The notes under the pieces: generated by a model
Database searches by the model: none
What the model was told of the DNA's origin: nothing
Seen by the model: only the letters and a program-made list of their open reading frames with translations
Translations under genes and position numbers: made by a program
Source: Caenorhabditis remanei
Lineage: Eukaryota > Nematoda > Chromadorea > Rhabditida > Rhabditidae
Direction of reading: 5' to 3'
DNA length: 64,000 bases
Assembly: GCF_010183535.1 (NCBI RefSeq)
Contig: NC_071331.1
Location: 21,886,001-21,950,000, forward strand
Shown: positions 1 to 64,000 of the stretch, piece after piece
Layout: each line of letters opens with the position of its first letter
How positions within the stretch are numbered: position 1 is the stretch's first letter

Positions 1-390
1 ACTTGTCAAAAATCGGGCCGGCCCGGGCCGGGCCGAGATTTTTCTTGACCGGGCCGGGCCGAAATTCCTCTTGGCCCGGCCCGGCCCGGGTGGCCCGGAT
101 TCAAAAATGGGTACCTATTTTTACCAATTTTTTTTTGAAATTTTTCGAAAAAAAAGAGTAAAAATGCTTAAATTATCATACATATTCACATTTTGATTCA
201 ATTTTAAATGTTTACTCGAAAACTATACTTTTTTCAAAAAATTTCAAAAGTTTTCCAAAATTTTCCAAAAAAACATCAAATTTTCAAAAATGTTTCAAAA
301 ACTGTTTCAAAACGGGCCGGGCCGGGCCGGGCCGGGCCGAGATTTTTCCTGATTTTGGCCCGGCCCGGCCCGGCCCGGCCCGTGACAAGT
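1..390. repeat. GC-rich foldback element, copy 1
   Basis: The element is bounded by ACTTGTCA at its left end and TGACAAGT at its right end. Inside each end are runs of cgggcc/ggcccg, and the middle is AT-rich. It may start left of the window. It lies in an intron of the lyase-like gene, or in the spacer just past exon 9. It belongs with the elements at 8903, 14895 and 23442. The structure suggests a non-autonomous inverted-repeat transposon; no transposase is encoded. Confidence 0.75.
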
Positions 391-473
391 CTGAATTTCT
401 GTAAAGTAGGTGGAAAATTAGTAAATTAGGCTAATTAGCGATCCAATTTTCAAAAAATCCTTATTTTCCTCAC

Positions 474-3400
474 CTTATGAACCATAAAATCGACCAAATT
501 ATAGACATTCACTTCACTCGTTGTGAAAGCGACAACACACAAATCTGCGGATCCTTTGATCGAAATTCCATCGATTCCTTGAAGACGATAGGCGAGTTGA
601 CGGGTTCCTGCAATTAGAAAAATTAGGATTATAATAAAGAAAAACTGCAAAAATATATGTTTTGAGTGGAAAAAACCGGAATTTTCCTTCGAAACAGAAA
701 AAATCGTCAAAAATCATCGAAATCGATCAATTTTCGACAAATCTGGAGCGCCCTTGACGCATTTTTCTATCTGTATGTCTGTCTGTGTGTTCGAGACGTC
801 CGGATGTCCACATGTCAGTTTTGTGACAACTGGGGTGCTTTTGGCGCGTTTTTACAACAAAAAACCGACGAAAATCGGCAATTTCCGTCGAATTTGGAAC
901 AAAATTTCATATCTGGCGCGCCTTTGACGCGTTTTTCAATCTGTATGTCTGTCTGTGTGTTCGAGATGTCCGGATGTCCACATGTCAATTTTCGAACAGC
1001 TGGGGCACCTTTGGCGTGTTTTAAGAATCGAGAATACGTTGAAAACTGGCGGGATTTCACGAGATTTTGAAGAATCTGGCGCGCCTTTGACGCGTTTTTC
1101 AAAGGCGCATTTCTGAGCAAATTTTTTTCATTAAAAAACCAATTTTCAGCAGAACTGGCGCGCCGTTGACGCGATTGGCTTTTCAGCTTATTTTATGCCT
1201 AAAATGAGTCATTTGGAACGGATTTTCAGCGCTTTTTCAAGCAAAAACAATCTCAAACTCATTTTTAAGCAAATTTCAGTCATTTTTCTTGATTTTGATC
1301 TGTAATTTACCTTCAACAATTCTCTGACACGCATTGATATATCCATCTCTTCCTTTTCTCAACATAATTGCCCACGCCGTCGCCACCGCCCCTCCGTCCC
1401 GCCCACCCGACATTGTGGGCGTGGCGTAACAGCCTCCCGGCCATTCGGAATTCGTGAAGAATTGATGGCGAAGGAAAACGGGTTCACGGTACATAAGGAC
1501 ACTCAGACGACCCGGACATTGACCGTACTGAAATGATTGAGTAATTAACTGTAATTAAATAATTAAATTTAAGTTTCTGGAAGTAGCCTACTGAAATGAG
1601 GGTTACTGTAATTAAAGAAACGCGTCAAAGGTGCGCCAGCGTTCATACTCTACGGAGATCTGTAATTAACTGTAATTAAATAATTGACTATAAATAATTA
1701 ACTAACTAACTAATTGAAAGTAGTTAACCGTAATGATAATTAAAGAAACGCGTCAAAGATGCGCCAGAGTTACAGTAAGAAACGCGTCAAAGGTACGCCA
1801 GAACTACATTAAGAAACGCGTCAAAGGTACGCCAGACCTACAGTAAGAAACGCGTCAAAGGTGCGCCAGAGTTACGGTGAGAAACACGTCAAACGTACGT
1901 CAGAACTACAGTAAGAAACGCGTCAAAGGTGCGCCAGAGTTACAGTAAGAAACGCGCGTCAAAGGTGCGCCAGAATTACATTAAGAAACGCGTCAAAGGT
2001 GCGCCAGACCTACAGTAAGAAACGCGTCAAAGGTGCGCCAGACCTACAGTAAGAAACGCGTCAAAGGTGCTCCAGAGTTACAGTAAGAAACGCGCGTCAA
2101 AGGTGCGCCAGAGTTACATTAAGAAACGCGTCAAAGGTACGCCAGACCTACAGTAAGAAACGCGTCAAAGGTGCGCCAGACCTACAGTAAGAAACGCGTC
2201 AAAGGTGCTCCAGAGTTACAGTAAGAAACGCGCGTCAAAGGTGCGCCAGGCTGAAAATGAGTCATTTGGAACGGATTTTCAGCGCATTATTGCTTAAAAA
2301 ACTATTTTTAAGCCAATTTCAGCAGTCCATTTCTCATAATTTTCAGCTCAAATTTCGGTTCTTACTCTATGCAAATCGGCTGAAATCGATGTGACACCGG
2401 GAAGTCTGAAATCGTATGCTGGAACCGAGTAGTCGGCGTGTTCCATGAATGGAAGAACGAATCCACCGAGAGTACAGTCGACGTGAAGTGGAATATGATA
2501 TCGTTGAGCGAGTTTTGCCAATTTTTCGATCGGATCGACGGTTCCCGTGATGTGATTTGGAGCAGAGGCGATTATCTGGAAGAAATTTGAGATTTTTAGC
2601 TGAAAATCTGAAAAAAAAACAAAAATTTGAGCATAGCTTCCGCGTCAAAGTGACAAGTGCGCTCTACTGATAATCCGGATGAAATTCAATTATTTCAAAG
2701 TTGAAAATAACGAATTTAATACCAGATTAGCAGTAGAGCGCATGTGCCATTGTATGAACAACGATTACGAGCCTGAAGGATTCAGAATCTTGCAAGAAGA
2801 CGTCAGAGTCATAGCCTACAGAATTGAGAAGACGTCAAATAGCTTCTGGAGCTACCAGAAGATGTGAGACGGATTCTGGAGAGCCGAGAAAACGTTTTCG
2901 ACGCTGAATAGGATTCTGAAGCAGTCTGGTGCTCCAAAATGCAATTTCAACCTTTTTTTGGTCGTTTTGGAGCGATTTTCAGCAATTTTCAGCGTCCACA
3001 ACTTGAAAAATAAAAATTTGGGCATAGCTTCCGCGTCAAAGTGACAAATGCGCTCTACTGATAATCTAGTGTCTTCTTGTTTCAAAAACACTAGATTAGC
3101 AGTAGAGCGCACTTGCCAAAGTGTAGAATCGTAGTAAATGTTATTTTTCAGATTTTGTTCACTGAATTCCCGGAATTTTCTATCGGATTAGCAATAGAGC
3201 GCACTTGACAAAGTTTCAAGGAAATCTAGCGTTACCATGCAAGTCCTTGGTCCGATTGCTCTCTTCATTGCTCCAACGTTCGCACGATCATCTCCATCTA
3301 CTTGAATTCTGGAAGTTAATTGATGATAATTAGGGGTTACTGTAATCGAAGAGACGATTTCAGCCGATTTCAGCCGTTTTTAGCCGTTTTTAGCCGTCTT

Positions 3401-6400
3401 CCGCCGATTTTAAACGATTTCAGCCAATTTCAGTCAATTTTCGAGCATTTTCAGCTGATTTCAGCCAATTTCAGCCGGATTTTCAGCCGCTTTCAGCCGT
3501 TGTCTATGGATTTCAGCCGATTTTATCCGATTTTAGCCCGATTTCAGCAAAATTTCCGAGCTTTTTCAGCTCGATTTAACCTCAATTTCAGCCTTGTTTT
3601 GGAGTATTTTCAGCCGATTTTATCCGATTTTATCCTATTTCAGTGGAGTTTTGCCGACTTACGAGAATTCTCAGCCCAATTTCAGCCGATTTCAGCCGAT
3701 TTCAGTCCGATTTCAGTCCGATTTTGGAGCATTTTCAGCGGATTTTTACTAATCTTAGCCGATTTCAGCCAATTTCCGCCTATCTTAAAAGATTTCAGCC
3801 CGATTTTCCAGCATTTTCCGCCAACATCCGGTTTCAGCCAATTTCAGCCAATTTTCAGGCAATTTTCAGCCAATTTCTGCGGATTTTAGCCGATTTTCAG
3901 TGGATTTGGACTGTTTTAGCTCATTTTCGGTGGATTTCAACCAATTTCAGCCCGATTTCAGCCGATCTTAAACAACTTCTACTTTAAGATCGGCTGAAAT
4001 CGATTGATATCGTCTCTTTGCTTTCAGCCGATCTTAGCCCGATTTCTGCCAATTTCGGCCGATTTCAGTCCGAGTTTTGGAGCATTTTCAGCATTTTCAG
4101 CCAATTTTAGCCGATTTTATCAGATTTCAGCCCGGTTTTAGAGCATTTTCAGCCAAATAGAGCCAATTTCAGCCGATTTTAAACGATTTTAAACTGTTCA
4201 AGCCGATTTTTAGAGCATTTTCAGCATTTTCGGCCGATTTCAGCCCGATTTCAGCCGTTTTAAGTCATTTTCAACCGATTATAGCCTATTTTAGCCGGTT
4301 CAAGCTCAATTTTAAGCTAATTTCAGTGGATTTTCGAGCATTTTTCCTTACCTCTTAATAGTCATATCAAAGAAGGCGGCAGCCTTATCCAACGCAGGAT
4401 GAGCAGTCGACGGAGCAACAATCTCCGCCCTCCACTCTCCACGGGCTCTTGATCTATTTCGATACGCTAAACACGCCAACATCAATGCCTCCGTTCCACC
4501 GCCGGCGACGACTCCACACGCATCTTTTCCTCCGTGAAACATTGCACACGTCATCTTTAGAATCTCCGCCTCCATTTTACGGACACCGGGGAAAGCGTCG
4601 GAACGGTGAGGGTCCCGAATGGGAGAATAGGTCGAAGAGCTGCAAAAAATGGACTGGAAACCAATTTTTTTGATCAGAAAATAGTTTTCTGGTCTAAAAA
4701 CTTGAATTTTAGAAAAATTCAAACGATTTTCTGACAGAAAAACCGAAATTTTTGAGATTTTCAGGTTGAAAAATGAGATTTTCAGCAATTTTCAGCCTAA
4801 AATGTTTTCATCCAAAATTGACCAATTTTTGTCAGTTCTGGCGCGCCTTTGACGCGTTTTTCAATCTTTTTGTCTGTCTGTGTGTTCGGGACGTCCGGAT
4901 GTCCATATCTACAACTGGGGTGCTGTTGCCGCGTTTTTTTCATTCAAAATCGACAATTTTTGACTTTTTTTTGATCATAAAATAGTTTTCTGGTCTAAAA
5001 ACTTGAATTTTAGAAAAATTAGAACGATTTTCTGACAGAAAAACTGAAATTTTTGGGATTTTCAGGTTGAAAAATGCGATTTTTTGGGATTTTTAACCAA
5101 AAAATTCGGAATTTTCAGCAATTTTCAGCCTACAATGTTTTCAATCGGTGTCTGTGTGTCCGGGGTGTCCGGATGTCCAAAAGTCGGTTTTTTTGACAGC
5201 TGGCGCGCCTTTGACGCGTTTTTCAATCTTTTTGTCTGTCTGTGTGTTTGAATTTTCAATGAAAATGTCGCTTTTTTTTTGCTGAAAATGTCGATTTTTC
5301 GTCCGAAAAATCGTTTTTTGAGCTTAAAATCTACTTTTTCAGCCAGGAATCACTCGATTTTTTTGATTTTTGACTGAAAATGTTGATTTTTTGACTATAA
5401 AATCTCCCTTTTCAGCCAAAAACCACTAGATTTTCATGATTTTTCGCTTAAAATTTCAAATTTTTCTCGTTTTTCCACTCAAATTTTTTTTTTTGCTCAC
5501 TTTCGCCGACAACTTCATATCCTCATCTCTTGTCTGTGGATCGTAGTGTTGAACGTGTCTTCTCTCGCCCATCATTGCGTATCTCCGCCCATCTGCCAGT
5601 ATTTCCTCACTATCCATACATCGTTCGGGTAGGAATTTGTAGAATTCACGCATCTGGAAATTTGGAATAGCTGGCGTGACGTTGACGCGTTTTTACAGAG
5701 AAAAATCAGCAATTTTCATTGAATGTTGACTGAAATTTCACATCTGGCGCGCCTTTGACGCGTTTTTCAATCGGTATATCTGTCTGTGTGTTCGGGACGT
5801 CCGGATGTCCACATATCAGTTTTTTGACAGCTGGGGTGCTTTCGACGCGTTTTTTATGCGAATTTTCGTTCAAAAACCACCAAAATCGACCAATTTGGAC
5901 AGTTCTGACGCGCCTTTGGCGCATTTTCTTCAATCTGTCTGTCTGTCTGTGTGTCCTGAATGTCCGAATGTCCACATGCCATTTTTAACAGCTGGGGCAC
6001 CTTTGGCGCGTTTCTGAGGCGGATTTTCAATCAAAAACCACCAAAATCGACCAATTTTTGTCAGTTCTGGCGCACCTTTGACGCGTTTTTCATTCTGTAT
6101 GTCTGTCTGTGTGTTCGAGACGTCCGGATGTCCAGATTCTCAGCTGGGGTGCTTTTGACGCGTTTCTGAGCGAACTTTCAGCAGAACTGGGGCGCCTTTG
6201 ACGCGATTTTAATTGTTTTGCATCTGTGTGTCCGTGTCTCCACGTGACCAGATTTCCATATATCAGTTTTTGAAAATCTGGCGTGCCTTTGACGCGTTTT
6301 TCAATCTGTGTTCAGGGGCACCTTTGGCGCGTTTCTGATGCCGATTTTCATTCGAAAACCACCAAAATCGACCAATTTTTGTCAGTTCTGGCGCACCTTT

Positions 6401-9400
6401 GACGCGTTTTTCATTCTGTATGTCTGTCTGTGTGTTCGAGACGTCCGGATGTCCAGATTCTCAGCTGGGGTGCTTTTGACGCGTTTCTGAGCGAACTTTC
6501 AGCAGAACTGGGGCGCCTTTGACGCGATTTTAATTGTTTTGCATCTGTGTGTCCGTGTCTCCACGTGTCCAGATTTCCATATATCAGTTTTTGAAAATCT
6601 GGCGTGCCTTTGACGCGTTTTTCAATCTGTGTTCAGGGGCACCTTTGGCGCGTTTCTGATGCCGATTTTCATTCGATAACCACCAAAATCGACCAATTTT
6701 TGTCAGTTCTGGCGCACCTTTGACGCGTTTTTCATTCTGTATGTCTGTCTGTGTGTTCGAGACGTCCGGATGTCCAGATTCTCAGCTGGGGTGCTTTTGA
6801 CGCGTTTCTGAGCGAACTTTCAGCAGAACTGGGGCGCCTTTGACGCGATTTTAATTGTTTTGCATCTGTGTGTCCGTGTCTCCACGTGTCCAGATTTCCA
6901 TATATCAGTTTTTGAAAATCTGGCGTGCCTTTGACGCGTTTTTCAATCTGTGTTCAGGGGCACCTTTGGCGCGTTTCTGATGCCGATTTTCATTCGAAAA
7001 CCACAAAAATCGACCAAGACCGATCTGAACGCGTTTTTCTCAATTTCTGTTCAGAAGCTCACATGATCGTACTGATGAACTTCCTCCTCGATTTCCACCT
7101 GCGCCTTCGCCAAATCCGCCTCCAATTTGCGTCGAACCCACGGAAGAGAGCGAAGAAGTGAGAAAACGGATTTTCTGAATGGAAAATTGGGATTTTGGGG
7201 GGAAAAATGGGGTTTTTGAGCAATTTTTAGGTCAAAAAATGCCCAAAAATCGATATTTTCAGTGAAATTCACTCATTTTCTCACCTAATTTGTATCAATG
7301 GAGGTTCGTTCGATCGAATCATTCTCTTGAACCAAGCGATGAATAGGCATAGAGAAATCGCGTAGGAAACGATCTGGAAATGAAAAAAATAGTATTTTCG
7401 CTCCAAAATTTTATTAAATCGGGAAAAATTCGAATTTTTCACAGAAATTCAGCTGAAAATTCGTTTAAAATAGGCCAAAATTGACTAAAAATGCAGAAAA
7501 AATCGGTTTTTCTCTATATGGATTACTGTAGTGCCAATTGTGTGCAAACACCGTAATGCCAATGTATCAGATATTACGACAATTTGCAGAAAATTTGAAA
7601 ATTGAGTGAAAATAGCAGGAAATGTTGATATTTGAGTTGACAAATGTGAATTCAGCAAGTTTACAGATAAAATTAACTATTTTCGGGCCTAAAATGAATT
7701 TTTAATCGAAAATTTGGAATTTGCAGCTTAAAAATGAGATTTTAAACACAGAAACTGGTAGAATCCGACATTTTCACTCAGAAATTGGATTTTAGAGTTG
7801 GTAAGTGCAATTTCTGGGAGAAAAAGTCAGTTTCTATCAGTATTTGTGTCAATAATAAAAAAGCAGCGATTTTCAACCTGCAAATTCAAATTTTCGATCA
7901 AAAAATGCATTTTTGGGCCTAAAAAGGACTAATTTTTATGTAAACCTTGTGAAAATCCCATTTTTCAATTCAAATACCAATTTTTCCACTATTTCCACTC
8001 AATTTTCAAATTTTCTGCAAATTGTCGTAATATCTGATACATTGGCATTGCGGTGTTTACACACAATCGGAGATACAGTAATCCATTGATAGGAAAAATC
8101 AGATTTTTTCGCAGTTTTCGATGATTTTTGACGAATTTTCTGCCAAAAAATGACTGAAAACCCACATTTTCGAGTAAAAACTCCTCTTTTTTTAAAGCAT
8201 TTTTCACTGGAAATAACTGTTTTCCACGGGTTTTGACAGAAAAATGACCGATTTATGAGGTTTTTGGCATTTTCCCATCTGAAAATGTCGAAAATATACT
8301 AGACTGGCGCACCTTTCACGCGTTTTCAAAATGTGCAAAAAATCGTAGAAATTCCTATTTATAATACTCAAAAACCCCCTGCTAGAAGCGAGTTTTCAGC
8401 CTGAAAAAGGTCGAAATTCCAGTGCTGGCCGAACTTTTTTGTGTTTCTAGGCCGCGGAAAAAAAAAGCCTAGAAACTCAAAAAACAAAAAGTTCGGCCAC
8501 AGCATTGACCAGTTGGAATTTCGACCTTTTCAGGCTGAAAATTCGCTTCTAGCCGGGGGTTTTTGAGTATTATAAATAGGAATTTCTACGATTTTTTGCA
8601 CATTTTGAAAACGCGTCAAAGGAGCCCCAGTGGCATTTTATTCAGACATTTTCAGATCGGGAAAATGTCAATAACCTCAAAAATCTGTCATTTTTAAATA
8701 AAAATGAGCAAAAAGCATGTAGAAAACAGCATTTTTCACTCGAAAATGCGAGAAAAGAGGAGTTTTCACGCGGAAAGAAAACGCGTCAAAGGTGCGCCAG
8801 ATGCGTCTATTTTCGACACTTTCAGATCGGGAAAATGTCAAAAACCTCATAAATCTGTCATTTTTCCGTGAAAATGACCAAAAAACATGTGGAAAACAGC
8901 ATACTTGTCACGGGCCGGGCCGGGCCGGGCCGGGCCGAAATCAGGAAAAATCTCGGCCCGGCCCGTTTTGAAACATTTTTTCAAAACATTTTGAGTTTTT
9001 GAACTTTTTTTGGAAATTTTTTGAAATTTTTTGAAAAAAAGTATAGTTTTCGAATAAACATTTAAAATTGAATCAAAATGTGAATATGTATGATAATTTA
9101 AGCATTTTTACTCTGTTTTTCGGAAAATTTCAAAAAAAAAATTGGTGAAAATGGGTACCCATTTTTGAATCCGGGCCGACCGGGCCGGGCCGGGCCAAGA
9201 GAAATTTCGGCCCGGCCCGGCCCGGCCCGATTTTTGACAAGTATGGAAAACAGCATTTTTCACTCAAAAATGCTGGAAAAGAGGAGTTTTCACTCGGAAA
9301 CTTGGATTTCTAGCCAGTTTTACCAATGTTTGTGTCGAAAATCAACAAAAATCGCATTTTCAAGCTGCGAATTCAAATTTTCGAACAAAAAATGCATTTT

Positions 9401-9785
9401 TAGACCTGAAAATCGCAAATTGTTTATGTAAGCTTTGTGAAAATCCCATTTTTTAACTCGAAAATCAACTTTTCCACTATTTTCACTCAATTTTCGAATT
9501 TTCTGCAAATTGTCGTAATATCTGATACATTGGCTTTACGGTGTTTGCACACAATCGAAACTACAGTAATCCATAGGTAGGAAAACCGATTTTTCAGCAT
9601 TTTCAGCCGATTTTAGCCTATTTTTAACGAATTTTCGGTCAAATTTTCGTTTTTTTTTTGGATTTTACCTGCCACGCCTCCAATCCGGAGCATTTCGCAT
9701 TAAAAAGAAGGCGTAAATCGTCGAAATATTCCAATGCAATTCGGAAACTCAGATCTCGATCCGAGCTGTCATACGATATTCCCAT
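474..9785 (-). CDS. Sphingosine-1-phosphate-lyase-like protein, 3' part off window
   Basis: Nine minus-strand exons are visible: 9669-9785, 7285-7373, 7063-7174, 5501-5653, 4352-4639, 3236-3308, 2366-2575, 1311-1527 and 474-607. About 464 codons are in view and the C-terminus lies left of base 1. Exon 2 encodes a membrane segment (IVSYAISLCLFIAWF). Exon 5 carries GGGTEALMLACLAYR and STAHPALDKAAAFF, and exon 7 carries HVDCTLGGF and SISADLHR, all aligned with ER-membrane, PLP-dependent S1P lyases. That family cleaves sphingosine-1-phosphate to a long-chain aldehyde and phosphoethanolamine. Two oddities: the family SADxHK is SADLHR here, so the PLP-binding lysine is Arg, and exon 5 is one base too long, shifting frame near 4614. 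The ATG lies directly after TTTCAG, suggesting trans-splicing. A pseudoenzyme or decaying gene is likely. Confidence 0.85.
666..1200. repeat. Dispersed GGCGCGCC-TTTGACGCG repeat cluster in intron 8
   Basis: The intron between exons 9 and 8 of the lyase-like gene holds several copies of a unit containing tggcgcgcctttgacgcg followed by ttttcaatctgtatgtctg and a tgttcgagac-type stretch. The same unit recurs at 4840-6990, 13565-14100, 15930-16700, 20610-20960 and 22990-23190 in both orientations. No coding capacity is apparent. Confidence 0.7.
1745..2262. repeat. Tandem array of about 34-bp monomers with 138-bp higher-order unit
   Basis: The repeated monomer reads roughly aagaaacgcgtcaaaggtg then cgccagagttacagt. 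Variants alternate in a fixed order (cgcgcg form, two gacctacagt forms, then a gctccag form). The cgcgcg variant starts at 1951, 2089 and 2227, giving a 138-bp higher-order period of four monomers. The array lies in an intron of the lyase-like gene. A less regular copy precedes it from about 1620. Confidence 0.85.
2648..3215. repeat. Foldback repeats with tgcgctctactgataatc ends
   Basis: Inverted pairs of a short terminal sequence occur at about 2652-2750 and 3040-3115, with a solitary half copy near 3180-3215. The ends read gacaagtgcgctctactgat on one side and the complement, agtagagcgcacttg, on the other. They are intronic in the lyase-like gene and look like short MITE-type elements. Confidence 0.6.
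3355..4335. repeat. Irregular tttcagccgat simple-repeat tract (about 1 kb)
   Basis: Nearly the whole intron between exons 6 and 5 of the lyase-like gene is built from gatttcagcc, aatttcagcc and gattttagcc units. On the plus strand each unit mimics a worm 3' splice site (TTTCAG). The host gene runs on the minus strand, where the tract reads ggctgaaat and offers no acceptors. Open frames across it encode only a repetitive Phe/Ser/Gln/Pro peptide and are not genes. Confidence 0.75.
4836..5990. repeat. Dispersed GGCGCGCC-family copies, intron 4 and flanks
   Basis: Copies of ctggcgcgcctttgacgcg with the tgtctgtctgtgtgttcg companion lie at about 4836, 5198, 5745 and 5905. They surround exon 4 of the lyase-like gene (5501-5653) and grade into the 321-bp tandem array on the right. 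Confidence 0.65.
5994..7010. repeat. 321-bp tandem repeat, about three copies
   Basis: The marker ttcaggggcacctttggcgcg starts at 6311, 6632 and 6953, an exact 321-bp period. The intervening units are almost identical, and a more diverged unit begins near 5994. Each contains two or three GGCGCGCC-family motifs. The array is in intron 3 of the lyase-like gene, just beside exon 3 (7063-7174). Confidence 0.88.
7520..8086. repeat. Foldback element, family A (gattactgtag / tgtatcagatattacgac)
   Basis: The left arm runs gattactgtagtgccaattg, then a gtgtgcaaacaccg stretch, then gtatcagatattacgacaat. The right arm, from about 8000, is its inverted complement ending acagtaatcc. The arms flank an AT-rich centre in intron 1 of the lyase-like gene. 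Full relatives lie at 10230, 12150 and 17515, and a right half at 9500-9573. Confidence 0.75.
8305..8625. repeat. Large near-perfect palindrome
   Basis: The segment from ctttcacgcgttttcaaaat to the complement ending near 8625 folds on a centre around 8460. The central stretch reads gtttctaggccgcgg followed by an A-run. Arms of about 155 bp differ at only a few positions by eye. It lies in intron 1 of the lyase-like gene. The ends carry the GACGCG motif of the GGCGCGCC family, suggesting a foldback derivative of that family. Confidence 0.75.
8655..8902. repeat. About 130-bp repeat (gatcgggaaaatgtcaaaaacc family)
   Basis: Two adjacent copies begin near 8655 and 8822 with cagatcgggaaaatgtca and run into atgtggaaaacagcat. 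The second is interrupted by the GC-rich foldback at 8903, and its remainder (tggaaaacagcatttttcac) resumes at 9243. Four more copies are at 21575-22430. Confidence 0.7.
8903..9242. repeat. GC-rich foldback element, copy 2 (inserted at TA)
   Basis: The 340-bp element has ends CTTGTCA and TGACAAG, each next to cgggcc repeats, and is flanked by TA on both sides. It splits an older 130-bp repeat, giving clear evidence of insertion. A TA target with short inverted ends fits a non-autonomous Tc1/mariner-type element, which is inference from structure only. Confidence 0.8.
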
Positions 9786-10049
9786 CTGAAATTTTTGGAT
9801 TTTTGGCTGAAATTATGTTGAAAATAGATAAAATAGGTAGAAAAATCGATTAAACGATGAAAAATTCGGTAAAAATGTCAAAAAATGAGATTTTATGTTG
9901 AAAATTACAGTGAAAATGAGATTTTTGAGGTCAAAATGGTGAAAATGAATAAATTAAACATAGAAAACAAAGAAAAATTGATAAATTAGTAATTTTTTGG
10001 CTCAAAAAGCCGATTTTTCAGTCGAAAAACCGAAATTTTCAACCAAAAT
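9786..10049 (-). other. MED20 to lyase intercistronic spacer (264 bp)
   Basis: The spacer between the MED20 stop and the lyase ATG is AT-rich with no foldback repeat, unlike every other spacer here. Its downstream end is a consensus acceptor (TTTCAG) touching the lyase ATG. Short same-strand spacing and an acceptor at the start codon are what a trans-spliced operon in worms would show. Confidence 0.5.
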
Positions 10050-12993
10050 TCAAGTCTTTTTGCGTAATTTCGCCGCTATCAGAAGATATTGCCACATTGT
10101 GTCCAACGGTGTGTATTTCTCGGGTTTCTCGGTGATTATGAAGATTTCCGGTTGATTGTCGTACTGAAAATTCAGTTTTTGCCGATTTTTGGGTGGAAAA
10201 ATGAGATTTTAAGCGATTTTTAATCAAAAATTGTGATTTTTGAGCTCTGGATTACTGTAGTCTGAATTGTGTGCGAACACCGTAACGCCAATGTATCAGA
10301 TATTACGACAATTTGCAGAAAATTCGAAAACTGAATGAAAATAACAGAAAAATTGATATTTGAGTTGAAAAACGTGATTTTCACAGAGTTTATACGAAAA
10401 ATTGGACATTTTTGGGTCCGAAATGCATTTTTTCGATGGAAAATTCGAATTTACAGCTTAAAAATGTGATTTTTGACACAAAAACTGGTAGAAACCGACT
10501 TTTTCACCCAGAAATTGGATTTTAAAATCGAAAAATTCAATTTCTGAGTAAAAAAGTCGATTTCTACCAGTTTTTGTGTCAAAAATCACATTTTTAAGCT
10601 GCAAATTCAAATTTTCCATCAGAAAAATGCATTTTTGAACCCAAAAATGTTTAATTTTTTGTGAAAACTTGGTGAAAATCACATTTTTCAACTCAAATAT
10701 CAACTTTTCCGAAATTTTCACTAAATTTTCAAATTTTCTGCAAATTGTCGTAATATCTGATACATTGGCATTACGGTGTTTGCACACAGTCGGAGCTACA
10801 GTAACCCAGAGCTCAAAAATCACATTTTGGCGGTAAAAACTGCTGAAAAAGCCGATTTTCGACTCCATGGCTCAAGAAAATGAGTTTAAACGCGTCAAAG
10901 GTGCGCCAGACGCATATTTTCGTGCTGAAAACTTGAACACTCACATATTTATTGAATGTATTTTTGATGAATTCAACAATCATATCTCTGCATTGAACGA
11001 CGATCAAAGAGGCGTCGTATTCGATCTGAAAATTTCAGAAAAAAAAAGTGATTTTTCGAGTTTTCAGCCGATTTTCAGCCAATTTTTCCCAATTTTTGGC
11101 TGAAAATCCTCAAAAATCTCACCTCAACAATGGTTCCCTTGACTGTAGTCCCCTGAACAGCCGTCCCGACACGGGCGGTCCAATCTGAGTGAAGTCTGAA
11201 CTCGTTTCCGTTGATCTGGAATTGATTTTGATGAGTTTTAAGCCAAAAATCTGAAATTTTCAGTCAAAAATGGGAAATTTTCAAAAAATCACGGAAATCG
11301 GGCTTGAAAAAGTGGTGGCCGAGTTTTTGAGTCGGTGGCCTAGAAAACCAAATTCGGGAAAACTAGTCCCCGGGTCCAATTTTTGATGAAAATAACAATT
11401 TTGAGTTAAAAATTAGGTTAAAATTTCACAAAATCCTGGAAAATGGGTTTGGAAAAGTGGTGGCCGAATTTTTGAGTCGGTGGCCTAGAAACCCAAATTC
11501 TAGGAAAACCAGTCCCTGGTGCAGAATTGTATACAGAAACCGTTTCTAGTGATCGAGAAGCACCTGAAATTCGAAAAAAATCGCAAAACATCGATTAGAA
11601 AAGTTGGTGGCCGAGTTTTTGAGTCGGTGGCCTAGAAAACCAAAATTCGGGAAAACTAGTCCCCGGGTCAAATTTTGATGAAAATAACGATTTGAACTCC
11701 AAATTGAATAAGAAATTCAATTTTTACGTGTATTCGTCGTATCTTTCATTATAAACCGCGACGCGTACGCAACGCGACTCGAAAAAAATGTTCACCTCAA
11801 TCTTTCCGGCATTATCGATTAGCAATCCGGCACTCAGTTTACTCATAATCAAATCGAATCCACGATCACACACCGCCTTCGGACTCTTCTTGAAATCACC
11901 TTTTGGACCTGAAACTAGGAAAATTTTGGAAATTTTTATGCGAAAAATTGAAATTTTGCCGAATTTTCGTTAAAATAGGCTAAAATTGCCCAAAATGCTG
12001 AAAAATTGGTTTTTCTACGTTCAATGAATATGTGAGTCTGGCGCACCTTTGACGCGTTTAAACACGTTTTTTGAGCTCTGAACCCAAAAAATCAAGTTTT
12101 TACCCAAAAATTACAGATTTTCAGCAATTTGAGCCCAAAAATGCAGTTTATGAGCTCTGGATTACTGTAGCTCCGATTGTGTGCAAACACCGTAAGTCAA
12201 TGTATCAGATATTACGACAGTTTGCAGAAAATTTAAAAATTGAGTGAAAATAGTGGAAAAGGTGATATTTGAATTGAAAAATGTGATTTTCACAATAAAA
12301 AACCATTTTTACGCCCCAAAATGCATTTTTTGATCGGAAATTTGAATTTGCAGCTTAAAATTGATTTTTGGCACTAAAACTTGTAGAAGAACCAACTTTT
12401 TCACACAAAAATTGAATTTTTCAATTCTAAAATCGAAATTTTTTGGTGAAAAGTCGTTTTCTACCAGTTTTTCTATCAAAAATCACATTTGTAAGCAGCA
12501 AATTTAAATTTTCGATCAAAAAATGCCATTTTTGTGGGCGAAAACATGGTTTTTTTACTGTGAAAATCACATTTTTCAACTCAAATATCAACTTTTCCAG
12601 TATTGTCATTCAATTTTCGAAATTTCTGCAAATTGTCGTAATATCTGATACATTGGCGTTACGGTGTTTACACACAATCACAACTACAGTAATCCATAGG
12701 TAGAAAACGATTTTTCAGCATTTTTGAGCAATTTTAGCCGATTTTTAACGAATTTTCGTTTTTTTGGTGAAAAAATCGCCCAAAATTCAACACTAACAAA
12801 TGGAGAAAGTTGATTGTGGACATTTTGAGTGATGCATGACAATATTCGGTGGATATTCTGTCGACGGAACCGGTGGATTATACGGTGTCACGTCAATCGA
12901 GTACTGTCCGGTAAGCTCCGCCCCCAATGATTCGAGAATTCTTTCGACTGATTTCGCCGTTTGTTCCGCTTCGAATACCCATGTTACACCCAT
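10050..12993 (-). CDS. mdt-20: Mediator complex subunit 20 (MED20)
   Basis: Five minus-strand exons (12798-12993, 11796-11908, 11123-11215, 10945-11025, 10050-10163) join in phase to 198 codons, close to the roughly 210 of animal MED20. MED20 sits in the Mediator head, which links transcription factors to RNA polymerase II in the nucleus. The N-terminus [19 protein letters not shown] and the following [13 protein letters not shown] match the family start, and [15 protein letters not shown] matches the family's VMHNSEYPLSCFA region. Exon 2 ([10 protein letters not shown]) and exon 3 ([17 protein letters not shown]) match the central beta-barrel. A TTTTTTCAG acceptor lies 7 nt before the ATG, consistent with spliced-leader addition. 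The introns hold foldback repeats; no coding lesion is seen. Confidence 0.93.
10230..10825. repeat. Foldback element, family A, in MED20 intron 4
   Basis: Inverted ends gtgatttttgagctctgg and its complement enclose the two tgtatcagatattacgac arms. The element fills most of the intron between exons 5 and 4 of MED20. It is the most symmetric member of the family in this window. Confidence 0.78.
11305..11675. repeat. Tandem gtggtggccgag / ggtggcctagaaa repeat, three units
   Basis: Three units near 11306, 11456 and 11604 each read gtggtggccgagtttttgag, then tcggtggcctagaaaacc, then a gaaaactagtcccc tail. The spacing is about 150 bp. They lie in MED20 intron 2. Single relatives with the same ggcctagaaa core occur at 20010, 53170, 54410, 55270, 55425, 55735 and 58430. 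Confidence 0.7.
12150..12695. repeat. Foldback element, family A, in MED20 intron 1
   Basis: The left arm begins gagctctggattactgtag and contains tcagatattacgac. The right arm is its inverted complement ending ctacagtaatcc near 12695. No open frame of note lies within it. Confidence 0.75.
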
Positions 12994-15900
12994 TTTTGGC
13001 TGAAAAAAGGCTGAAAATGAGAAAAAAATTGACTTTTGAAGGAAAAATGTGAAAAAATCGTGTTTTTTAGCTGAAAAAATCTGATTTTAAACGGAAAAAT
13101 GGCAAATTTTTAAACTTAAAATCGTGTTTTTCAGCTCGAAATCTGAAATTTTATGTCAAAAAGCGAAAAAAATCGATTTCGAACTAAAAACTGTAAAAAT
13201 ATCGTTATTTGGAATTCATTTTGACGGATTTTAAGCCAAAAATTTGAAATTTTTCAGTCAAAAATGCGAGAAATGTCAATTTTTAAGCTGAAAATTTGAA
13301 AAAATATGCTAAAAATACCGTTTAAAAGCTGAAATGACATATTTCCGCATTTTGACACTTCAAATATGCTGAAAATGAACAAAACTAAGGAAAAATGATA
13401 AAATACTAGATTTTGAGCTGAAAAATATGATTTCAGGTTGAAAATAGTGATTTTCAGCGAAAAAAATTGAGGAAAATTGCCTTTTTTCCACAAAAAGGGT
13501 TCAGCAACAACAAAAAAGAGAGAAAACTGGCCTAAAACACCAAAAAATCGCAAAATTTTGAAAAATGAATATTCTGGAGCGCCTTCGGCGCGTTTCTGAA
13601 TTTTGCCAATTTCAGTAAATTTTCGCAGAAAAAGGTTGACAATGCCAGAAATTTCTGATTTTTTGCTGGAAATGACACCATTACAGCGATTTAGTCATGA
13701 AAAACCCAATTTTAACTTTGAAATTCGAAGAAAAACGGTCAAGAATCACGAAAATCAGTGGGAAAAGAATGCTCTGGCGCGCCTTTGACGCATTTTTTTA
13801 ATTGGCAAAACGAGCCAAAGATACGCCCCAATTTTTCTAAAAATACGATATTTGATTCGTCTAAATCTGAAATTTAAGCAATTTTCAACCTTTTTTTTTT
13901 TTAAATCGACAAATTTTTTAAAACGCGTCAAAGACACCCCAGACATCACTTTTTCGTGATTTTCAATGTTTTTAGACCGTTTTTATCTCAATTTTTTGCT
14001 GAAAATGGTATTTCTACTAAAAAATCTAATTTTTGAGCCATTTCTCTCAAAAAACATTCCAACAACGCAGTTCTGAAAACGCGTCAAAGGCGCGCCAGAC
14101 TACAACTTTTTAGCGAAACTTCTTGTTTGAAAGTTGTAGAAATGAACATTTTCCAAGATTTTTTCTCGTCGAAATTTTCTCGAAAAAGGCTATTTGAGAA
14201 GATTTCAGAATGAAAAAAAAGTGATTTTCGGACATTTTTCCGCTGAAAAGTTAATTTTTTCTCAGAAAAAAAGGAGGTTTTCTCATTTTTTTCGGTTATG
14301 AACAGTGATTTTAGTCGATAAATCGATATTTAGATACATTCAGGACCGTAATTTTACAGTTTTTCTGATAAAAATCAATTTAAAAAAGTTTTTGACATTT
14401 TTGAGATCAAAAATACAAATACAAGGTAAGAAGAACCAGTAAAGAGAGAAGTCATCCAATAAATCAATCAAATTAACAGAAAAATAATGGGAAACGGAGA
14501 AGAACTAATTAGTTTTCGGGTCGGGAATTTGATAAGAATGGAATTTTTTGAAAATAATGAGAAACGGGGGAAAATTGGCCGAAAATCAGGTTTTTTTCGA
14601 GTAATTTTGACCTAAAAATGTGAGATTTTGATAGGAAATTGACATTTATCAGAATTGTGGGTGCTTTTATGGAATTTTTAACGGAAAATCGTGATTTTGA
14701 CTGTTTTTAATCGATTTTTCGAGCAATTTTGATATAAAACTATTGTTTTTTCACAGATTTTGGTTGAAAATTGGCAAATTACAAAATTTTGGGTGGCTTT
14801 TATTGGATTTTTCAGTGGGAAATCGTTTTTTTTTACTTTTAAAGTGAAAACTCATATTTCTGCTCATTTTTAACATTTTAGGTCAAAAATACCAGACTTG
14901 CAACGGGCCGGGCCGGGCCGGAATGAAAATTTCTAGGGCCCGGCCCGGCCCGGCCCGGTGGGCCCGGAAGTTCAGTACTGAAAAAAATTCAAATTTTTTT
15001 TTCGAAAATTTCCCGATTTTTTTTGAAAAATATTTCTTAAAAACAATTTTTTGTAGGTTTCGAAGGTTTTTGAAAAATATACTTGAGGAAAAAATGAAAA
15101 ATTTTCAGAAAATAAATTTTTGGACAAAAAATTGTAGTGAAAAAAGTTCCAAAAATTCAAATCCGGGCCGACCGGGCCGGGCCAAAACCGGGCCGGCGGG
15201 CCGGCCCGGAATTGTGCAAGTCTGAAAAATACTCGAAAAAATCGTTTTTCAATAAATTTTAGCCTCACAAATCGATTAAAAACCGTCAAAAACATGAGAA
15301 ATTTGGATTTCTGACTGAATTCTTCACAAAAAATGTTTAAAACAAGCAGAAATATGCAAAGAACAGTCGAAAATGTGAGTTTTCACTTTTAAAATACACG
15401 AAAAACCGATTTTCCACTGAAAAATCCATTAAAAATCACTCAAAAAAATTTAATTTGTCAATTTTACACCAAAATCTGTGAAAAACCCATAGTTTTAAGT
15501 CAAAATTGCTCGAAAAATCGATTAAAAACAGTCAAAATCCCGATTTTCCGTGAAAAATTCCATAAAACCACGCTAAATTCTGTAATTGTCCAACTTCCAC
15601 CCAAAAATCTGCGAAAAACCACATTTTTTGGTCAAAATTACGCGAAAAACTCGATTTTCCGCATTTTAAGCCTTAAAAATCTACTAAAAACAGTCAGAAA
15701 ACCATCAAAAACATGAAAAAAGCGACAAAAACGAATGAATTTTGAAAGACGAATGGGGAGACGAGAGAGTGTGGGGTGACGAGAGACGCAGACAGTGAGA
15801 GAGTGTGGAGAGAGTGAAGAGACGGCAGACAGTTGGTGCATTATTCTGTTGATGTTGACGATTTGAAGGGAATGATCGTTTTGTGGTCACTGAAAGAACG

Positions 15901-17213
15901 AAAATAAGAAAAATAAATAAACGGGATACTGGCGCGCCTTTGACGCGGTCAAATTGAAAATCACGGAGGAAACGCGTCAAAGGCGCGCCAGACTACAATC
16001 ATATTTTTCTCAAATTTTCGTGATTTTCATGTTTTTCGGCCAGTTTTCTCTCATTTTTTTTGCTGAAAATGCTATTTTCACTCAGAATATGAATATTGCT
16101 GTAATTTTTGAGCCATTTTTCTCAAAAATACTTTTAATGCAGTTTGTAACGCGCCGACGGCGCGCCAGACTACAATCATATTTTTCTTTTTCGAATTTTT
16201 CAGCGAAATGTCTTGTATTTTCTATATTTTGCAAAACATTGGTATTTTCCGCGCGGAAGGCACGCCAGTTGCGTTTCTCAGGGTCTGAAAATGCTTAGAA
16301 ACCTCTAAAAATTATTAAATTTGCACAAAAATGACAAAAAAATTTAAGCAAAACGCGTCGAGCAGCACGCCAGCCATTTTTGAATGTTTGGCGCGCCTTC
16401 GACGCTTTTCTTGATATTCTAAACTCTCATTTTCAATTAGTCTCTAGGCGATCTGGCGCGCCTCTGACGCATTTTCCAAAGTTTTTTCCAAAGTTGTCAA
16501 TCGCGCCTTCGGCGCGTTTAATAAGCCGTCTTTGCTTCGTTTTTGACAACTGTCGAGTGTGTGTCTGGCGTACCTTTTGACGCGTTGTGAAAGCTGAAAT
16601 TCTTGCGAAATGGAGGACCGTGTCAGGCGCACCTTAGACGCGTTTTAGACTATTTTGATCCATATGGCGCGCCTCTGACGCGTTTCTGTCGAAATTTTGG
16701 AATTTTTTTTGCATTTCCACACATATTTTCCGGTCCTTAACGCTTCCATTCTCTCTTGTCGATATTCTTTTTTTTTTCGATTTTTTTGTGAAAAATGGCT
16801 CAAAAATTACTGAAATGTTCATATTCTAAGCAAAAATAGCAAGAAAATTGAGAGAAAATCCACCTAAAATCATTGAAAATCACGAAAATAGGATAAAAAA
16901 GTTATTACTGGGGTGTCTTTGACGCGTTTTTTGAAAAGAACTTTTTTCATGTCTAAATTGCTGGAAAAGGTCACATTTCCAGCGAAAAATCGGAAATTTC
17001 AGTCATTTTCGACCTGTTTTCTCCGAAAATTGACAAAATTCAAACAACACGCCAAGAGCACGCCAGTCACCAATTTTTCTCAAGTTTTCGAGTTTTTCAA
17101 TGTTTTTAGGCCAGTTATTCCCAATTTTCCCGTTTTTTAGGAGAAGTTTCACCATTTTTCTCAGATTTTGTCGATTTTCTATCGAAATTTTATGATTTTT
17201 CGAATTTCCACAC
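12994..17213. other. Spacer between MED20 and the upstream unidentified gene
   Basis: I see no gene in this 4.2 kb. It holds AT-rich tracts, GGCGCGCC-family copies at about 13570-14100, 15930-16170 and 16380-16690, the GC-rich foldback at 14895, and a purine-rich GAGAGA-type stretch at about 15745-15835. Open frames here are short and repetitive. Confidence 0.6.
14895..15226. repeat. GC-rich foldback element, copy 3
   Basis: The ends read AGACTTGCA on the left and TGCAAGTCT on the right, with cgggcc and ggcccg runs just inside and an AT-rich core. The terminal sequence differs from copies 1 and 2 (TTGCA instead of TTGTCA) and agrees with copy 4, so there are two subfamilies. Confidence 0.75.
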
Positions 17214-20200
17214 CTATTTCCCGGTCCTCAACGCTTCCATTCTCTGTTGTCGATATTCTTCGAGAATTTTCCGATAAACTGGATACAAAACTGATGGAAT
17301 TGGAGTGATTCGAGTACATCGAGGGAGTTCTTGTTCATAGATCAAATGAAACAGATATAAATCCCCTTTTTCTCCGTTTGAACCCGTTGGAAGGGCACAT
17401 TTCAGCATGTGGGTACCTAAAATGTGGTTTTTAGGCGGAAAAATGAGATTTTTAGCGATTTTTTACCAAAAAATCGGCTTTTTCAGCAATTTTTAGCTTA
17501 AAAATGTGATTTTTAGTTCTCAGGTTACTGTAGCTCCGATTGTGTGCAAACACCGTGAAGCCAATGTATCAGATATTACGACAATTTGCAGAAAATTTAA
17601 AAATTGAGTAAAAAAATGTGATTTTCACAGTAAAAAACCATTTTTACGCCCAAAAATGCAATTTTTGATCGGAAATTTGAATTTGCAACTTAAAAATGTG
17701 ATTTTTGACACAAAAGCTGGTAGAAATCGATTTTTCACCCAGAAATTTGATTTTAGAATTAAAAAATTCAATTTTTGGGCGAAAAAGTTGGTTTCTACCA
17801 GTTTTTAGTGTCAAAAATCTCATTTTTGAGCTGCAAATTCAAATTTTCGATTAAAATTATGCGTTTTTGGGCCCAAAATGGTGAAAATCTCATCTTTCCA
17901 CCCTAAAATCCCGTTTTTCCGCTATTTTCGCACAATTTTCGAAGTTTCTGCAAATTGTCGTAATATCTGATACATTGGCGTTACGGTGTTTGCACACAAT
18001 CGGCGCTACAGTAATCTGAAGCTCAAAAATCACAATTTCAGGCTAAAAATTGCTGAAAAGCTGATTTTTTGGTTAAAAATCGCTAAAACTTTCATTTTTC
18101 CACTCAAAAATTCTAAAATTCCTCAATATTTTGGTTAAAAAACGCGAAAATGTTCATTTTTCCGCCTAAAAATTGCTGAAAAATCAAGTTTTCTGAGTGC
18201 AAACTCTGACCAGTATGATCCCTAAGAATCGGTGGCTGTAATTCTGTCAAATATGCACAAATTATCGTTTGTCCCGCCCGTCGATTCGATATACTCATAC
18301 AATCGTCACGTTCACACATTGAGAAATGACTGAAAATTTCGGAAAATTTCAGAAAAAATCTGAAAAAAATACAAAAAAAAATCGGGTGAAAACCGTAAAA
18401 ATTTTGGGGGAAAGAGGGGAGGAAGTTTGAGAAAAAATTGACAATTTATGAGCGAAAAAAGCTGAAAAAATGGAAAAATCGGGGATTTTACATGAAAAAT
18501 TATGGGAAAAAAGGCGATTTTCGGGTCAAAAACCTGGAAAAAGTACAAAAAACACGTAGAAAATGGGATTTTGAAGTAAAAAAAACTTGGAAAACTGGAT
18601 TTTCGTGTCAAAAACAGGAAAAAATTACAAGAAAAGTTGGATTTGGGAGGCAGAAATACGATTTTTGGGGTCGAAAATGTGATTTTTGGACAAAAAATGG
18701 AGTTTTCAAAGTAAAAAAATGTGAAAAATACGATTTTTAGGGTTGAAAATCAAGAAAAACGACGTTTTTGGGGAGAAAGTGTGGAAAATAGCGAATTTTT
18801 GGGGTCAAAAACACGGAAAAAAGGATTTTGAGATGGAAAAATGAGATATGTTGGGTCAAAAAACGTGAAACATAGAGTTTTTTGATGAAAAATGAGTCAA
18901 AAAATGCAATTTTTGGACGGAAAATGGGGTTTTCAGAGTAAAAAAAGAGAAAAAATACGATTTCTGGGATTGAAAATCAAGAAAAATGGGATTTTAAGGT
19001 CAAAAACATAGGGAAAATACGATTTTTAGAGTAGAAAACTATAAAAAAACCGAGTTTTTAGCTGAAAATTCCAATTTTTCGGAGAATTTCCACTTAAAAT
19101 CTACTGATCCTCCCACTTGGTCCCCTCGAATCGATGTGAGTCTCTCACCATGAGATATTCGTCTGGAAGAGCGTAATCTGGAATCAGATGAAGAATTCCA
19201 GAATATTCTTCCATTGCTGACGGATTTCTCGATAGAAACGAGCGGAGGAGCATCGACTGAAAAAAAAGGGAATTTTTGAATTGGAAAATCGTTCAAAAAC
19301 CAGCTAAAAAAAAGTGTTTTTCGGCCGATTTCCAGCAATTTTTAGTTGATTTTTCTGAAATATAAATAAAATTTCAAAAGTCTCAGAGATTTCATCAACT
19401 TTTGAACTATAGACGACACCGAAAACTTGGAAAAATTAACTATTCAAGTTTTTTCGCTGTTCGAACTGAATTTTTCCACACTTTATTGTTTTCATTAGAT
19501 TCGGTGAGTTGAGAGCTTTCAGAAAAGTACCCACAAGCCTATATTCTGAGCAATTTGGGTCTAGACGCGAAAACTACAGTAACCCAGCACGGGCTACTGT
19601 AGTTTTCGTGTCGAGACCCAAATCGCTTCTAACCTAGGCTTGTGGGTACTTTTCTGAAAGCTCTCAATGAGCAGAAAACAATAATAGCTTTGAAATCGAA
19701 AAAATTTTGGGTCTCGCCGCGAAAAAAAACACATTTTTGGAATTTTGATCCAAATTTTGCCCAGTTTATCATAATTTTTGAAATTAGTCGTTATCATCGT
19801 TCTCAGCGCATCGAGAGCTTTCAGAAAAGTACCCACAAGCCTATATTCTGAGCAATTTGGGTCTCGACGCGAAAACTACAGTAACCCAGCCCGGGCTACT
19901 GTAGTTTTCGTGTCGAGACCCAAATCGTTTCAAACCTAGGCTTGTGGGTACTTTTATAAAAGCTCTCATTCTCCTGATTCTAATAAGCGTACTAGTTTTG
20001 GGTTTCTAGGCCACCTGGTGGATTTCTAGGCCATAAACTCAATTTGGGCCTTTTGAACCGATTTTGAGCAATTTTCAGTATTTTTAGGCGATTTAAATTC
20101 GATTTTCACTGAATTTTCGCTATTTTCAGCCTGAAAACTGACAATAGTACACGGCGCGGTCTGTTGGAACGAGTCGGAAGTGTTCTTTTTCACAGGAATC

Positions 20201-23200
20201 TCCAATTCTTCATAATTTTCGACGGGTTTCCAATCGATCGCATCAAATCTCGTATCGGATGTCCGTTTCGCTTTAAACATCACGTGTTCATTCACATTTA
20301 TCACTTCCAACAGAGATTTCGGCATTTCTGCATTACGAATTCCGCCGGTGTACGTTAGCATGTGGCAACTGGAATTAGAGTGAAAAAATTAGAGTTTTTT
20401 GACCAAAATTATTTAAAAATCGTCGAAAATGCCTTGAAAAATCACCTTTTTGGGGTATTTAGAGTGAAAAATGAGGTTTTTAAGCCGAAATTCGCATTTT
20501 TTCGATTTTTTTTTTCAATTTTTGCCAAAAAATCAATATTTTTAATTCTAAATACTCCAAAAAGGTGATTTTCGTAAAAATGCCACTTTTCTCAATATTT
20601 GTTTCTAAGTGCGTCAAAGGTGCGCCAGGCAGTGATTGTACCAATTTTTCTCTCTGAAATTATGGTTTTTAATGAAAAATTTAGTGAAAACGCGCCAAAA
20701 GCACGCCAGACACCTTAAAGCGATTAAAATGTTATTTTTGAAGGAAAAACTCTAATTTTACAGCCCGGTGTGTCTGGCGTGCTTTTGGCGCGTTTTCACT
20801 AAATTTTTCATTAAAAACCATAATTTCAGAGAGAAAATTGGTACAATCACTGCCTGGCGCATCTTTGACGCACTTAAAAACAAATTTTGAGAAAAGTGGC
20901 ATTTTTACTGGAAATTGAAGACTTTTAATCAATTGTCAAGTTTCTGGCGCACCGTTGACGCGTTTTTTACAGAAAATAGCGAAAAAAATCGACTTTTTTC
21001 AAACAAAACAGGTTTTGCCATTTCGGAATTACGAAAATCGATAAAAATGCGTTGAAAATCACCTTTTTGGAGTATTAATAATAAAAAATTGTGATTTTTA
21101 GGCTAAAATTATCGAAAAATCGACGAAAAATGACGATTTCAAGCAGAAAAAGAGTAAAACTCACTAAACCTCAGCCTGATTCTTTTCATCAAATACGTGT
21201 ACTTCCATCGGACCGACTTCTAACACAATTCCATGAGATATTATCATTTCACTCTTTTGGATCGCCTGGAAATGGGAAAATTCAGCTTAAAATCGTAGTT
21301 TTTTCTATTAAATTAAAATTTTCTATTAAATTCAAAAATTTCTATTAAATTCAGATTCAACTCGAGCTTTCAGAAAAGTATAATCACGGGATGATTTGGG
21401 TCCCACCACGAAGAACTACAGTAACCCAGCATTTGGATTACTGTAGTTTTCGTGGCGAGACCCAGATCGCTCCAATTCAACTTTTCTGAAAGCTCACAAT
21501 AAGGCCAAACTGAATTTGACGAAACACTTTAAAAACGCGTCAAAAGTGCGCCAGATGCGTCGGGTTTTCGACATTTTCAGTTCTTTCAGCTCAAAAATCA
21601 GTCATTTTTCAATAAAAATTACCAAAAAACATGTGGAAAACAGCATTTTTCACTCAAAAATGCAGGAAAAGAGGAGTTTTCACTCGGAATCTTAGATTTC
21701 GGCATATTTTAGATGGATTTTCAGCGATTTTACCTAATTTTGGGTACATTCAACACGCCGTCGAACGATTCGTTTATGTTTCAACATTTTCAGATCGGGA
21801 AAATGTCAAAAACCTCATAAATCAGTCTTTTTTTGAGTAAAAATGATCAAAAACATGTGGAAAACAGCATTTTTCACTCAAAAATGCAGGAAAAGAGGAG
21901 TTTTCACTCGGAAACATCGATTTTCAGACAGTGTATCCTCTAAATTACCTAATTTTGGTTTCATTCATAGAAATTTTCATATTTTTCAACACATTTTCAG
22001 AACATATTCTCAAACTACCAAAATCCAACTTAGATTTCCAGGAATTTTGTACTATTTTCAGGTTAAAACTTGTTTTTTTTTTCACTATTTTTGAGTGTTT
22101 TAAGCCATTTTCGGCATTTTCAGATCGAGAAATTGTCAAAAACCTCAAAAATCTGTAATTTTTCAGAAAAAATGACCAAAAAACATGTAGAAATCGGCAT
22201 TTTTCACTCAAAAATGCTGGAAAAGAGGAGTTTTCACTCGGGAAACTTGGATTTAGACCGTTTTTGCTATTTCAGATGGATTTTTAGCTATATGCGACAT
22301 TTTCAGATCGGGAAAATGTCAAAAACCTAATAAATCTGTCATTTTTCAGTAAAAATGACCAAAAACACGTGGGAAACAGCATTTTTCACTCAAAAATGCA
22401 GGAAAACAGGAGTTTTCACTCGGAAACTCGGAAAAATTGCTGAAAAAACTCAAATTTTCGCATAAAAATTCGTTTTGTTCGCTAGAAAATTTGGATTTTT
22501 TATTTTATAAATCGATTTTCGATCAGATTTGAGCTATGTTCAGATGTTTTAGGTCATTTTCAATAGATTTTTGGTCATTTCCACCATTTTTTTTAGTATT
22601 TTAAGTCAATTTTCAGCCTTTCTTACCACAACTTCTTCCTCTTTTTCGGGTTCCAAATGTTTAAATGCCTCAATAGCCACATATTTACATCCTTTCCTCT
22701 CAATTTGTTCTTTTATTCTCACAATAACATGATTTTTGTGTGAAATATAATTGTGAACACTTCGGACGACCGTCTTATCGAACGCGTCGCCCGGAATAAA
22801 TATCGTTCCGTATCCATCCGCATTTGCGAATGCAAACGAATCCGTCGTGCTTGTCACACGGGCCAACTGCAAAAAACGAGGAAAAATCGAGAATTTGAGT
22901 GAAAATTTGGATTTTTTAGTTGAAAATTTGGATTTTTTAGCTGAAAATTTTGTTTTTTTTGAACTGTAAATCACTTTTTTTGTTGAAAATGTGCTAAATT
23001 TTCAGATTTCCGTATAATCTGCAGGATCTTCAGCGCTAAAAGCGCCCCAGCCATTCATAGTTCATCTTGAAACGATGACTGGGGCACCTTTGACGCGTTT
23101 TTAGCTGAAAGGTGAGAGACTGGGGTGCCTTTGACTTGTTATAAAATGGAAGATCAGTAGCTGGAGTGCCTTTGACGCGTTTTGTGCGGGCGACTTGCAG

Positions 23201-24615
23201 ATTTTAAGGTTTCACGGCGAAAAATGGGATTTTCATGGCTGAAATTTATTTTTAAAAATCGGATTTTTGAGCTGAAATTGACAAAAATGGGAATTTTGAG
23301 TCAGAGGGTACAGAAAACCTCATTTTCAGACTAAAAATCTGATTCTGATCGAAATTTTTCAATTTTTTTGAGTGAAAACTAAATTTTTGAAATTTTATAA
23401 CGAAAATCTGCTTTTCATACCTAAAAATTCAGAATTATGCATACTTGCAACGGGCCGGGCCGGGCCGGGCCGGGCCGGGCCGGGCCGGGCCGGGCCGGGC
23501 CGGGCCGATTTGAGAATTTTCACCGGCCCGGCCCGGCCCGGCCCGGCCCGGCCCGGCCCGGCCCGGCCTGGCCCGGCCCGGCCCGGCCGGCCCGGGTTAC
23601 AGTGCAAAAATTTGAAAATTTGAATTTTTTTGAAAATTTTTTGATTTTTTCGCAAAAAAGTCGAATTTTCGACTATGTTTTTACATATCGATAAAACTCA
23701 AGTTTACATAGGATTTTTGACTATTTTTGACGAAAATTTCAAAAAATTTCGAAAAATTTTGTGAAAAAGTTGTGCTCATTTTTTGACTCCGGGCCGACCG
23801 GGCCGGGCCGGGCCGGCAACTTTCTCTACCGGCCCGGGCCGACGGGCCGAGCCGGGCCGGGCCGATATTTTGCAAGTCTGCAGAATTATGCGTTGAAAAT
23901 TATTATTTTCCGACTAAAAACATGATTTTTGGCACAGAAATTGAGTTTTTAACAGAAAATTTGAATTATCAAGTCAAAAAATGACATTTTCAACGTAAAA
24001 AAGGTACTTTTTCGATAAAAAGCGAGTTTTCGGTTTGAAAACCATGATTTTTTGCCAAAAAAAATCTCGTTTTTGCACAAATTTTTATGAAAAAATCGTT
24101 TTCTATCAAAATTTCTCGATTTTTAGCTTGTGAAATCAGTTTTCTATCGATTTTTCAGCTTGAAACTGTTCTTTTTTTCATTTTTTCATTCAAAATCTCC
24201 ATTTACCAGCGGTCCAAAGATTTCCTCTGACCGTTTCGACGTGGACGCAACAGTTCCCGCCTTCCGAACGGTTTTCGCCAAGAATTCGCAATTATTTTTT
24301 GGTTTTGGCTGTTTTACCACTGTCAGCCGTATTTCTTCGTTGTATCTGCAAAAAACTTGAACTTTTTGATGAAATTTGAAATTTTTGAGCCAAAAATCCA
24401 TTTTTAAGGGAAAAAAACTTATTTTGCTCATTTTTGCCCCTTTTTTAGATTTTTCACTGAAAAACTTACTCAAACATGTCTTTCAAGCTTAATAACGTCT
24501 CATTTTTGTTTCTAGCCGCCGCAAGCGGTATAAAAACAGTTCCCAACTCGGTTGTGGCATATGCGAAGGCGTCCTCGAGTTTCGAGATTAATCCGGTGAT
24601 TTCGCCGTTCGACAT
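17214..24615 (-). CDS. Unidentified protein with two related N-terminal modules
   Basis: Eight exons (24470-24615, 24207-24345, 22627-22866, 21165-21265, 20143-20368, 19105-19256, 18211-18329, 17214-17416) join in phase to 441 codons and end in TAG. I do not recognise the family. Two N-terminal modules look related: residues about 10-80 contain AFAYATTELGTVFIPL and about 96-165 contain SFAFANADGYGTIFIP, each followed by a basic beta-rich segment. The spacing of GT-V/I-FIP suggests a duplicated small barrel, which is a guess. The C-terminal third has a Cys/His-containing stretch (SMCERDDCMS) and a basic helical end. No signal peptide or membrane span is evident. A CCAG acceptor lies 8 nt before the ATG. 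Introns of up to 1.4 kb hold foldback repeats. Confidence 0.78.
17515..18035. repeat. Foldback element, family A, in intron 7 of the unidentified gene
   Basis: The left arm contains ggttactgtagctccgattg and tcagatattacgac, and the right arm at 17940-18030 is the inverted complement ending in gaagctcaaaaatcac. It occupies most of the intron. Confidence 0.72.
18340..19040. repeat. Irregular gaaaaa/gattttggggt tract
   Basis: The intron between exons 7 and 6 of the unidentified gene is made of loosely repeated gaaaaatacgattttt, ggggtcaaaaac and gtgaaaaat units of about 25-40 bp. No coding or structured RNA signal is seen. Open frames across it are low-complexity Lys/Phe peptides. Confidence 0.55.
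19508..19966. repeat. Two foldback elements, family B (aagtacccacaagccta)
   Basis: Two palindromes of about 155 bp lie at 19508-19665 and 19809-19966. Each has ends gagctttcagaaaagtaccc and the complement, and each contains gaaaactacagtaaccc beside its mirror image. About 145 bp separate them, so the pair also forms a tandem duplicate. They are intronic in the unidentified gene. Confidence 0.78.
20582..20903. repeat. Palindrome carrying GGCGCGCC-family motifs
   Basis: The left arm starts ccacttttctcaat and contains gtgcgtcaaaggtgcgccag and cgcgccaaaagcacgccag. The right arm repeats these as the inverted complement to 20903. The centre is near 20743. Arms of about 150 bp agree at nearly every position by eye. 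It lies in intron 4 of the unidentified gene. Confidence 0.78.
21362..21492. repeat. Short family-B foldback variant
   Basis: The ends gagctttcagaaaagta and tttctgaaagctc enclose cgaagaactacagtaaccc and its mirror. The variant reads aagtataatcacggg instead of aagtacccacaagcc. It sits in intron 3 of the unidentified gene. Confidence 0.65.
21575..22430. repeat. Four copies of the gatcgggaaaatgtcaaaaacc repeat
   Basis: Copies start near 21575, 21793, 22118 and 22296. Each runs through acctcataaatctgtca, atgtggaaaacagcattttt and aaagaggagttttcactcgg. They are arranged head to tail with unequal spacers. This is the same family as at 8655-8902. Confidence 0.72.
23442..23880. repeat. GC-rich foldback element, copy 4 (longest)
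   Basis: The ends ACTTGCAA and TTTGCAAGT enclose unusually long cgggcc arrays (23451-23506 and 23524-23590) and a second inner pair near 23790-23865. The flanks both read cagaattatgc (23430 and 23881), an 11-bp direct repeat at the insertion point. It lies in intron 2 of the unidentified gene. The frames rich in Arg-Ala-Gly-Pro are artefacts of the GC repeat. Confidence 0.78.
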
Positions 24616-24726
24616 GTGTTTCACTGGAATTATCGATTTTTTCTGATGGATTTACAAAAAAAATTAGCGAAAAACGATGAAAAATTGAGTTTTTACGATA
24701 AAAATTAGAAAAAAATTAAAATTAAT

Positions 24727-24775
24727 GCTCGGCTAAACAACACGCGCTAGTGGGATATCGGAGTGTCGTACTGAA
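24727..24775 (-). promoter_or_regulatory. Candidate promoter motif upstream of the unidentified gene
   Basis: On the minus strand this reads agtacgacactccgatatcc then cactagcgcgtgttgttta, about 113-160 bp before the ATG at 24615. A close copy lies at 59751-59798. A shared 45-base block in non-repetitive spacer fits a promoter or conserved regulatory block, though a small dispersed repeat is an alternative. Confidence 0.4.
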
Positions 24776-25420
24776 AAAAATTGGCGCAAGATTTGAATTT
24801 AGTTTTTTTTAGGATTAGGCGGTTTTTTGTGGGGTTTATCAGGTTTTTTGAAGAAAAATTTGTGAAAATTCAAATTATTTTAATTCAAATAAAAATGCTG
24901 AATTTTGAAATAAAAATTGCCACGTAAATCAAAGAGAACAAGTGAAAACAAACAGTCTATGAAGGAATACTATGCGATTTTTCATGTTTTTGCTGCAGGA
25001 TTTCAAAATTTCCACAATTTTTTTCAATATTCAAAATCAGCAAGCTGGGAGCTTTCACAAAAGTATAATCATGCCTATATTTCGTTTGGAATCAAAGTTT
25101 TTGGGTCTCACCGCGAATTTTAATTGGATTACTGTAGTTTTCGCGACAGGACCCAGTTTTTCTGAATTTTTGTAATAATATTTGAATTTATCTTGTTCTC
25201 AGCTTTCAGAAAAGTACCCACAAGCCTATGTTCTGGTCAAATTGGGTCTTACCACGAAAACCGCCCGGGTTACTGTAGTTTTTGTGGCGAGATCCAATCT
25301 GAATGGAATATAGGCTTGTGGGTACTTTTCTGAAAGCTCTCAACGCGCTGAATCTAACTAGACTATAGAGAGACTCTGAAATTCAAAGGAAAACAAGAAA
25401 AAAAACAAAATCAAAATAAT

Positions 25421-26780
25421 TTATTCTTCAGTTTTTGGCATTTTCGCCTCATTACAATTGATAGTGTCACCTTTTCTTTTCTTCAAATCAACAACAGAAT
25501 TATTTAAAGAGGGCATTAAATTAATACAAGTATTTTGTACGTGTCTACTCAATACTTCACCGGTAAAAGAGGTGGCGGGGAAACGGAGTGGTTGGGGGGC
25601 GTGTCTAATTTTCTCATCTTTATAATACTCATCACCTAACTTTTTAATCATCTCAATCCGATCCTTTGTACTTTTGAATGTGGCCGCCACTCGAAATATT
25701 TCATCCATGAATTGAATATTCATGTTTTTCAGATGTTCCTGTGCCTTCCTGACCTCTTCTGAATCCTTTTCTTCTGAAATCTTGGATCCTGAATCCTTCT
25801 CGTCATCTGAATCCGCAAACACATCTTTGGAAACATGTCGCTCCAGTTTCACTGCTTCTTTTCTCCAATTCTTACGACTTCCTTCGAATTTCTTGACAAT
25901 TACAGTCTGAAAAATGATGAAAATGAGATTTTTAACATTTGAAACTTTAAAAAACGAGTTCCCCGCCCTCAAATTACCCTAAAACTCTAATTTTAGCTTC
26001 TGGGTTACTGTAACGGCAATTGTGTGCAAACACTGTGAAGCCAATGTATCAGATATTACGACAATTTGCAGAAAATTTGAAAATTAAGTGAAAGTTTCAG
26101 GGAAAACGGGATTTTAGGGTTAAAAATGATGGGGAATTCGGTTTTCGTTGTGAAAATCTGGGTTTTCGAGTTTTTAGTACTAAAAATTGCCATTTTGAAG
26201 CGAAAAATGTATAATTTTTACTTGGAATCTCAGTTTACTCAGTTATTTCCTATTTGAAACTATATTTTGACAAACCTAACTTTGACAATGTATATCTGAA
26301 AAGTGGGCGGAGCTATTAAAAAGTTGTCAACTACAAAAATGAAGCTCTATTCTTGAGCTATCCAGTCGTATTAAAATTTTTTTGAATTTCTCAGTTTTTG
26401 ATACAAAAATATAGGGTCAAAGTTGACTACTTTTTTGCTCTATTTTTTAATGAAAATAAACTGAAAATCTGGTTTTTCACTTCATATCTAGTAAAATTAT
26501 CTCAAAACCATAAGAATTTAAGGTTTTCAAACAATAAAAAGAAACTTTTCACGAAAAAATAGTCCAAAAAATGCCATTTTCAACTCAAAAATCTAGTTCC
26601 GAACCGATTTTTCCTGTCTAAAATCGTCAAATGTTCCAATATTTCAGCCGTAAAACCTACAAAATCCAGACAAACCTTCATTTTCTCTTCAGAATCCATA
26701 AATTTCCCATTCATTCCGTCAGCCTTCTTGTCCATATCGACAATCTTCGAATCCTTGGCGTCTGGGTAGGCGGTGGCCAT
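25421..26780 (-). CDS. Unidentified acidic/charged protein, left palindrome copy
   Basis: Two exons, 26676-26780 (35 codons, ATGGCCACCGCC start) and 25421-25906 (161 codons plus stop), join in phase 0 to give 196 residues. I do not recognise the family. The N-terminus MATAYPDAKDSKIVDMDKK is followed by a charged central part with an acidic stretch (DSDDEKDSGSK) and a helical segment (KAQEHLKNMNIQFMDEIFRV). The C-terminal part has a basic KKRKGD and a Lys/Glu-rich end. No signal peptide or membrane span is visible; the basic patch would suit a nuclear or cytosolic protein. It diverges head to head from the copy at 29461. Confidence 0.7.
26250..26450. repeat. Half of a tttgtagttgacaactttt foldback in the left arm intron
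   Basis: The intron of the left copy contains gggcggagctattaaaaagt, tgtcaactacaaaaatgaag and the tatagggtcaaagttga block. In the right arm the same family forms a complete hairpin (29790-30190). Confidence 0.55.
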
Positions 26781-29245
26781 GATTTCAGCGATTTTTCTGG
26801 AAAAAAGAGAGGATCAAGAGGAAAATGAGGGACAGGAGGCAGAAAACGACGAAAAAAACATGTAAAATTCATAAAAATCGGTCAAAATCCTACTAAAGTC
26901 ATGAAAAACTAGAAAAAATGATAAAAATTCACTAAAAACAGGGTGAAAATGGAAAATAGGAAAAACTCAATAACCAAGAGGGCAACAGATGAGTTATAAA
27001 TGAGAATACTGACTTCATAATCAATTAATTATATAATTATTCAATTATACTGTATTCTCACTTATCTTCCCACAGGCTACCATCTCTTGGGAAAAGTGGG
27101 CGGAGCTTAGGGTATTGGGAAACCTACTGGAATTGTCTGGAAACTTCTTCAGTTATTGATTTTTGTTTTAAGTTTTTAATGGAATTTCATAGATTCAGAG
27201 TGATGAGAGCTTTCAGAAAAGTATAATCATGTCTGTATTTTGAGAAATTTTAGTTTTAGGTAATTTTCACACTAAAAACTGATTTTTTACCGATTTTCCA
27301 GACAAGAATTATTTTTCACTAAAAATTCAATTAATTATCTATATTTAGGAACCAAAAACATCCCAAACAAGCAAGAATTCACAAAGTTATAGAATTTCGA
27401 AAATTTTCGAAAATCGAAAAATATGAAAATCATGCGAAAATCAATATTTTTGGGAGAGTGAATCGGTGAGCGAAGACTAACTAGATTAGATAACCAAATA
27501 ATATAATTATTTTATGGTCACACATTAAAATCTTCCCTCAAGCCACCATCTCGTGGGAAAAAGTGGGCGGGGCTTCCCCACCGTAAATGGCTATGGGAAG
27601 CAACCTGGAAATGTCGGAAAATGGTTCGGAAGTTTGGTTTTGGTAATTTTAATGTGAATTTCCAGATTCAGCTCGTTGAGAGCTTTCAGAAAAGTATAAT
27701 CATGTCTGTATTTTGAAATATTTAAATTTTAAGAAATTTTCACACTAAAAACTAAAAATACTCTTTATACCGGATTTTTTTTTTTTATGTCTGCAATTAT
27801 TTTTAAATGTAAATTCAATCAATTATCTATACTTTGAAATTAAAAACATCAGAAAGAAGCAAGAATTCATAAAGTTATAGAATTTCGAATAATTTCGAAA
27901 ATTGAAAAATTTTGGAATTAGGGGGTGTAACTCGGATAGTTTTGACATGTCGGATATGATATTTATATTTTTGGGTTCAGCGAATCGAGAGATTTCAGAA
28001 AAGTACCCACACACCTAGTTTTGGACTATTTCAAGTTTTTGAGGCTCATGTGCCTTTAAACGGGTTACTGTAGTTTTCGCGGCGGGATCCAGAGATCAGA
28101 AATCATGGCATGTGGGTACTTTTCTGAAAGCTCTCAATTCACTGATCTCAAAAATATGAATTTCATATTCGTCATGTCAAAACTAGCCGAGTTACACCTA
28201 TGATTCCAAAATTTTTGATTTTCGTAAATTTTCGAAATTCTTTAACTTTGTGAATTCTCGCTGGTTTTGGATGTTTTTAGGACCAAAATATAAACAATTA
28301 ATTGAATTTTTAGTAAAAAATAATTGCAGCCATAAAAAATCCAAAAACTCGGTGAAAATTAAGTTTTTAGTGGGAAAAACACCGAAAATTTGCAAAATTA
28401 AAATTTTTCAAAATGCAGACATGATTATACTTTTCTGAAAGCTCTCATCAAGCTGAATTTAGAAATTCACACTAAAATTCCTAAAACCAAACTTACGCAG
28501 ATTTTTCAGACAGTTTCCGGTAGTTTCCCATAGCCTATTACCTCCCGGGGAAGCCCCGCCCACTTTTTCCCACGAGATGGTGGCTTGAGGGAAGATTTTA
28601 ATGTTTGTCCATTTAATAATTATATTATCTAGTTAGTTAGTCTTCGCTCACAGACTCACTCTCCCAAAAATATAGATTTTCGCATGATTTTCCTATTTTT
28701 CGATTTTCGAAATTTTTCGAAATTCTATAACTTTGTGAATTCTTGCTTGTTTGAGATGTTATTAGGGCCAAACTGTAGATAATTGATTGAATTTTTAGTG
28801 AAAATTAATTTTTGTCTGGAAAATCGGTAAAAAATCAGTTTTTTGTGTGAAAATTACCTAAAATTAAATTTTCACAAAATACATTTATGATTATACTTTT
28901 CTGAAAGCTCTCATCACTTTGAATCTGGAAATTCCATTGAAAACTTAAAACAAAAATCAATAACTGTAGAAGTTTCCAGACAATTCCAGAAGGTTTCCCA
29001 ATAGCCTAAGCCCCGCCCACTTTTTCCCACGAGATGGTAGCCTGTGGGAAGATAAGTGAGAATACAGTATAATTGAATAATTATATAATTATTTGAATGG
29101 TTATGAAGTCATTCTTCTTATTTGTAACCCATCGGACGTCGGTTATAGATTTTTTCCTATTTCAACCTGTTTTTAGTGAATTTTTATCATTTTTTCTAGT
29201 TTTTCATGACTTTAGTAGGATTTTGACCGATTTTTATGAATTTTA

Positions 29246-29379
29246 TTATCGAAATAAAAAAGTTCCGACATTTTTTCCCCCTCGGTGTTTGCGGACTCAA
29301 GCCAAAATTATCAAATTTTGGCTTGAGTCCGCAAACACCGACGAGGAAAAAATGTCGGAACTTTTTTGTTGCGACAATA
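29246..29379. mobile_element. 134-bp hairpin MITE present in one palindrome arm only
   Basis: Arms of about 50 bp (aaaaaagttccgacattttt, tgtttgcggactcaagcc) are inverted around a short centre near 29310. The left arm of the large palindrome has the uninterrupted sequence at the corresponding place (26861). The insertion therefore came after the palindrome formed. It lies 82 bp upstream of the right-arm gene start. Confidence 0.8.
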
Positions 29380-29460
29380 CATGTTTTTTTCGTCGTTTTC
29401 TGCCTCCTATCCCTATTTTTCCCTTAATACTCTCTTTTTTCCAGAAAAATCGCTGAAATC

Positions 29461-31211
29461 ATGGCCACCGCCTACCCAGACGCCAAGGATTCGAAGATTG
29501 TCGATATGGACAAGAAGGCTGACGGAATTAATGGGAAATTGATGGATTCTGGAGACAAGACGAAGGTATGTCATGGGTTTTGTGGTTGTTAAGGCTGAAA
29601 TATTGGAACATTTGACGATTTTAGACGGGAAAAATCGGTTTGAAACTAGATTTTTGAGTTGAAAATGACATTTTTTGGACTGTTTTTTCTGTGAAAAGTT
29701 CATTTTATTGTTTGAAAACCTTACATGCTTATAGTTTTGAGATAATTTTACTAGATATGAAGTGAATACCCAGATTTTCATTTTATTTTCATTTAAAAAA
29801 AGAGCCAAAAATTGCTCAACTTTGACCCTATATTTTTGTATCAAAAACTGAGAAATTCAAAAAGTGTTTCATATCACTGGATAGCTCAAGAACAGAGCTT
29901 CATTTTTGTAGTTGACAACTTTTCAATAGCTCCGCCCACTTTTGAGGTAGATATACATCGTCAAAGTTAGGTTTGAAGGCGAGAGGGAGGGAAACCTCCT
30001 TTCGCACGCACTCTCGTCCCAAGTAGTAACTTAGCGGGAAACGTTATATCTCAAAAATGGGCGGAGCTATCAAAAAGTTGTCAACTATAAAAATGAAGCT
30101 CTATTCTTCAGCTATCCAGTGGTATTAAAATGTTTTTTGAATTTCTTTGTTTTTGATACAAAAATATAGGGTAAAAGTTGACCAGATTTTCAACTATTTT
30201 CAAAGTTCAAGCGGATTACTGTAATCCCAAACTATGTGCAAACACCGTGAAGTCAATGTATCAGATATTACGACAATTTGCAGAAAATTTGAATCTTTGG
30301 TGAAAATTTTAAGAAAAACGGGATTAAGAGTGAAAAATCCACAGAAAATTACATTTTTCTGCTGAAAGAATTCCAAATAGACATTTTTGTGTGAAAATAT
30401 AGTTTAAAATAGGAAATAACTGAGTAAACTGAGATTTCAAGTAAAAATTATACATTTTTAGATTCAAAATGTCATTTTTCAGTGCTAACAACTAGGAAAA
30501 CTGAATTCCCCTACGTTTTTACCCTTTGTTAACATTTTTCTCGAAAATTTCACTCAATTTTCGAATTTTCTGCAAATTGTCGAAATATCTGATACATTGG
30601 CTTCACGGTGTTTGCAAACAATCGGGACTACAGTAACCCAGATGCTGAAATTAAAGTTTTAGGGTGATTTGAGGACGGGAAACTCGTTTTTTGAAGTTTC
30701 AAATGTAAAAAATCTCATTTTCATCATTTTTCAGACTGTAATTGTCAAGAAATTTGAAGGAAGTCGTAAGAATTGGAGAAAAGGAGCAGTGAAGCTTGAG
30801 CGACATGTCTCTAAAGATGTATTTGAGGATTCAGATGACGAGAAGGATTCAGATGCACCGATTTCAGAAGAAAAGGATTCAGAAGAGGTCAGGAAGGCAC
30901 AGGAACATCTGAAAAACATGAATATTCAATTCATGGACGAAATATTTCGAGTGGCGGCCACATTCAAAAGTACAAAGGATCGAATTGAAATGATTAAAAA
31001 GTTAGGTGATGAGTATTATAAAGATGAGAAAATTAGACACGCCCCCCAACCACTCCGTTTCCCCGCCACCTCTTTTACTGGTGAAGTATTGAGTACACAA
31101 AATACTTATATCGATTTAATGCCTTCTTTGAATAACTCTGTTGATTTGAAGAAAAGAAAAGGTGACACTATCAATTGTAATGAGGCGAAAATGCCAAAAA
31201 CTGATGAATAA
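29461..31211 (+). CDS. Unidentified acidic/charged protein, right palindrome copy
   Basis: Exons 29461-29565 and 30735-31211 join in phase 0 to give 193 residues. The protein is clearly the same as that of 25421-26780. Differences include Gly-Asp-Lys-Thr-Lys at the end of exon 1, DAPISEE for GSKISEE, and deletion of a few residues before LMPSLNNSV. Both frames are intact despite these changes, suggesting that both copies are or recently were under selection. The exon 1 donor is GTATGT and the exon 2 acceptor TTTTTCAG. I do not recognise the family. Confidence 0.7.
29790..30190. repeat. Hairpin of the tttgtagttgacaactttt family
   Basis: The inverted arms contain tatatttttgtatcaaaaac, gaagctctattcttcagcta and agctccgcccacttttgag. 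They enclose a non-repetitive centre of about 60 bp. It lies in the intron of the right-arm gene. Related hairpins are at 47925-48195 and 59145-59365. Confidence 0.7.
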
Positions 31212-31284
31212 ATAATTTATATTTTGTATTTTCTCGTTTTTTTTTTTGATTTTCAGATTCTCTCACTAGTCTAGTTAGATTCAG

Positions 31285-32240
31285 CTCGTTCTCAGCTTTC
31301 AGAAAAGTACCCACAAGCCTAGATTCCGTTCAGTTTGGGTCTCGCCACGAAAACTACAGTAACCAGGGCGATTTTCGTGACGGGACCCAATTTTATCAGA
31401 ACATAGGCTTGTGGGTACATTTTTGAAAGCTGAGAACAAGCGGAATTTGAATATTATTAAAAATTCAGAAAAATGGGTCCTGTTGCGAAAACGACAGTAA
31501 TCCAATCAAAATTCGCGGTGAGACCTAAAAACTTCAAATCCAAACGAAATATAGGGTTGATTATACTTTTTTGAAAGTTCTCAACGAGCTGAATTCAAAA
31601 AATTAACTTCGGTGTAATTATTCATGAAAATCCAACAGATTACGGTAGTTTTCGTCAAAATTGGTTTTCGAAAAATTTCGAAATTCTATAACTTTCTTGG
31701 TTTTTGGTATTTCTTGTTGATTTTTAGCGGGAAATTGGGGTCTCGACACGATTTACGCGGGTTACTGTAGTTCGTGGTAGGATACCATTTTTCTGTATTT
31801 TTGTAATGATATTCAAATTCAGCTTGTTTTGAGCTTTCAAAAAGTACCCACAAGCCTATATTCTGATCGAATTGGGTCCCACCACGAAAACCGCCTGGGT
31901 TACTGTAGTTTTCGTGGTGGGACCCAAAATGCTCAGAATATAGGCTTGTGGGTACTTTTCTGAAAGCTGAGAACAAGCTAAATTCGATTCTTTTTTTCAA
32001 ATTCAGAGATTCTTTAAAAAATCACGGTTCTATCTAAAAAATACTAGTTTTTTAATGAAAATTCTGTTATTTTTGCATCTAAAAATTCAACTTTCTCTAC
32101 ATATTTTCAATATTTTAAGACTCTAGTCTAGTCATTAGTAATCCTCTTTCTTCCATGATTTCAAAATCAAGATGACTGACTCATTTTCTGCCTTCTGACC
32201 TTCTATTACATTTTGATCTACACGTCGTCCCCCCATGATA
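31285..32240. repeat. Spacer with two family-B foldbacks and a degenerate third
   Basis: Palindromes with tttcagaaaagtacccaca ends occur at about 31287-31440 and 31835-31975. A degenerate pair reading aagtataatc lies at 31500-31590. I see no gene in this spacer between the palindrome copy and the EF-hand gene. Confidence 0.65.
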
Positions 32241-32589
32241 TTTCAAAATGATGAGTAATTTCTCTTTTTCTTCTCTTAAGAAGAGAGATAAGAGAGATCA
32301 CAAGACGAGAAAAAGTTTAGGTGAGAAAGAGAAAGAGACGCAGACATCAAGAGCATTGACACTATTTAATCGGGGGGCACAGGATTGGTGGGAAAGACAA
32401 AAGAGTTCATTTCGACGAAGCAGCGGACGGAGCAAATGGTTGATAACAAACATATCAGTGAGTTTTTTTGAACTTTTGAACGAAAAGAATTAGGAAATGG
32501 GTTTTTTTTAAAGTTTTCCTCAAGATTTTTGTGTCGGGGCCGAAATTTTTTGTTGAATTTTTGAAAATGAGTGTGACAATCAAATTTAG

Positions 32590-33080
32590 GACACTGAGAG
32601 CTTTCAGAAAAGTACCCACAAGCCTATATTCCAATCAGTTTGGGTATCGACACGAAAACTACAGTAACCCAGAATTTCGATAAATTTGAAACCGTTGTAA
32701 CTTTGTTAGTTTTGACGCAATATTTCTAAAAATAAAAAATTTGAATTCATCTAGTCAAGAGCTTTCAGAAAAGTACCCGCCTAGGTTCTGCCCATTTTGG
32801 GTCCCACCACGAAAACCGTCTGGGTTACTGTAGTTTTCGCGTCGAGACCCAATTCGATCAGGACCTAGGCTTGTGGGTACTTTTCTGAAAGCTCTCGGCG
32901 CGCTGAATTTCAGTTTCTTAGTTTTTGGAAAATCGCGTCAAAACTGACGAAGTTACAACGGTTTCAAATTTTTCGAAATTCTGGGTTACTGTAGTTTTCG
33001 CGTCGAGACCCTATGTGATCAGAACATAGGCTTGTGGGTACTATTCCCAATGCTGAGAACAAGCTGAATTTTTAATATTA
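32590..33080. repeat. Family-B foldbacks in intron 2 of the EF-hand gene
   Basis: A half copy lies at 32598-32680, a complete palindrome at 32757-32905, and another half at 32980-33060. All carry acttttctgaaagctct or its complement and the gaaaactacagtaaccc block. Confidence 0.65.
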
Positions 33081-33644
33081 TCACAAAAATGTAGGAAAAA
33101 TTTGGTCTTTTACTAATTTCCTTTTTTTTTGATTTCCCAATCTATTCATTTTTTTCAGAAAACGCGTTCGATGAGCACTCCAAGACGAAAAAAGGAAAAT
33201 TGAGTCGATCTGAAGCGAAGAAAGCTCTGGATGACTTGGATAAGTCCTCGGATTTCAGTGCTCGATGGAGAAAATACTCGAGTGGGGGATTTGTGGACTT
33301 ACAAGGTCAGTTAGAGAGTGGATTTTTGTATTTCTACAGTAACCTGGCATTGGGTTACTGTACTTTTTTAAAATCTTATGGCTAGCTGAATCAGAAAATG
33401 TGAATTTCATGCGTTTCATCTCAAAACTCAAAAATTGAAAATTTTGAAATTTTTCGAAAATCTGTAACTTTGTGAACTTAGATTTGTTTTTCTTCATTTT
33501 TAGCTTAACATATAAAAAATACATCAAATTTTGTCTGAAAAATGGCTCCTGCACCAAAAACGACAACCCAAAGTGCCTACTGTAGTTTTCGTGGTGGGAT
33601 CCAATTTTTCTAAATTTTTGTTATAACATTCAAAATCAGCTTGT

Positions 33645-34280
33645 TCTCAGCTTTCAGAAAAGTACCCACAAGGCTAGGTTCTGAACAATTTGGGTCTCGA
33701 CGCGAAAACTACAGTACTCCAGGCGGTTTTCGCGTCGAGACCCAAAGTGATTGGAATCTAGGCTTGTGGGTACTTTGCTGAAAGCTCTCGGCGCGCTGAA
33801 TTTAAATTTCTAATTTTTTGGGAAATTCCGTCAAAACTGACAAAGTTGTAACAGTTTCAAACTGTTCGAAATTCTGGATTACTGTAGTTTTCGTGGTGGG
33901 ACCCAAAGTGATCAAAACGTAGGCTTGTGGGTACTTTTCTGAAAGCTCTCGGCGCGCTGAATTTAAGTTTCTTAGTTTTTGGGAAATTGCGTCAAAACTG
34001 ACAAAGTTGTAACAGTTTCAAACTGTTCGAAATTCTGGATTACTGTAGTTTTCGCGTTGAGACCCAAAGTAATAGAAATATAGGCTTGTGGGTACTTTTC
34101 TGAAAGCTCTCGGCGCGCTGAATTTAAGTTTCTTAGTTTTTGGGAAATTGCGTCAAAACTGACAAAGTTGTAACAGTTTCAAACTGTTCGAAATTCTGGA
34201 TTACTGTAGTTTTCGCGTTGAGACCCAAAGTAATAGAAATATAGGCTTGTGGGTACTTTTCTGAAAGCTCTCAACGAGCT
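33645..34280. repeat. Family-B foldback plus 161-bp tandem repeat (three units)
   Basis: A full palindrome at 33645-33785 is followed by three direct units whose marker attctggattactgtag starts at 33871, 34032 and 34193, an exact 161-bp period. Units two and three look identical. Each ends with ataggcttgtgggtactttt and ctgaaagctctcggcgcgc. They fill intron 3 of the EF-hand gene. Confidence 0.85.
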
Positions 34281-35258
34281 AAATACGGTAGTATTAATCA
34301 TTCATAAAAAAAAACGCTGAAATTTTGAAGCCCGATACGGAAAAAAACCAAAAACACTTAAAAATGATAGTTTTTTATCCGGTTTTCAGTGTTTTTCACC
34401 AATTTAAAGCATAAAAACTGTAAAAATTTTGCTTTTTCCAGGATTCCTAAAAATGACGTCACCCCCAATTGTCTTCTGAAGGCCACGCCCCCTTGAAATC
34501 GTATTCCGGTCATCACAGTGAGACTCACAAGTCGGAATCAAAAAAGAAGAAGGATAAGAAGACGTTCGAGGAGGAGGATGATGTGGAGAAGCAAAAAAAG
34601 GATTCAGATGAGAATTCAGATGACGTGAAGGGGAAGAAATCGATGAAATCGGAGAAAAATGCGAAAAAAACGAAAAAATCGGCGAAAAAATCGAAAAAAT
34701 CGTCGTCGTCGTCGTCATCGGATTCTGATTCCTCAGATTCCTCAGATTCCTCAGATTCCTCCGACGACGAGAAGAAGAAGAAAAAGAAGAAGAAATCTAA
34801 GAAGTCTTCATCGTCATCGGATTCTTCTTCGGATTCAGATTCCTCGGATTCTGATGACGACAAGAAAAAGAAGAAATCCAAAAAATCCAAAAAATCCAAA
34901 AAAGAATTGGATTCTGATTCTGAAGAAGAAGAATCTATTCCAAAAAAGGCTCCAACGAAAAAAGTGGCTCCAGAATCCGAACGCCGACGTCATCGACTCA
35001 AAAAAACTGAAGAGCACGAGGAGGAGAAGGAGAAGGAGGAGCATCATGAGTCGAATGATGAGAATTTTGAATTCGACACCAATTCCAGAAGGCGTGACGA
35101 TTCAGATGATACTGACGATGAAATTCTCCTCGAGAAAGACCCGGAAATTGATGAAAATCAGGAAAAATCGGAAAAATCATCGAAAAAAAAGGAAAAATCT
35201 GGAAAAAATCACCATCACCACTGCTGCTGCGGAGCCACTGATGAGCACAAGCACACCC

Positions 35259-35683
35259 TAAACTGAGTTGTACTCAGGCAACAGGTGGTTCAGATTAATA
35301 TAAGTTTTATTGAGTAGATATATATGCAGAATAATAATATAAGGGGAGTAATGGAGACAGGAAAAGGGGCTAATAGGGTAATAAGGAACGGGGAAATGGG
35401 GACAGGAGGGTGGAAGGCGGCTGACGTTGACTCTGGTGATCTCCTCTTGAGACTGTGATTCCATGTTGGAGCAGCAAGCTTAAATACTCCTGAAGACCGG
35501 TCCATCCACTTTGCACTTCTCCGAATCGGCGCCAGAACTAGGTCGATTCCATTAATGGGCTTGTACTTTACGGCGCGGCGCCCGATTGAGACAGGATTGT
35601 TGCACTATTAGATACGGCGCACGGCTTCCAATTGTGGTGGTTCTTTGGTCGTGTTGTCTTGATGATCGGACATCGTCGCGATA
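35259..35683 (-). repeat. 3' LTR of the BEL/Pao element
   Basis: This 425-bp sequence matches 46330-46754 base for base in my reading. In element sense it begins TATCGCGACG and ends ACTCAGTTTA, without the common TG...CA ends. Its outer end creates a stop codon for the interrupted host exon (Thr-Leu-Asn-stop). Confidence 0.93.
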
Positions 35684-35985
35684 CTGCGGGCCACGGCAAG
35701 CTTGATAAGTGTAGTTTGATCTGAAGTCTTCATTTGAAACATTGTTGATATCCTCTTCCTCCGTTGGTCGATGCCATTTGCCATTTTCCAGTTGATGTGA
35801 AGAGAGGGAGGGGGAGGGAAAAGAAAGAGAAAGAGAAAATAAAAGTTCGAAAGAAAAAGCTGAAAATTCCAACATTCTTGTTGGTACAGGAAAGGGGATG
35901 AGGAAGGATAAAGTTTTACAGAAAGAATGCAATTTAAGAAATGACGGATTTCCGTCAGACTCCGGCGCCCACGTTTAGTGGTGGC
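35684..35985 (-). other. Element 3' region next to the LTR, no obvious polypurine tract
   Basis: In element sense this region carries a long pyrimidine tract (35800-35870, purine-rich GAGAGGGAGGGGG on the plus strand) and an open stretch running into the LTR. The purine run GGAGGAAGAGGA (about 35754-35765) lies some 70 bp before the LTR. The bases touching the LTR (GTGGCCCGCAG) are not a standard polypurine tract. In plus sense the region is upstream of the antisense gene's TATA box and could be its promoter. Confidence 0.5.
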
Positions 35986-35988
35986 GGG

Positions 35989-35996
35989 TATAAAAG
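35989..35996 (+). promoter_or_regulatory. TATA box of the antisense gene
   Basis: TATAAAAG stands in a GC-rich context (gtggcgggTATAAAAGatgg), 51 bp before the ATG at 36047. The element's own genes run the other way, so this box would serve only the antisense gene. Confidence 0.6.
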
Positions 35997-36046
35997 ATGG
36001 GGATATTTTCTTTTCCTTATTGTGACAGTGTTTATCCTGTTTTCAA

Positions 36047-36486
36047 ATGTTCTATTATTTTTTGTCAGCAGCTATTCTTATTCCACTGGTTCTTGGTGAT
36101 ACTAACTCTGTGATACCGCGTTGGAAACTTCTCGGGGAATGTGGTGAATGTGAATTCTGCTTAGTTTTGGATGGGTTAGTTATCAAAAAAAATTTTCTGT
36201 GTTACTATTTTTTGTTTTTAGGTATGTTAGACCGTACTTTTGTGTTGCTGATGAAAAGGAGATTCCTTGTTATATTCGAGTCGAGTTCTTCCCTAATCTT
36301 TCTTCTGACTGTATTCGTGTGGAATCGACAACGGAATCTTCTACTTTGACTACTTCTGTTAGTAGTGTAACTGCTTATGTGGATAAATCTGGTGTAAGAA
36401 CATACGAAATGCTTTCTTTGGTTCTTTTGTTTTCTATTCTGTTTATCTTACTAGTGATTTTTTATATGATTTATTGTAAGATTTGA
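36047..36486 (+). CDS. Antisense intron-containing gene in the retroelement: type I membrane protein
   Basis: Exons 36047-36174 and 36222-36486 flank a 47-bp intron (GTTAGT...TTTTTAG) and join in phase to 130 residues. Residues 1-17 (MFYYFLSAAILIPLVLG) form a signal peptide. The ectodomain (18-105) has six cysteines at 32, 35, 38, 50, 59 and 73, a possible N-glycosylation site (NLSS, 68) and a Ser/Thr-rich stem. Residues 106-127 are a membrane span, followed by a tiny tail. A TATA box lies upstream and AATAAA at 36540. It runs opposite to all other genes of the element. I do not recognise the protein. It could be a captured host gene, a superinfection or entry modulator, or an accessory glycoprotein; no function can be assigned. 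Confidence 0.75.
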
Positions 36487-36539
36487 AAAATATCATACGG
36501 TGGTTTTTTTTTTTTTAAAATTTGTAAGAAATGTTAAGA

Positions 36540-36545
36540 AATAAA
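36540..36545 (+). terminator. Polyadenylation signal of the antisense gene
   Basis: AATAAA stands 54 bp after the stop of the antisense gene. It lies about 90 bp short of the end of the convergent third ORF, so the two transcripts would barely overlap. Confidence 0.55.
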
Positions 36546-36631
36546 TTTTGTAAGCTGGGAGTAAGGAATGTTTGGGAATACATTTTGTAAGCTGGGAGTA
36601 AAATATTTTTTGAACAGAGAAGTCAGAAATT

Positions 36632-37036
36632 TTATTGGTCGGATTCTTCTTCATCCATCTCGGTAATTGGAGTGGGTTCAGGTGCTTTGTCACAAATGGA
36701 AGCGTGATGAATTGCGAATTTCTTTCCGCAGTGGTAATTTTTGCAGAGCAGATGGGGTTTTTTGATCAGACGGCAATTGACTGGGTGATGAAATGCTTTG
36801 TTGAGGCATAGGATGCACAGTCGTTGATCAAGGCATTTCTGGAGTTTTTGATCTTGTGGGATAGTGGTGCATTCGTAGGTGAGGTGGTTTCTCTTGCATA
36901 GACGACATTTTGCAGGTGGCTTGTTGTCCTGTTGGATTGCTCTCATAGTTTGGTCCGTAATGCGTTGAGTATGGATTGTGATGGCGCGTTGTTTGGCCGC
37001 CTCGATGATTTCGGATGTCATTGAAGTAGAATTCAT
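36632..37036 (-). CDS. Accessory zinc-knuckle protein (third ORF of the retroelement)
   Basis: The ORF gives 134 residues, 3' of the envelope in element sense. It has three Cys/His clusters: CRLCKRNHLTYEC (C-x2-C-x4-H-x4-C), CILCLNKAFHHPVNC, and CKNYHCGKKFAIHHASIC. Their order and spacing follow the clusters in this element's own Gag (CKFCQRENHSTIEC, then CFNCINGGHRIQEC, then CRKCNTKHNSAIC), so it looks like a diverged second copy of the nucleocapsid region. The end is acidic (EMDEEESD). A TATATTCCAG acceptor lies 7 nt before the ATG, so it is probably made from a spliced mRNA. A nucleic-acid-binding accessory role is inferred. A gag-derived relic is less likely because the frame is intact. 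Confidence 0.78.
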   Translation of the reverse strand: MNSTSMTSEIIEAAKQRAITIHTQRITDQTMRAIQQDNKPPAKCRLCKRNHLTYECTTIPQDQKLQKCLDQRLCILCLNKAFHHPVNCRLIKKPHLLCKNYHCGKKFAIHHASICDKAPEPTPITEMDEEESDQ

Positions 37037-37042
37037 TTTGAT

Positions 37043-37052
37043 TCTGGAATAT
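37043..37052 (-). promoter_or_regulatory. 3' splice site before the third ORF
   Basis: On the minus strand TATATTCCAG precedes AATCAAAATG, placing an acceptor just before the third-ORF start. It would pair with the leader donor at 46272, giving a mRNA that skips gag, pol and env. Spliced-leader addition at the same site is the alternative. Confidence 0.6.
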
Positions 37053-37181
37053 ACATAAGGTTAATTTTGGTAATTGTTTGATAAGAGAGCGATAATTTCA
37101 CGATTTCAATATTGAAAAAAAAATGGAAAAGGAGAGTAATATTCTTGAGATCAAATGTAGTTTGCAGATGGGGGAATGAGG

Positions 37182-40100
37182 TTAACGCCTGAATCGGCGT
37201 CTTCTTGTCAAGAAGTTGGTGCATGCGGGTATGCAGCATAAGTATAGTATAGCTGAAGTGAATAGCATTCCTATGATTGCAAGAGTAATTGGTACAGCTC
37301 CTTTGATAATTGTGTTCAGGATTGCCCAGTAATCCGGAATATTCCATGGATGTATTTCTGAAATACTTTTTTCTGAGTGAAGTACTTGATTAAAATATTC
37401 ACTTAGTGATGTATGTGATACGTAGGTTAGAGTACCTTCTATTTTATAAGAGTTATTCTTGCTGCCACAAGATACAGTGCATACTCCTTTAGGATAAGCT
37501 TGGTAGAATTTTCTATGGATCTCATTTACTATTCCTTTTTTATCGCAAGTTAAAATATCTACGAATTCTTCATTATCACAGCTTAGTTTGGAATGAGTTG
37601 GCTCTTTTGACTTACAAGTAACGTTTTGGCTCGCGCCTTTTAGGCAGTTATAGCATCCTATGAAAGCGGTTGTTTTCTCAATACTACAATCAATTTTTGA
37701 TTCGATTATATTAGTATGATAACTCTGTTCCATTATCAACTGTAAATGAAAATTATTATGACGCATTCGAATGGTAGGGATGTTGTCGGGAGAAATTCCA
37801 AGATGATATCTTTCAGTTATTATCGGGAGGTTATGATTTCGGTCGTCTAGTATTTTAAATAAATCGGGAACTTTACATAAGCAAATTGCTTCAGAATCTC
37901 CTAAATTACAATTACAGGTTTCTCGGTAATTACAATCACCTGATTCAGTACATTCTAACGGAAAAATTTCATTAGTTATAGATGCTAGAGCAATTTTCTC
38001 TTCGTTTTGGATGAATTTTTTACCCAAAATGCTTAATCCGGTTTCACCGGTTACTTCTAAAAGTCGAAATTTAAGGTCAATTTCATGATCTTTTTGTTTC
38101 CCGTATCGAAAATTGATTTGGTAATCTCCTCCTTCTCTAATTTGGAAAATTTGTTCAATGACTTGGTTATCAAAAGTTAGAGATGCTGTAAAATGAATAG
38201 CATTCGACCATGTGTCGCATGAATAGATTTGAAATTTATCATCTGATGTGGGTACAGCATAAGTTCTATAGAAGAGGCAAGCCTCTGTAGGCAATAAGCA
38301 TCTACACCATAATCCACCACAACTGCTGGAGCAGTATGTGTGTCCTGGGTACTTATTTCCTTCAGTGAATTCACTCAGTTTTGAATTGGGTCCTACGTCT
38401 AAACATTTTCGATCAACACATTCTCCCATGCCGTGGCATCTTTTAGAGCTGTCGGCGTGAACTGTAACATTTTTAGTAAACATGATGGGACCTTTTTGGC
38501 ATTTACGAAAATTGTGGTCAACAGTCAGTTTGAATTTCAGTAAAACGTTGTTTGTGGAGACTACTTGAAGACAGATAGTCTTTGTCTCGGGAGTAAAAAA
38601 TATATCTTCCGTTCTCTCGACGCGACAAACACCTTGTTCGTTACACGTGCTTTCCTCGTGTGAGATTGGATAGGTTGAGTCACACACGTCCGTGGCGACG
38701 GAAGAGATTAAAAGAGATAGCGTGGCTATAGCTAAGAAAGTTGTGGGGGGAGACGGTGAGCGAGATGACGTCTTTCGAATTCTTAAAACATCTCTTCCTT
38801 CTTCTTCAACAGTGCTTACTTCAAAAAGTAGTGTTCTGGGGTTGGCAGGAGTGGTACTATTCGAAAAATTTACAGTTCTTTTGGTACTTGGAGTGGATCT
38901 AGAGGGTAGGTATTTTTTATGTCGAATTCTATCTCTCCAATTTCTTACAGTTGCTATTCGTTTTGGTACTTGTGATTTTCTTAGTGGTACCATTTCTATT
39001 TCCTCTAACTCATCAGTTTCTTCTTGTGGTTTCTTACAACATACAAATTGGTGGAGTTTTTCACAAAAATTACACCAGCAAAACATGAGTTTAAATAATT
39101 TCCATAATTTTGTTCGTTGCCAGCAAAGAGTTATTAGTTTCATCAAAATGGCAATGAGAGAAATGACTATTGCGATAGTTGCTTTTGGGTGACACTGTGA
39201 GTTAAATAAGAACCTTGTACAGAATATGCAGTCAAAATGTTTGTTAGCTTTCCAACAGTAGTCTGTTGGAGGGCATACCTTAGATAAGATTACAAAACTT
39301 TGTCCTATCGACTTTTTCCAAGTTATTCTATGTTTATGGACAGTGTATTCTGGTGGGATTATGACTTCGGTTACTTTTTTCTTAGTGACTACTTGGTGAT
39401 CACACCAATTTTCAGTACATACAGAGTTAGGTTGACTAGTCATATTTTCTTCATCTATTAAATTTACGCCATTGGCAGTGCATTCTAATCGTGACTTACT
39501 ATCATGTATCTCGTGTCGGTTCAGAATGTGCATGTTATTGGACGTAGTCGTTTCAATCAGTGGCATTTGTTCTGTTGAAGGTTTTGTTGCTTGTATCGAA
39601 CGTCGATAATCTTCTTTGGGCATAAACCCTTCGGTTGCTGAGCGGACATTAGGTACTGTTGTTCTAAAAGTGGGATTTATAGAGACTGATGTCGGAATGG
39701 ATGTGAAAGAAGTTGGCAAAATTTTGACTGTGGTAGTAGTAGTGCTTGATGTTGTACTACTTCTAGTCGTGGGAATACTAGTCGTGAAAATGCTAGGTTT
39801 TGTTGTTGGAATAGTGGTGGTTGATGGAATTGCTGTGGAGCTTATAATTACCTGGGTGGTTGTTGAGGAAGTCGTTCTTATTGTTGACTGAGTGGTGGTA
39901 GTTGATGGAGTAGTTTGGGTAGTTGTACTTTGGGTTGTAGGTTGTTTTGTGGTTTTCCTTGGAGTGGTTGTCGGTAAACTCGTGGATGTAGTAGTTTTCG
40001 GAGCGGTTGTACTTGAGGGGATGGGAATGGTTATCGTAGTAAAGTTCATAATTTTTTCTTCTTCTAGGAGAATTGATTCAGTAGCTGTTTTGAGTTTGTT

Positions 40101-42119
40101 AGGTGACGCAGTCACCGAAGATGTTGCTAATATGCACATAAGCATGATGACAGTCCAAATATTCCAGAGACTGAAATTTGGTTTACGATTGAGATTTTTT
40201 CTGAAATTATCGTTTTGAGTTTCTAACACTGGTCGAAGCATTTTCTTTTCAGACATTCTGTGTTTTTGGAGTCCATGAGAAAGGTTTCTAGCATGATTTA
40301 CTTTTACTTTAAGTTCGTCTACAGAGGTATCTTCTGAAGATTGAGGTCTCAACTCTAGTGGGATTACTAATCTTAGTGGTCTTGTTATTTCTTGGATTTT
40401 GAACGGTTTATAAGGGAGAGTTCCATCTCTCACTTTTCTTTTTTGTGTGGTGCGGACACGGACAGATCTAATTTCTCCGTCACGACCTTTCATCAATTCT
40501 GTGATAATTCCCATTTTCCATTGCTTACGGGGAACATCTTCGTCTTTAAGAAGCACTACTTCTCCTAAGATTGGTTTCACTAAATTAGAATGGACACGAT
40601 TTGGTTGTGAAAGCGACTGGAAGGTTTTCAGTTGTTTGATGTAATCTCTATGGAAAATGTCCCAAAAACGTTTCACATTCTTTTTGACTTCTCTAAAATT
40701 GGACGTGTATTCAAAGTATTCGTCTCTGAGACCATTTTCTTCAAAGATAGAAAAGTATAAACCTGGAGTAATGATGTCTATTGGTCTTAAACATTGAAAA
40801 TCTTCACTACCATCATCAATATAAGTAAGAGGACGTTTGTTTACTAAACATTCACATTCTGCCATTATTGTTTCTAAATCTTTATAGTTATGTAAACTAT
40901 CTCCAAGACAATGTTTCAATGACTTCTTGACAACTCCAACAAGTCTTTCGTAAAATCCTCCTTGCCATGGAGCTAATGCAGTATTGAAGTACCACTTGAC
41001 ACCTTTTTTGGTCATTTCTTTTTCTAAAATATCAGATCTCAATTTTTCAATTTTTTCAAAAGCTAGTTCTGCTAGAAAACTGTCTTCTTTTTCCGAAAAT
41101 CTATCTAATATCTCTGCTGTCAGTTTGAACGTTGCGGCGTTATCAGATGTAATTGAATCGGGATAGCCTCGTCTACTCATAAAACGAGAGAGTGCGAGAA
41201 GGAATTCGTCGGTAGATAAATTTCGTACATGTTCAAGGTGAATTAGCCTTGTGGTGGTACACGTGAAAAGGGCGATGTGAGACTTTTCTACGTCATTTGA
41301 ATTTCTGATATAGGTTTTGAAGGGACCCATGAAATCTACGCCTACATGTTGAAATGGTCTGGACTCATTTGTCCTTCTTTCTGGTAGATCTCCTGGTGGG
41401 GCTTCTCGAAAAGCGTGGTTATTAGATTTTCTACATGTAGAACATCTTTTTAGTTCACTTTTAACTGCTACTCTCCAACTTTCACCAGAAAACTTGTCAA
41501 GAATAATGCCGAGTGTAGTTAATGGTCCTATGTGAAGATTATCTCTATGAACTTTTTGAATAATTAGTCTTCCTAGTTGAGATTTCGCTTTTACTATGGG
41601 AGTTTTTGGTCTTCCGGTTATTCTATTATGCTGGTATACAATTTGGTCAGAAGGTGAATTAACATTATCTTTGTCCAAAAATTGGTTTTCTTTTGGATTT
41701 TCTTCTATTTTATACTTTCTTTGATTTTCTCTAATCAAAAGTTTCATGGCTAGGTCTAATTCTTCTAATTTTAGCATTTTGTTCAACGTTTTAGGATAAT
41801 GTTTGAGTTCCGGGAAATTTCTTTCTAGTTTAATTTTTAAATTTTTGTTTAGTTTATCATAAATTTTGACTTTCAAGAATCTCAATAAAAATGCGGTTAT
41901 TCTTTTGGATTTTTCTAGATTGTTAATTTTTTCTAGAGGAATGATCTCATTTTCAGAATCTGATGGTTTAACTTGAACTGGCATTGCTACTACATTAGTT
42001 TCTATTTCGTCACAATGTTTCAAAACTAAAAGTTTGTTTCCCTCTTTTTTACTGGGGTTCTCGCAATGATTTTCATTTTGTAGCCAAAGTGGACCGTGAA
42101 ACCAATTAGTTTCTCTCAA
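37182..42119 (-). CDS. Integrase plus Gn/Gc-like envelope polyprotein (retroelement ORF2)
   Basis: The frame gives 1645 residues and is already open upstream of 42119, reaching back to the RNase H frame change near 42284. Integrase: a CSTC pair near 226-229, then catalytic Asp (VGVDFMGPF, 262), Asp (SDNAATF, 326) and Glu (GGFYERLVG, 390). The envelope follows without a stop. A first signal or membrane segment lies at about 650-670 and a Thr/Ser/Pro mucin-like stretch at about 690-825. Then come a Cys-rich Gn-like part, a membrane span (about 990-1015), a second signal-like segment (about 1125-1147), a Cys-rich Gc-like part containing CGGLWCRC, and a C-terminal span with a basic tail. The Gc part resembles class II fusion glycoproteins of phleboviruses, as known for nematode BEL envelopes. 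An internal Met at 40256 could start the envelope. Confidence 0.88.
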   Translation of the reverse strand: MRETNWFHGPLWLQNENHCENPSKKEGNKLLVLKHCDEIETNVVAMPVQVKPSDSENEIIPLEKINNLEKSKRITAFLLRFLKVKIYDKLNKNLKIKLERNFPELKHYPKTLNKMLKLEELDLAMKLLIRENQRKYKIEENPKENQFLDKDNVNSPSDQIVYQHNRITGRPKTPIVKAKSQLGRLIIQKVHRDNLHIGPLTTLGIILDKFSGESWRVAVKSELKRCSTCRKSNNHAFREAPPGDLPERRTNESRPFQHVGVDFMGPFKTYIRNSNDVEKSHIALFTCTTTRLIHLEHVRNLSTDEFLLALSRFMSRRGYPDSITSDNAATFKLTAEILDRFSEKEDSFLAELAFEKIEKLRSDILEKEMTKKGVKWYFNTALAPWQGGFYERLVGVVKKSLKHCLGDSLHNYKDLETIMAECECLVNKRPLTYIDDGSEDFQCLRPIDIITPGLYFSIFEENGLRDEYFEYTSNFREVKKNVKRFWDIFHRDYIKQLKTFQSLSQPNRVHSNLVKPILGEVVLLKDEDVPRKQWKMGIITELMKGRDGEIRSVRVRTTQKRKVRDGTLPYKPFKIQEITRPLRLVIPLELRPQSSEDTSVDELKVKVNHARNLSHGLQKHRMSEKKMLRPVLETQNDNFRKNLNRKPNFSLWNIWTVIMLMCILATSSVTASPNKLKTATESILLEEEKIMNFTTITIPIPSSTTAPKTTTSTSLPTTTPRKTTKQPTTQSTTTQTTPSTTTTQSTIRTTSSTTTQVIISSTAIPSTTTIPTTKPSIFTTSIPTTRSSTTSSTTTTTVKILPTSFTSIPTSVSINPTFRTTVPNVRSATEGFMPKEDYRRSIQATKPSTEQMPLIETTTSNNMHILNRHEIHDSKSRLECTANGVNLIDEENMTSQPNSVCTENWCDHQVVTKKKVTEVIIPPEYTVHKHRITWKKSIGQSFVILSKVCPPTDYCWKANKHFDCIFCTRFLFNSQCHPKATIAIVISLIAILMKLITLCWQRTKLWKLFKLMFCWCNFCEKLHQFVCCKKPQEETDELEEIEMVPLRKSQVPKRIATVRNWRDRIRHKKYLPSRSTPSTKRTVNFSNSTTPANPRTLLFEVSTVEEEGRDVLRIRKTSSRSPSPPTTFLAIATLSLLISSVATDVCDSTYPISHEESTCNEQGVCRVERTEDIFFTPETKTICLQVVSTNNVLLKFKLTVDHNFRKCQKGPIMFTKNVTVHADSSKRCHGMGECVDRKCLDVGPNSKLSEFTEGNKYPGHTYCSSSCGGLWCRCLLPTEACLFYRTYAVPTSDDKFQIYSCDTWSNAIHFTASLTFDNQVIEQIFQIREGGDYQINFRYGKQKDHEIDLKFRLLEVTGETGLSILGKKFIQNEEKIALASITNEIFPLECTESGDCNYRETCNCNLGDSEAICLCKVPDLFKILDDRNHNLPIITERYHLGISPDNIPTIRMRHNNFHLQLIMEQSYHTNIIESKIDCSIEKTTAFIGCYNCLKGASQNVTCKSKEPTHSKLSCDNEEFVDILTCDKKGIVNEIHRKFYQAYPKGVCTVSCGSKNNSYKIEGTLTYVSHTSLSEYFNQVLHSEKSISEIHPWNIPDYWAILNTIIKGAVPITLAIIGMLFTSAILYLCCIPACTNFLTRRRRFRR

Positions 42120-42259
42120 TTCTCTTTCGGAATCGCAACCACGTGTTATGTGGTCGGCGGGATTCTGGTCGGTCGGAACATGCGAAAGTGAAATTTCTAT
42201 CGGATCGTTTCGTTTTTTGATCTCTTCTAAAGTGTTCCAAATTTCTTTACATCTATTTT

Positions 42260-45200
42260 CTACAAATTGGGGAAGCTTTTCTCCTTTTTTGGTAGAATGA
42301 TTTTTATTTGGGCTAGAGCTATGGTAGAGTCAGAAAAGAGTTCAATTTTTTCGAGATTTAATTTCATTTGCTGGATGGAATAGTTCAAAATTCTTACACC
42401 AATTAGAATTCCTAGTAGTTCTAGTCTTGGGATGGTCAAAGTTTTTGATTTTGAAGCGATTCGTTGTTTTGCAATTAATAAATGGGTATCGAACTGACCT
42501 GGTTCATCTTCTTTTTCGATCTTCAGATATATGCAGGCTCCATATGTATGCTCTGAGGCGTCAGTGAACACTGCCATTTGTACGGGTTTTTCTTTGTCCA
42601 GCTTCGGGATGGGACGACTGAATTTCAAAGATGAATTACAAATTTTATCACAATATTTCATTATTCGAACTACAGTTTCTTCACTCACATAATCTTGCCA
42701 TTTTAGCTCATGATCCGAAATACTTCTCAAAATTAATTTTCCTTCTAAGTACAAAGGAGCAAAATAAAGTAATGGGTCAAAAAAGGTAGTAATTTTACCT
42801 ACGGCCTGTTTTTTCTTCATTTTCGGAATTTTGTTATTCTGTAGTTCTAATCTAATTTTCTTGACTTCGAGTATATCTTTCTCCAAGTCGTAAAGATATC
42901 CTAGCATTTTTACATTGTCCAAATTTTTAGCTTTGTCGTCTTCTTTCAAAAAATTGACTGGGTGATTAACTGTAAACTCTCTGATGTTCATTCCAATGCT
43001 ACTGAAAAATTCTTTCAAAAGCTCATACATTTTTGGTAATTCGCTAACTTCGTCGGTCAGGATGAACACATTATCGACATAGCACATTTGTTCGATTGCT
43101 TCGACAAGCTTTTTTGGAGCGTTAGACTGTCTAACAGCATATAATATGGACATTGACAAAAGAAATGGTGAGCAGTTCACACCGAAAGGAAGATTTTTAA
43201 ATCTCATCAATCTTAGATTATCATAAGTAGCGTCACGTTCTGGATTTTTTAACCAGATGAATCTCAATGCATCAATATCGTCTTTATTGACTTCTATTGC
43301 ATGGAAGGCTTTTTCTATATCACAAGTCATCAAGAATTTGCCTATTCTTAATCTGAGTAATATGCCTTGGAGATCGGGCACTAGCGATGGACCTTGATGA
43401 AGCGCATTATTTAGACTAAGTTCTCCTCGTTTCTTACTGGAAGCGTCAAAAACTGTTCGAACTTTTGTGGTATTACTACTATTGTTGAAAACTAATCCAT
43501 ATGGAATAAAAAATCCAATGTCCGAATCGTTATCTATTTCTTCAATAATACCCATTTTTTCCATAGTTTCGAAGTTTGCTACCAGTGGATCCCAAGCGGG
43601 TGTGTTTTTTGAGGATCTTACTAGTTGTCTAATTCTACAGACTGCCACATCTTTGTTGTTAGCTAGTTTCTCTCTTTGCCCGTCTTTCCAAATTAGAGGG
43701 GCTATAATTCTATGGGTGTTTTCGTTGACTTTTACTTTTTTCTCAAATTCGGCGATGATGTTTTCATTTGTGGGATCATGGACTACCTCAGTAATTCCAA
43801 TATTACTAATTTCAAAAAATTCTTCTAAACAGGTTTCCGAAAATGAGTCGTTTTTCTTTTCTTTTAATCTTGCAATTAATGCGTGAGTGCTAGTAGTTTT
43901 TGTATTTCCTTTACCACAAACTACGGTTCCTAGTTGAGTAGGAATAATGAATTTTCCGGATGGTAATTTTTTCTTTCCATCTTGGATAATATCCCAAAAT
44001 ATGTCGGCTCCTAGGAGAGCGACTGCTTTTTCCTGTTTAGTTATGTTAACGGTTTCTTGGTTCGTTGTCTCTAAATATGTCTTATCTTCGAAAGAAAGAT
44101 CGACAGGGTCAAATAAGTCAGTTATATCTGGTACAGTTAATGCTTCTACAGTGATAATTGAGTTTTCTTTTTGAGGGGCTATAATTGTCAATTCTACTTT
44201 ATTCGAAATGATTGTAGTTGGGTCTCTTCCAAAAACGGATAAATCAATTTCTACGTTTCTTTCCAAAATTTTCATATTTGCTTTTTCTGCAAAGCTAGAT
44301 AGCACAAAAGATTGGTCTGCTCCTGAATCTAGGAGGACTGGTATTATTTCGACTTCGTCATTTACTAATACTGGTGCATTTGCAACCATGAGCGAGGTAT
44401 TATTTGAATTAACTTTATAACTTTTTGCTTGGTTAAAAGTTTTTGGGGGAGTGGACTGACCTTGGTTTCTGAATTGTCCTTGAGTGTTTTGTGGGGCATT
44501 GGTTTGGTTTCTTTGACCATTCTGGTTGTTTTGATATCGTGGCTGATATCCATTTCCGTGGAAGTTCTGATTTCTCTGGTAGTTGGACGGCGCTCGGTAG
44601 CCTTGTCCTTGGTGATTTCCTTTGTTCAGGTTTTGTGGATGATTGGGTGTTCTGAAGTTATTTGTTGAGAAATTTTCTTTTTTGAAAGTCGGGACGTTTT
44701 TCCTTGCAATTTGTAAATTTTTTGGGCAAATAGCTGAGTTGTGTTTTGTGTTGCATTTTCTGCATGCGGAACTTTTGCATTCTTGTATTCTGTGACCCCC
44801 GTTAATACAGTTGAAGCATAGGTTATTCGTTTTGATGAATTCTCTCCTATCTTCTAACGTTGGGACAGTTCTACATTCTATGGTAGAGTGATTTTCTCTT
44901 TGACAAAATTTGCATTTTTGTTGCGAGTGTGATTTTTTCACTGCGAAGATTGTTCTATCTTCTTTTTCGGGGACAGTTTTTGATCTTTGCGCTGCTTCTT
45001 CAATGGTGATGATAACATCTAGCGCATCTAATATCTCAGTGGTTTTCTTTGGTTTTGATTTCAAGATCTCAATCAAAATTGGTGTGGGGATTTTACTTTT
45101 GACTACGGATTGGTAGTTTAGGGTGTCTATATTTCCATGTTTTTTCAAACTATTAATAATAGCAAAAAGTTCATTATGGAGGATTCTTAAACTTTTGGGG

Positions 45201-46057
45201 TGTTCCCTTGCCATTGGGATGTTTGACAGTCTATTCCACAGATGGTCATATTGTTTTTCTTGTGATCCATACATAGCCAAAAGTCTATCCATGGCATCTT
45301 TAAACTGTGTTCCATCTGTGTCATATGGTCTTATGAGGTCAGCTGGGTCTCCTGATAAATGGTTCCTTAAGATGTTATGTTTCATAACATCATCATATTC
45401 GTCATTATCTATTACGGTAGGCTTGAAAATCATATAAAAGGCAGACCATTGTGAGATGTTTCCATCAAAGTTAGGTAGTTTAACGTGTCTAAAGCTTAGT
45501 GCGCTGCTTGAAGTTTCGGTGTTAAAACTTCTCACCTTCTGATGGTTGTTGGACGAAGTTTTGTTGAAATCCGTGTTCAGGTCTATCAGGTTTGGTTGCT
45601 TTTTCACGGCAATTTCAAAGTTGATTTTCCCGATTGGGGTAACGTTTTCTTCTCCTGCAACGACATTAGCGGCTATATGTCTGACTTTCATTTTATTTTC
45701 TAGTTCAGTTACCTTCTTTCTGATGTCTGCGTTCTTTGAATGGGCTTGCTCGATAGTTGTTTTTGCAGTTTCAGCCAATAAATTTCCTACTGGAGTCTCG
45801 TGGAGCTTTGATAATACGGCGTTGTATTGCTCTGTATATTTTTTGTGAAGTTTCTGAAATTTTTCCAATTCAGAAGTCAAAAATACTCCATATTCTGCAA
45901 TGTATACGTTTATTGGGGTAGTTTCGGCCAGTTTCGCAGCTGGGTTAAGTCTCAGTGTGGTGTTGATGGAAGTTGTGAGTTCTTCCTCATACGTTTTTTG
46001 AATGTCGGAGATGGTTTCTCCCCATTCTTGGATGTTTTCATGAGTAATGTAACTCAT
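42260..46057 (-). CDS. Gag-protease-reverse transcriptase-RNase H polyprotein (ORF1)
   Basis: The ORF gives 1265 residues. Gag spans about 1-560, with three zinc-binding clusters at 382-445 and a Gly/Asn/Gln-rich basic linker. The protease has LLDSGADQSF (about 575-584). RT motifs follow: VFDASSK (869), CDIEKAFH (912) and YVDN (993-996). RNase H begins at FTDAS (about 1164) with ELLG (1213) and FSDST (1242). The frame ends 15 residues into the next segment at a stop at 42260, while RNase H continues in the -1 frame of ORF2. The start is the first Met after the leader. The fourth residue of the RT box is Asn instead of the usual Asp. Confidence 0.92.
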   Translation of the reverse strand: MSYITHENIQEWGETISDIQKTYEEELTTSINTTLRLNPAAKLAETTPINVYIAEYGVFLTSELEKFQKLHKKYTEQYNAVLSKLHETPVGNLLAETAKTTIEQAHSKNADIRKKVTELENKMKVRHIAANVVAGEENVTPIGKINFEIAVKKQPNLIDLNTDFNKTSSNNHQKVRSFNTETSSSALSFRHVKLPNFDGNISQWSAFYMIFKPTVIDNDEYDDVMKHNILRNHLSGDPADLIRPYDTDGTQFKDAMDRLLAMYGSQEKQYDHLWNRLSNIPMAREHPKSLRILHNELFAIINSLKKHGNIDTLNYQSVVKSKIPTPILIEILKSKPKKTTEILDALDVIITIEEAAQRSKTVPEKEDRTIFAVKKSHSQQKCKFCQRENHSTIECRTVPTLEDRREFIKTNNLCFNCINGGHRIQECKSSACRKCNTKHNSAICPKNLQIARKNVPTFKKENFSTNNFRTPNHPQNLNKGNHQGQGYRAPSNYQRNQNFHGNGYQPRYQNNQNGQRNQTNAPQNTQGQFRNQGQSTPPKTFNQAKSYKVNSNNTSLMVANAPVLVNDEVEIIPVLLDSGADQSFVLSSFAEKANMKILERNVEIDLSVFGRDPTTIISNKVELTIIAPQKENSIITVEALTVPDITDLFDPVDLSFEDKTYLETTNQETVNITKQEKAVALLGADIFWDIIQDGKKKLPSGKFIIPTQLGTVVCGKGNTKTTSTHALIARLKEKKNDSFSETCLEEFFEISNIGITEVVHDPTNENIIAEFEKKVKVNENTHRIIAPLIWKDGQREKLANNKDVAVCRIRQLVRSSKNTPAWDPLVANFETMEKMGIIEEIDNDSDIGFFIPYGLVFNNSSNTTKVRTVFDASSKKRGELSLNNALHQGPSLVPDLQGILLRLRIGKFLMTCDIEKAFHAIEVNKDDIDALRFIWLKNPERDATYDNLRLMRFKNLPFGVNCSPFLLSMSILYAVRQSNAPKKLVEAIEQMCYVDNVFILTDEVSELPKMYELLKEFFSSIGMNIREFTVNHPVNFLKEDDKAKNLDNVKMLGYLYDLEKDILEVKKIRLELQNNKIPKMKKKQAVGKITTFFDPLLYFAPLYLEGKLILRSISDHELKWQDYVSEETVVRIMKYCDKICNSSLKFSRPIPKLDKEKPVQMAVFTDASEHTYGACIYLKIEKEDEPGQFDTHLLIAKQRIASKSKTLTIPRLELLGILIGVRILNYSIQQMKLNLEKIELFSDSTIALAQIKIILPKKEKSFPNL
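42284..42290 (-). promoter_or_regulatory. Slippery heptamer A AAA AAG at the ORF1/ORF2 frame change
   Basis: In the ORF1 reading phase the bases fall as A-AAA-AAG, the canonical -1 slippery pattern, 24 bases before the ORF1 stop. A -1 step here leads into the frame of ORF2. The alternative is a one-base loss from an A-run, by mutation or in assembly. The position inside RNase H argues for the latter. Confidence 0.45.
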
Positions 46058-46316
46058 GTTGAGAAATGGTTTTGTTCGATTTGTTGTGCAAACGAAAGTG
46101 AACGGAAGTGAAAGGAGTACGATGAAGGTGTGTTTACCTTTCGTAACTTTTAATTAGAGACTTTGAGACAATATGGATGGCGGATTTTTCTTCGCCGAAG
46201 CCGATTCAGTACTGGAGTACTGTTAACGTGGCAAGCCGAATTGGTTGGTACTTGGCAGATATGCTAACTTACCTTGAAAGATCCGTTGAATCCTTGGTGG
46301 CGGTGGGTGATCAGAC
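46058..46316 (-). other. Retroelement leader with a consensus 5' splice donor
   Basis: The leader from the primer site to the gag ATG contains TTTCAAG-GTAAGT, with the G of GT at 46272. This is the best donor in the element and lies about 45 bases from the primer site. A second, weaker GTAAAC lies near 46137. A donor here is the retroviral arrangement for making spliced subgenomic mRNAs. Confidence 0.6.
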
Positions 46317-46329
46317 GGTCGATGCACCA
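46317..46329 (-). promoter_or_regulatory. Primer binding site of the BEL/Pao element
   Basis: Directly after the 5' LTR in element sense the sequence is TGGTGCATCGACC. It is complementary to a tRNA 3' end reading GATGCACCA. The acceptor matches glycine tRNA (GCC) over the last nine or ten bases, but the tRNA identity is only a suggestion. The site fixes the element's orientation. Confidence 0.75.
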
Positions 46330-46754
46330 TAAACTGAGTTGTACTCAGGCAACAGGTGGTTCAGATTAATATAAGTTTTATTGAGTAGATATATATGCAG
46401 AATAATAATATAAGGGGAGTAATGGAGACAGGAAAAGGGGCTAATAGGGTAATAAGGAACGGGGAAATGGGGACAGGAGGGTGGAAGGCGGCTGACGTTG
46501 ACTCTGGTGATCTCCTCTTGAGACTGTGATTCCATGTTGGAGCAGCAAGCTTAAATACTCCTGAAGACCGGTCCATCCACTTTGCACTTCTCCGAATCGG
46601 CGCCAGAACTAGGTCGATTCCATTAATGGGCTTGTACTTTACGGCGCGGCGCCCGATTGAGACAGGATTGTTGCACTATTAGATACGGCGCACGGCTTCC
46701 AATTGTGGTGGTTCTTTGGTCGTGTTGTCTTGATGATCGGACATCGTCGCGATA
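46330..46754 (-). repeat. 5' LTR of the BEL/Pao element
   Basis: It matches the LTR at 35259-35683 over all 425 bp as far as I can compare by eye. In element sense it would contain the promoter and the start of the genomic RNA. It is followed leftwards by the primer binding site. Confidence 0.93.
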
Positions 46755-46851
46755 CACCCATGAGGAGGAATTTTTGAAAAAGACCGATAAGATTGTGAAT
46801 AAACATCATGACTGTGTCAAGTGCCAGGTTAAATGTCCGATTTGTACTTGA
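46755..46851 (+). pseudogene. EF-hand / Lys-Ser-Asp-rich gene, 3' part after the retroelement
   Basis: After the target duplication (CACCC) the host frame resumes with His-Glu-Glu-Glu-Phe and runs to TGA at 46849-46851. The tail ends in CVKCQVKCPIC, a four-cysteine cluster that with HHHHCCCG on the other side of the insertion suggests a metal-binding C-terminus. The reading phase matches that of 35258, proving a single exon before insertion. Confidence 0.85.
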
Positions 46852-47044
46852 ATTTTGATATTTTTTGATATTTTTTCTACTATAAAAAATTATTTTGCAT
46901 TTCTGGCCCTTTTAAGCCATGATCATTGAAGTTGCAGCAAAAAGTCTGATTTTTTCCACTGAAAATGGTTTTTATCGCGGTTTTCCGTTCCGGGATCCAA
47001 CAATGTTTGTTTATTTTGAAAAATGAATATTACTACCGTAATCA

Positions 47045-47210
47045 GCTAGTCAACAGCTTTCAAAAAAGTACCCACAAGCCTATATTCTGATCAAATTGGG
47101 TCCCACCACGAAAACCGCCAGGGTTACTGTAGTTTTCACGTCGAGACTCAAACTTGTCAGAATATAGGCTTGTGGGTACTTTTCTGAAAGCTCTCAAAGC
47201 GCTGAATCTA
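47045..47210. repeat. Family-B foldback next to the truncated gene copy
   Basis: The ends cagctttcaaaaaagtaccc and acttttctgaaagctct enclose gggttactgtagttttcacg and a partial mirror. The same arrangement stands next to the 3' ends of both palindrome genes. Confidence 0.68.
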
Positions 47211-47273
47211 ACTAGAATACTTGCAAAACCTAAAAATCAAAAAGAAGACGAGAAAAAACAAATTATAAATAAT

Positions 47274-47400
47274 TTATTCATCAGTTTTTGGCATTTTCGC
47301 CTCATTATAATTGATAGTGTAACCTTTCTTCAAATCAACAGAGTCATTCAAAGAGGGCATTAAATTAATATAAGTATTCTGGACGTGTCTACTCAAAACT
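47274..47400 (-). pseudogene. Truncated third copy of the palindrome gene (3' end only)
   Basis: On the minus strand the sequence matches the last 40 codons of the genes at 25421 and 29461, ending in Ala-Lys-Met-Pro-Lys-Thr-Asp-Glu and TAA. It lacks the KRKGD codons through a short deletion (KKG) and has no upstream exon. The downstream flank (ctgaatctaactaga) is shared with the left copy, so it arose by DNA duplication, not from mRNA. Confidence 0.8.
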
Positions 47401-47569
47401 TGAAAAGTTCAAATTCTTCATTTATTAGCGAAATTTCAAACTAGACTAGAGTACTGTTAAGTTTTCATTCGTTTCCGGAGCACTTATCAAAGAGAGAAAA
47501 AACTATAATCAAAAGAAATTAATTTATTATTAAAAAATTATTATTATACATAAATAACATCCTTCTCCA

Positions 47570-49107
47570 CTACAACTGCCTTGAATGCCTGGATTCCACA
47601 GCTTCTTCGATTCCATGTTCGATGTTATGACGTCGCGTCTAAAATGAATGGAAATAAAATAAAGTTATACAAAAACATGAATTACCTTTTTTCCATTCCT
47701 GATTTGGCTTGGTGGTCGAATACTGGATGCTCGACTCGACGATGGTGATGATGGAGGAAATCCAACTCCAACTGAAAGAAATTTCAACGGTTATTTATTA
47801 TGTTCAAACAATGGGGGTACTGTAAAAGTAGGATACTGTATGTTAAAAATGGACAGTACCGCATCAGTTAGAAATAACCAAGTTTGACAGTGTATTTTGG
47901 TGTCACCTCATTGTCGGACAACTTTTATTTTGTATGGGTTGGACAGAGCAAAAATCGGACATCATTTTTGTAGTTGACCATTTTTTCGTAGGGACACTGC
48001 CAGGAAAGTTACAGGTTGTCAAAGCTGAAAAATTAGCAGAAATAAGCAGGCGATTTCAGGGAGAACTGACTTTGACGACCTGTAACTTTCCTGGTAGTGT
48101 CCCTACTAAAAAATGGTCAACTACAAAAATTATGTCCGATTTTTGTTCTGTCCAATCCATACAAAATAAAAGTTGTCGGACAATCAGGGGACACCAAAAT
48201 ACACTGTCAAAGTTGTCCATTTTCCACTAAAAACGGCCATAACCTTTTGAGCGGTACTGTAGCTCTGAAATGTTAAATATAGCCCAATTTGACTACTGTA
48301 ACCTGTAGCTCGCTAGGAATTCGTTGTACAAAAAAGTGGTCAACTACAAAAGTAGCGCTCTGTTTCTGATCTACAGTACCATACATAAATTAACTACCTG
48401 TGACTTAAGATCCCCTCAACTTTCATCTAAAAACAGCTATCTTACAACTGCGCTCCACCGAAATGCCCTCGAAAATGTTTGATTTTCTCTGGGTCTCTCA
48501 CTTTCGCACGCAATTTTTTTGATTTCGGTAGAGCGCGGTTGTAAGAAGCGTGACACCTTTTTTGCCAAAACTTTAGTTAAATTTTTCGATTTATCTTACT
48601 ACAAAATGTTGCAACTAACTAATCATACATTTCTATTTCTATAATTTTTTAAAAACGAAAATTTCAAAAAAAAAACTAACCAATGTCTTTGGTGGTGCCT
48701 ATCTGGCTAGGTGATCCATCCCCGTTTGGCTCTCTGCAAAAAAAATAGTTTAAAAATTAAAATTTTTCATCGAAACCCACTTAAACCACTTGGACAGCGA
48801 CGGGCATCGCCTAATTATGAAAAACGCGTCAAAGGCACGCCAGTTGAGTAAGAAAACACTCATTTGTGCCTCAACTACCTTGATTTTGAGCAAAAAATTT
48901 TGAGAAAATGCCGAAATTTTTATTTCAGACAATTTTCTCATCGATTTTATTAAATTATAGTCCAAAAAGGTGATTTTTGATCATTTGCAGTCTTAAAATA
49001 CTCAATTTTAAGCAATTTCCAACTTTTTTTCATCGAAAAACTGTTGATTTTTGTCCTTTTTTAAAGTTTTTATCTCAAAAACTCGATTTTTACAATGTTT
49101 ACTCACC
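47570..49107 (-). CDS. Small unidentified gene, Ser/Arg-rich C-terminus
   Basis: Exons 47570-47638, 47686-47771, 48681-48731 and one ending at 49107 join in phase; the second uses the AG after GCAG. The frame reads SFCVEEDCDVSEPNGDGSPS, continues with GFPPSSPSSSRASSIRPPSQI, and ends SRHSRQL-TAG. AATAAA follows at 47523-47528. The 5' end is unresolved: the ATG at 49176 is in frame but meets a TAA at codon 7, so either the start is further right or the copy is damaged. Acidic, then Ser/Pro/Arg-rich composition suggests a disordered protein. The family is not recognised. Splice sites are better evidence here than the coding content. Confidence 0.45.
47925..48195. repeat. Hairpin with ggtcaactacaaaaat arms
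   Basis: Arms of about 110 bp (tttattttgtatgggttgga, aatcggacatcatttttgta, agggacactgccaggaaagt) are inverted around a 50-bp centre near 48040. It lies in an intron of the small minus-strand gene. Confidence 0.75.
48441..48545. repeat. 105-bp foldback (cttacaactgcgctccaccg)
   Basis: Terminal inverted repeats of about 25 bp (cttacaactgcgctccaccg and cggtagagcgcggttgtaag) flank a centre reading tttctctgggtctctcac. The same element, with a near-identical centre, is at 62487-62593. Confidence 0.75.
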
Positions 49108-49599
49108 TGAAACATCACAATCCTCTTCGACACAAAAACTATCCAAAAGAAATAATTAGAATTTCACAAAAATCATTGAATAACCATATTTTTTGAACAC
49201 CAACCAGAAGGTGCTCTTGTTGCAAGACTAATGTGCCGCCCGTCTTCTCACGGTGTCTCGGAAGAAGTGGGCGGAGTCTAGCGGAGCAGGTGCATCTCAT
49301 TAGTAGGGGAGTGTGCATGAGAGTCCCTTTAATCCCCCCAGATATAGAAATGTGACACCGGATTCGTATAGTGGCGACTTGAGAAGGGGATTAGTAATAC
49401 GTATATGTATATGTATGTACATTTCAGGATTAGAGACACAGAAAACGAAAATAAAATTCTGATGTGAAAATTCTAAAATTGTGATTAAATATTAGAATTT
49501 GTGTCTTTCATAGAGAGTTAAAGAAAGGATCAATTATTTACAAGAAAGACAAGAAATATGTATTTTCTTGAAAAATTCATAGTTTTTGATTGAATTCAA

Positions 49600-50075
49600 T
49601 GCGAAATTCGGATTCCCCGCCTCTTTTTACCCCTATCCAGACGGTTTTCGCTCAATTTTCAAATTCTGTGCATTTTGTCGTCGGGGTATTCGGTGTCTAC
49701 ACACTACAGTAACCCAAAAAACACAAAATGAGAGATAGAGACGCAAAAAAATGGGAATATGGGTAGTTTTGCATAGAAAATCCGAATCTGACATTAGTTT
49801 TTAAAAATTGTAGAAATTTCACTGCCATTCGGCAGGTTTTATGCATATAAAACTTTTTTCTGTATGAAAACGTGCTTTAAACACATTTTCCATGTTAAAT
49901 TCAAACTCTTCACCCCTTTTTACCCCTATCCAGACAGTTTTCACTCAATTTTTGAATTCTGTGCATTTTGTCGTCGGGGTGTTCTGTGTCTGCACACAAT
50001 CGGCGCTACAGTAACCCAAAAAATACAAAATGAGAGATAGAGACGCAGAAAAATGAGGAAAGGGGTAGTTTTCGA
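49600..50075. repeat. Family-C repeats (gcattttgtcgtcggggtgtt)
   Basis: Two tandem units contain ctgtgcattttgtcgtcggg, ctacagtaacccaaaaa and aaatgagagatagagacgca. They lie in the spacer between the small minus-strand gene and the DUF229 gene. Confidence 0.7.
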
Positions 50076-50303
50076 TGGGGAATTCGAATTTGAAGTTGGT
50101 TTTTGAAAATTGTAATGTGAAAATTTGAAACTTGTGATCCGAAAAATGAAATTTGTGTCCTCCATAAAGAGTTGAAGAATCTAAAAACAAAAACAGGAAA
50201 CTTGTCGACTAAAAAAGTGTATTTGATTATTTGATCTACACAAACAATTGTACCGGCACTCCTTCCTCTTTCTTATCATTTTTAACAGGAATAGGACTCG
50301 GAA

Positions 50304-53300
50304 ATGATAAGAAAAACGAAGAGGCGACTATTGATTTGTACATTTTATATTTCAAAATCATTATTGGTATTCTTTTAATTTTTAAGGTAAGATTCTCAAT
50401 TCTCCCCAAAAGTTTAAAAAAATTTTCCATTCTGAGTGTGAATTTTCGATTTTTATCAATTTTTTAAAAGTTAAAACATGACTTTTTTGAGTTTTTCTAT
50501 TCCTAATCAGATGGTTTTTAGCCAATTTTCAAATTTTGTGAATTTTTTCGTTGCTACAGTAACCCAAAAAAAAACACGACGGCGGGAAGTTTGAAAAAAA
50601 AAAGTCTGCGATTTTTAATTTTTTTTCGAAATTTTCCAGAGATATTCCAAGAAAATTTTACTTCCCAATGTCTCTGGAGCGCACGGTTTAGTTAAAACGA
50701 TTAAAAAAATTGCACGTTTATTAATAATATCAATCAGATTCAAAATTGTATTTTTTAACCACAATTTTTAAATTTCCACATCAGAATTTTCAAAAACCAA
50801 TATCAAATTCGGATTCCCCATCAAAAACTACCTATATCCCCATTTTTCTGCGTCTCTATCTCTCATTTTGTGTTTTTTGGGTTACTGTAGCGTCGATTGT
50901 GTGTAGACACCGAACACTTCGACGACAAAATGCACAGAATTCGAAAAATGAGTGAAATCCGACTGGATAGGGGTAAAAATAGTCATAGAAACCGAATTCC
51001 ACATGTAAAATTAGTTTGGAACACGTTTTTATGCAGAAAAAAGTTTTACATGCTCAAAACCTGCCGAATAGCGGTGAAATTTTTACAATTTTTAAAAACT
51101 AATATCAAATTCGGATTCCCCATTAAAAACTATCCCTACCCCCATTTTTCTGCATCTCTATCTCTTATTTTGAGTTTTTTGGGTTACTGTAGCGTCGATT
51201 GTGTGTAGACACCGAACACTTCGACGACAAAATGCACAGAATTTGAAAAATGAGTGAAAACTGTTTGGATAGAGGTAAAAATAGTCGTAGAAACCGAATT
51301 CCACATGAAAAATAAGTTTGGAACACGTTTTTATGCAGAAAATCAGTTTTGTAGCTCGTGCAAACACCAAACACCGCGACGACAAAATGCACAGAATTCG
51401 GTAATAAGCCATGAACAGGTAATTAGTAGCTGTTTAAAAAAAACAATTATAATTTTTGCAGAAAATTTACCAGAAGAAATTCATGTGTCCTTCTCTCAAT
51501 ATTCAGTATTTTAATTTATATAATTATTCATAGAAAATTATACCAGCAATTTCAAAACCAACGATTTCATCAACGACTCCAAGCAGATGACAGTGATTTC
51601 AGTGAGTTCGCTCTATTGATAATTATCTCATAATAATTATCCTTAATTACCTCAGCCTCCTCATTCCTCCACGTGGACTCTACTGGCAACTCCCAGAATA
51701 CGTGTGTGCTCCCTGACTATGATATCTGGCATCCGGATATTAAGAAAGTGTTGACTGCCAAATTTCCGACGAACAATTGTGATAAGAGCTTTGAGCCATG
51801 GACACAACTGGTCAATTCCACGTGGCACGTTGTCAACCAGGAGGCGGAGTTGTGTTTGGCGAGGTGAGCAATTCGTCAGCAGAGCGCGTTTGCATCATCA
51901 TTCAAAAATTTGGAAATTCAGCAGTAGGAAAACAGGGAAATTAAAAAAAAAAAAGTTCCCGATTTTTTACTTTTTTTTCGAAAATTTCCAAAGAAATTCC
52001 AAGAAAATTTTAGTCTCCAACATTTCTGGAGCGTACGGTTCGGTTGACGTGATCAATCAGATTCAAAATTGTATTTTTTAACCACAATTTTTAAATTTCC
52101 ACATCAGAATTTTCAAAAACTATTCTCAAATTCGAATTCCCCATCAAAAACTACCCTTATCCCCATTTTTCTGCGTCTCTATCTCTCATTTTGTGTTTTT
52201 CGGGTTACTGTAGTGCCGATTGTGTGCAAACACCAAACACTCCGACGACAAAATGCACAGAATTCGAAAAATGAGTGAAAACCGTCTGGTTAGGGGTAAA
52301 AAGTGGCGGAGAATACAAATTTCGCATGAAAATTTAGTTTGAAACACGTGTTTATGCAGAAAATTGGCTTAAAATACATTTTTTCAACAAAAAATCAGTC
52401 AAAAATGACATTTTTCTCAACTAGAATTTTTCCAAACTCTCTATCTTCTTACCTAAAACCACTCAAAAATCATGAATTTTGGTTGAAATTTATTGAAAAG
52501 ATAAAAAATTGTCTAAAAATATTTTTTCCAGATGCATCGAACAAGTGCGTGCGAGTCGAGAAGTGATTTTGGGCAAATGGATGACACCTGGATACGTGGA
52601 TTGTGAATTCCTGGAAGCAGTTTGTTGGGAAGGTGGAGTGGAAGTCTATGGATACATTCATACACAGATTCTACCAAAGTGAGTTAGACACAGGCAGTTA
52701 GAAGTTCATATCTAAAAAATTCGCATAGCTACTAAAAAATGGTCAACTACAAAATTATAGCCCTTGAAATTCTCCACATTTTACTAGTTGACAATTTTTC
52801 AATAGCTATTTAGGACGGTGAGATATAACGCTTTGAAACTTAAAAACCATCTATTCCAGCTTCAAGAGCCCATAACTCCCCAAATCTCGTTTATAAGCAA
52901 AAATGGCCAACTACAAAAATGTGTAAAATTCAATTCCCTATATTTTCCCATTTTAAAATTCTCAAAAATCTTTATTCCTCACTGAGAAAACTTGATAATA
53001 GCATCTCCATGCGAGAGAGGGAGAGACGCAGAGAGCTCTCGTTTCTCTGCGTCTCTTCTCACCTTCAAACGTCTCTAACTCCGCGAGGAGGGGAGATATC
53101 GAAAAATGGTCAACTACAAAAATGTAGAGAATTTCAAGACCTATCCGGTAATTATAAATTTTGAAAAGGTAGGGTGGCCTAGAAAACCAAAAATTGGGAA
53201 AACTAGTCCCCAAGCCAAAAATCACTCAAAATCGCTCAAAATTGTTCAAAATCGCTCGAATTTTCAGTTTTTTGTGTTTTTTATTTTGCAGCGAAATCTC

Positions 53301-56300
53301 TAGTTTCAAGAATCCAAATAAAAAACAAGATACCATTTTTCCCTGCTCTCGTTTCTCTGCGCCCTCCTCGTCTCTCACTTTGTACCCATTGTATCTCAGC
53401 GTCCTGAATAGCTATCAAAAAGTTGTCAACTGCAAAAATGTGCCAAATTTTAAGGGCTTCATTTTTGTAGTTGACAAACTTTTCATACCATTTTTCATTC
53501 TAGAGATAATTGCAGAACTCCGGCCATTCCCCCTCTCCACAAATCTCCTCATCCAAACGTGTTCTTCCTTATGATCGACTCGCTGAGCACCGGAATGGCA
53601 AAACGGTCATTTCCAAAGTTTCTCGAGTATTTTCAGTCAGAATTCAGTGGAATCCAATTCCCATATGTGAATACAGTAGGCGAGAACAGTCATCCGAATG
53701 GAGTCTCTCTTTGGTTCGGGAAATCAGTTGAATTTGGACACAAAGTGACTGGAGAGGAGATAGACGCAGATTGGAATGGTGTCGATAAGTGTGGGAGGTA
53801 TATCGATAATGAGACACATTTGTTCAACCAATTCCGGGATTATGGGTATACGGTAAGTTCTGAAAATGGCTGAAAATTGTTATTTTTAAGTTAAAAATTA
53901 ATCATTTTGGCTCAAAAACCTTTGAAACGCGCTGACGAAAAAAAAATACATTTTTGAGCTTTTAGGGTTGAAAATAACCAAAAAATTTAGATTTTTAAGC
54001 TAAAAATACACAATTTTGACTCAAAAACCTTTGAAACGCGCCAACGACACGCCAGACCCTCCCCTGTAGAAAAACTATTTTTTGAGCTTTTTAGGCTGAA
54101 AACAGCTAAAAATTGTGATTTTTAAGCTAAAAATGGCCCAAAAACTTTCGAAATGCGCCAACGACACGCCAGCCCTTGTGGGACATTATTTATATCATTA
54201 GAAAACTAAGAAAACGCTGATTCCAGATATATATTCAGTTTTTGCCCTCGAGACCTGGTATTTGAAAAAAATGAGGTTAAAGTTTTAAAAAAATTTGAAA
54301 TTGCAACTTTTAAACGGTTATAACTTTTTTGAAAACATAACCAAATTTTGAGATTTTCGGATTTCTACGCCAATTTTAAGCGATTTTGAGCGAATTTGAG
54401 TGAATTTTGACTTGGGGACTAGTTTTCCCAATTTTTGGTTTTCTAGGCCACCCCACCCCTTTAAAATTTATATTCACCAAATAGCCGTTTTCACGCTCTA
54501 CATATTTGTAGTTGACCATTTTTTGATATCTCCCCTCCCCGCGGAGTTACAGACGTTTGAAAATGAGAAGAGACGCAGAGAAACGAGAGCTCTCTGCGTC
54601 TCTCCCTCTCTCGCATGGGGATGCTATTATCAAGTTTTCTCAGTGAGGAATAGAGATTTTTGAAAATTTTAAAATGGAAAAATGTAGGGAATTGAATTCT
54701 GCACATTTTGAACCACGTTTCAAGGTACTTAGAGCCCTAGAGATCAAGCTTGAGGCCTAAAAAGGTTTAAAAAAAAAAACTTTGACCTCGTTTTTCTCGA
54801 ATACCAGACCTCTAGGGCAAAAACTAAGTATATATTTGGAATCAGCGTGATTTCAGCTTTCCAATTATATATGACACACCCCATATCTAATCCACGACCT
54901 TCCCTAATTAAGCCGAAATCCCTTCAGACCCTTCTAACCGAGGATTGGCTGGTCGAGTTGATGGACTCTTACCCATTCTGCAAGGGTTTCCTCAACAAAC
55001 CGGTAGATCACATGTTCCGCCCGTTTACCGCTGTCTATGATATAGTCGGAATGGATATAACTAGACAACATTTGGAAGGACACCTTTGTCGGGAGATTCA
55101 TGAAGCTGCAATGGAGTATTGGGAGCAGGCGATGAATGCTTATAGAGGTACTGACTTGAAAAATACTTGAAAAATAACAAATTTTTCCGATTTCTGAGTT
55201 AAAAATTCGTAAAATTCAGCAAAAACTACCCAAAACCATAAAAAATCACATCGTGGCCTAACTTTCCACTTGGTGGCCTAGAAATCCAAATCTTTCAAAA
55301 ACCACCTTATATACCTAATTTTTTGAGTTCTAACCATCTTAAACCTTAAAAACCTTTAAAAAATGCTTTTAAACCTCTCGAAACCACTAAAAACCATGAA
55401 AAACGATCGGTGGCCGAACTTTTTCAGCGGTGGCTTAGAAAACACAAAAACTCGGCCACCATCAAAATTTGTGTTTTTTAATGGTACTCAGACTAGTTTT
55501 TGCTGAATTTTTCGGTTTTATTGTTTTAAAATTGTGAAAATCTCATTTTCAAGTCAATAAGTTGAAATTTGAATTTTTTCAAAAAAAAAAATTTCGAAAT
55601 TTTTTCAAAAGTTTTAACTTTTTAGTAACTTTCAAAAGGATTTTGGATTTGGATTTTTTTGGAAATTCTAAAATAAACTAGCCAAAACCATAAAAAATCA
55701 CCCGAATTCCACTCGTGGCCTAACTTTCCACTTGGTGGCCTAGAAATCCAAATTTTTCAAAAACCATCTTATATACATAATTTTTTGAGTTCTAATCATT
55801 TAAAACCTCAAAAAGCTAGAAAAATATTGTTTTTAACTAATAAAATGAGGATTTTTCGAACTTAAATCACTGAAAATGTTGGAAATTGTGTGTTTTTTGC
55901 ATCAGAAGTTTTTAAAAATTAATTTTGATAAGTTTTTCTATCATTTTTTGACCCAGAAATTGTCAAAAATTTCATTTTTTAGATAAAAAATCATCAAAAA
56001 TCAATTTATTTCTAAAAAAAATACAAAAAAATCAGATTTCAGATCAAGTTTTTTTTGTTGATTTTTTAGCTTAAAAATTGTCAAAAATCTCATTTTCGAT
56101 GGTTTCAAACCGATTATACATGCTTATTGACTCAAAAAATGGCGAAAAATGCAGTTTTTCAGTAAAAATCACTAAATTTTATTGAAAAACGCTGAAAATA
56201 CAAAATCTAGTTATTTTTTCCCTTTTGAGTCAGGAGAACGACTTTTAGCATTTTCTGACGTATTCAAATCTACAGTACCTCTGAAAATTGTTACAGACCG

Positions 56301-58877
56301 CCCATTATTTGCCTTCTCTTGGCTTATAGACCTTGCTCATGAGTACCCGGATGGGCCCGTGAGATTCGATGACTACTTGACGCAGTTTTTTGAGAGAAAT
56401 CGTGAAATTCTAGACGATTCTTTTATATTTATTAGTGGAGATCATGGAATCAGAGTGGGTGATGTAAGTGTGTACTACAGTAACAGCTACAGTAATCCCA
56501 TTGATTCAGCACATCACATCGGAAATCGGATCGTTCGAAAGGAATAATCCATTTCTTGCGATTTCGGTGCCGAAAAAGTTTCGAGATGATTCGAAAAATG
56601 GAATGTTGGAAGTGATGAGAGTGAATTCTAACCAATTACAGACTCATTTCGATACGAGGGCAACAATTGTGGATATCATTATGGTAATTTTATTTGAATT
56701 CGACAATTTTCTTGATTCAAAATTTTATTTTATATTGCAAAACGTGTTCCACACCAAATTTCCTTGTCAAATTCGAATTCCCCGCCTCTTTTTACCTCTA
56801 TGCTGACGGTTTTCACTCAATTTTCAAATTCTGTGCATTTTGTCGTCGGGGTGTTTGGTGTTTGCACACAATCGGCGTTACAGTAACCCAAAAAACACAA
56901 AATGAGAGATAGAGACGCAGAAAAATGGGGATGCGGGTAGTTTTTGATGGGAATTCAAATTTGACATTAGTTTTTAAAAACTGTAGAAATTCGACTGCTA
57001 TTCGTCATGTTTCAGGACTTTAAAACCCATTTTCTGAATAAAAACGTGTTCCAGCCTCAATTTTCATGTAAAATTCGGTTTTCCCGCCCCTTTTTACCCC
57101 TATCCCAATAGTTTTCACTCGATTTTCGAATTCTGTGCATTTTGTCGTCGGAGTGTTCGGTGTCTACACACAATCGACGCTACAGTAACCCAAAAACATA
57201 AAATGAGAGATAGAGACGCAGAAAAATGGAGATAAGGGTAGTTTTGAATGGGGAATTCGAATCTGATATTAGTTTTTAAAAATTGTGAAAATTTCACCGC
57301 TATTCGGCAGGTTTTGAGCATGTAAAACTTTTTCTGTATGAAAACGTGCTTTAAACACATTTTCCTTGTTAAATTCAAACTCTTCACCCCTTTTTACTCT
57401 TATCCAGACGGTTTTCACTCAATTTTCGAATTCTGTGCATTTTGTCGTCGGAGTGTTCGGTGTCTACACACAATCGACGCTACAGTAACCCAAAAACATA
57501 AAATGAGAGATAGAGACGCAGAAAAATAGGGTTATGAGTAGTTTTTGATGGAGAATTCGAATCTGAGCTTAGTTTTGCTTGTTAATCGTCAAATTTTATG
57601 GAAAAATGAAAATTTTTTGAAAAATGGAAATATTTCAGTACCAACCTGAAACCGGCTTCACTGACCGTAATCCCTTATCGATTCCCGATGAAAAAGGGCA
57701 CTCTTTGCTACGGAAACAACCGAAATTCCCGAGAACTTGTGCAACACTTCCAATTCCCAGTCAATACTGTATTTGTCAGGTGAAGAAGACGAAAGTTAAG
57801 GAGTAAGGACGTGGAGAAAACAATAATCGTAAAAATTGCAATTTTTCAGTGAAAACCTTAAAATGCGTCTCGGTCAGAAAGTTCTGGATCATGTGCACAT
57901 GCAACTAGACAAATTGAATTTCACATCCATCTGCCGGAAATATAAGTTGAAAGAGGTATGTATCTCCTTGGGATAAGGAGATATCGAAAATTTGTTAATT
58001 ATAAAATTATAGCCCTTGAAATTCTCCACATTTTACTAGTTGACAACTTTTTGATAGCTATTCAGGACGCGGAGATATAACGCTTTGAAACTAAAAATCT
58101 ATCATTTTTTGCTTCAGGAGCCCATAACTCCCAAAATCTCATTTATACTGAAAAACTACAAACTACAAAAAAGTGCGAAATTCAATTCTCTACATTTTTC
58201 CATTTTAAAATTCTCAAAAATCTCTACTCATCACTGAGAAAACTTGATAATAGCATCCGGAGAGGGAGAGACGCAGAGAAACGAGAGCACTCTCGCTTCT
58301 CTGCCTCTCTTCTCACCTTCAAACGTCTGTAACTCCGCGGGGAGGGGAGATATCAAAAAATGGTCAACTACAAAAATGTAGAGCATGAAAAGGGCTATTT
58401 GGTGGATATAAATGTTTGAGGGGTGAGGTGGCCTAGAAAACTAAAAATTGGGAAAACTAGTCCCCAAGCCAAAAATCACTCAAAATCGCTCAAAATTGTT
58501 CAAAATCGCTCGATTTTTTCAGTTTTTTAAAAAATATTTTGCTGCGAATCCTCTATTTTCAAGAATGCAAATAAAAAACAAGTTAACAAAATATCAGAAT
58601 ATTTAAGGTCCCATCCCTCATCGAATACCACTACAGTACCACCTGGAATACGTATGAAATCGAAGTGAAAACTCATAAACCGAGTGAAGTCCATTTCCAG
58701 ACAATGATAACGTACAACCCGAAGACACATACTGCTACCGTCGCAAAAGTGGTCAGAATGGATCGATATGGGGGTACTGCTTCATGCACTACGAAGTATC
58801 TTGACACTCCAACGTGTTACTGTAGAATACAAGGACCTCTTTCTTATATCACTAATTTATTTGACTGGTTGTATTAA
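50304..58877 (+). CDS. DUF229 family protein (alkaline-phosphatase/sulfatase fold)
   Basis: Exons: 50304-50386 (tentative), 51534-51601, 51656-51863, 52532-52678, 53504-53852, 54928-55147, 56297-56463, 56510-56683, 57639-57802, 57850-57955 and 58608-58877; all joins agree in phase. The protein matches nematode DUF229 (Pfam PF02995), predicted sulfatase-like extracellular or lumenal enzymes. Landmarks are NTCVLPDYDIWHPDI, NVFFLMIDSLSTGMAKRSFP (the family's Asp-Ser metal region), TLLTEDWLVELM, FAFSWLIDLAHE and DSFIFISGDHGIR (the GDHG motif). Exon 1 encodes MIRKTKRRLLIC and a hydrophobic stretch, as for a signal anchor, but has an in-frame TAA at 50376-50378. It is either a nonsense lesion or a wrong exon. 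Introns are rich in family-C and hairpin repeats. Confidence 0.85.
50740..51290. repeat. Family-C repeats in DUF229 intron 1
   Basis: Two units in opposite orientation to those at 49600-50075 contain tgggttactgtagcgtcgat, gacaaaatgcacagaatt and the tctctatctctcatttt block. They account for the open frames in this stretch. Confidence 0.7.
52050..52310. repeat. Family-C repeat in DUF229 intron 3
   Basis: One unit contains cgggttactgtagtgccgat, gacgacaaaatgcacagaat and the gcgtctctatctctcatttt block. The 52030-52130 segment (gatcaatcagattcaaaatt) also matches 50725-50790, so a larger block was duplicated. Confidence 0.7.
52700..53235. repeat. Family-E hairpin (atggtcaactacaaaa, gagagggagagacgcagag) in DUF229 intron 4
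   Basis: The segment contains actgagaaaacttgataata, gagagggagagacgcagaga, ctccgcgaggaggggagata and a ggtggcctagaaaacc tail. Diverged copies occupy 54404-54710 (inverted) and 57965-58520 (same orientation) in other introns of the same gene. Confidence 0.7.
54215..54847. mobile_element. Nested foldback element in DUF229 intron 5
   Basis: Outer inverted ends of about 72 bp (cgctgattccagatatat, gcctcgaga-type, and complement) run from 54215 and to 54847. An inverted family-E copy lies inside at about 54404-54710. The outer element ends 80 bp before the exon acceptor at 54927. Confidence 0.72.
55240..55800. repeat. Duplicated ggtggcctagaaatccaaat blocks in DUF229 intron 6
   Basis: A block reading gtggcctaactttccacttg, gtggcctagaaatcc and aaaccaccttatatacct occurs at about 55252-55335 and again at 55711-55785. 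A ggtggccgaactttttcag variant lies between. I see no coding content from 55148 to 56296. Confidence 0.65.
56735..57570. repeat. Three family-C repeats in DUF229 intron 8
   Basis: Units at about 56745-56960, 57030-57250 and 57300-57560 contain ttttcactcaattttc, gtgcattttgtcgtcgg and ctacagtaacccaaaaacat. They lie head to tail and fill the intron. Confidence 0.72.
57965..58525. repeat. Family-E hairpin in DUF229 intron 10
   Basis: It matches the block at 52700-53235 over most of its length, including agcccttgaaattctccaca, tcaggacgcggagatataac, gagagggagagacgcagaga and ggtggcctagaaaact. Confidence 0.7.
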
Positions 58878-58887
58878 TTATTCCTCT

Positions 58888-59062
58888 CTGCCGTAAATCT
58901 ACATGCACCATGAGTAAATCTACACGGTGACTTTCGTAAACCTACACACAGTAACCTCGGTAAATCGACATACAGATTCTCGTAAATCTACACGAAGCCC
59001 GTGTAAATCGTCTGCGAACCGTAAATCCACATGTTGCGTAAATCGACACTCGTAAATCAAAA
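58888..59062. repeat. Degenerate CGTAAATC(T/G)ACA repeats after the DUF229 stop
   Basis: Nine copies of GTAAATCTACA or close variants occur at intervals of about 15-24 bp immediately 3' of the DUF229 gene, within its likely 3' UTR. Spacers differ in sequence (tgcaccat, cggtgactttc, cgaagccc). AATAAA is present at 59082-59087 (ctAATAAAgt). Confidence 0.75.
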
Positions 59063-59144
59063 TGTTTGTAGGTGTATGTTCTAATAAAGTTTCAAAAACA
59101 TTTTGAATTTTGGACTGTTTTCGTGATAATTTCACAACTTTCGA

Positions 59145-59365
59145 AAATGTCTCAATATAAACCAAACTTAGTGCTTCATTTTTGTAGTTGACAATTTTTT
59201 GATAGCTCCGCCCCTTTTTGAGATATAGCGGTTTGAAGTTGAGGAGAGACACAGACAGTTAGAGCGTCTCGTTTCTCTGTCTCTCTCCTCAACTGTTGAA
59301 GCGTATATCTCAAAAAGGGGCGGAGCTATCAAAAAGTTGTCAACTACAAAAATGAAGCACTAAAT
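59145..59365. repeat. Hairpin with tttgtagttgacaatttttt arms
   Basis: Arms of about 95 bp (tgcttcatttttgtagttga, gatagctccgccccttttt, and the complement) flank a centre reading gttagagcgtctcg. It is the most symmetric member of the 29790 and 47925 hairpin family. Confidence 0.75.
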
Positions 59366-61434
59366 TTACTCTATAATGAGACATTTTCGAAAATTTCTGA
59401 TTTTTTGCTAAAAAACCAATTTTTGACTTGAAAATTCAAATTTCATCTATTTTTTGTTCAACTCTGATTTTTTGCTTAAATAATAAAAACCAAGCATTTT
59501 GAGCCTAAATATGTTTAAAAATAATTAAAATTAAGTGAAATTTTAGAAACGAGCATTCAAACCCAGTGATAAAATTTCGCTCCAGAACTTTTGGAGTTTG
59601 AAAACGCGCCACTCGTAGTAATTTCCTTCGAATAAAAGTAAAGGCATTATTTTTTTCATTATTTCCCTTTTTTTCCGTCAAAAAACTAATTAAAATTTCG
59701 AAAAATGACCCTAAAAACCGAAAAATTCAAATTTCCCTCTATTTTTCCTCAGTACGACACTCCGTTATCCCGCCGGCGCGTGTTGTTTAGCGAAAATATT
59801 TTCATTTATTTTTAGCCGTTTTTTCTCATTTTTCGCTGAAAATCGGCCTTTTTCAACAGTTTTTCGTGCTTTTTTTTGTGTTTTGGGTGAAAAAAGTGAA
59901 AAAATATCTAAAAATCAAGTATTTGTCCAGCAAAAAACTTCAAAAATTAGGTCTTTTCCTCAAAAGAACGGTCGGATATTTTTTTTGCTGGAAAAAATGT
60001 TTCTGCGAGTCCCACTTGTTAATGTAATTAAAAATCGTTAATTTCAAAGTTTTCACTATTAAAAACCTATAAAACCGCCGAAATTCGGTAGAAAATGGGT
60101 TTTTTGTTTTTTTTAAAGCAGTTTTCTCGTTAGTTTTTGCTGAAAATCGCAGTTTTCAACGGTTTTTCGTGGTTTTTTTTTTGTGTTTTGGGTGAAAAAG
60201 TGAAGAAATATCTAAAAATCTAAAAATCAAGTATTTGTCCAGCAAAAAACTTTGAAAATTGGGTTTTTTTGAAAATATTTTTTTGCTGAAAAAATTAGTT
60301 TTCTGCAAATCCCAGTCGTTAGTGTAATTAAATACCCTAACTTTCAGAGTTTTTCTATTTAAAACTTCGAAAATTGGTGAATTTCGATGGGAAAATAGGT
60401 GTTTCATTCAATTTTATCCGTTTTTCTTGTTTTTCGTTGAAAATCGGAGTTTTCATTGGTTTTTCGTGGGTTTTTCGGGTTTTGAGCGAAAAAGTGAAAA
60501 AATATCTAGAAATCAACCATTTTTGTGTTATTTCGCAGCGAAAAATGGTGAAAATTCTGTTTTTCTGAGAAAATCGGTCGGGAAAATCATTTTTCGCCGA
60601 AAATATTGAATTTTCATTTTTTTTAACTGAACCAAATGCTAGATTATATTGTTTTTCTCGCTCAAAACATCAAAATTTGATAAAAAGCGATAGAAAATAG
60701 GGAATTCCGGCGAAAAAAACACGATTTCACTCTATTTCGTTGTCAAAAATGAGTTTTTTTTCTGAATAAAACTAATTTTGTCGCAATAAATATATTTTTT
60801 CTTGTTTTTCTTCGTAGCTGTGCGAGTTTTAGGAATTATGTTCATTTTTGACGCCTATAAATCATTTTTCCAGTATAAAACCGTGTTTTTTGTTTTTAAA
60901 CCGCTTTTTTCGACTGAAAAATCCTGTGTTTTAGTTCAAATTGTCTATGATAGTTTTGGGTTTGGCTATTTTGCGGGGTTTGAGCTGAAAAATGTGAATT
61001 TTAGAGTGAAAATTAACTTTTTTAGTGTGAAAAAGTAAATCGTGGGATTCCTTAGTTTTGCCAAGAACTTCTCCGAAATTCTCTGAGAAAAGCTGTCGAA
61101 TGTTAATTTTGCTGTCAGAAATCTCTTATTTATGATGAAACTAGGAAAAATTAGACATATTTTGTGTGTAAATATGAAATTTACTCATTTTCCATGCGTT
61201 GGAACGGTTTTTCTGCTTTTTCAACTGAAAAATCAATGGTTTTTTCGGTTTAATAAGCGTTTTTTCTGTTTTTTTTTGTTTTCAACAGTTTTTCATTCTT
61301 TTTTTCATCGGAATTCTAATTTATTTCCGTTCAAGTCAATAAAATACAATACATAAATTGATAGCGAGTAAAATAATATCGAGTCTCTATCTAGTTATCT
61401 TTCATTTTCTTTTTCTTCATCCTTCCATTTCCAT
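59366..61434. other. Spacer between convergent DUF229 and phosphatase genes
   Basis: This 2.1 kb is AT-rich and contains almost none of the foldback families. Loose gaaaaagtgaaaaaatatc and ggtttttcgtgg repeats occur at 59820-60620. A copy of the 24727 promoter-like block lies at 59751-59798 on the plus strand. No convincing gene is seen; the open frames are short and Phe-rich. Confidence 0.5.
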
Positions 61435-64000
61435 CTAGAACTTGATCCCTTTCGGCACTCCGACATTTCTCTCCACCATATCTCTGAAGACGCCCTCGAT
61501 GTTCTGATACATCACGAGTTCGGCGTTGTGACGAATCGACATGAAGTACACTGTCCCGACTTGAAGCCATCCGATCTGACGTGCGTTTTCGAAAGCTGAG
61601 TATCTCTTCTCGATGAGTTTTTTGAAGGCGTCAGCGAACGTCATCTCCTCATTTGCCTCCAAAGCTCTCGAAATGTATTCCATACCGATAAACGACATTG
61701 TGCGTCCGGTTCCAGAGGTACAGTGAACGACGACTGGGGCCTGAAAATGAGAAAGTAGAGTTTTCCTATTTCATAGCTATCGAAAACTCACTTTACTCTT
61801 GCAAATCTCCGTCATGATGGCTTCCAATGGTTCATATCCACAGTTCGGAATATCTCCTTCTTTCCAGTTTTTGACTTGGAACTGCTTCACTTTCCGTTGA
61901 GTCTTCTTCTTATTGTCCTTTACCATCAGAGTTCTCACAACAATGTCCGTCGAGTTCTGGAACTGTTGCTCCCCCTCATTTGTGACAGTGAAGTTTTCGA
62001 TGGTGAGATTTCCGACGCCTTCGGTGAAGTAACGTCCACACGAACTGGTTTCCCCGAGGAATACGATGAATTCGACATCATCAATCACGATCATAGCCAA
62101 GAAGTCCGCTCGAGTATCGTCGTGCATGCTGTTGGCTTCCATCGGGGCCTGGAATGATAGAAAGTTTTGGAGTTTTAGTTTTTTCGAAGCGGTGCGGTCG
62201 CTTCGCGTTCGCTAATGATGCCAATTTACTTTTAAACCAAAAGTATGAAAAGTGACAATGTGTTAACTCCTACCGTAACCCTACTAGATGGAACTAACAG
62301 TAGACCGCAAACGCCTTAGGATCCTTTCTGAACCTAACACGCTATACTGTTGAGTTTTCTTAACCTATCAAGCAGGAATGTGCGGAAATAAAAATTTCGG
62401 AAATTTTCCGACGGAAAACAGTTCCGAAAAAAGTCGAAATTCCCGGAATTTCCGTTCCGCCCATACTCTATTAGCTCGGCACAGTTCTTACAACTCCGCT
62501 CTACCGAAATTCCCTTGAAAAATCTCTTTTTTTCTCTGATTCTCTCAATTTCGCACACAGTTTTCTTCGATTTCGGTAGAGCGCGGTTGTAAGAAGCGTG
62601 TCGTGGTAATAACTCCCCAACATTCTTACCTGCATAGCATAGAACACAGTTCCCAATCGACTCCGAAACTTGTTTCCGTGCAACCGAACCGTTTGGAGAG
62701 CAGTGAATGGATTCAGTTTGATATTCGGATCCCTGTAACCATCACAATCAGTTTTAATAACTTTTACCACTGAAACTCACAAATACTTTGATTCCATCAA
62801 CGGCAAGTACGGAAACTGTCGTTCTTCTGGTGTCGGTGCCGTTCTCACATGTACCATCAACTGGGTCCACAACTCATAGTGCTCCGGGTGTCGTCCGAAT
62901 GTCTGTGTACCAATAGCTACGATAATCAGATGGGGTGGAAGAACTGGCTTGTTGTCTACTGGATCCAGGTCCATCACTTCGCAATCTACGGAATTTTGTT
63001 TTCGTTTGAAACAAAACAGCTTCTTTTTCCAAAGAACGAAGACTGCCACGGCGGATAGACAGCCGACGAAGACGACGCAACCCACGATTATCCATCTGAA
63101 AATGAGAAAGTTTTGGTGGTTCAGTAGACTCAACTAGGATATAAACTCACTTGTAGTCAATTTCGTCTTCTTCTTGACCTTCCTGATTCTCCTCCGGGAC
63201 TGAAACCACTTCCGCTAAAGCTTGAGTCAAAAAGTCCCCAAACTTTTGGAACGCATCGCCGACTCCTTGGAAATGTTTTGCAAACTCCAAATCCATCGAT
63301 AAACATTGAATCAGTTTCTTCTTTGTCTCGATGAATTGATCTATGCGGTCATCATGCATTGTATGTTTGATAAAGTAGTTCAGCACTTGTATCAACGATT
63401 CAGGATATATCGTAACATCTGGCATTCCTTTCAGTTTTTTGAAAAATACGTCGTAGTCAGTGAGGTTTTTTAGTGATCGATAATCAAACTTCTGGAGGTG
63501 CTCTTCAAAGTACTTGAGACCTTTTGTCAAGGACGAAATTACTTTTGTCAGTGGCCACAGCGTCTTCAATTCGTCGTTTGGACCGAATTGGGCCATGTGA
63601 TCAAACTCGAGTTTCGCATTGCTCTGGACCGCTTTCAGCTGCTCCAACAACCCAATGTTTCTGAGTTCAAGAAGATTCTTGACGGAAATCACTGCGTTTT
63701 CAATTCGAGCAACCACCAATTTATCGATTTTGTTCACTTTTTCAACTTCATCATTGTGATTTTTCTTCATTACTGATGAAATTGATTCGAATTCATCCAA
63801 CGACTCCAGCATTTTTGCCACTTTAGAAACATAATCATTCACTCGTTTAGTTCCTTCGACGCCAAGTCTTCTGATCAACCGGATGAGACGAGTAGCTTCA
63901 TAAAGATAGTCTGCTTCATATCGAAGATTGTTCAAACAGATGTGAACACCATGTTCTTGTATTACTTCCGGCAGTTTCAAAAAGCTATCTGTGTCGTCAC
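61435..64000 (-). CDS. Receptor-type protein tyrosine phosphatase, 5' part off window
   Basis: Exons 63151-64000 (open to the edge), 62781-63095, 62630-62732, 61792-62148 and 61435-61740 join in phase. The first visible exon encodes a helical ectodomain of about 280 residues ending in an acidic stretch. Exon 62781-63095 supplies a membrane span (WIIVGCVVFVGCLSAVAVF) and a basic juxtamembrane part. The last exons encode a phosphatase domain with the C(X)5R loop VVVHCTSGTGRT, so Cys and Arg are kept. The general-acid loop, usually WPD, reads NWKEGDIP, so Asp is replaced by Glu. The APMEANSMHDDTRADFLAM part corresponds to the family's GPxxxTxxDFWRM. It resembles nematode-expanded receptor phosphatases. 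Activity is uncertain. Confidence 0.85.
62487..62593. repeat. 107-bp foldback, second copy (cttacaactccgctctaccg)
   Basis: It lies in the phosphatase intron between 62148 and 62630. The ends cttacaactccgctctaccg and the complement, and the central tctctgattctctcaatttc, match the element at 48441-48545 with a few changes. Confidence 0.75.

Follow-up and report, generated by a model that had tools for sequence, protein, structure and literature searches.

A probable spliced antisense gene, predicted to encode a small membrane protein, in BEL/Pao retrovirus-like elements of Caenorhabditis remanei

Among retroviral antisense genes, HBZ encodes a bZIP regulator, and the ASP gene of HIV-1 overlaps env on the opposite strand. 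Where ASP and env overlap, the selection acting on the two strands is difficult to tell apart, and part of the slow acceptance of antisense genes may be ascribed to this overlap. That acceptance was slow for antisense retroviral genes is described in the available part of a published account (PMC8622228), in which the HBZ-type genes of the human and simian T-lymphotropic viruses are retroviral antisense genes with spliced antisense transcripts. The antisense promoter of HTLV lies inside the 3′ LTR (PMC7264820), and ASP, a retroviral antisense membrane protein located at the plasma membrane, is described as expressed from the 3′ LTR (PMC3182985). In plants, antisense open reading frames between pol and the 3′ LTR (aORF-3R) are carried by Grande (gene23), RIRE2, Retand and PvRetro13; they occupy the same place and orientation as the gene reported here, are conserved across copies and species, have a promoter upstream in the case of gene23, and encode products without clear similarity to other proteins, according to the available text of the source (PMC7264820).

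Among nematode elements, Cer13 of C. elegans and the Atlas virus of hookworm are BEL/Pao elements with a phlebovirus-type envelope, placed in the Belpaoviridae, and the main text of the Atlas virus paper (PMC9094657) uses none of the terms “antisense”, “opposite strand” and “accessory”. An extra protein of a Caenorhabditis LTR element, CERV of C. elegans Cer1, differs in being a nuclear RNA-export protein of a Gypsy-type element, and “antisense” is absent from the main text of that paper (PMC10309623). For the Penelope elements of bdelloid rotifers an antisense template was proposed to explain intron retention in dispersed genes; these differ in not being LTR elements and in that host genes are copied in trans, with no conserved element gene, in the portion of the source available (PMC3846280). 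The word “antisense” is also absent from the main text of a BEL/Pao survey (PMC3118150), and its occurrences in the accessible text of PMC5408684 and PMC12992720 are in small-RNA or piRNA passages. Among the titles and abstract openings of an incompletely covered literature, no prior description of a spliced antisense gene in an LTR element of a nematode was found.

The window analysed here, a 64-kb stretch of C. remanei DNA (contig NC_071331.1, designated C4 in the 130.5-Mb genome), contains an 11.5-kb element on the minus strand whose features are collected in Table 1. It is a BEL/Pao element with a phlebovirus-type envelope, Belpaoviridae-like, in which an RNase H region, a reverse transcriptase (RT), LTRs and a target-site duplication were all found. 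ORF1 and ORF2 overlap in different reading frames. In ORF2 the phlebovirus G2-like family PF07245 was matched over positions 1–324 of 324 (E 4e-76) and PF18701 was also above its cut-off, with rve (PF00665, 24.4 bits against a cut-off of 32.6 bits) and H2C2 below theirs. The Pfam scan of ORF3 returned no family above cut-off. In several copies the relatives of ORF3 match the knuckle region of gag as well, and ORF3 may have arisen by duplication of a gag domain that then became an accessory gene; a stretch resembling ORF3 was also observed 3′ of the other envelope type (L074, 1946–2173).

No polypurine tract adjoins position 35684. A longer LTR, suspected from this absence, was dropped as an explanation, since L018, a lone LTR elsewhere in the genome with no element interior next to it, matches these same 426 nt at 95%. 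When the flanks of the element were joined minus one ACCC repeat an uninterrupted reading frame was obtained, so the element appears to have been inserted into host coding sequence. This host-like sequence is Ser/Lys/Asp-rich (34457–35258 and 46760–46840, plus strand) and interrupted by the young insertion; its empty site reads on to a Cys-containing C-terminus, and the Pfam scan of the interrupted frame gave no family. Elsewhere in the window a large nested inverted repeat (25023–31606) has arms of up to 603 nt with about 90% complementarity and further repeat families inside.

Table 1. Features of the BEL/Pao element and of its antisense gene (positions in the 64-kb window).
Feature	Position	Strand	Remark
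Target-site duplication ACCC, left copy	35255..35258	.	ACCC flanks both element ends
3′ LTR, BEL/Pao element, 426 nt	35259..35684	-	426/426 identity with 5′ LTR
GGCGCCCACG block 5′ of antisense TATA box	35964..35973	+	8/12 copies match pattern
TATA box TATAAAA, antisense gene	35989..35995	+	in 12/12 aligned copies
Exon 1: predicted hydrophobic leader and CxxCxxC; ATG at 36047	36047..36174	+	
Intron, 47 nt, GT..AG	36175..36221	+	splits Gly codon GG/G
Exon 2 with stop: three conserved Cys, Ser/Thr-rich stalk, predicted membrane span, 4-residue tail	36222..36486	+	
AATAAA, possible poly(A) signal	36540..36545	+	
ORF3, Cys/His zinc-knuckle-like accessory frame	36632..37060	-	relatives adjoin antisense gene in other copies
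ORF2: integrase-type domains, Thr-rich segment, phlebovirus-G2-type envelope	37182..42329	-	Pfam
ORF1: gag, protease-like, RT, Pao RNase H region	42260..46153	-	PF05380, PF03564, PF00078 over cut-off
Primer binding site TGGTGCATCGACCG	46316..46329	-	complementary to tRNA-Gly 3′ end
5′ LTR	46330..46755	-	426/426 identity with 3′ LTR
Target-site duplication ACCC, right copy	46756..46759	.	ACCC flanks both element ends

The antisense gene sits opposite gag-pol-env, between ORF3 and the 3′ LTR, and overlaps no sense gene. The original prediction had placed in a gag-pol-env LTR element a gene on the opposite strand with a TATA box, a signal-peptide exon, a 47-nt intron, a membrane-span exon and AATAAA, and a product of 130 residues. 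The sense genes do lie on the minus strand between identical LTRs, and each part of the gene, its stop included, was found at the predicted place. The donor reads GG/GTTAGT at 36174/36175 and the acceptor TTTTTAG/G at 36221/36222; exon 1 comprises 42 codons and GG, exon 2 comprises G, 87 codons and the stop ending at 36486, and the residue count is thus correct (42, one split Gly codon and 87).

Fifteen related loci, including the window, were found in the genome, and the gene is antisense in the 14 of them where orientation could be read; for L004 it was taken from its homology with the window, which runs collinearly through the LTR junction, and for L007 from the primer-tRNA end. A query with the exon 2 protein led to 13 places, 12 of which are family members, and L072, L044 and the degenerate L034 were added from other queries. 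One candidate relative, L014, was rejected because it matches the stalk only and has no exon 1 before it. Weak matches, among them the exon-1 matches C38:21633 and C4:21095994, were kept out of the count of 15, as were many short matches to about residues 90–129 of L012, which resemble a dispersed repeat located where that frame ends. In the core of exon 2 the residues P, F, C, P, C, I, R and C were invariant in all 10 aligned sequences; this alignment excludes the broken copies L004 and L007, and the later finds L072 and L044 differ at some of these positions. The damaged copies are L004 (one stop and a truncation), L007 (truncated), L010 (acceptor not AG) and L034 (degenerate).

The intron splits the same Gly codon in all 14 copies with both exons read, 12 of them placed by alignment (11 GT-AG) and L072 and L044 by eye, and is GT-AG in 13; that of L010 ends in AA. 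Its length ranges from 43 to 87 nt with remainders of 0, 1 and 2 modulo 3, so a common protein register exists only after splicing. The intron of copy L007, 50 nt long, is skipped by a C. remanei gene model, GCK72_005549 (P0005), whose first exon is a different one. Among database proteins, two of C. nigoni (P0006 and P0008) are relatives and are continuous across the intron position, a continuity that an intron-free gene would also yield. P0008 has a leader and a membrane span, and P0006 ends before any span. Profile searches of protein databases returned relatives from C. remanei and C. nigoni and unnamed ENA proteins alone, a protein search with exon 2 of the window by itself gave no match, and none of 18 pattern matches in IMG/VR viral contigs encodes a relative.

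The sequence TATAAAA lies at −39 to −63 from the ATG in all 12 aligned copies, and L072 and L044 have TATATAAA as a TATA-type box. Upstream of it a GGCGCC(C/T)ACG block was found at −62 to −84 from the ATG in 8 of the 12, with related letters in the other four. In the window the conserved TATA box is 305 nt inside the element, outside the LTR. The end signal has fared less well than the TATA box: AATAAA is present at 36540 in the window as predicted, but AATAAA or ATTAAA within 400 nt past the first in-frame stop was found in just 5 of 12 copies, the count in L004 and L007 starting at the early stop.

Hydropathy analysis identified a leader in 12 of 12 copies and a membrane span in all 10 with an uncut exon 2, in agreement with the signal-peptide and membrane-span exons first proposed. 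Exon 1 has three cysteines after the leader, and the exon 2 ectodomain has no fewer than three. The product would therefore be, by hydropathy, a small type I membrane protein with one span, a short tail and a predicted ectodomain of some 50 residues that contains six conserved cysteines in most copies. The stalk contains 26–45% Ser/Thr in 7 of 10 copies and 8–13% in L011–L013, so a mucin-like stalk is not general. In a predicted model of P0008 of low confidence (mean pLDDT 68, pTM 0.34) a helix covers residues 111–154. Eight proteins or exon pieces scanned against Pfam gave no match over cut-off and no bZIP domain, the PDB sequence search no convincing match, and searches of PDB and viral folds with the low-confidence model no match with E below 3; a sub-cut-off resemblance between L012 and a super-infection exclusion family of phages (E 0.14) was set aside. 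These searches pointed to no known family, fold or host donor for the putative protein.

The context of the gene could be read at 14 of the 15 loci, all but L044. It is antisense to envelope and/or ORF3 in 12 of 15: to both in the window, L005, L006, L008, L010, L011, L015 and L072 (8/15), and to ORF3 in L009, L012, L013 and L034 (4/15), where neither the stretch read nor the nearby census entries gave an envelope match. Most copies of the family have an antisense coding frame that lies past the last sense gene and before the 3′ LTR. In L004 and L007 (2/15) little is present besides the gene and the LTR sequences on either side of it. Direct repeats, in tandem or overlapping, were observed near the antisense gene in two copies (L030, 6898–8001, and L025, 1971–3845).

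The LTRs of the window, of L021 (which holds L005) and of L023 (which holds L007) are identical over 426, 482 and 509 nt, respectively, which marks all three as recently reverse-transcribed. Each of them has kept the intron, and it follows that the intron passes through retrotransposition, as argued in the original prediction for an intron in antisense orientation. L021 (876–7736, C4 near 1128000; LTRs 482/482) retains the gag start, envelope, ORF3 and antisense gene, with no match for protease, RT, RNase H or integrase, and may be a derivative moved in trans or deleted after insertion. In L023 (C2 near 9245300), a short element, a complete tRNA-Gly (5795–5868; anticodon GCC by ARAGORN, 3′ CCA) lies beside L007, directly between the cut antisense gene and the LTR, and its 3′ end is the one to which the primer site of the window is complementary. 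It looks like a primer that was copied into DNA at reverse transcription before a template switch into the antisense gene.

Capture of a host gene that is now kept because it benefits the host and not the element (a restriction factor at the cell surface would be one example) would fit the promoter, intron and leader, which resemble those of a host gene. It would also fit the persistence of an open gene, L012, in the decayed element of stretch L028, in which no frame of 150 aa or more was found, and the two loci that consist of little beyond LTR, gene and LTR. We nevertheless regard it as improbable, because none of the 15 loci was shown to lie outside an element (the context of L044 and a few weak matches being left out) and recent insertions carry the gene, which fits inheritance at the level of the element.

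The association with the envelope was assessed in a census of PF07245, with at least 57 matches among 66 candidates scored. Sorted on bit score alone, the near-complete envelopes comprise 22 at 284–334, 7 at 254–262 and one partial envelope at 245. The antisense gene adjoins five of the seven at 254–262 bits (window, L005, L006, L008 and L011); the remaining family members adjoin fragmentary envelope matches or none. Among the matches listed, a comparison of coordinates placed no antisense match within 30 kb of any of the 22 higher-scoring envelopes, several of which are on short contigs and one of which (L074) was read directly; C6:20576905 (L073) and L074, the latter an element with the higher-scoring type, gave no match at the inclusion threshold. 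The envelope of C114 was counted neither way, as ORF3 is present and the contig ends at the expected site of the gene, and a single exon-1 match of 8.6 bits, on the envelope side of the stretch read, was taken as chance. Intact copies without the gene had been named beforehand as evidence against it. The elements with frames of 2974 and 2966 aa (L006 and L008) carry it, whereas at C5:3740844, an element with a 2952-aa frame and a related envelope, no exon match was found in the 3.4 kb beyond the envelope domain, and some copies of the gene are broken. In L015 the antisense gene is about 4 kb from the envelope, beyond the span read at C5:3740844.

An antisense protein that is an obligate partner of the envelope, as a chaperone or a second glycoprotein of the particle, would explain why, among near-complete envelopes, the gene was found only beside the lower-scoring PF07245 type. 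Divergence of the gene also rises with that of the envelope and is larger: between the window and L005 the envelope domain is 80% identical and the antisense cores 56% and 66%. Such a partnership nevertheless seems to us of low probability. Stretches L025, L028 and L029 (8 kb each) contain the gene and ORF3 with no envelope match, nor any in the nearby census, and the keeping of the gene in three ORF3 copies of this kind weakens a purely envelope-linked role. A gene without envelope, together with the related envelope element that shows no gene within the span read, disfavours a strict partner; an antisense layout would, moreover, separate the expression of the two partners. A role for the provirus-bearing cell, or a benefit to the host, may be compatible with the pattern of copies.

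Over 12 copies the antisense frame contains one stop, against 85 and 139 in the other two frames of the same strand and 66, 66 and 95 in those of the sense strand. Coding on the sense strand was rejected on these counts. Values of dN/dS, obtained by simple counting on pairs of copies, were 0.07 for L005/L006 (p 5e-6), 0.20 for L012/L013 (p 1e-6) and 0.32 for L003/L004 (p 3e-4), the one stop codon of the broken L004 being left in. In two further pairs with dS near saturation they were 0.23 (L003/L005) and 0.16 (L011/L012); L003/L008 and L005/L008 were too saturated to give a ratio, and L007/L008 differ at one site. Of 105 differences in the three informative close pairs, 56 fall at third codon positions (p 2e-5); for the five close pairs together the figure is 65 of 129 (p 5e-5). 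Selection acts on the codons of the antisense protein across divergent copies. The expectation that other copies would conserve frame, intron and TATA box with dN/dS below 1 was borne out in most copies and pairs, the exceptions being the broken copies and L008/L009, with a value of 0.62 that is not significant (p 0.23).

The differences are spread unevenly in L005/L006, L008/L009 and L012/L013, for which reason recombination between copies may have contributed; the pattern suggests exchange between element lineages. In L012/L013 and L008/L009 a near-identical core is accompanied by a diverged remainder of exon 2, and in L005/L006 exon 1 is identical and exon 2 differs.

If the functional product were the antisense transcript itself, pairing with sense RNA and feeding small-RNA silencing or dampening sense expression, the frame would be incidental. 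The gene is antisense by position, and roles of antisense RNA are discussed for plant LTR elements (PMC7264820) and HIV (PMC8622228) in the available text of both sources. This reading is very hard to reconcile, however, with codon-level selection, an open frame and a protein register kept across introns of unequal length; the gene being outside gag-pol-env, its transcript would pair with only the 3′ part of the sense RNA. We hold it to be highly improbable. Although a one-intron frame of 130 residues can be drawn in many AT-rich sequences, a chance open frame with chance splice-like sites is refuted by conservation across copies, codon-level selection and the C. nigoni relatives, and its probability is negligible. 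A nested element was likewise rejected, on the copy context and on the alignment, stop and promoter comparisons.

We conclude that this is very probably a genuine protein-coding gene of a C. remanei group of BEL/Pao elements. It would be transcribed against gag-pol-env by Pol II from the internal TATA box, and the antisense transcript would be spliced once. The genomic RNA would carry the intron in reverse, invisible to the spliceosome, and for this reason the intron would persist. The product is predicted to enter the secretory pathway and to be displayed at the surface, an accessory protein that could be made in provirus-bearing cells independently of the LTR. It might act in the secretory pathway or at the cell surface, for example by limiting re-entry or managing the envelope; a role on the envelope/receptor axis is a guess, which we put at rather less than even. 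Still more speculative, and on balance unlikely, is the broader proposal that nematode elements carry a class of intron-proof accessory genes, complete genes of host type with promoters of their own, set antisense so that the intron outlasts reverse transcription, and that a surface protein of silent proviruses decides re-entry by related elements.

The gene shows a way for an LTR element to keep an intron-bearing gene, and points to an overlooked way for retrovirus-like elements to carry an extra one. It overlaps no sense gene, its codons are under selection across divergent copies, and its conserved intron would allow a clear test with strand-specific RNA; antisense coding by an animal retroelement thereby becomes directly testable in worms grown in the laboratory.

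In plan, the gene appears to encode an element-borne accessory surface protein comparable to the antisense genes of HTLV and HIV and of plant LTR elements; it seems to follow the general plan of these systems, with kinship to none of them shown. The plant aORF-3R differ in that the gene23 product is nuclear and that of PvRetro13 has an SMC domain, in the accessible part of the source (PMC7264820), whereas the gene described here belongs to an animal BEL/Pao element with an envelope, is spliced and has a product with a predicted leader and membrane span, a distinction drawn by description only. In contrast to HBZ, the promoter-like box is inside the element and the product is predicted to be membrane-bound. 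In contrast to ASP, likewise compared by description only, the worm gene has no overlap with a sense gene and has a leader and an intron. Its distinctive features are thus an animal BEL/Pao element with an envelope, a conserved spliced structure, an internal TATA box, a predicted leader/membrane product and freedom from sense overlap.
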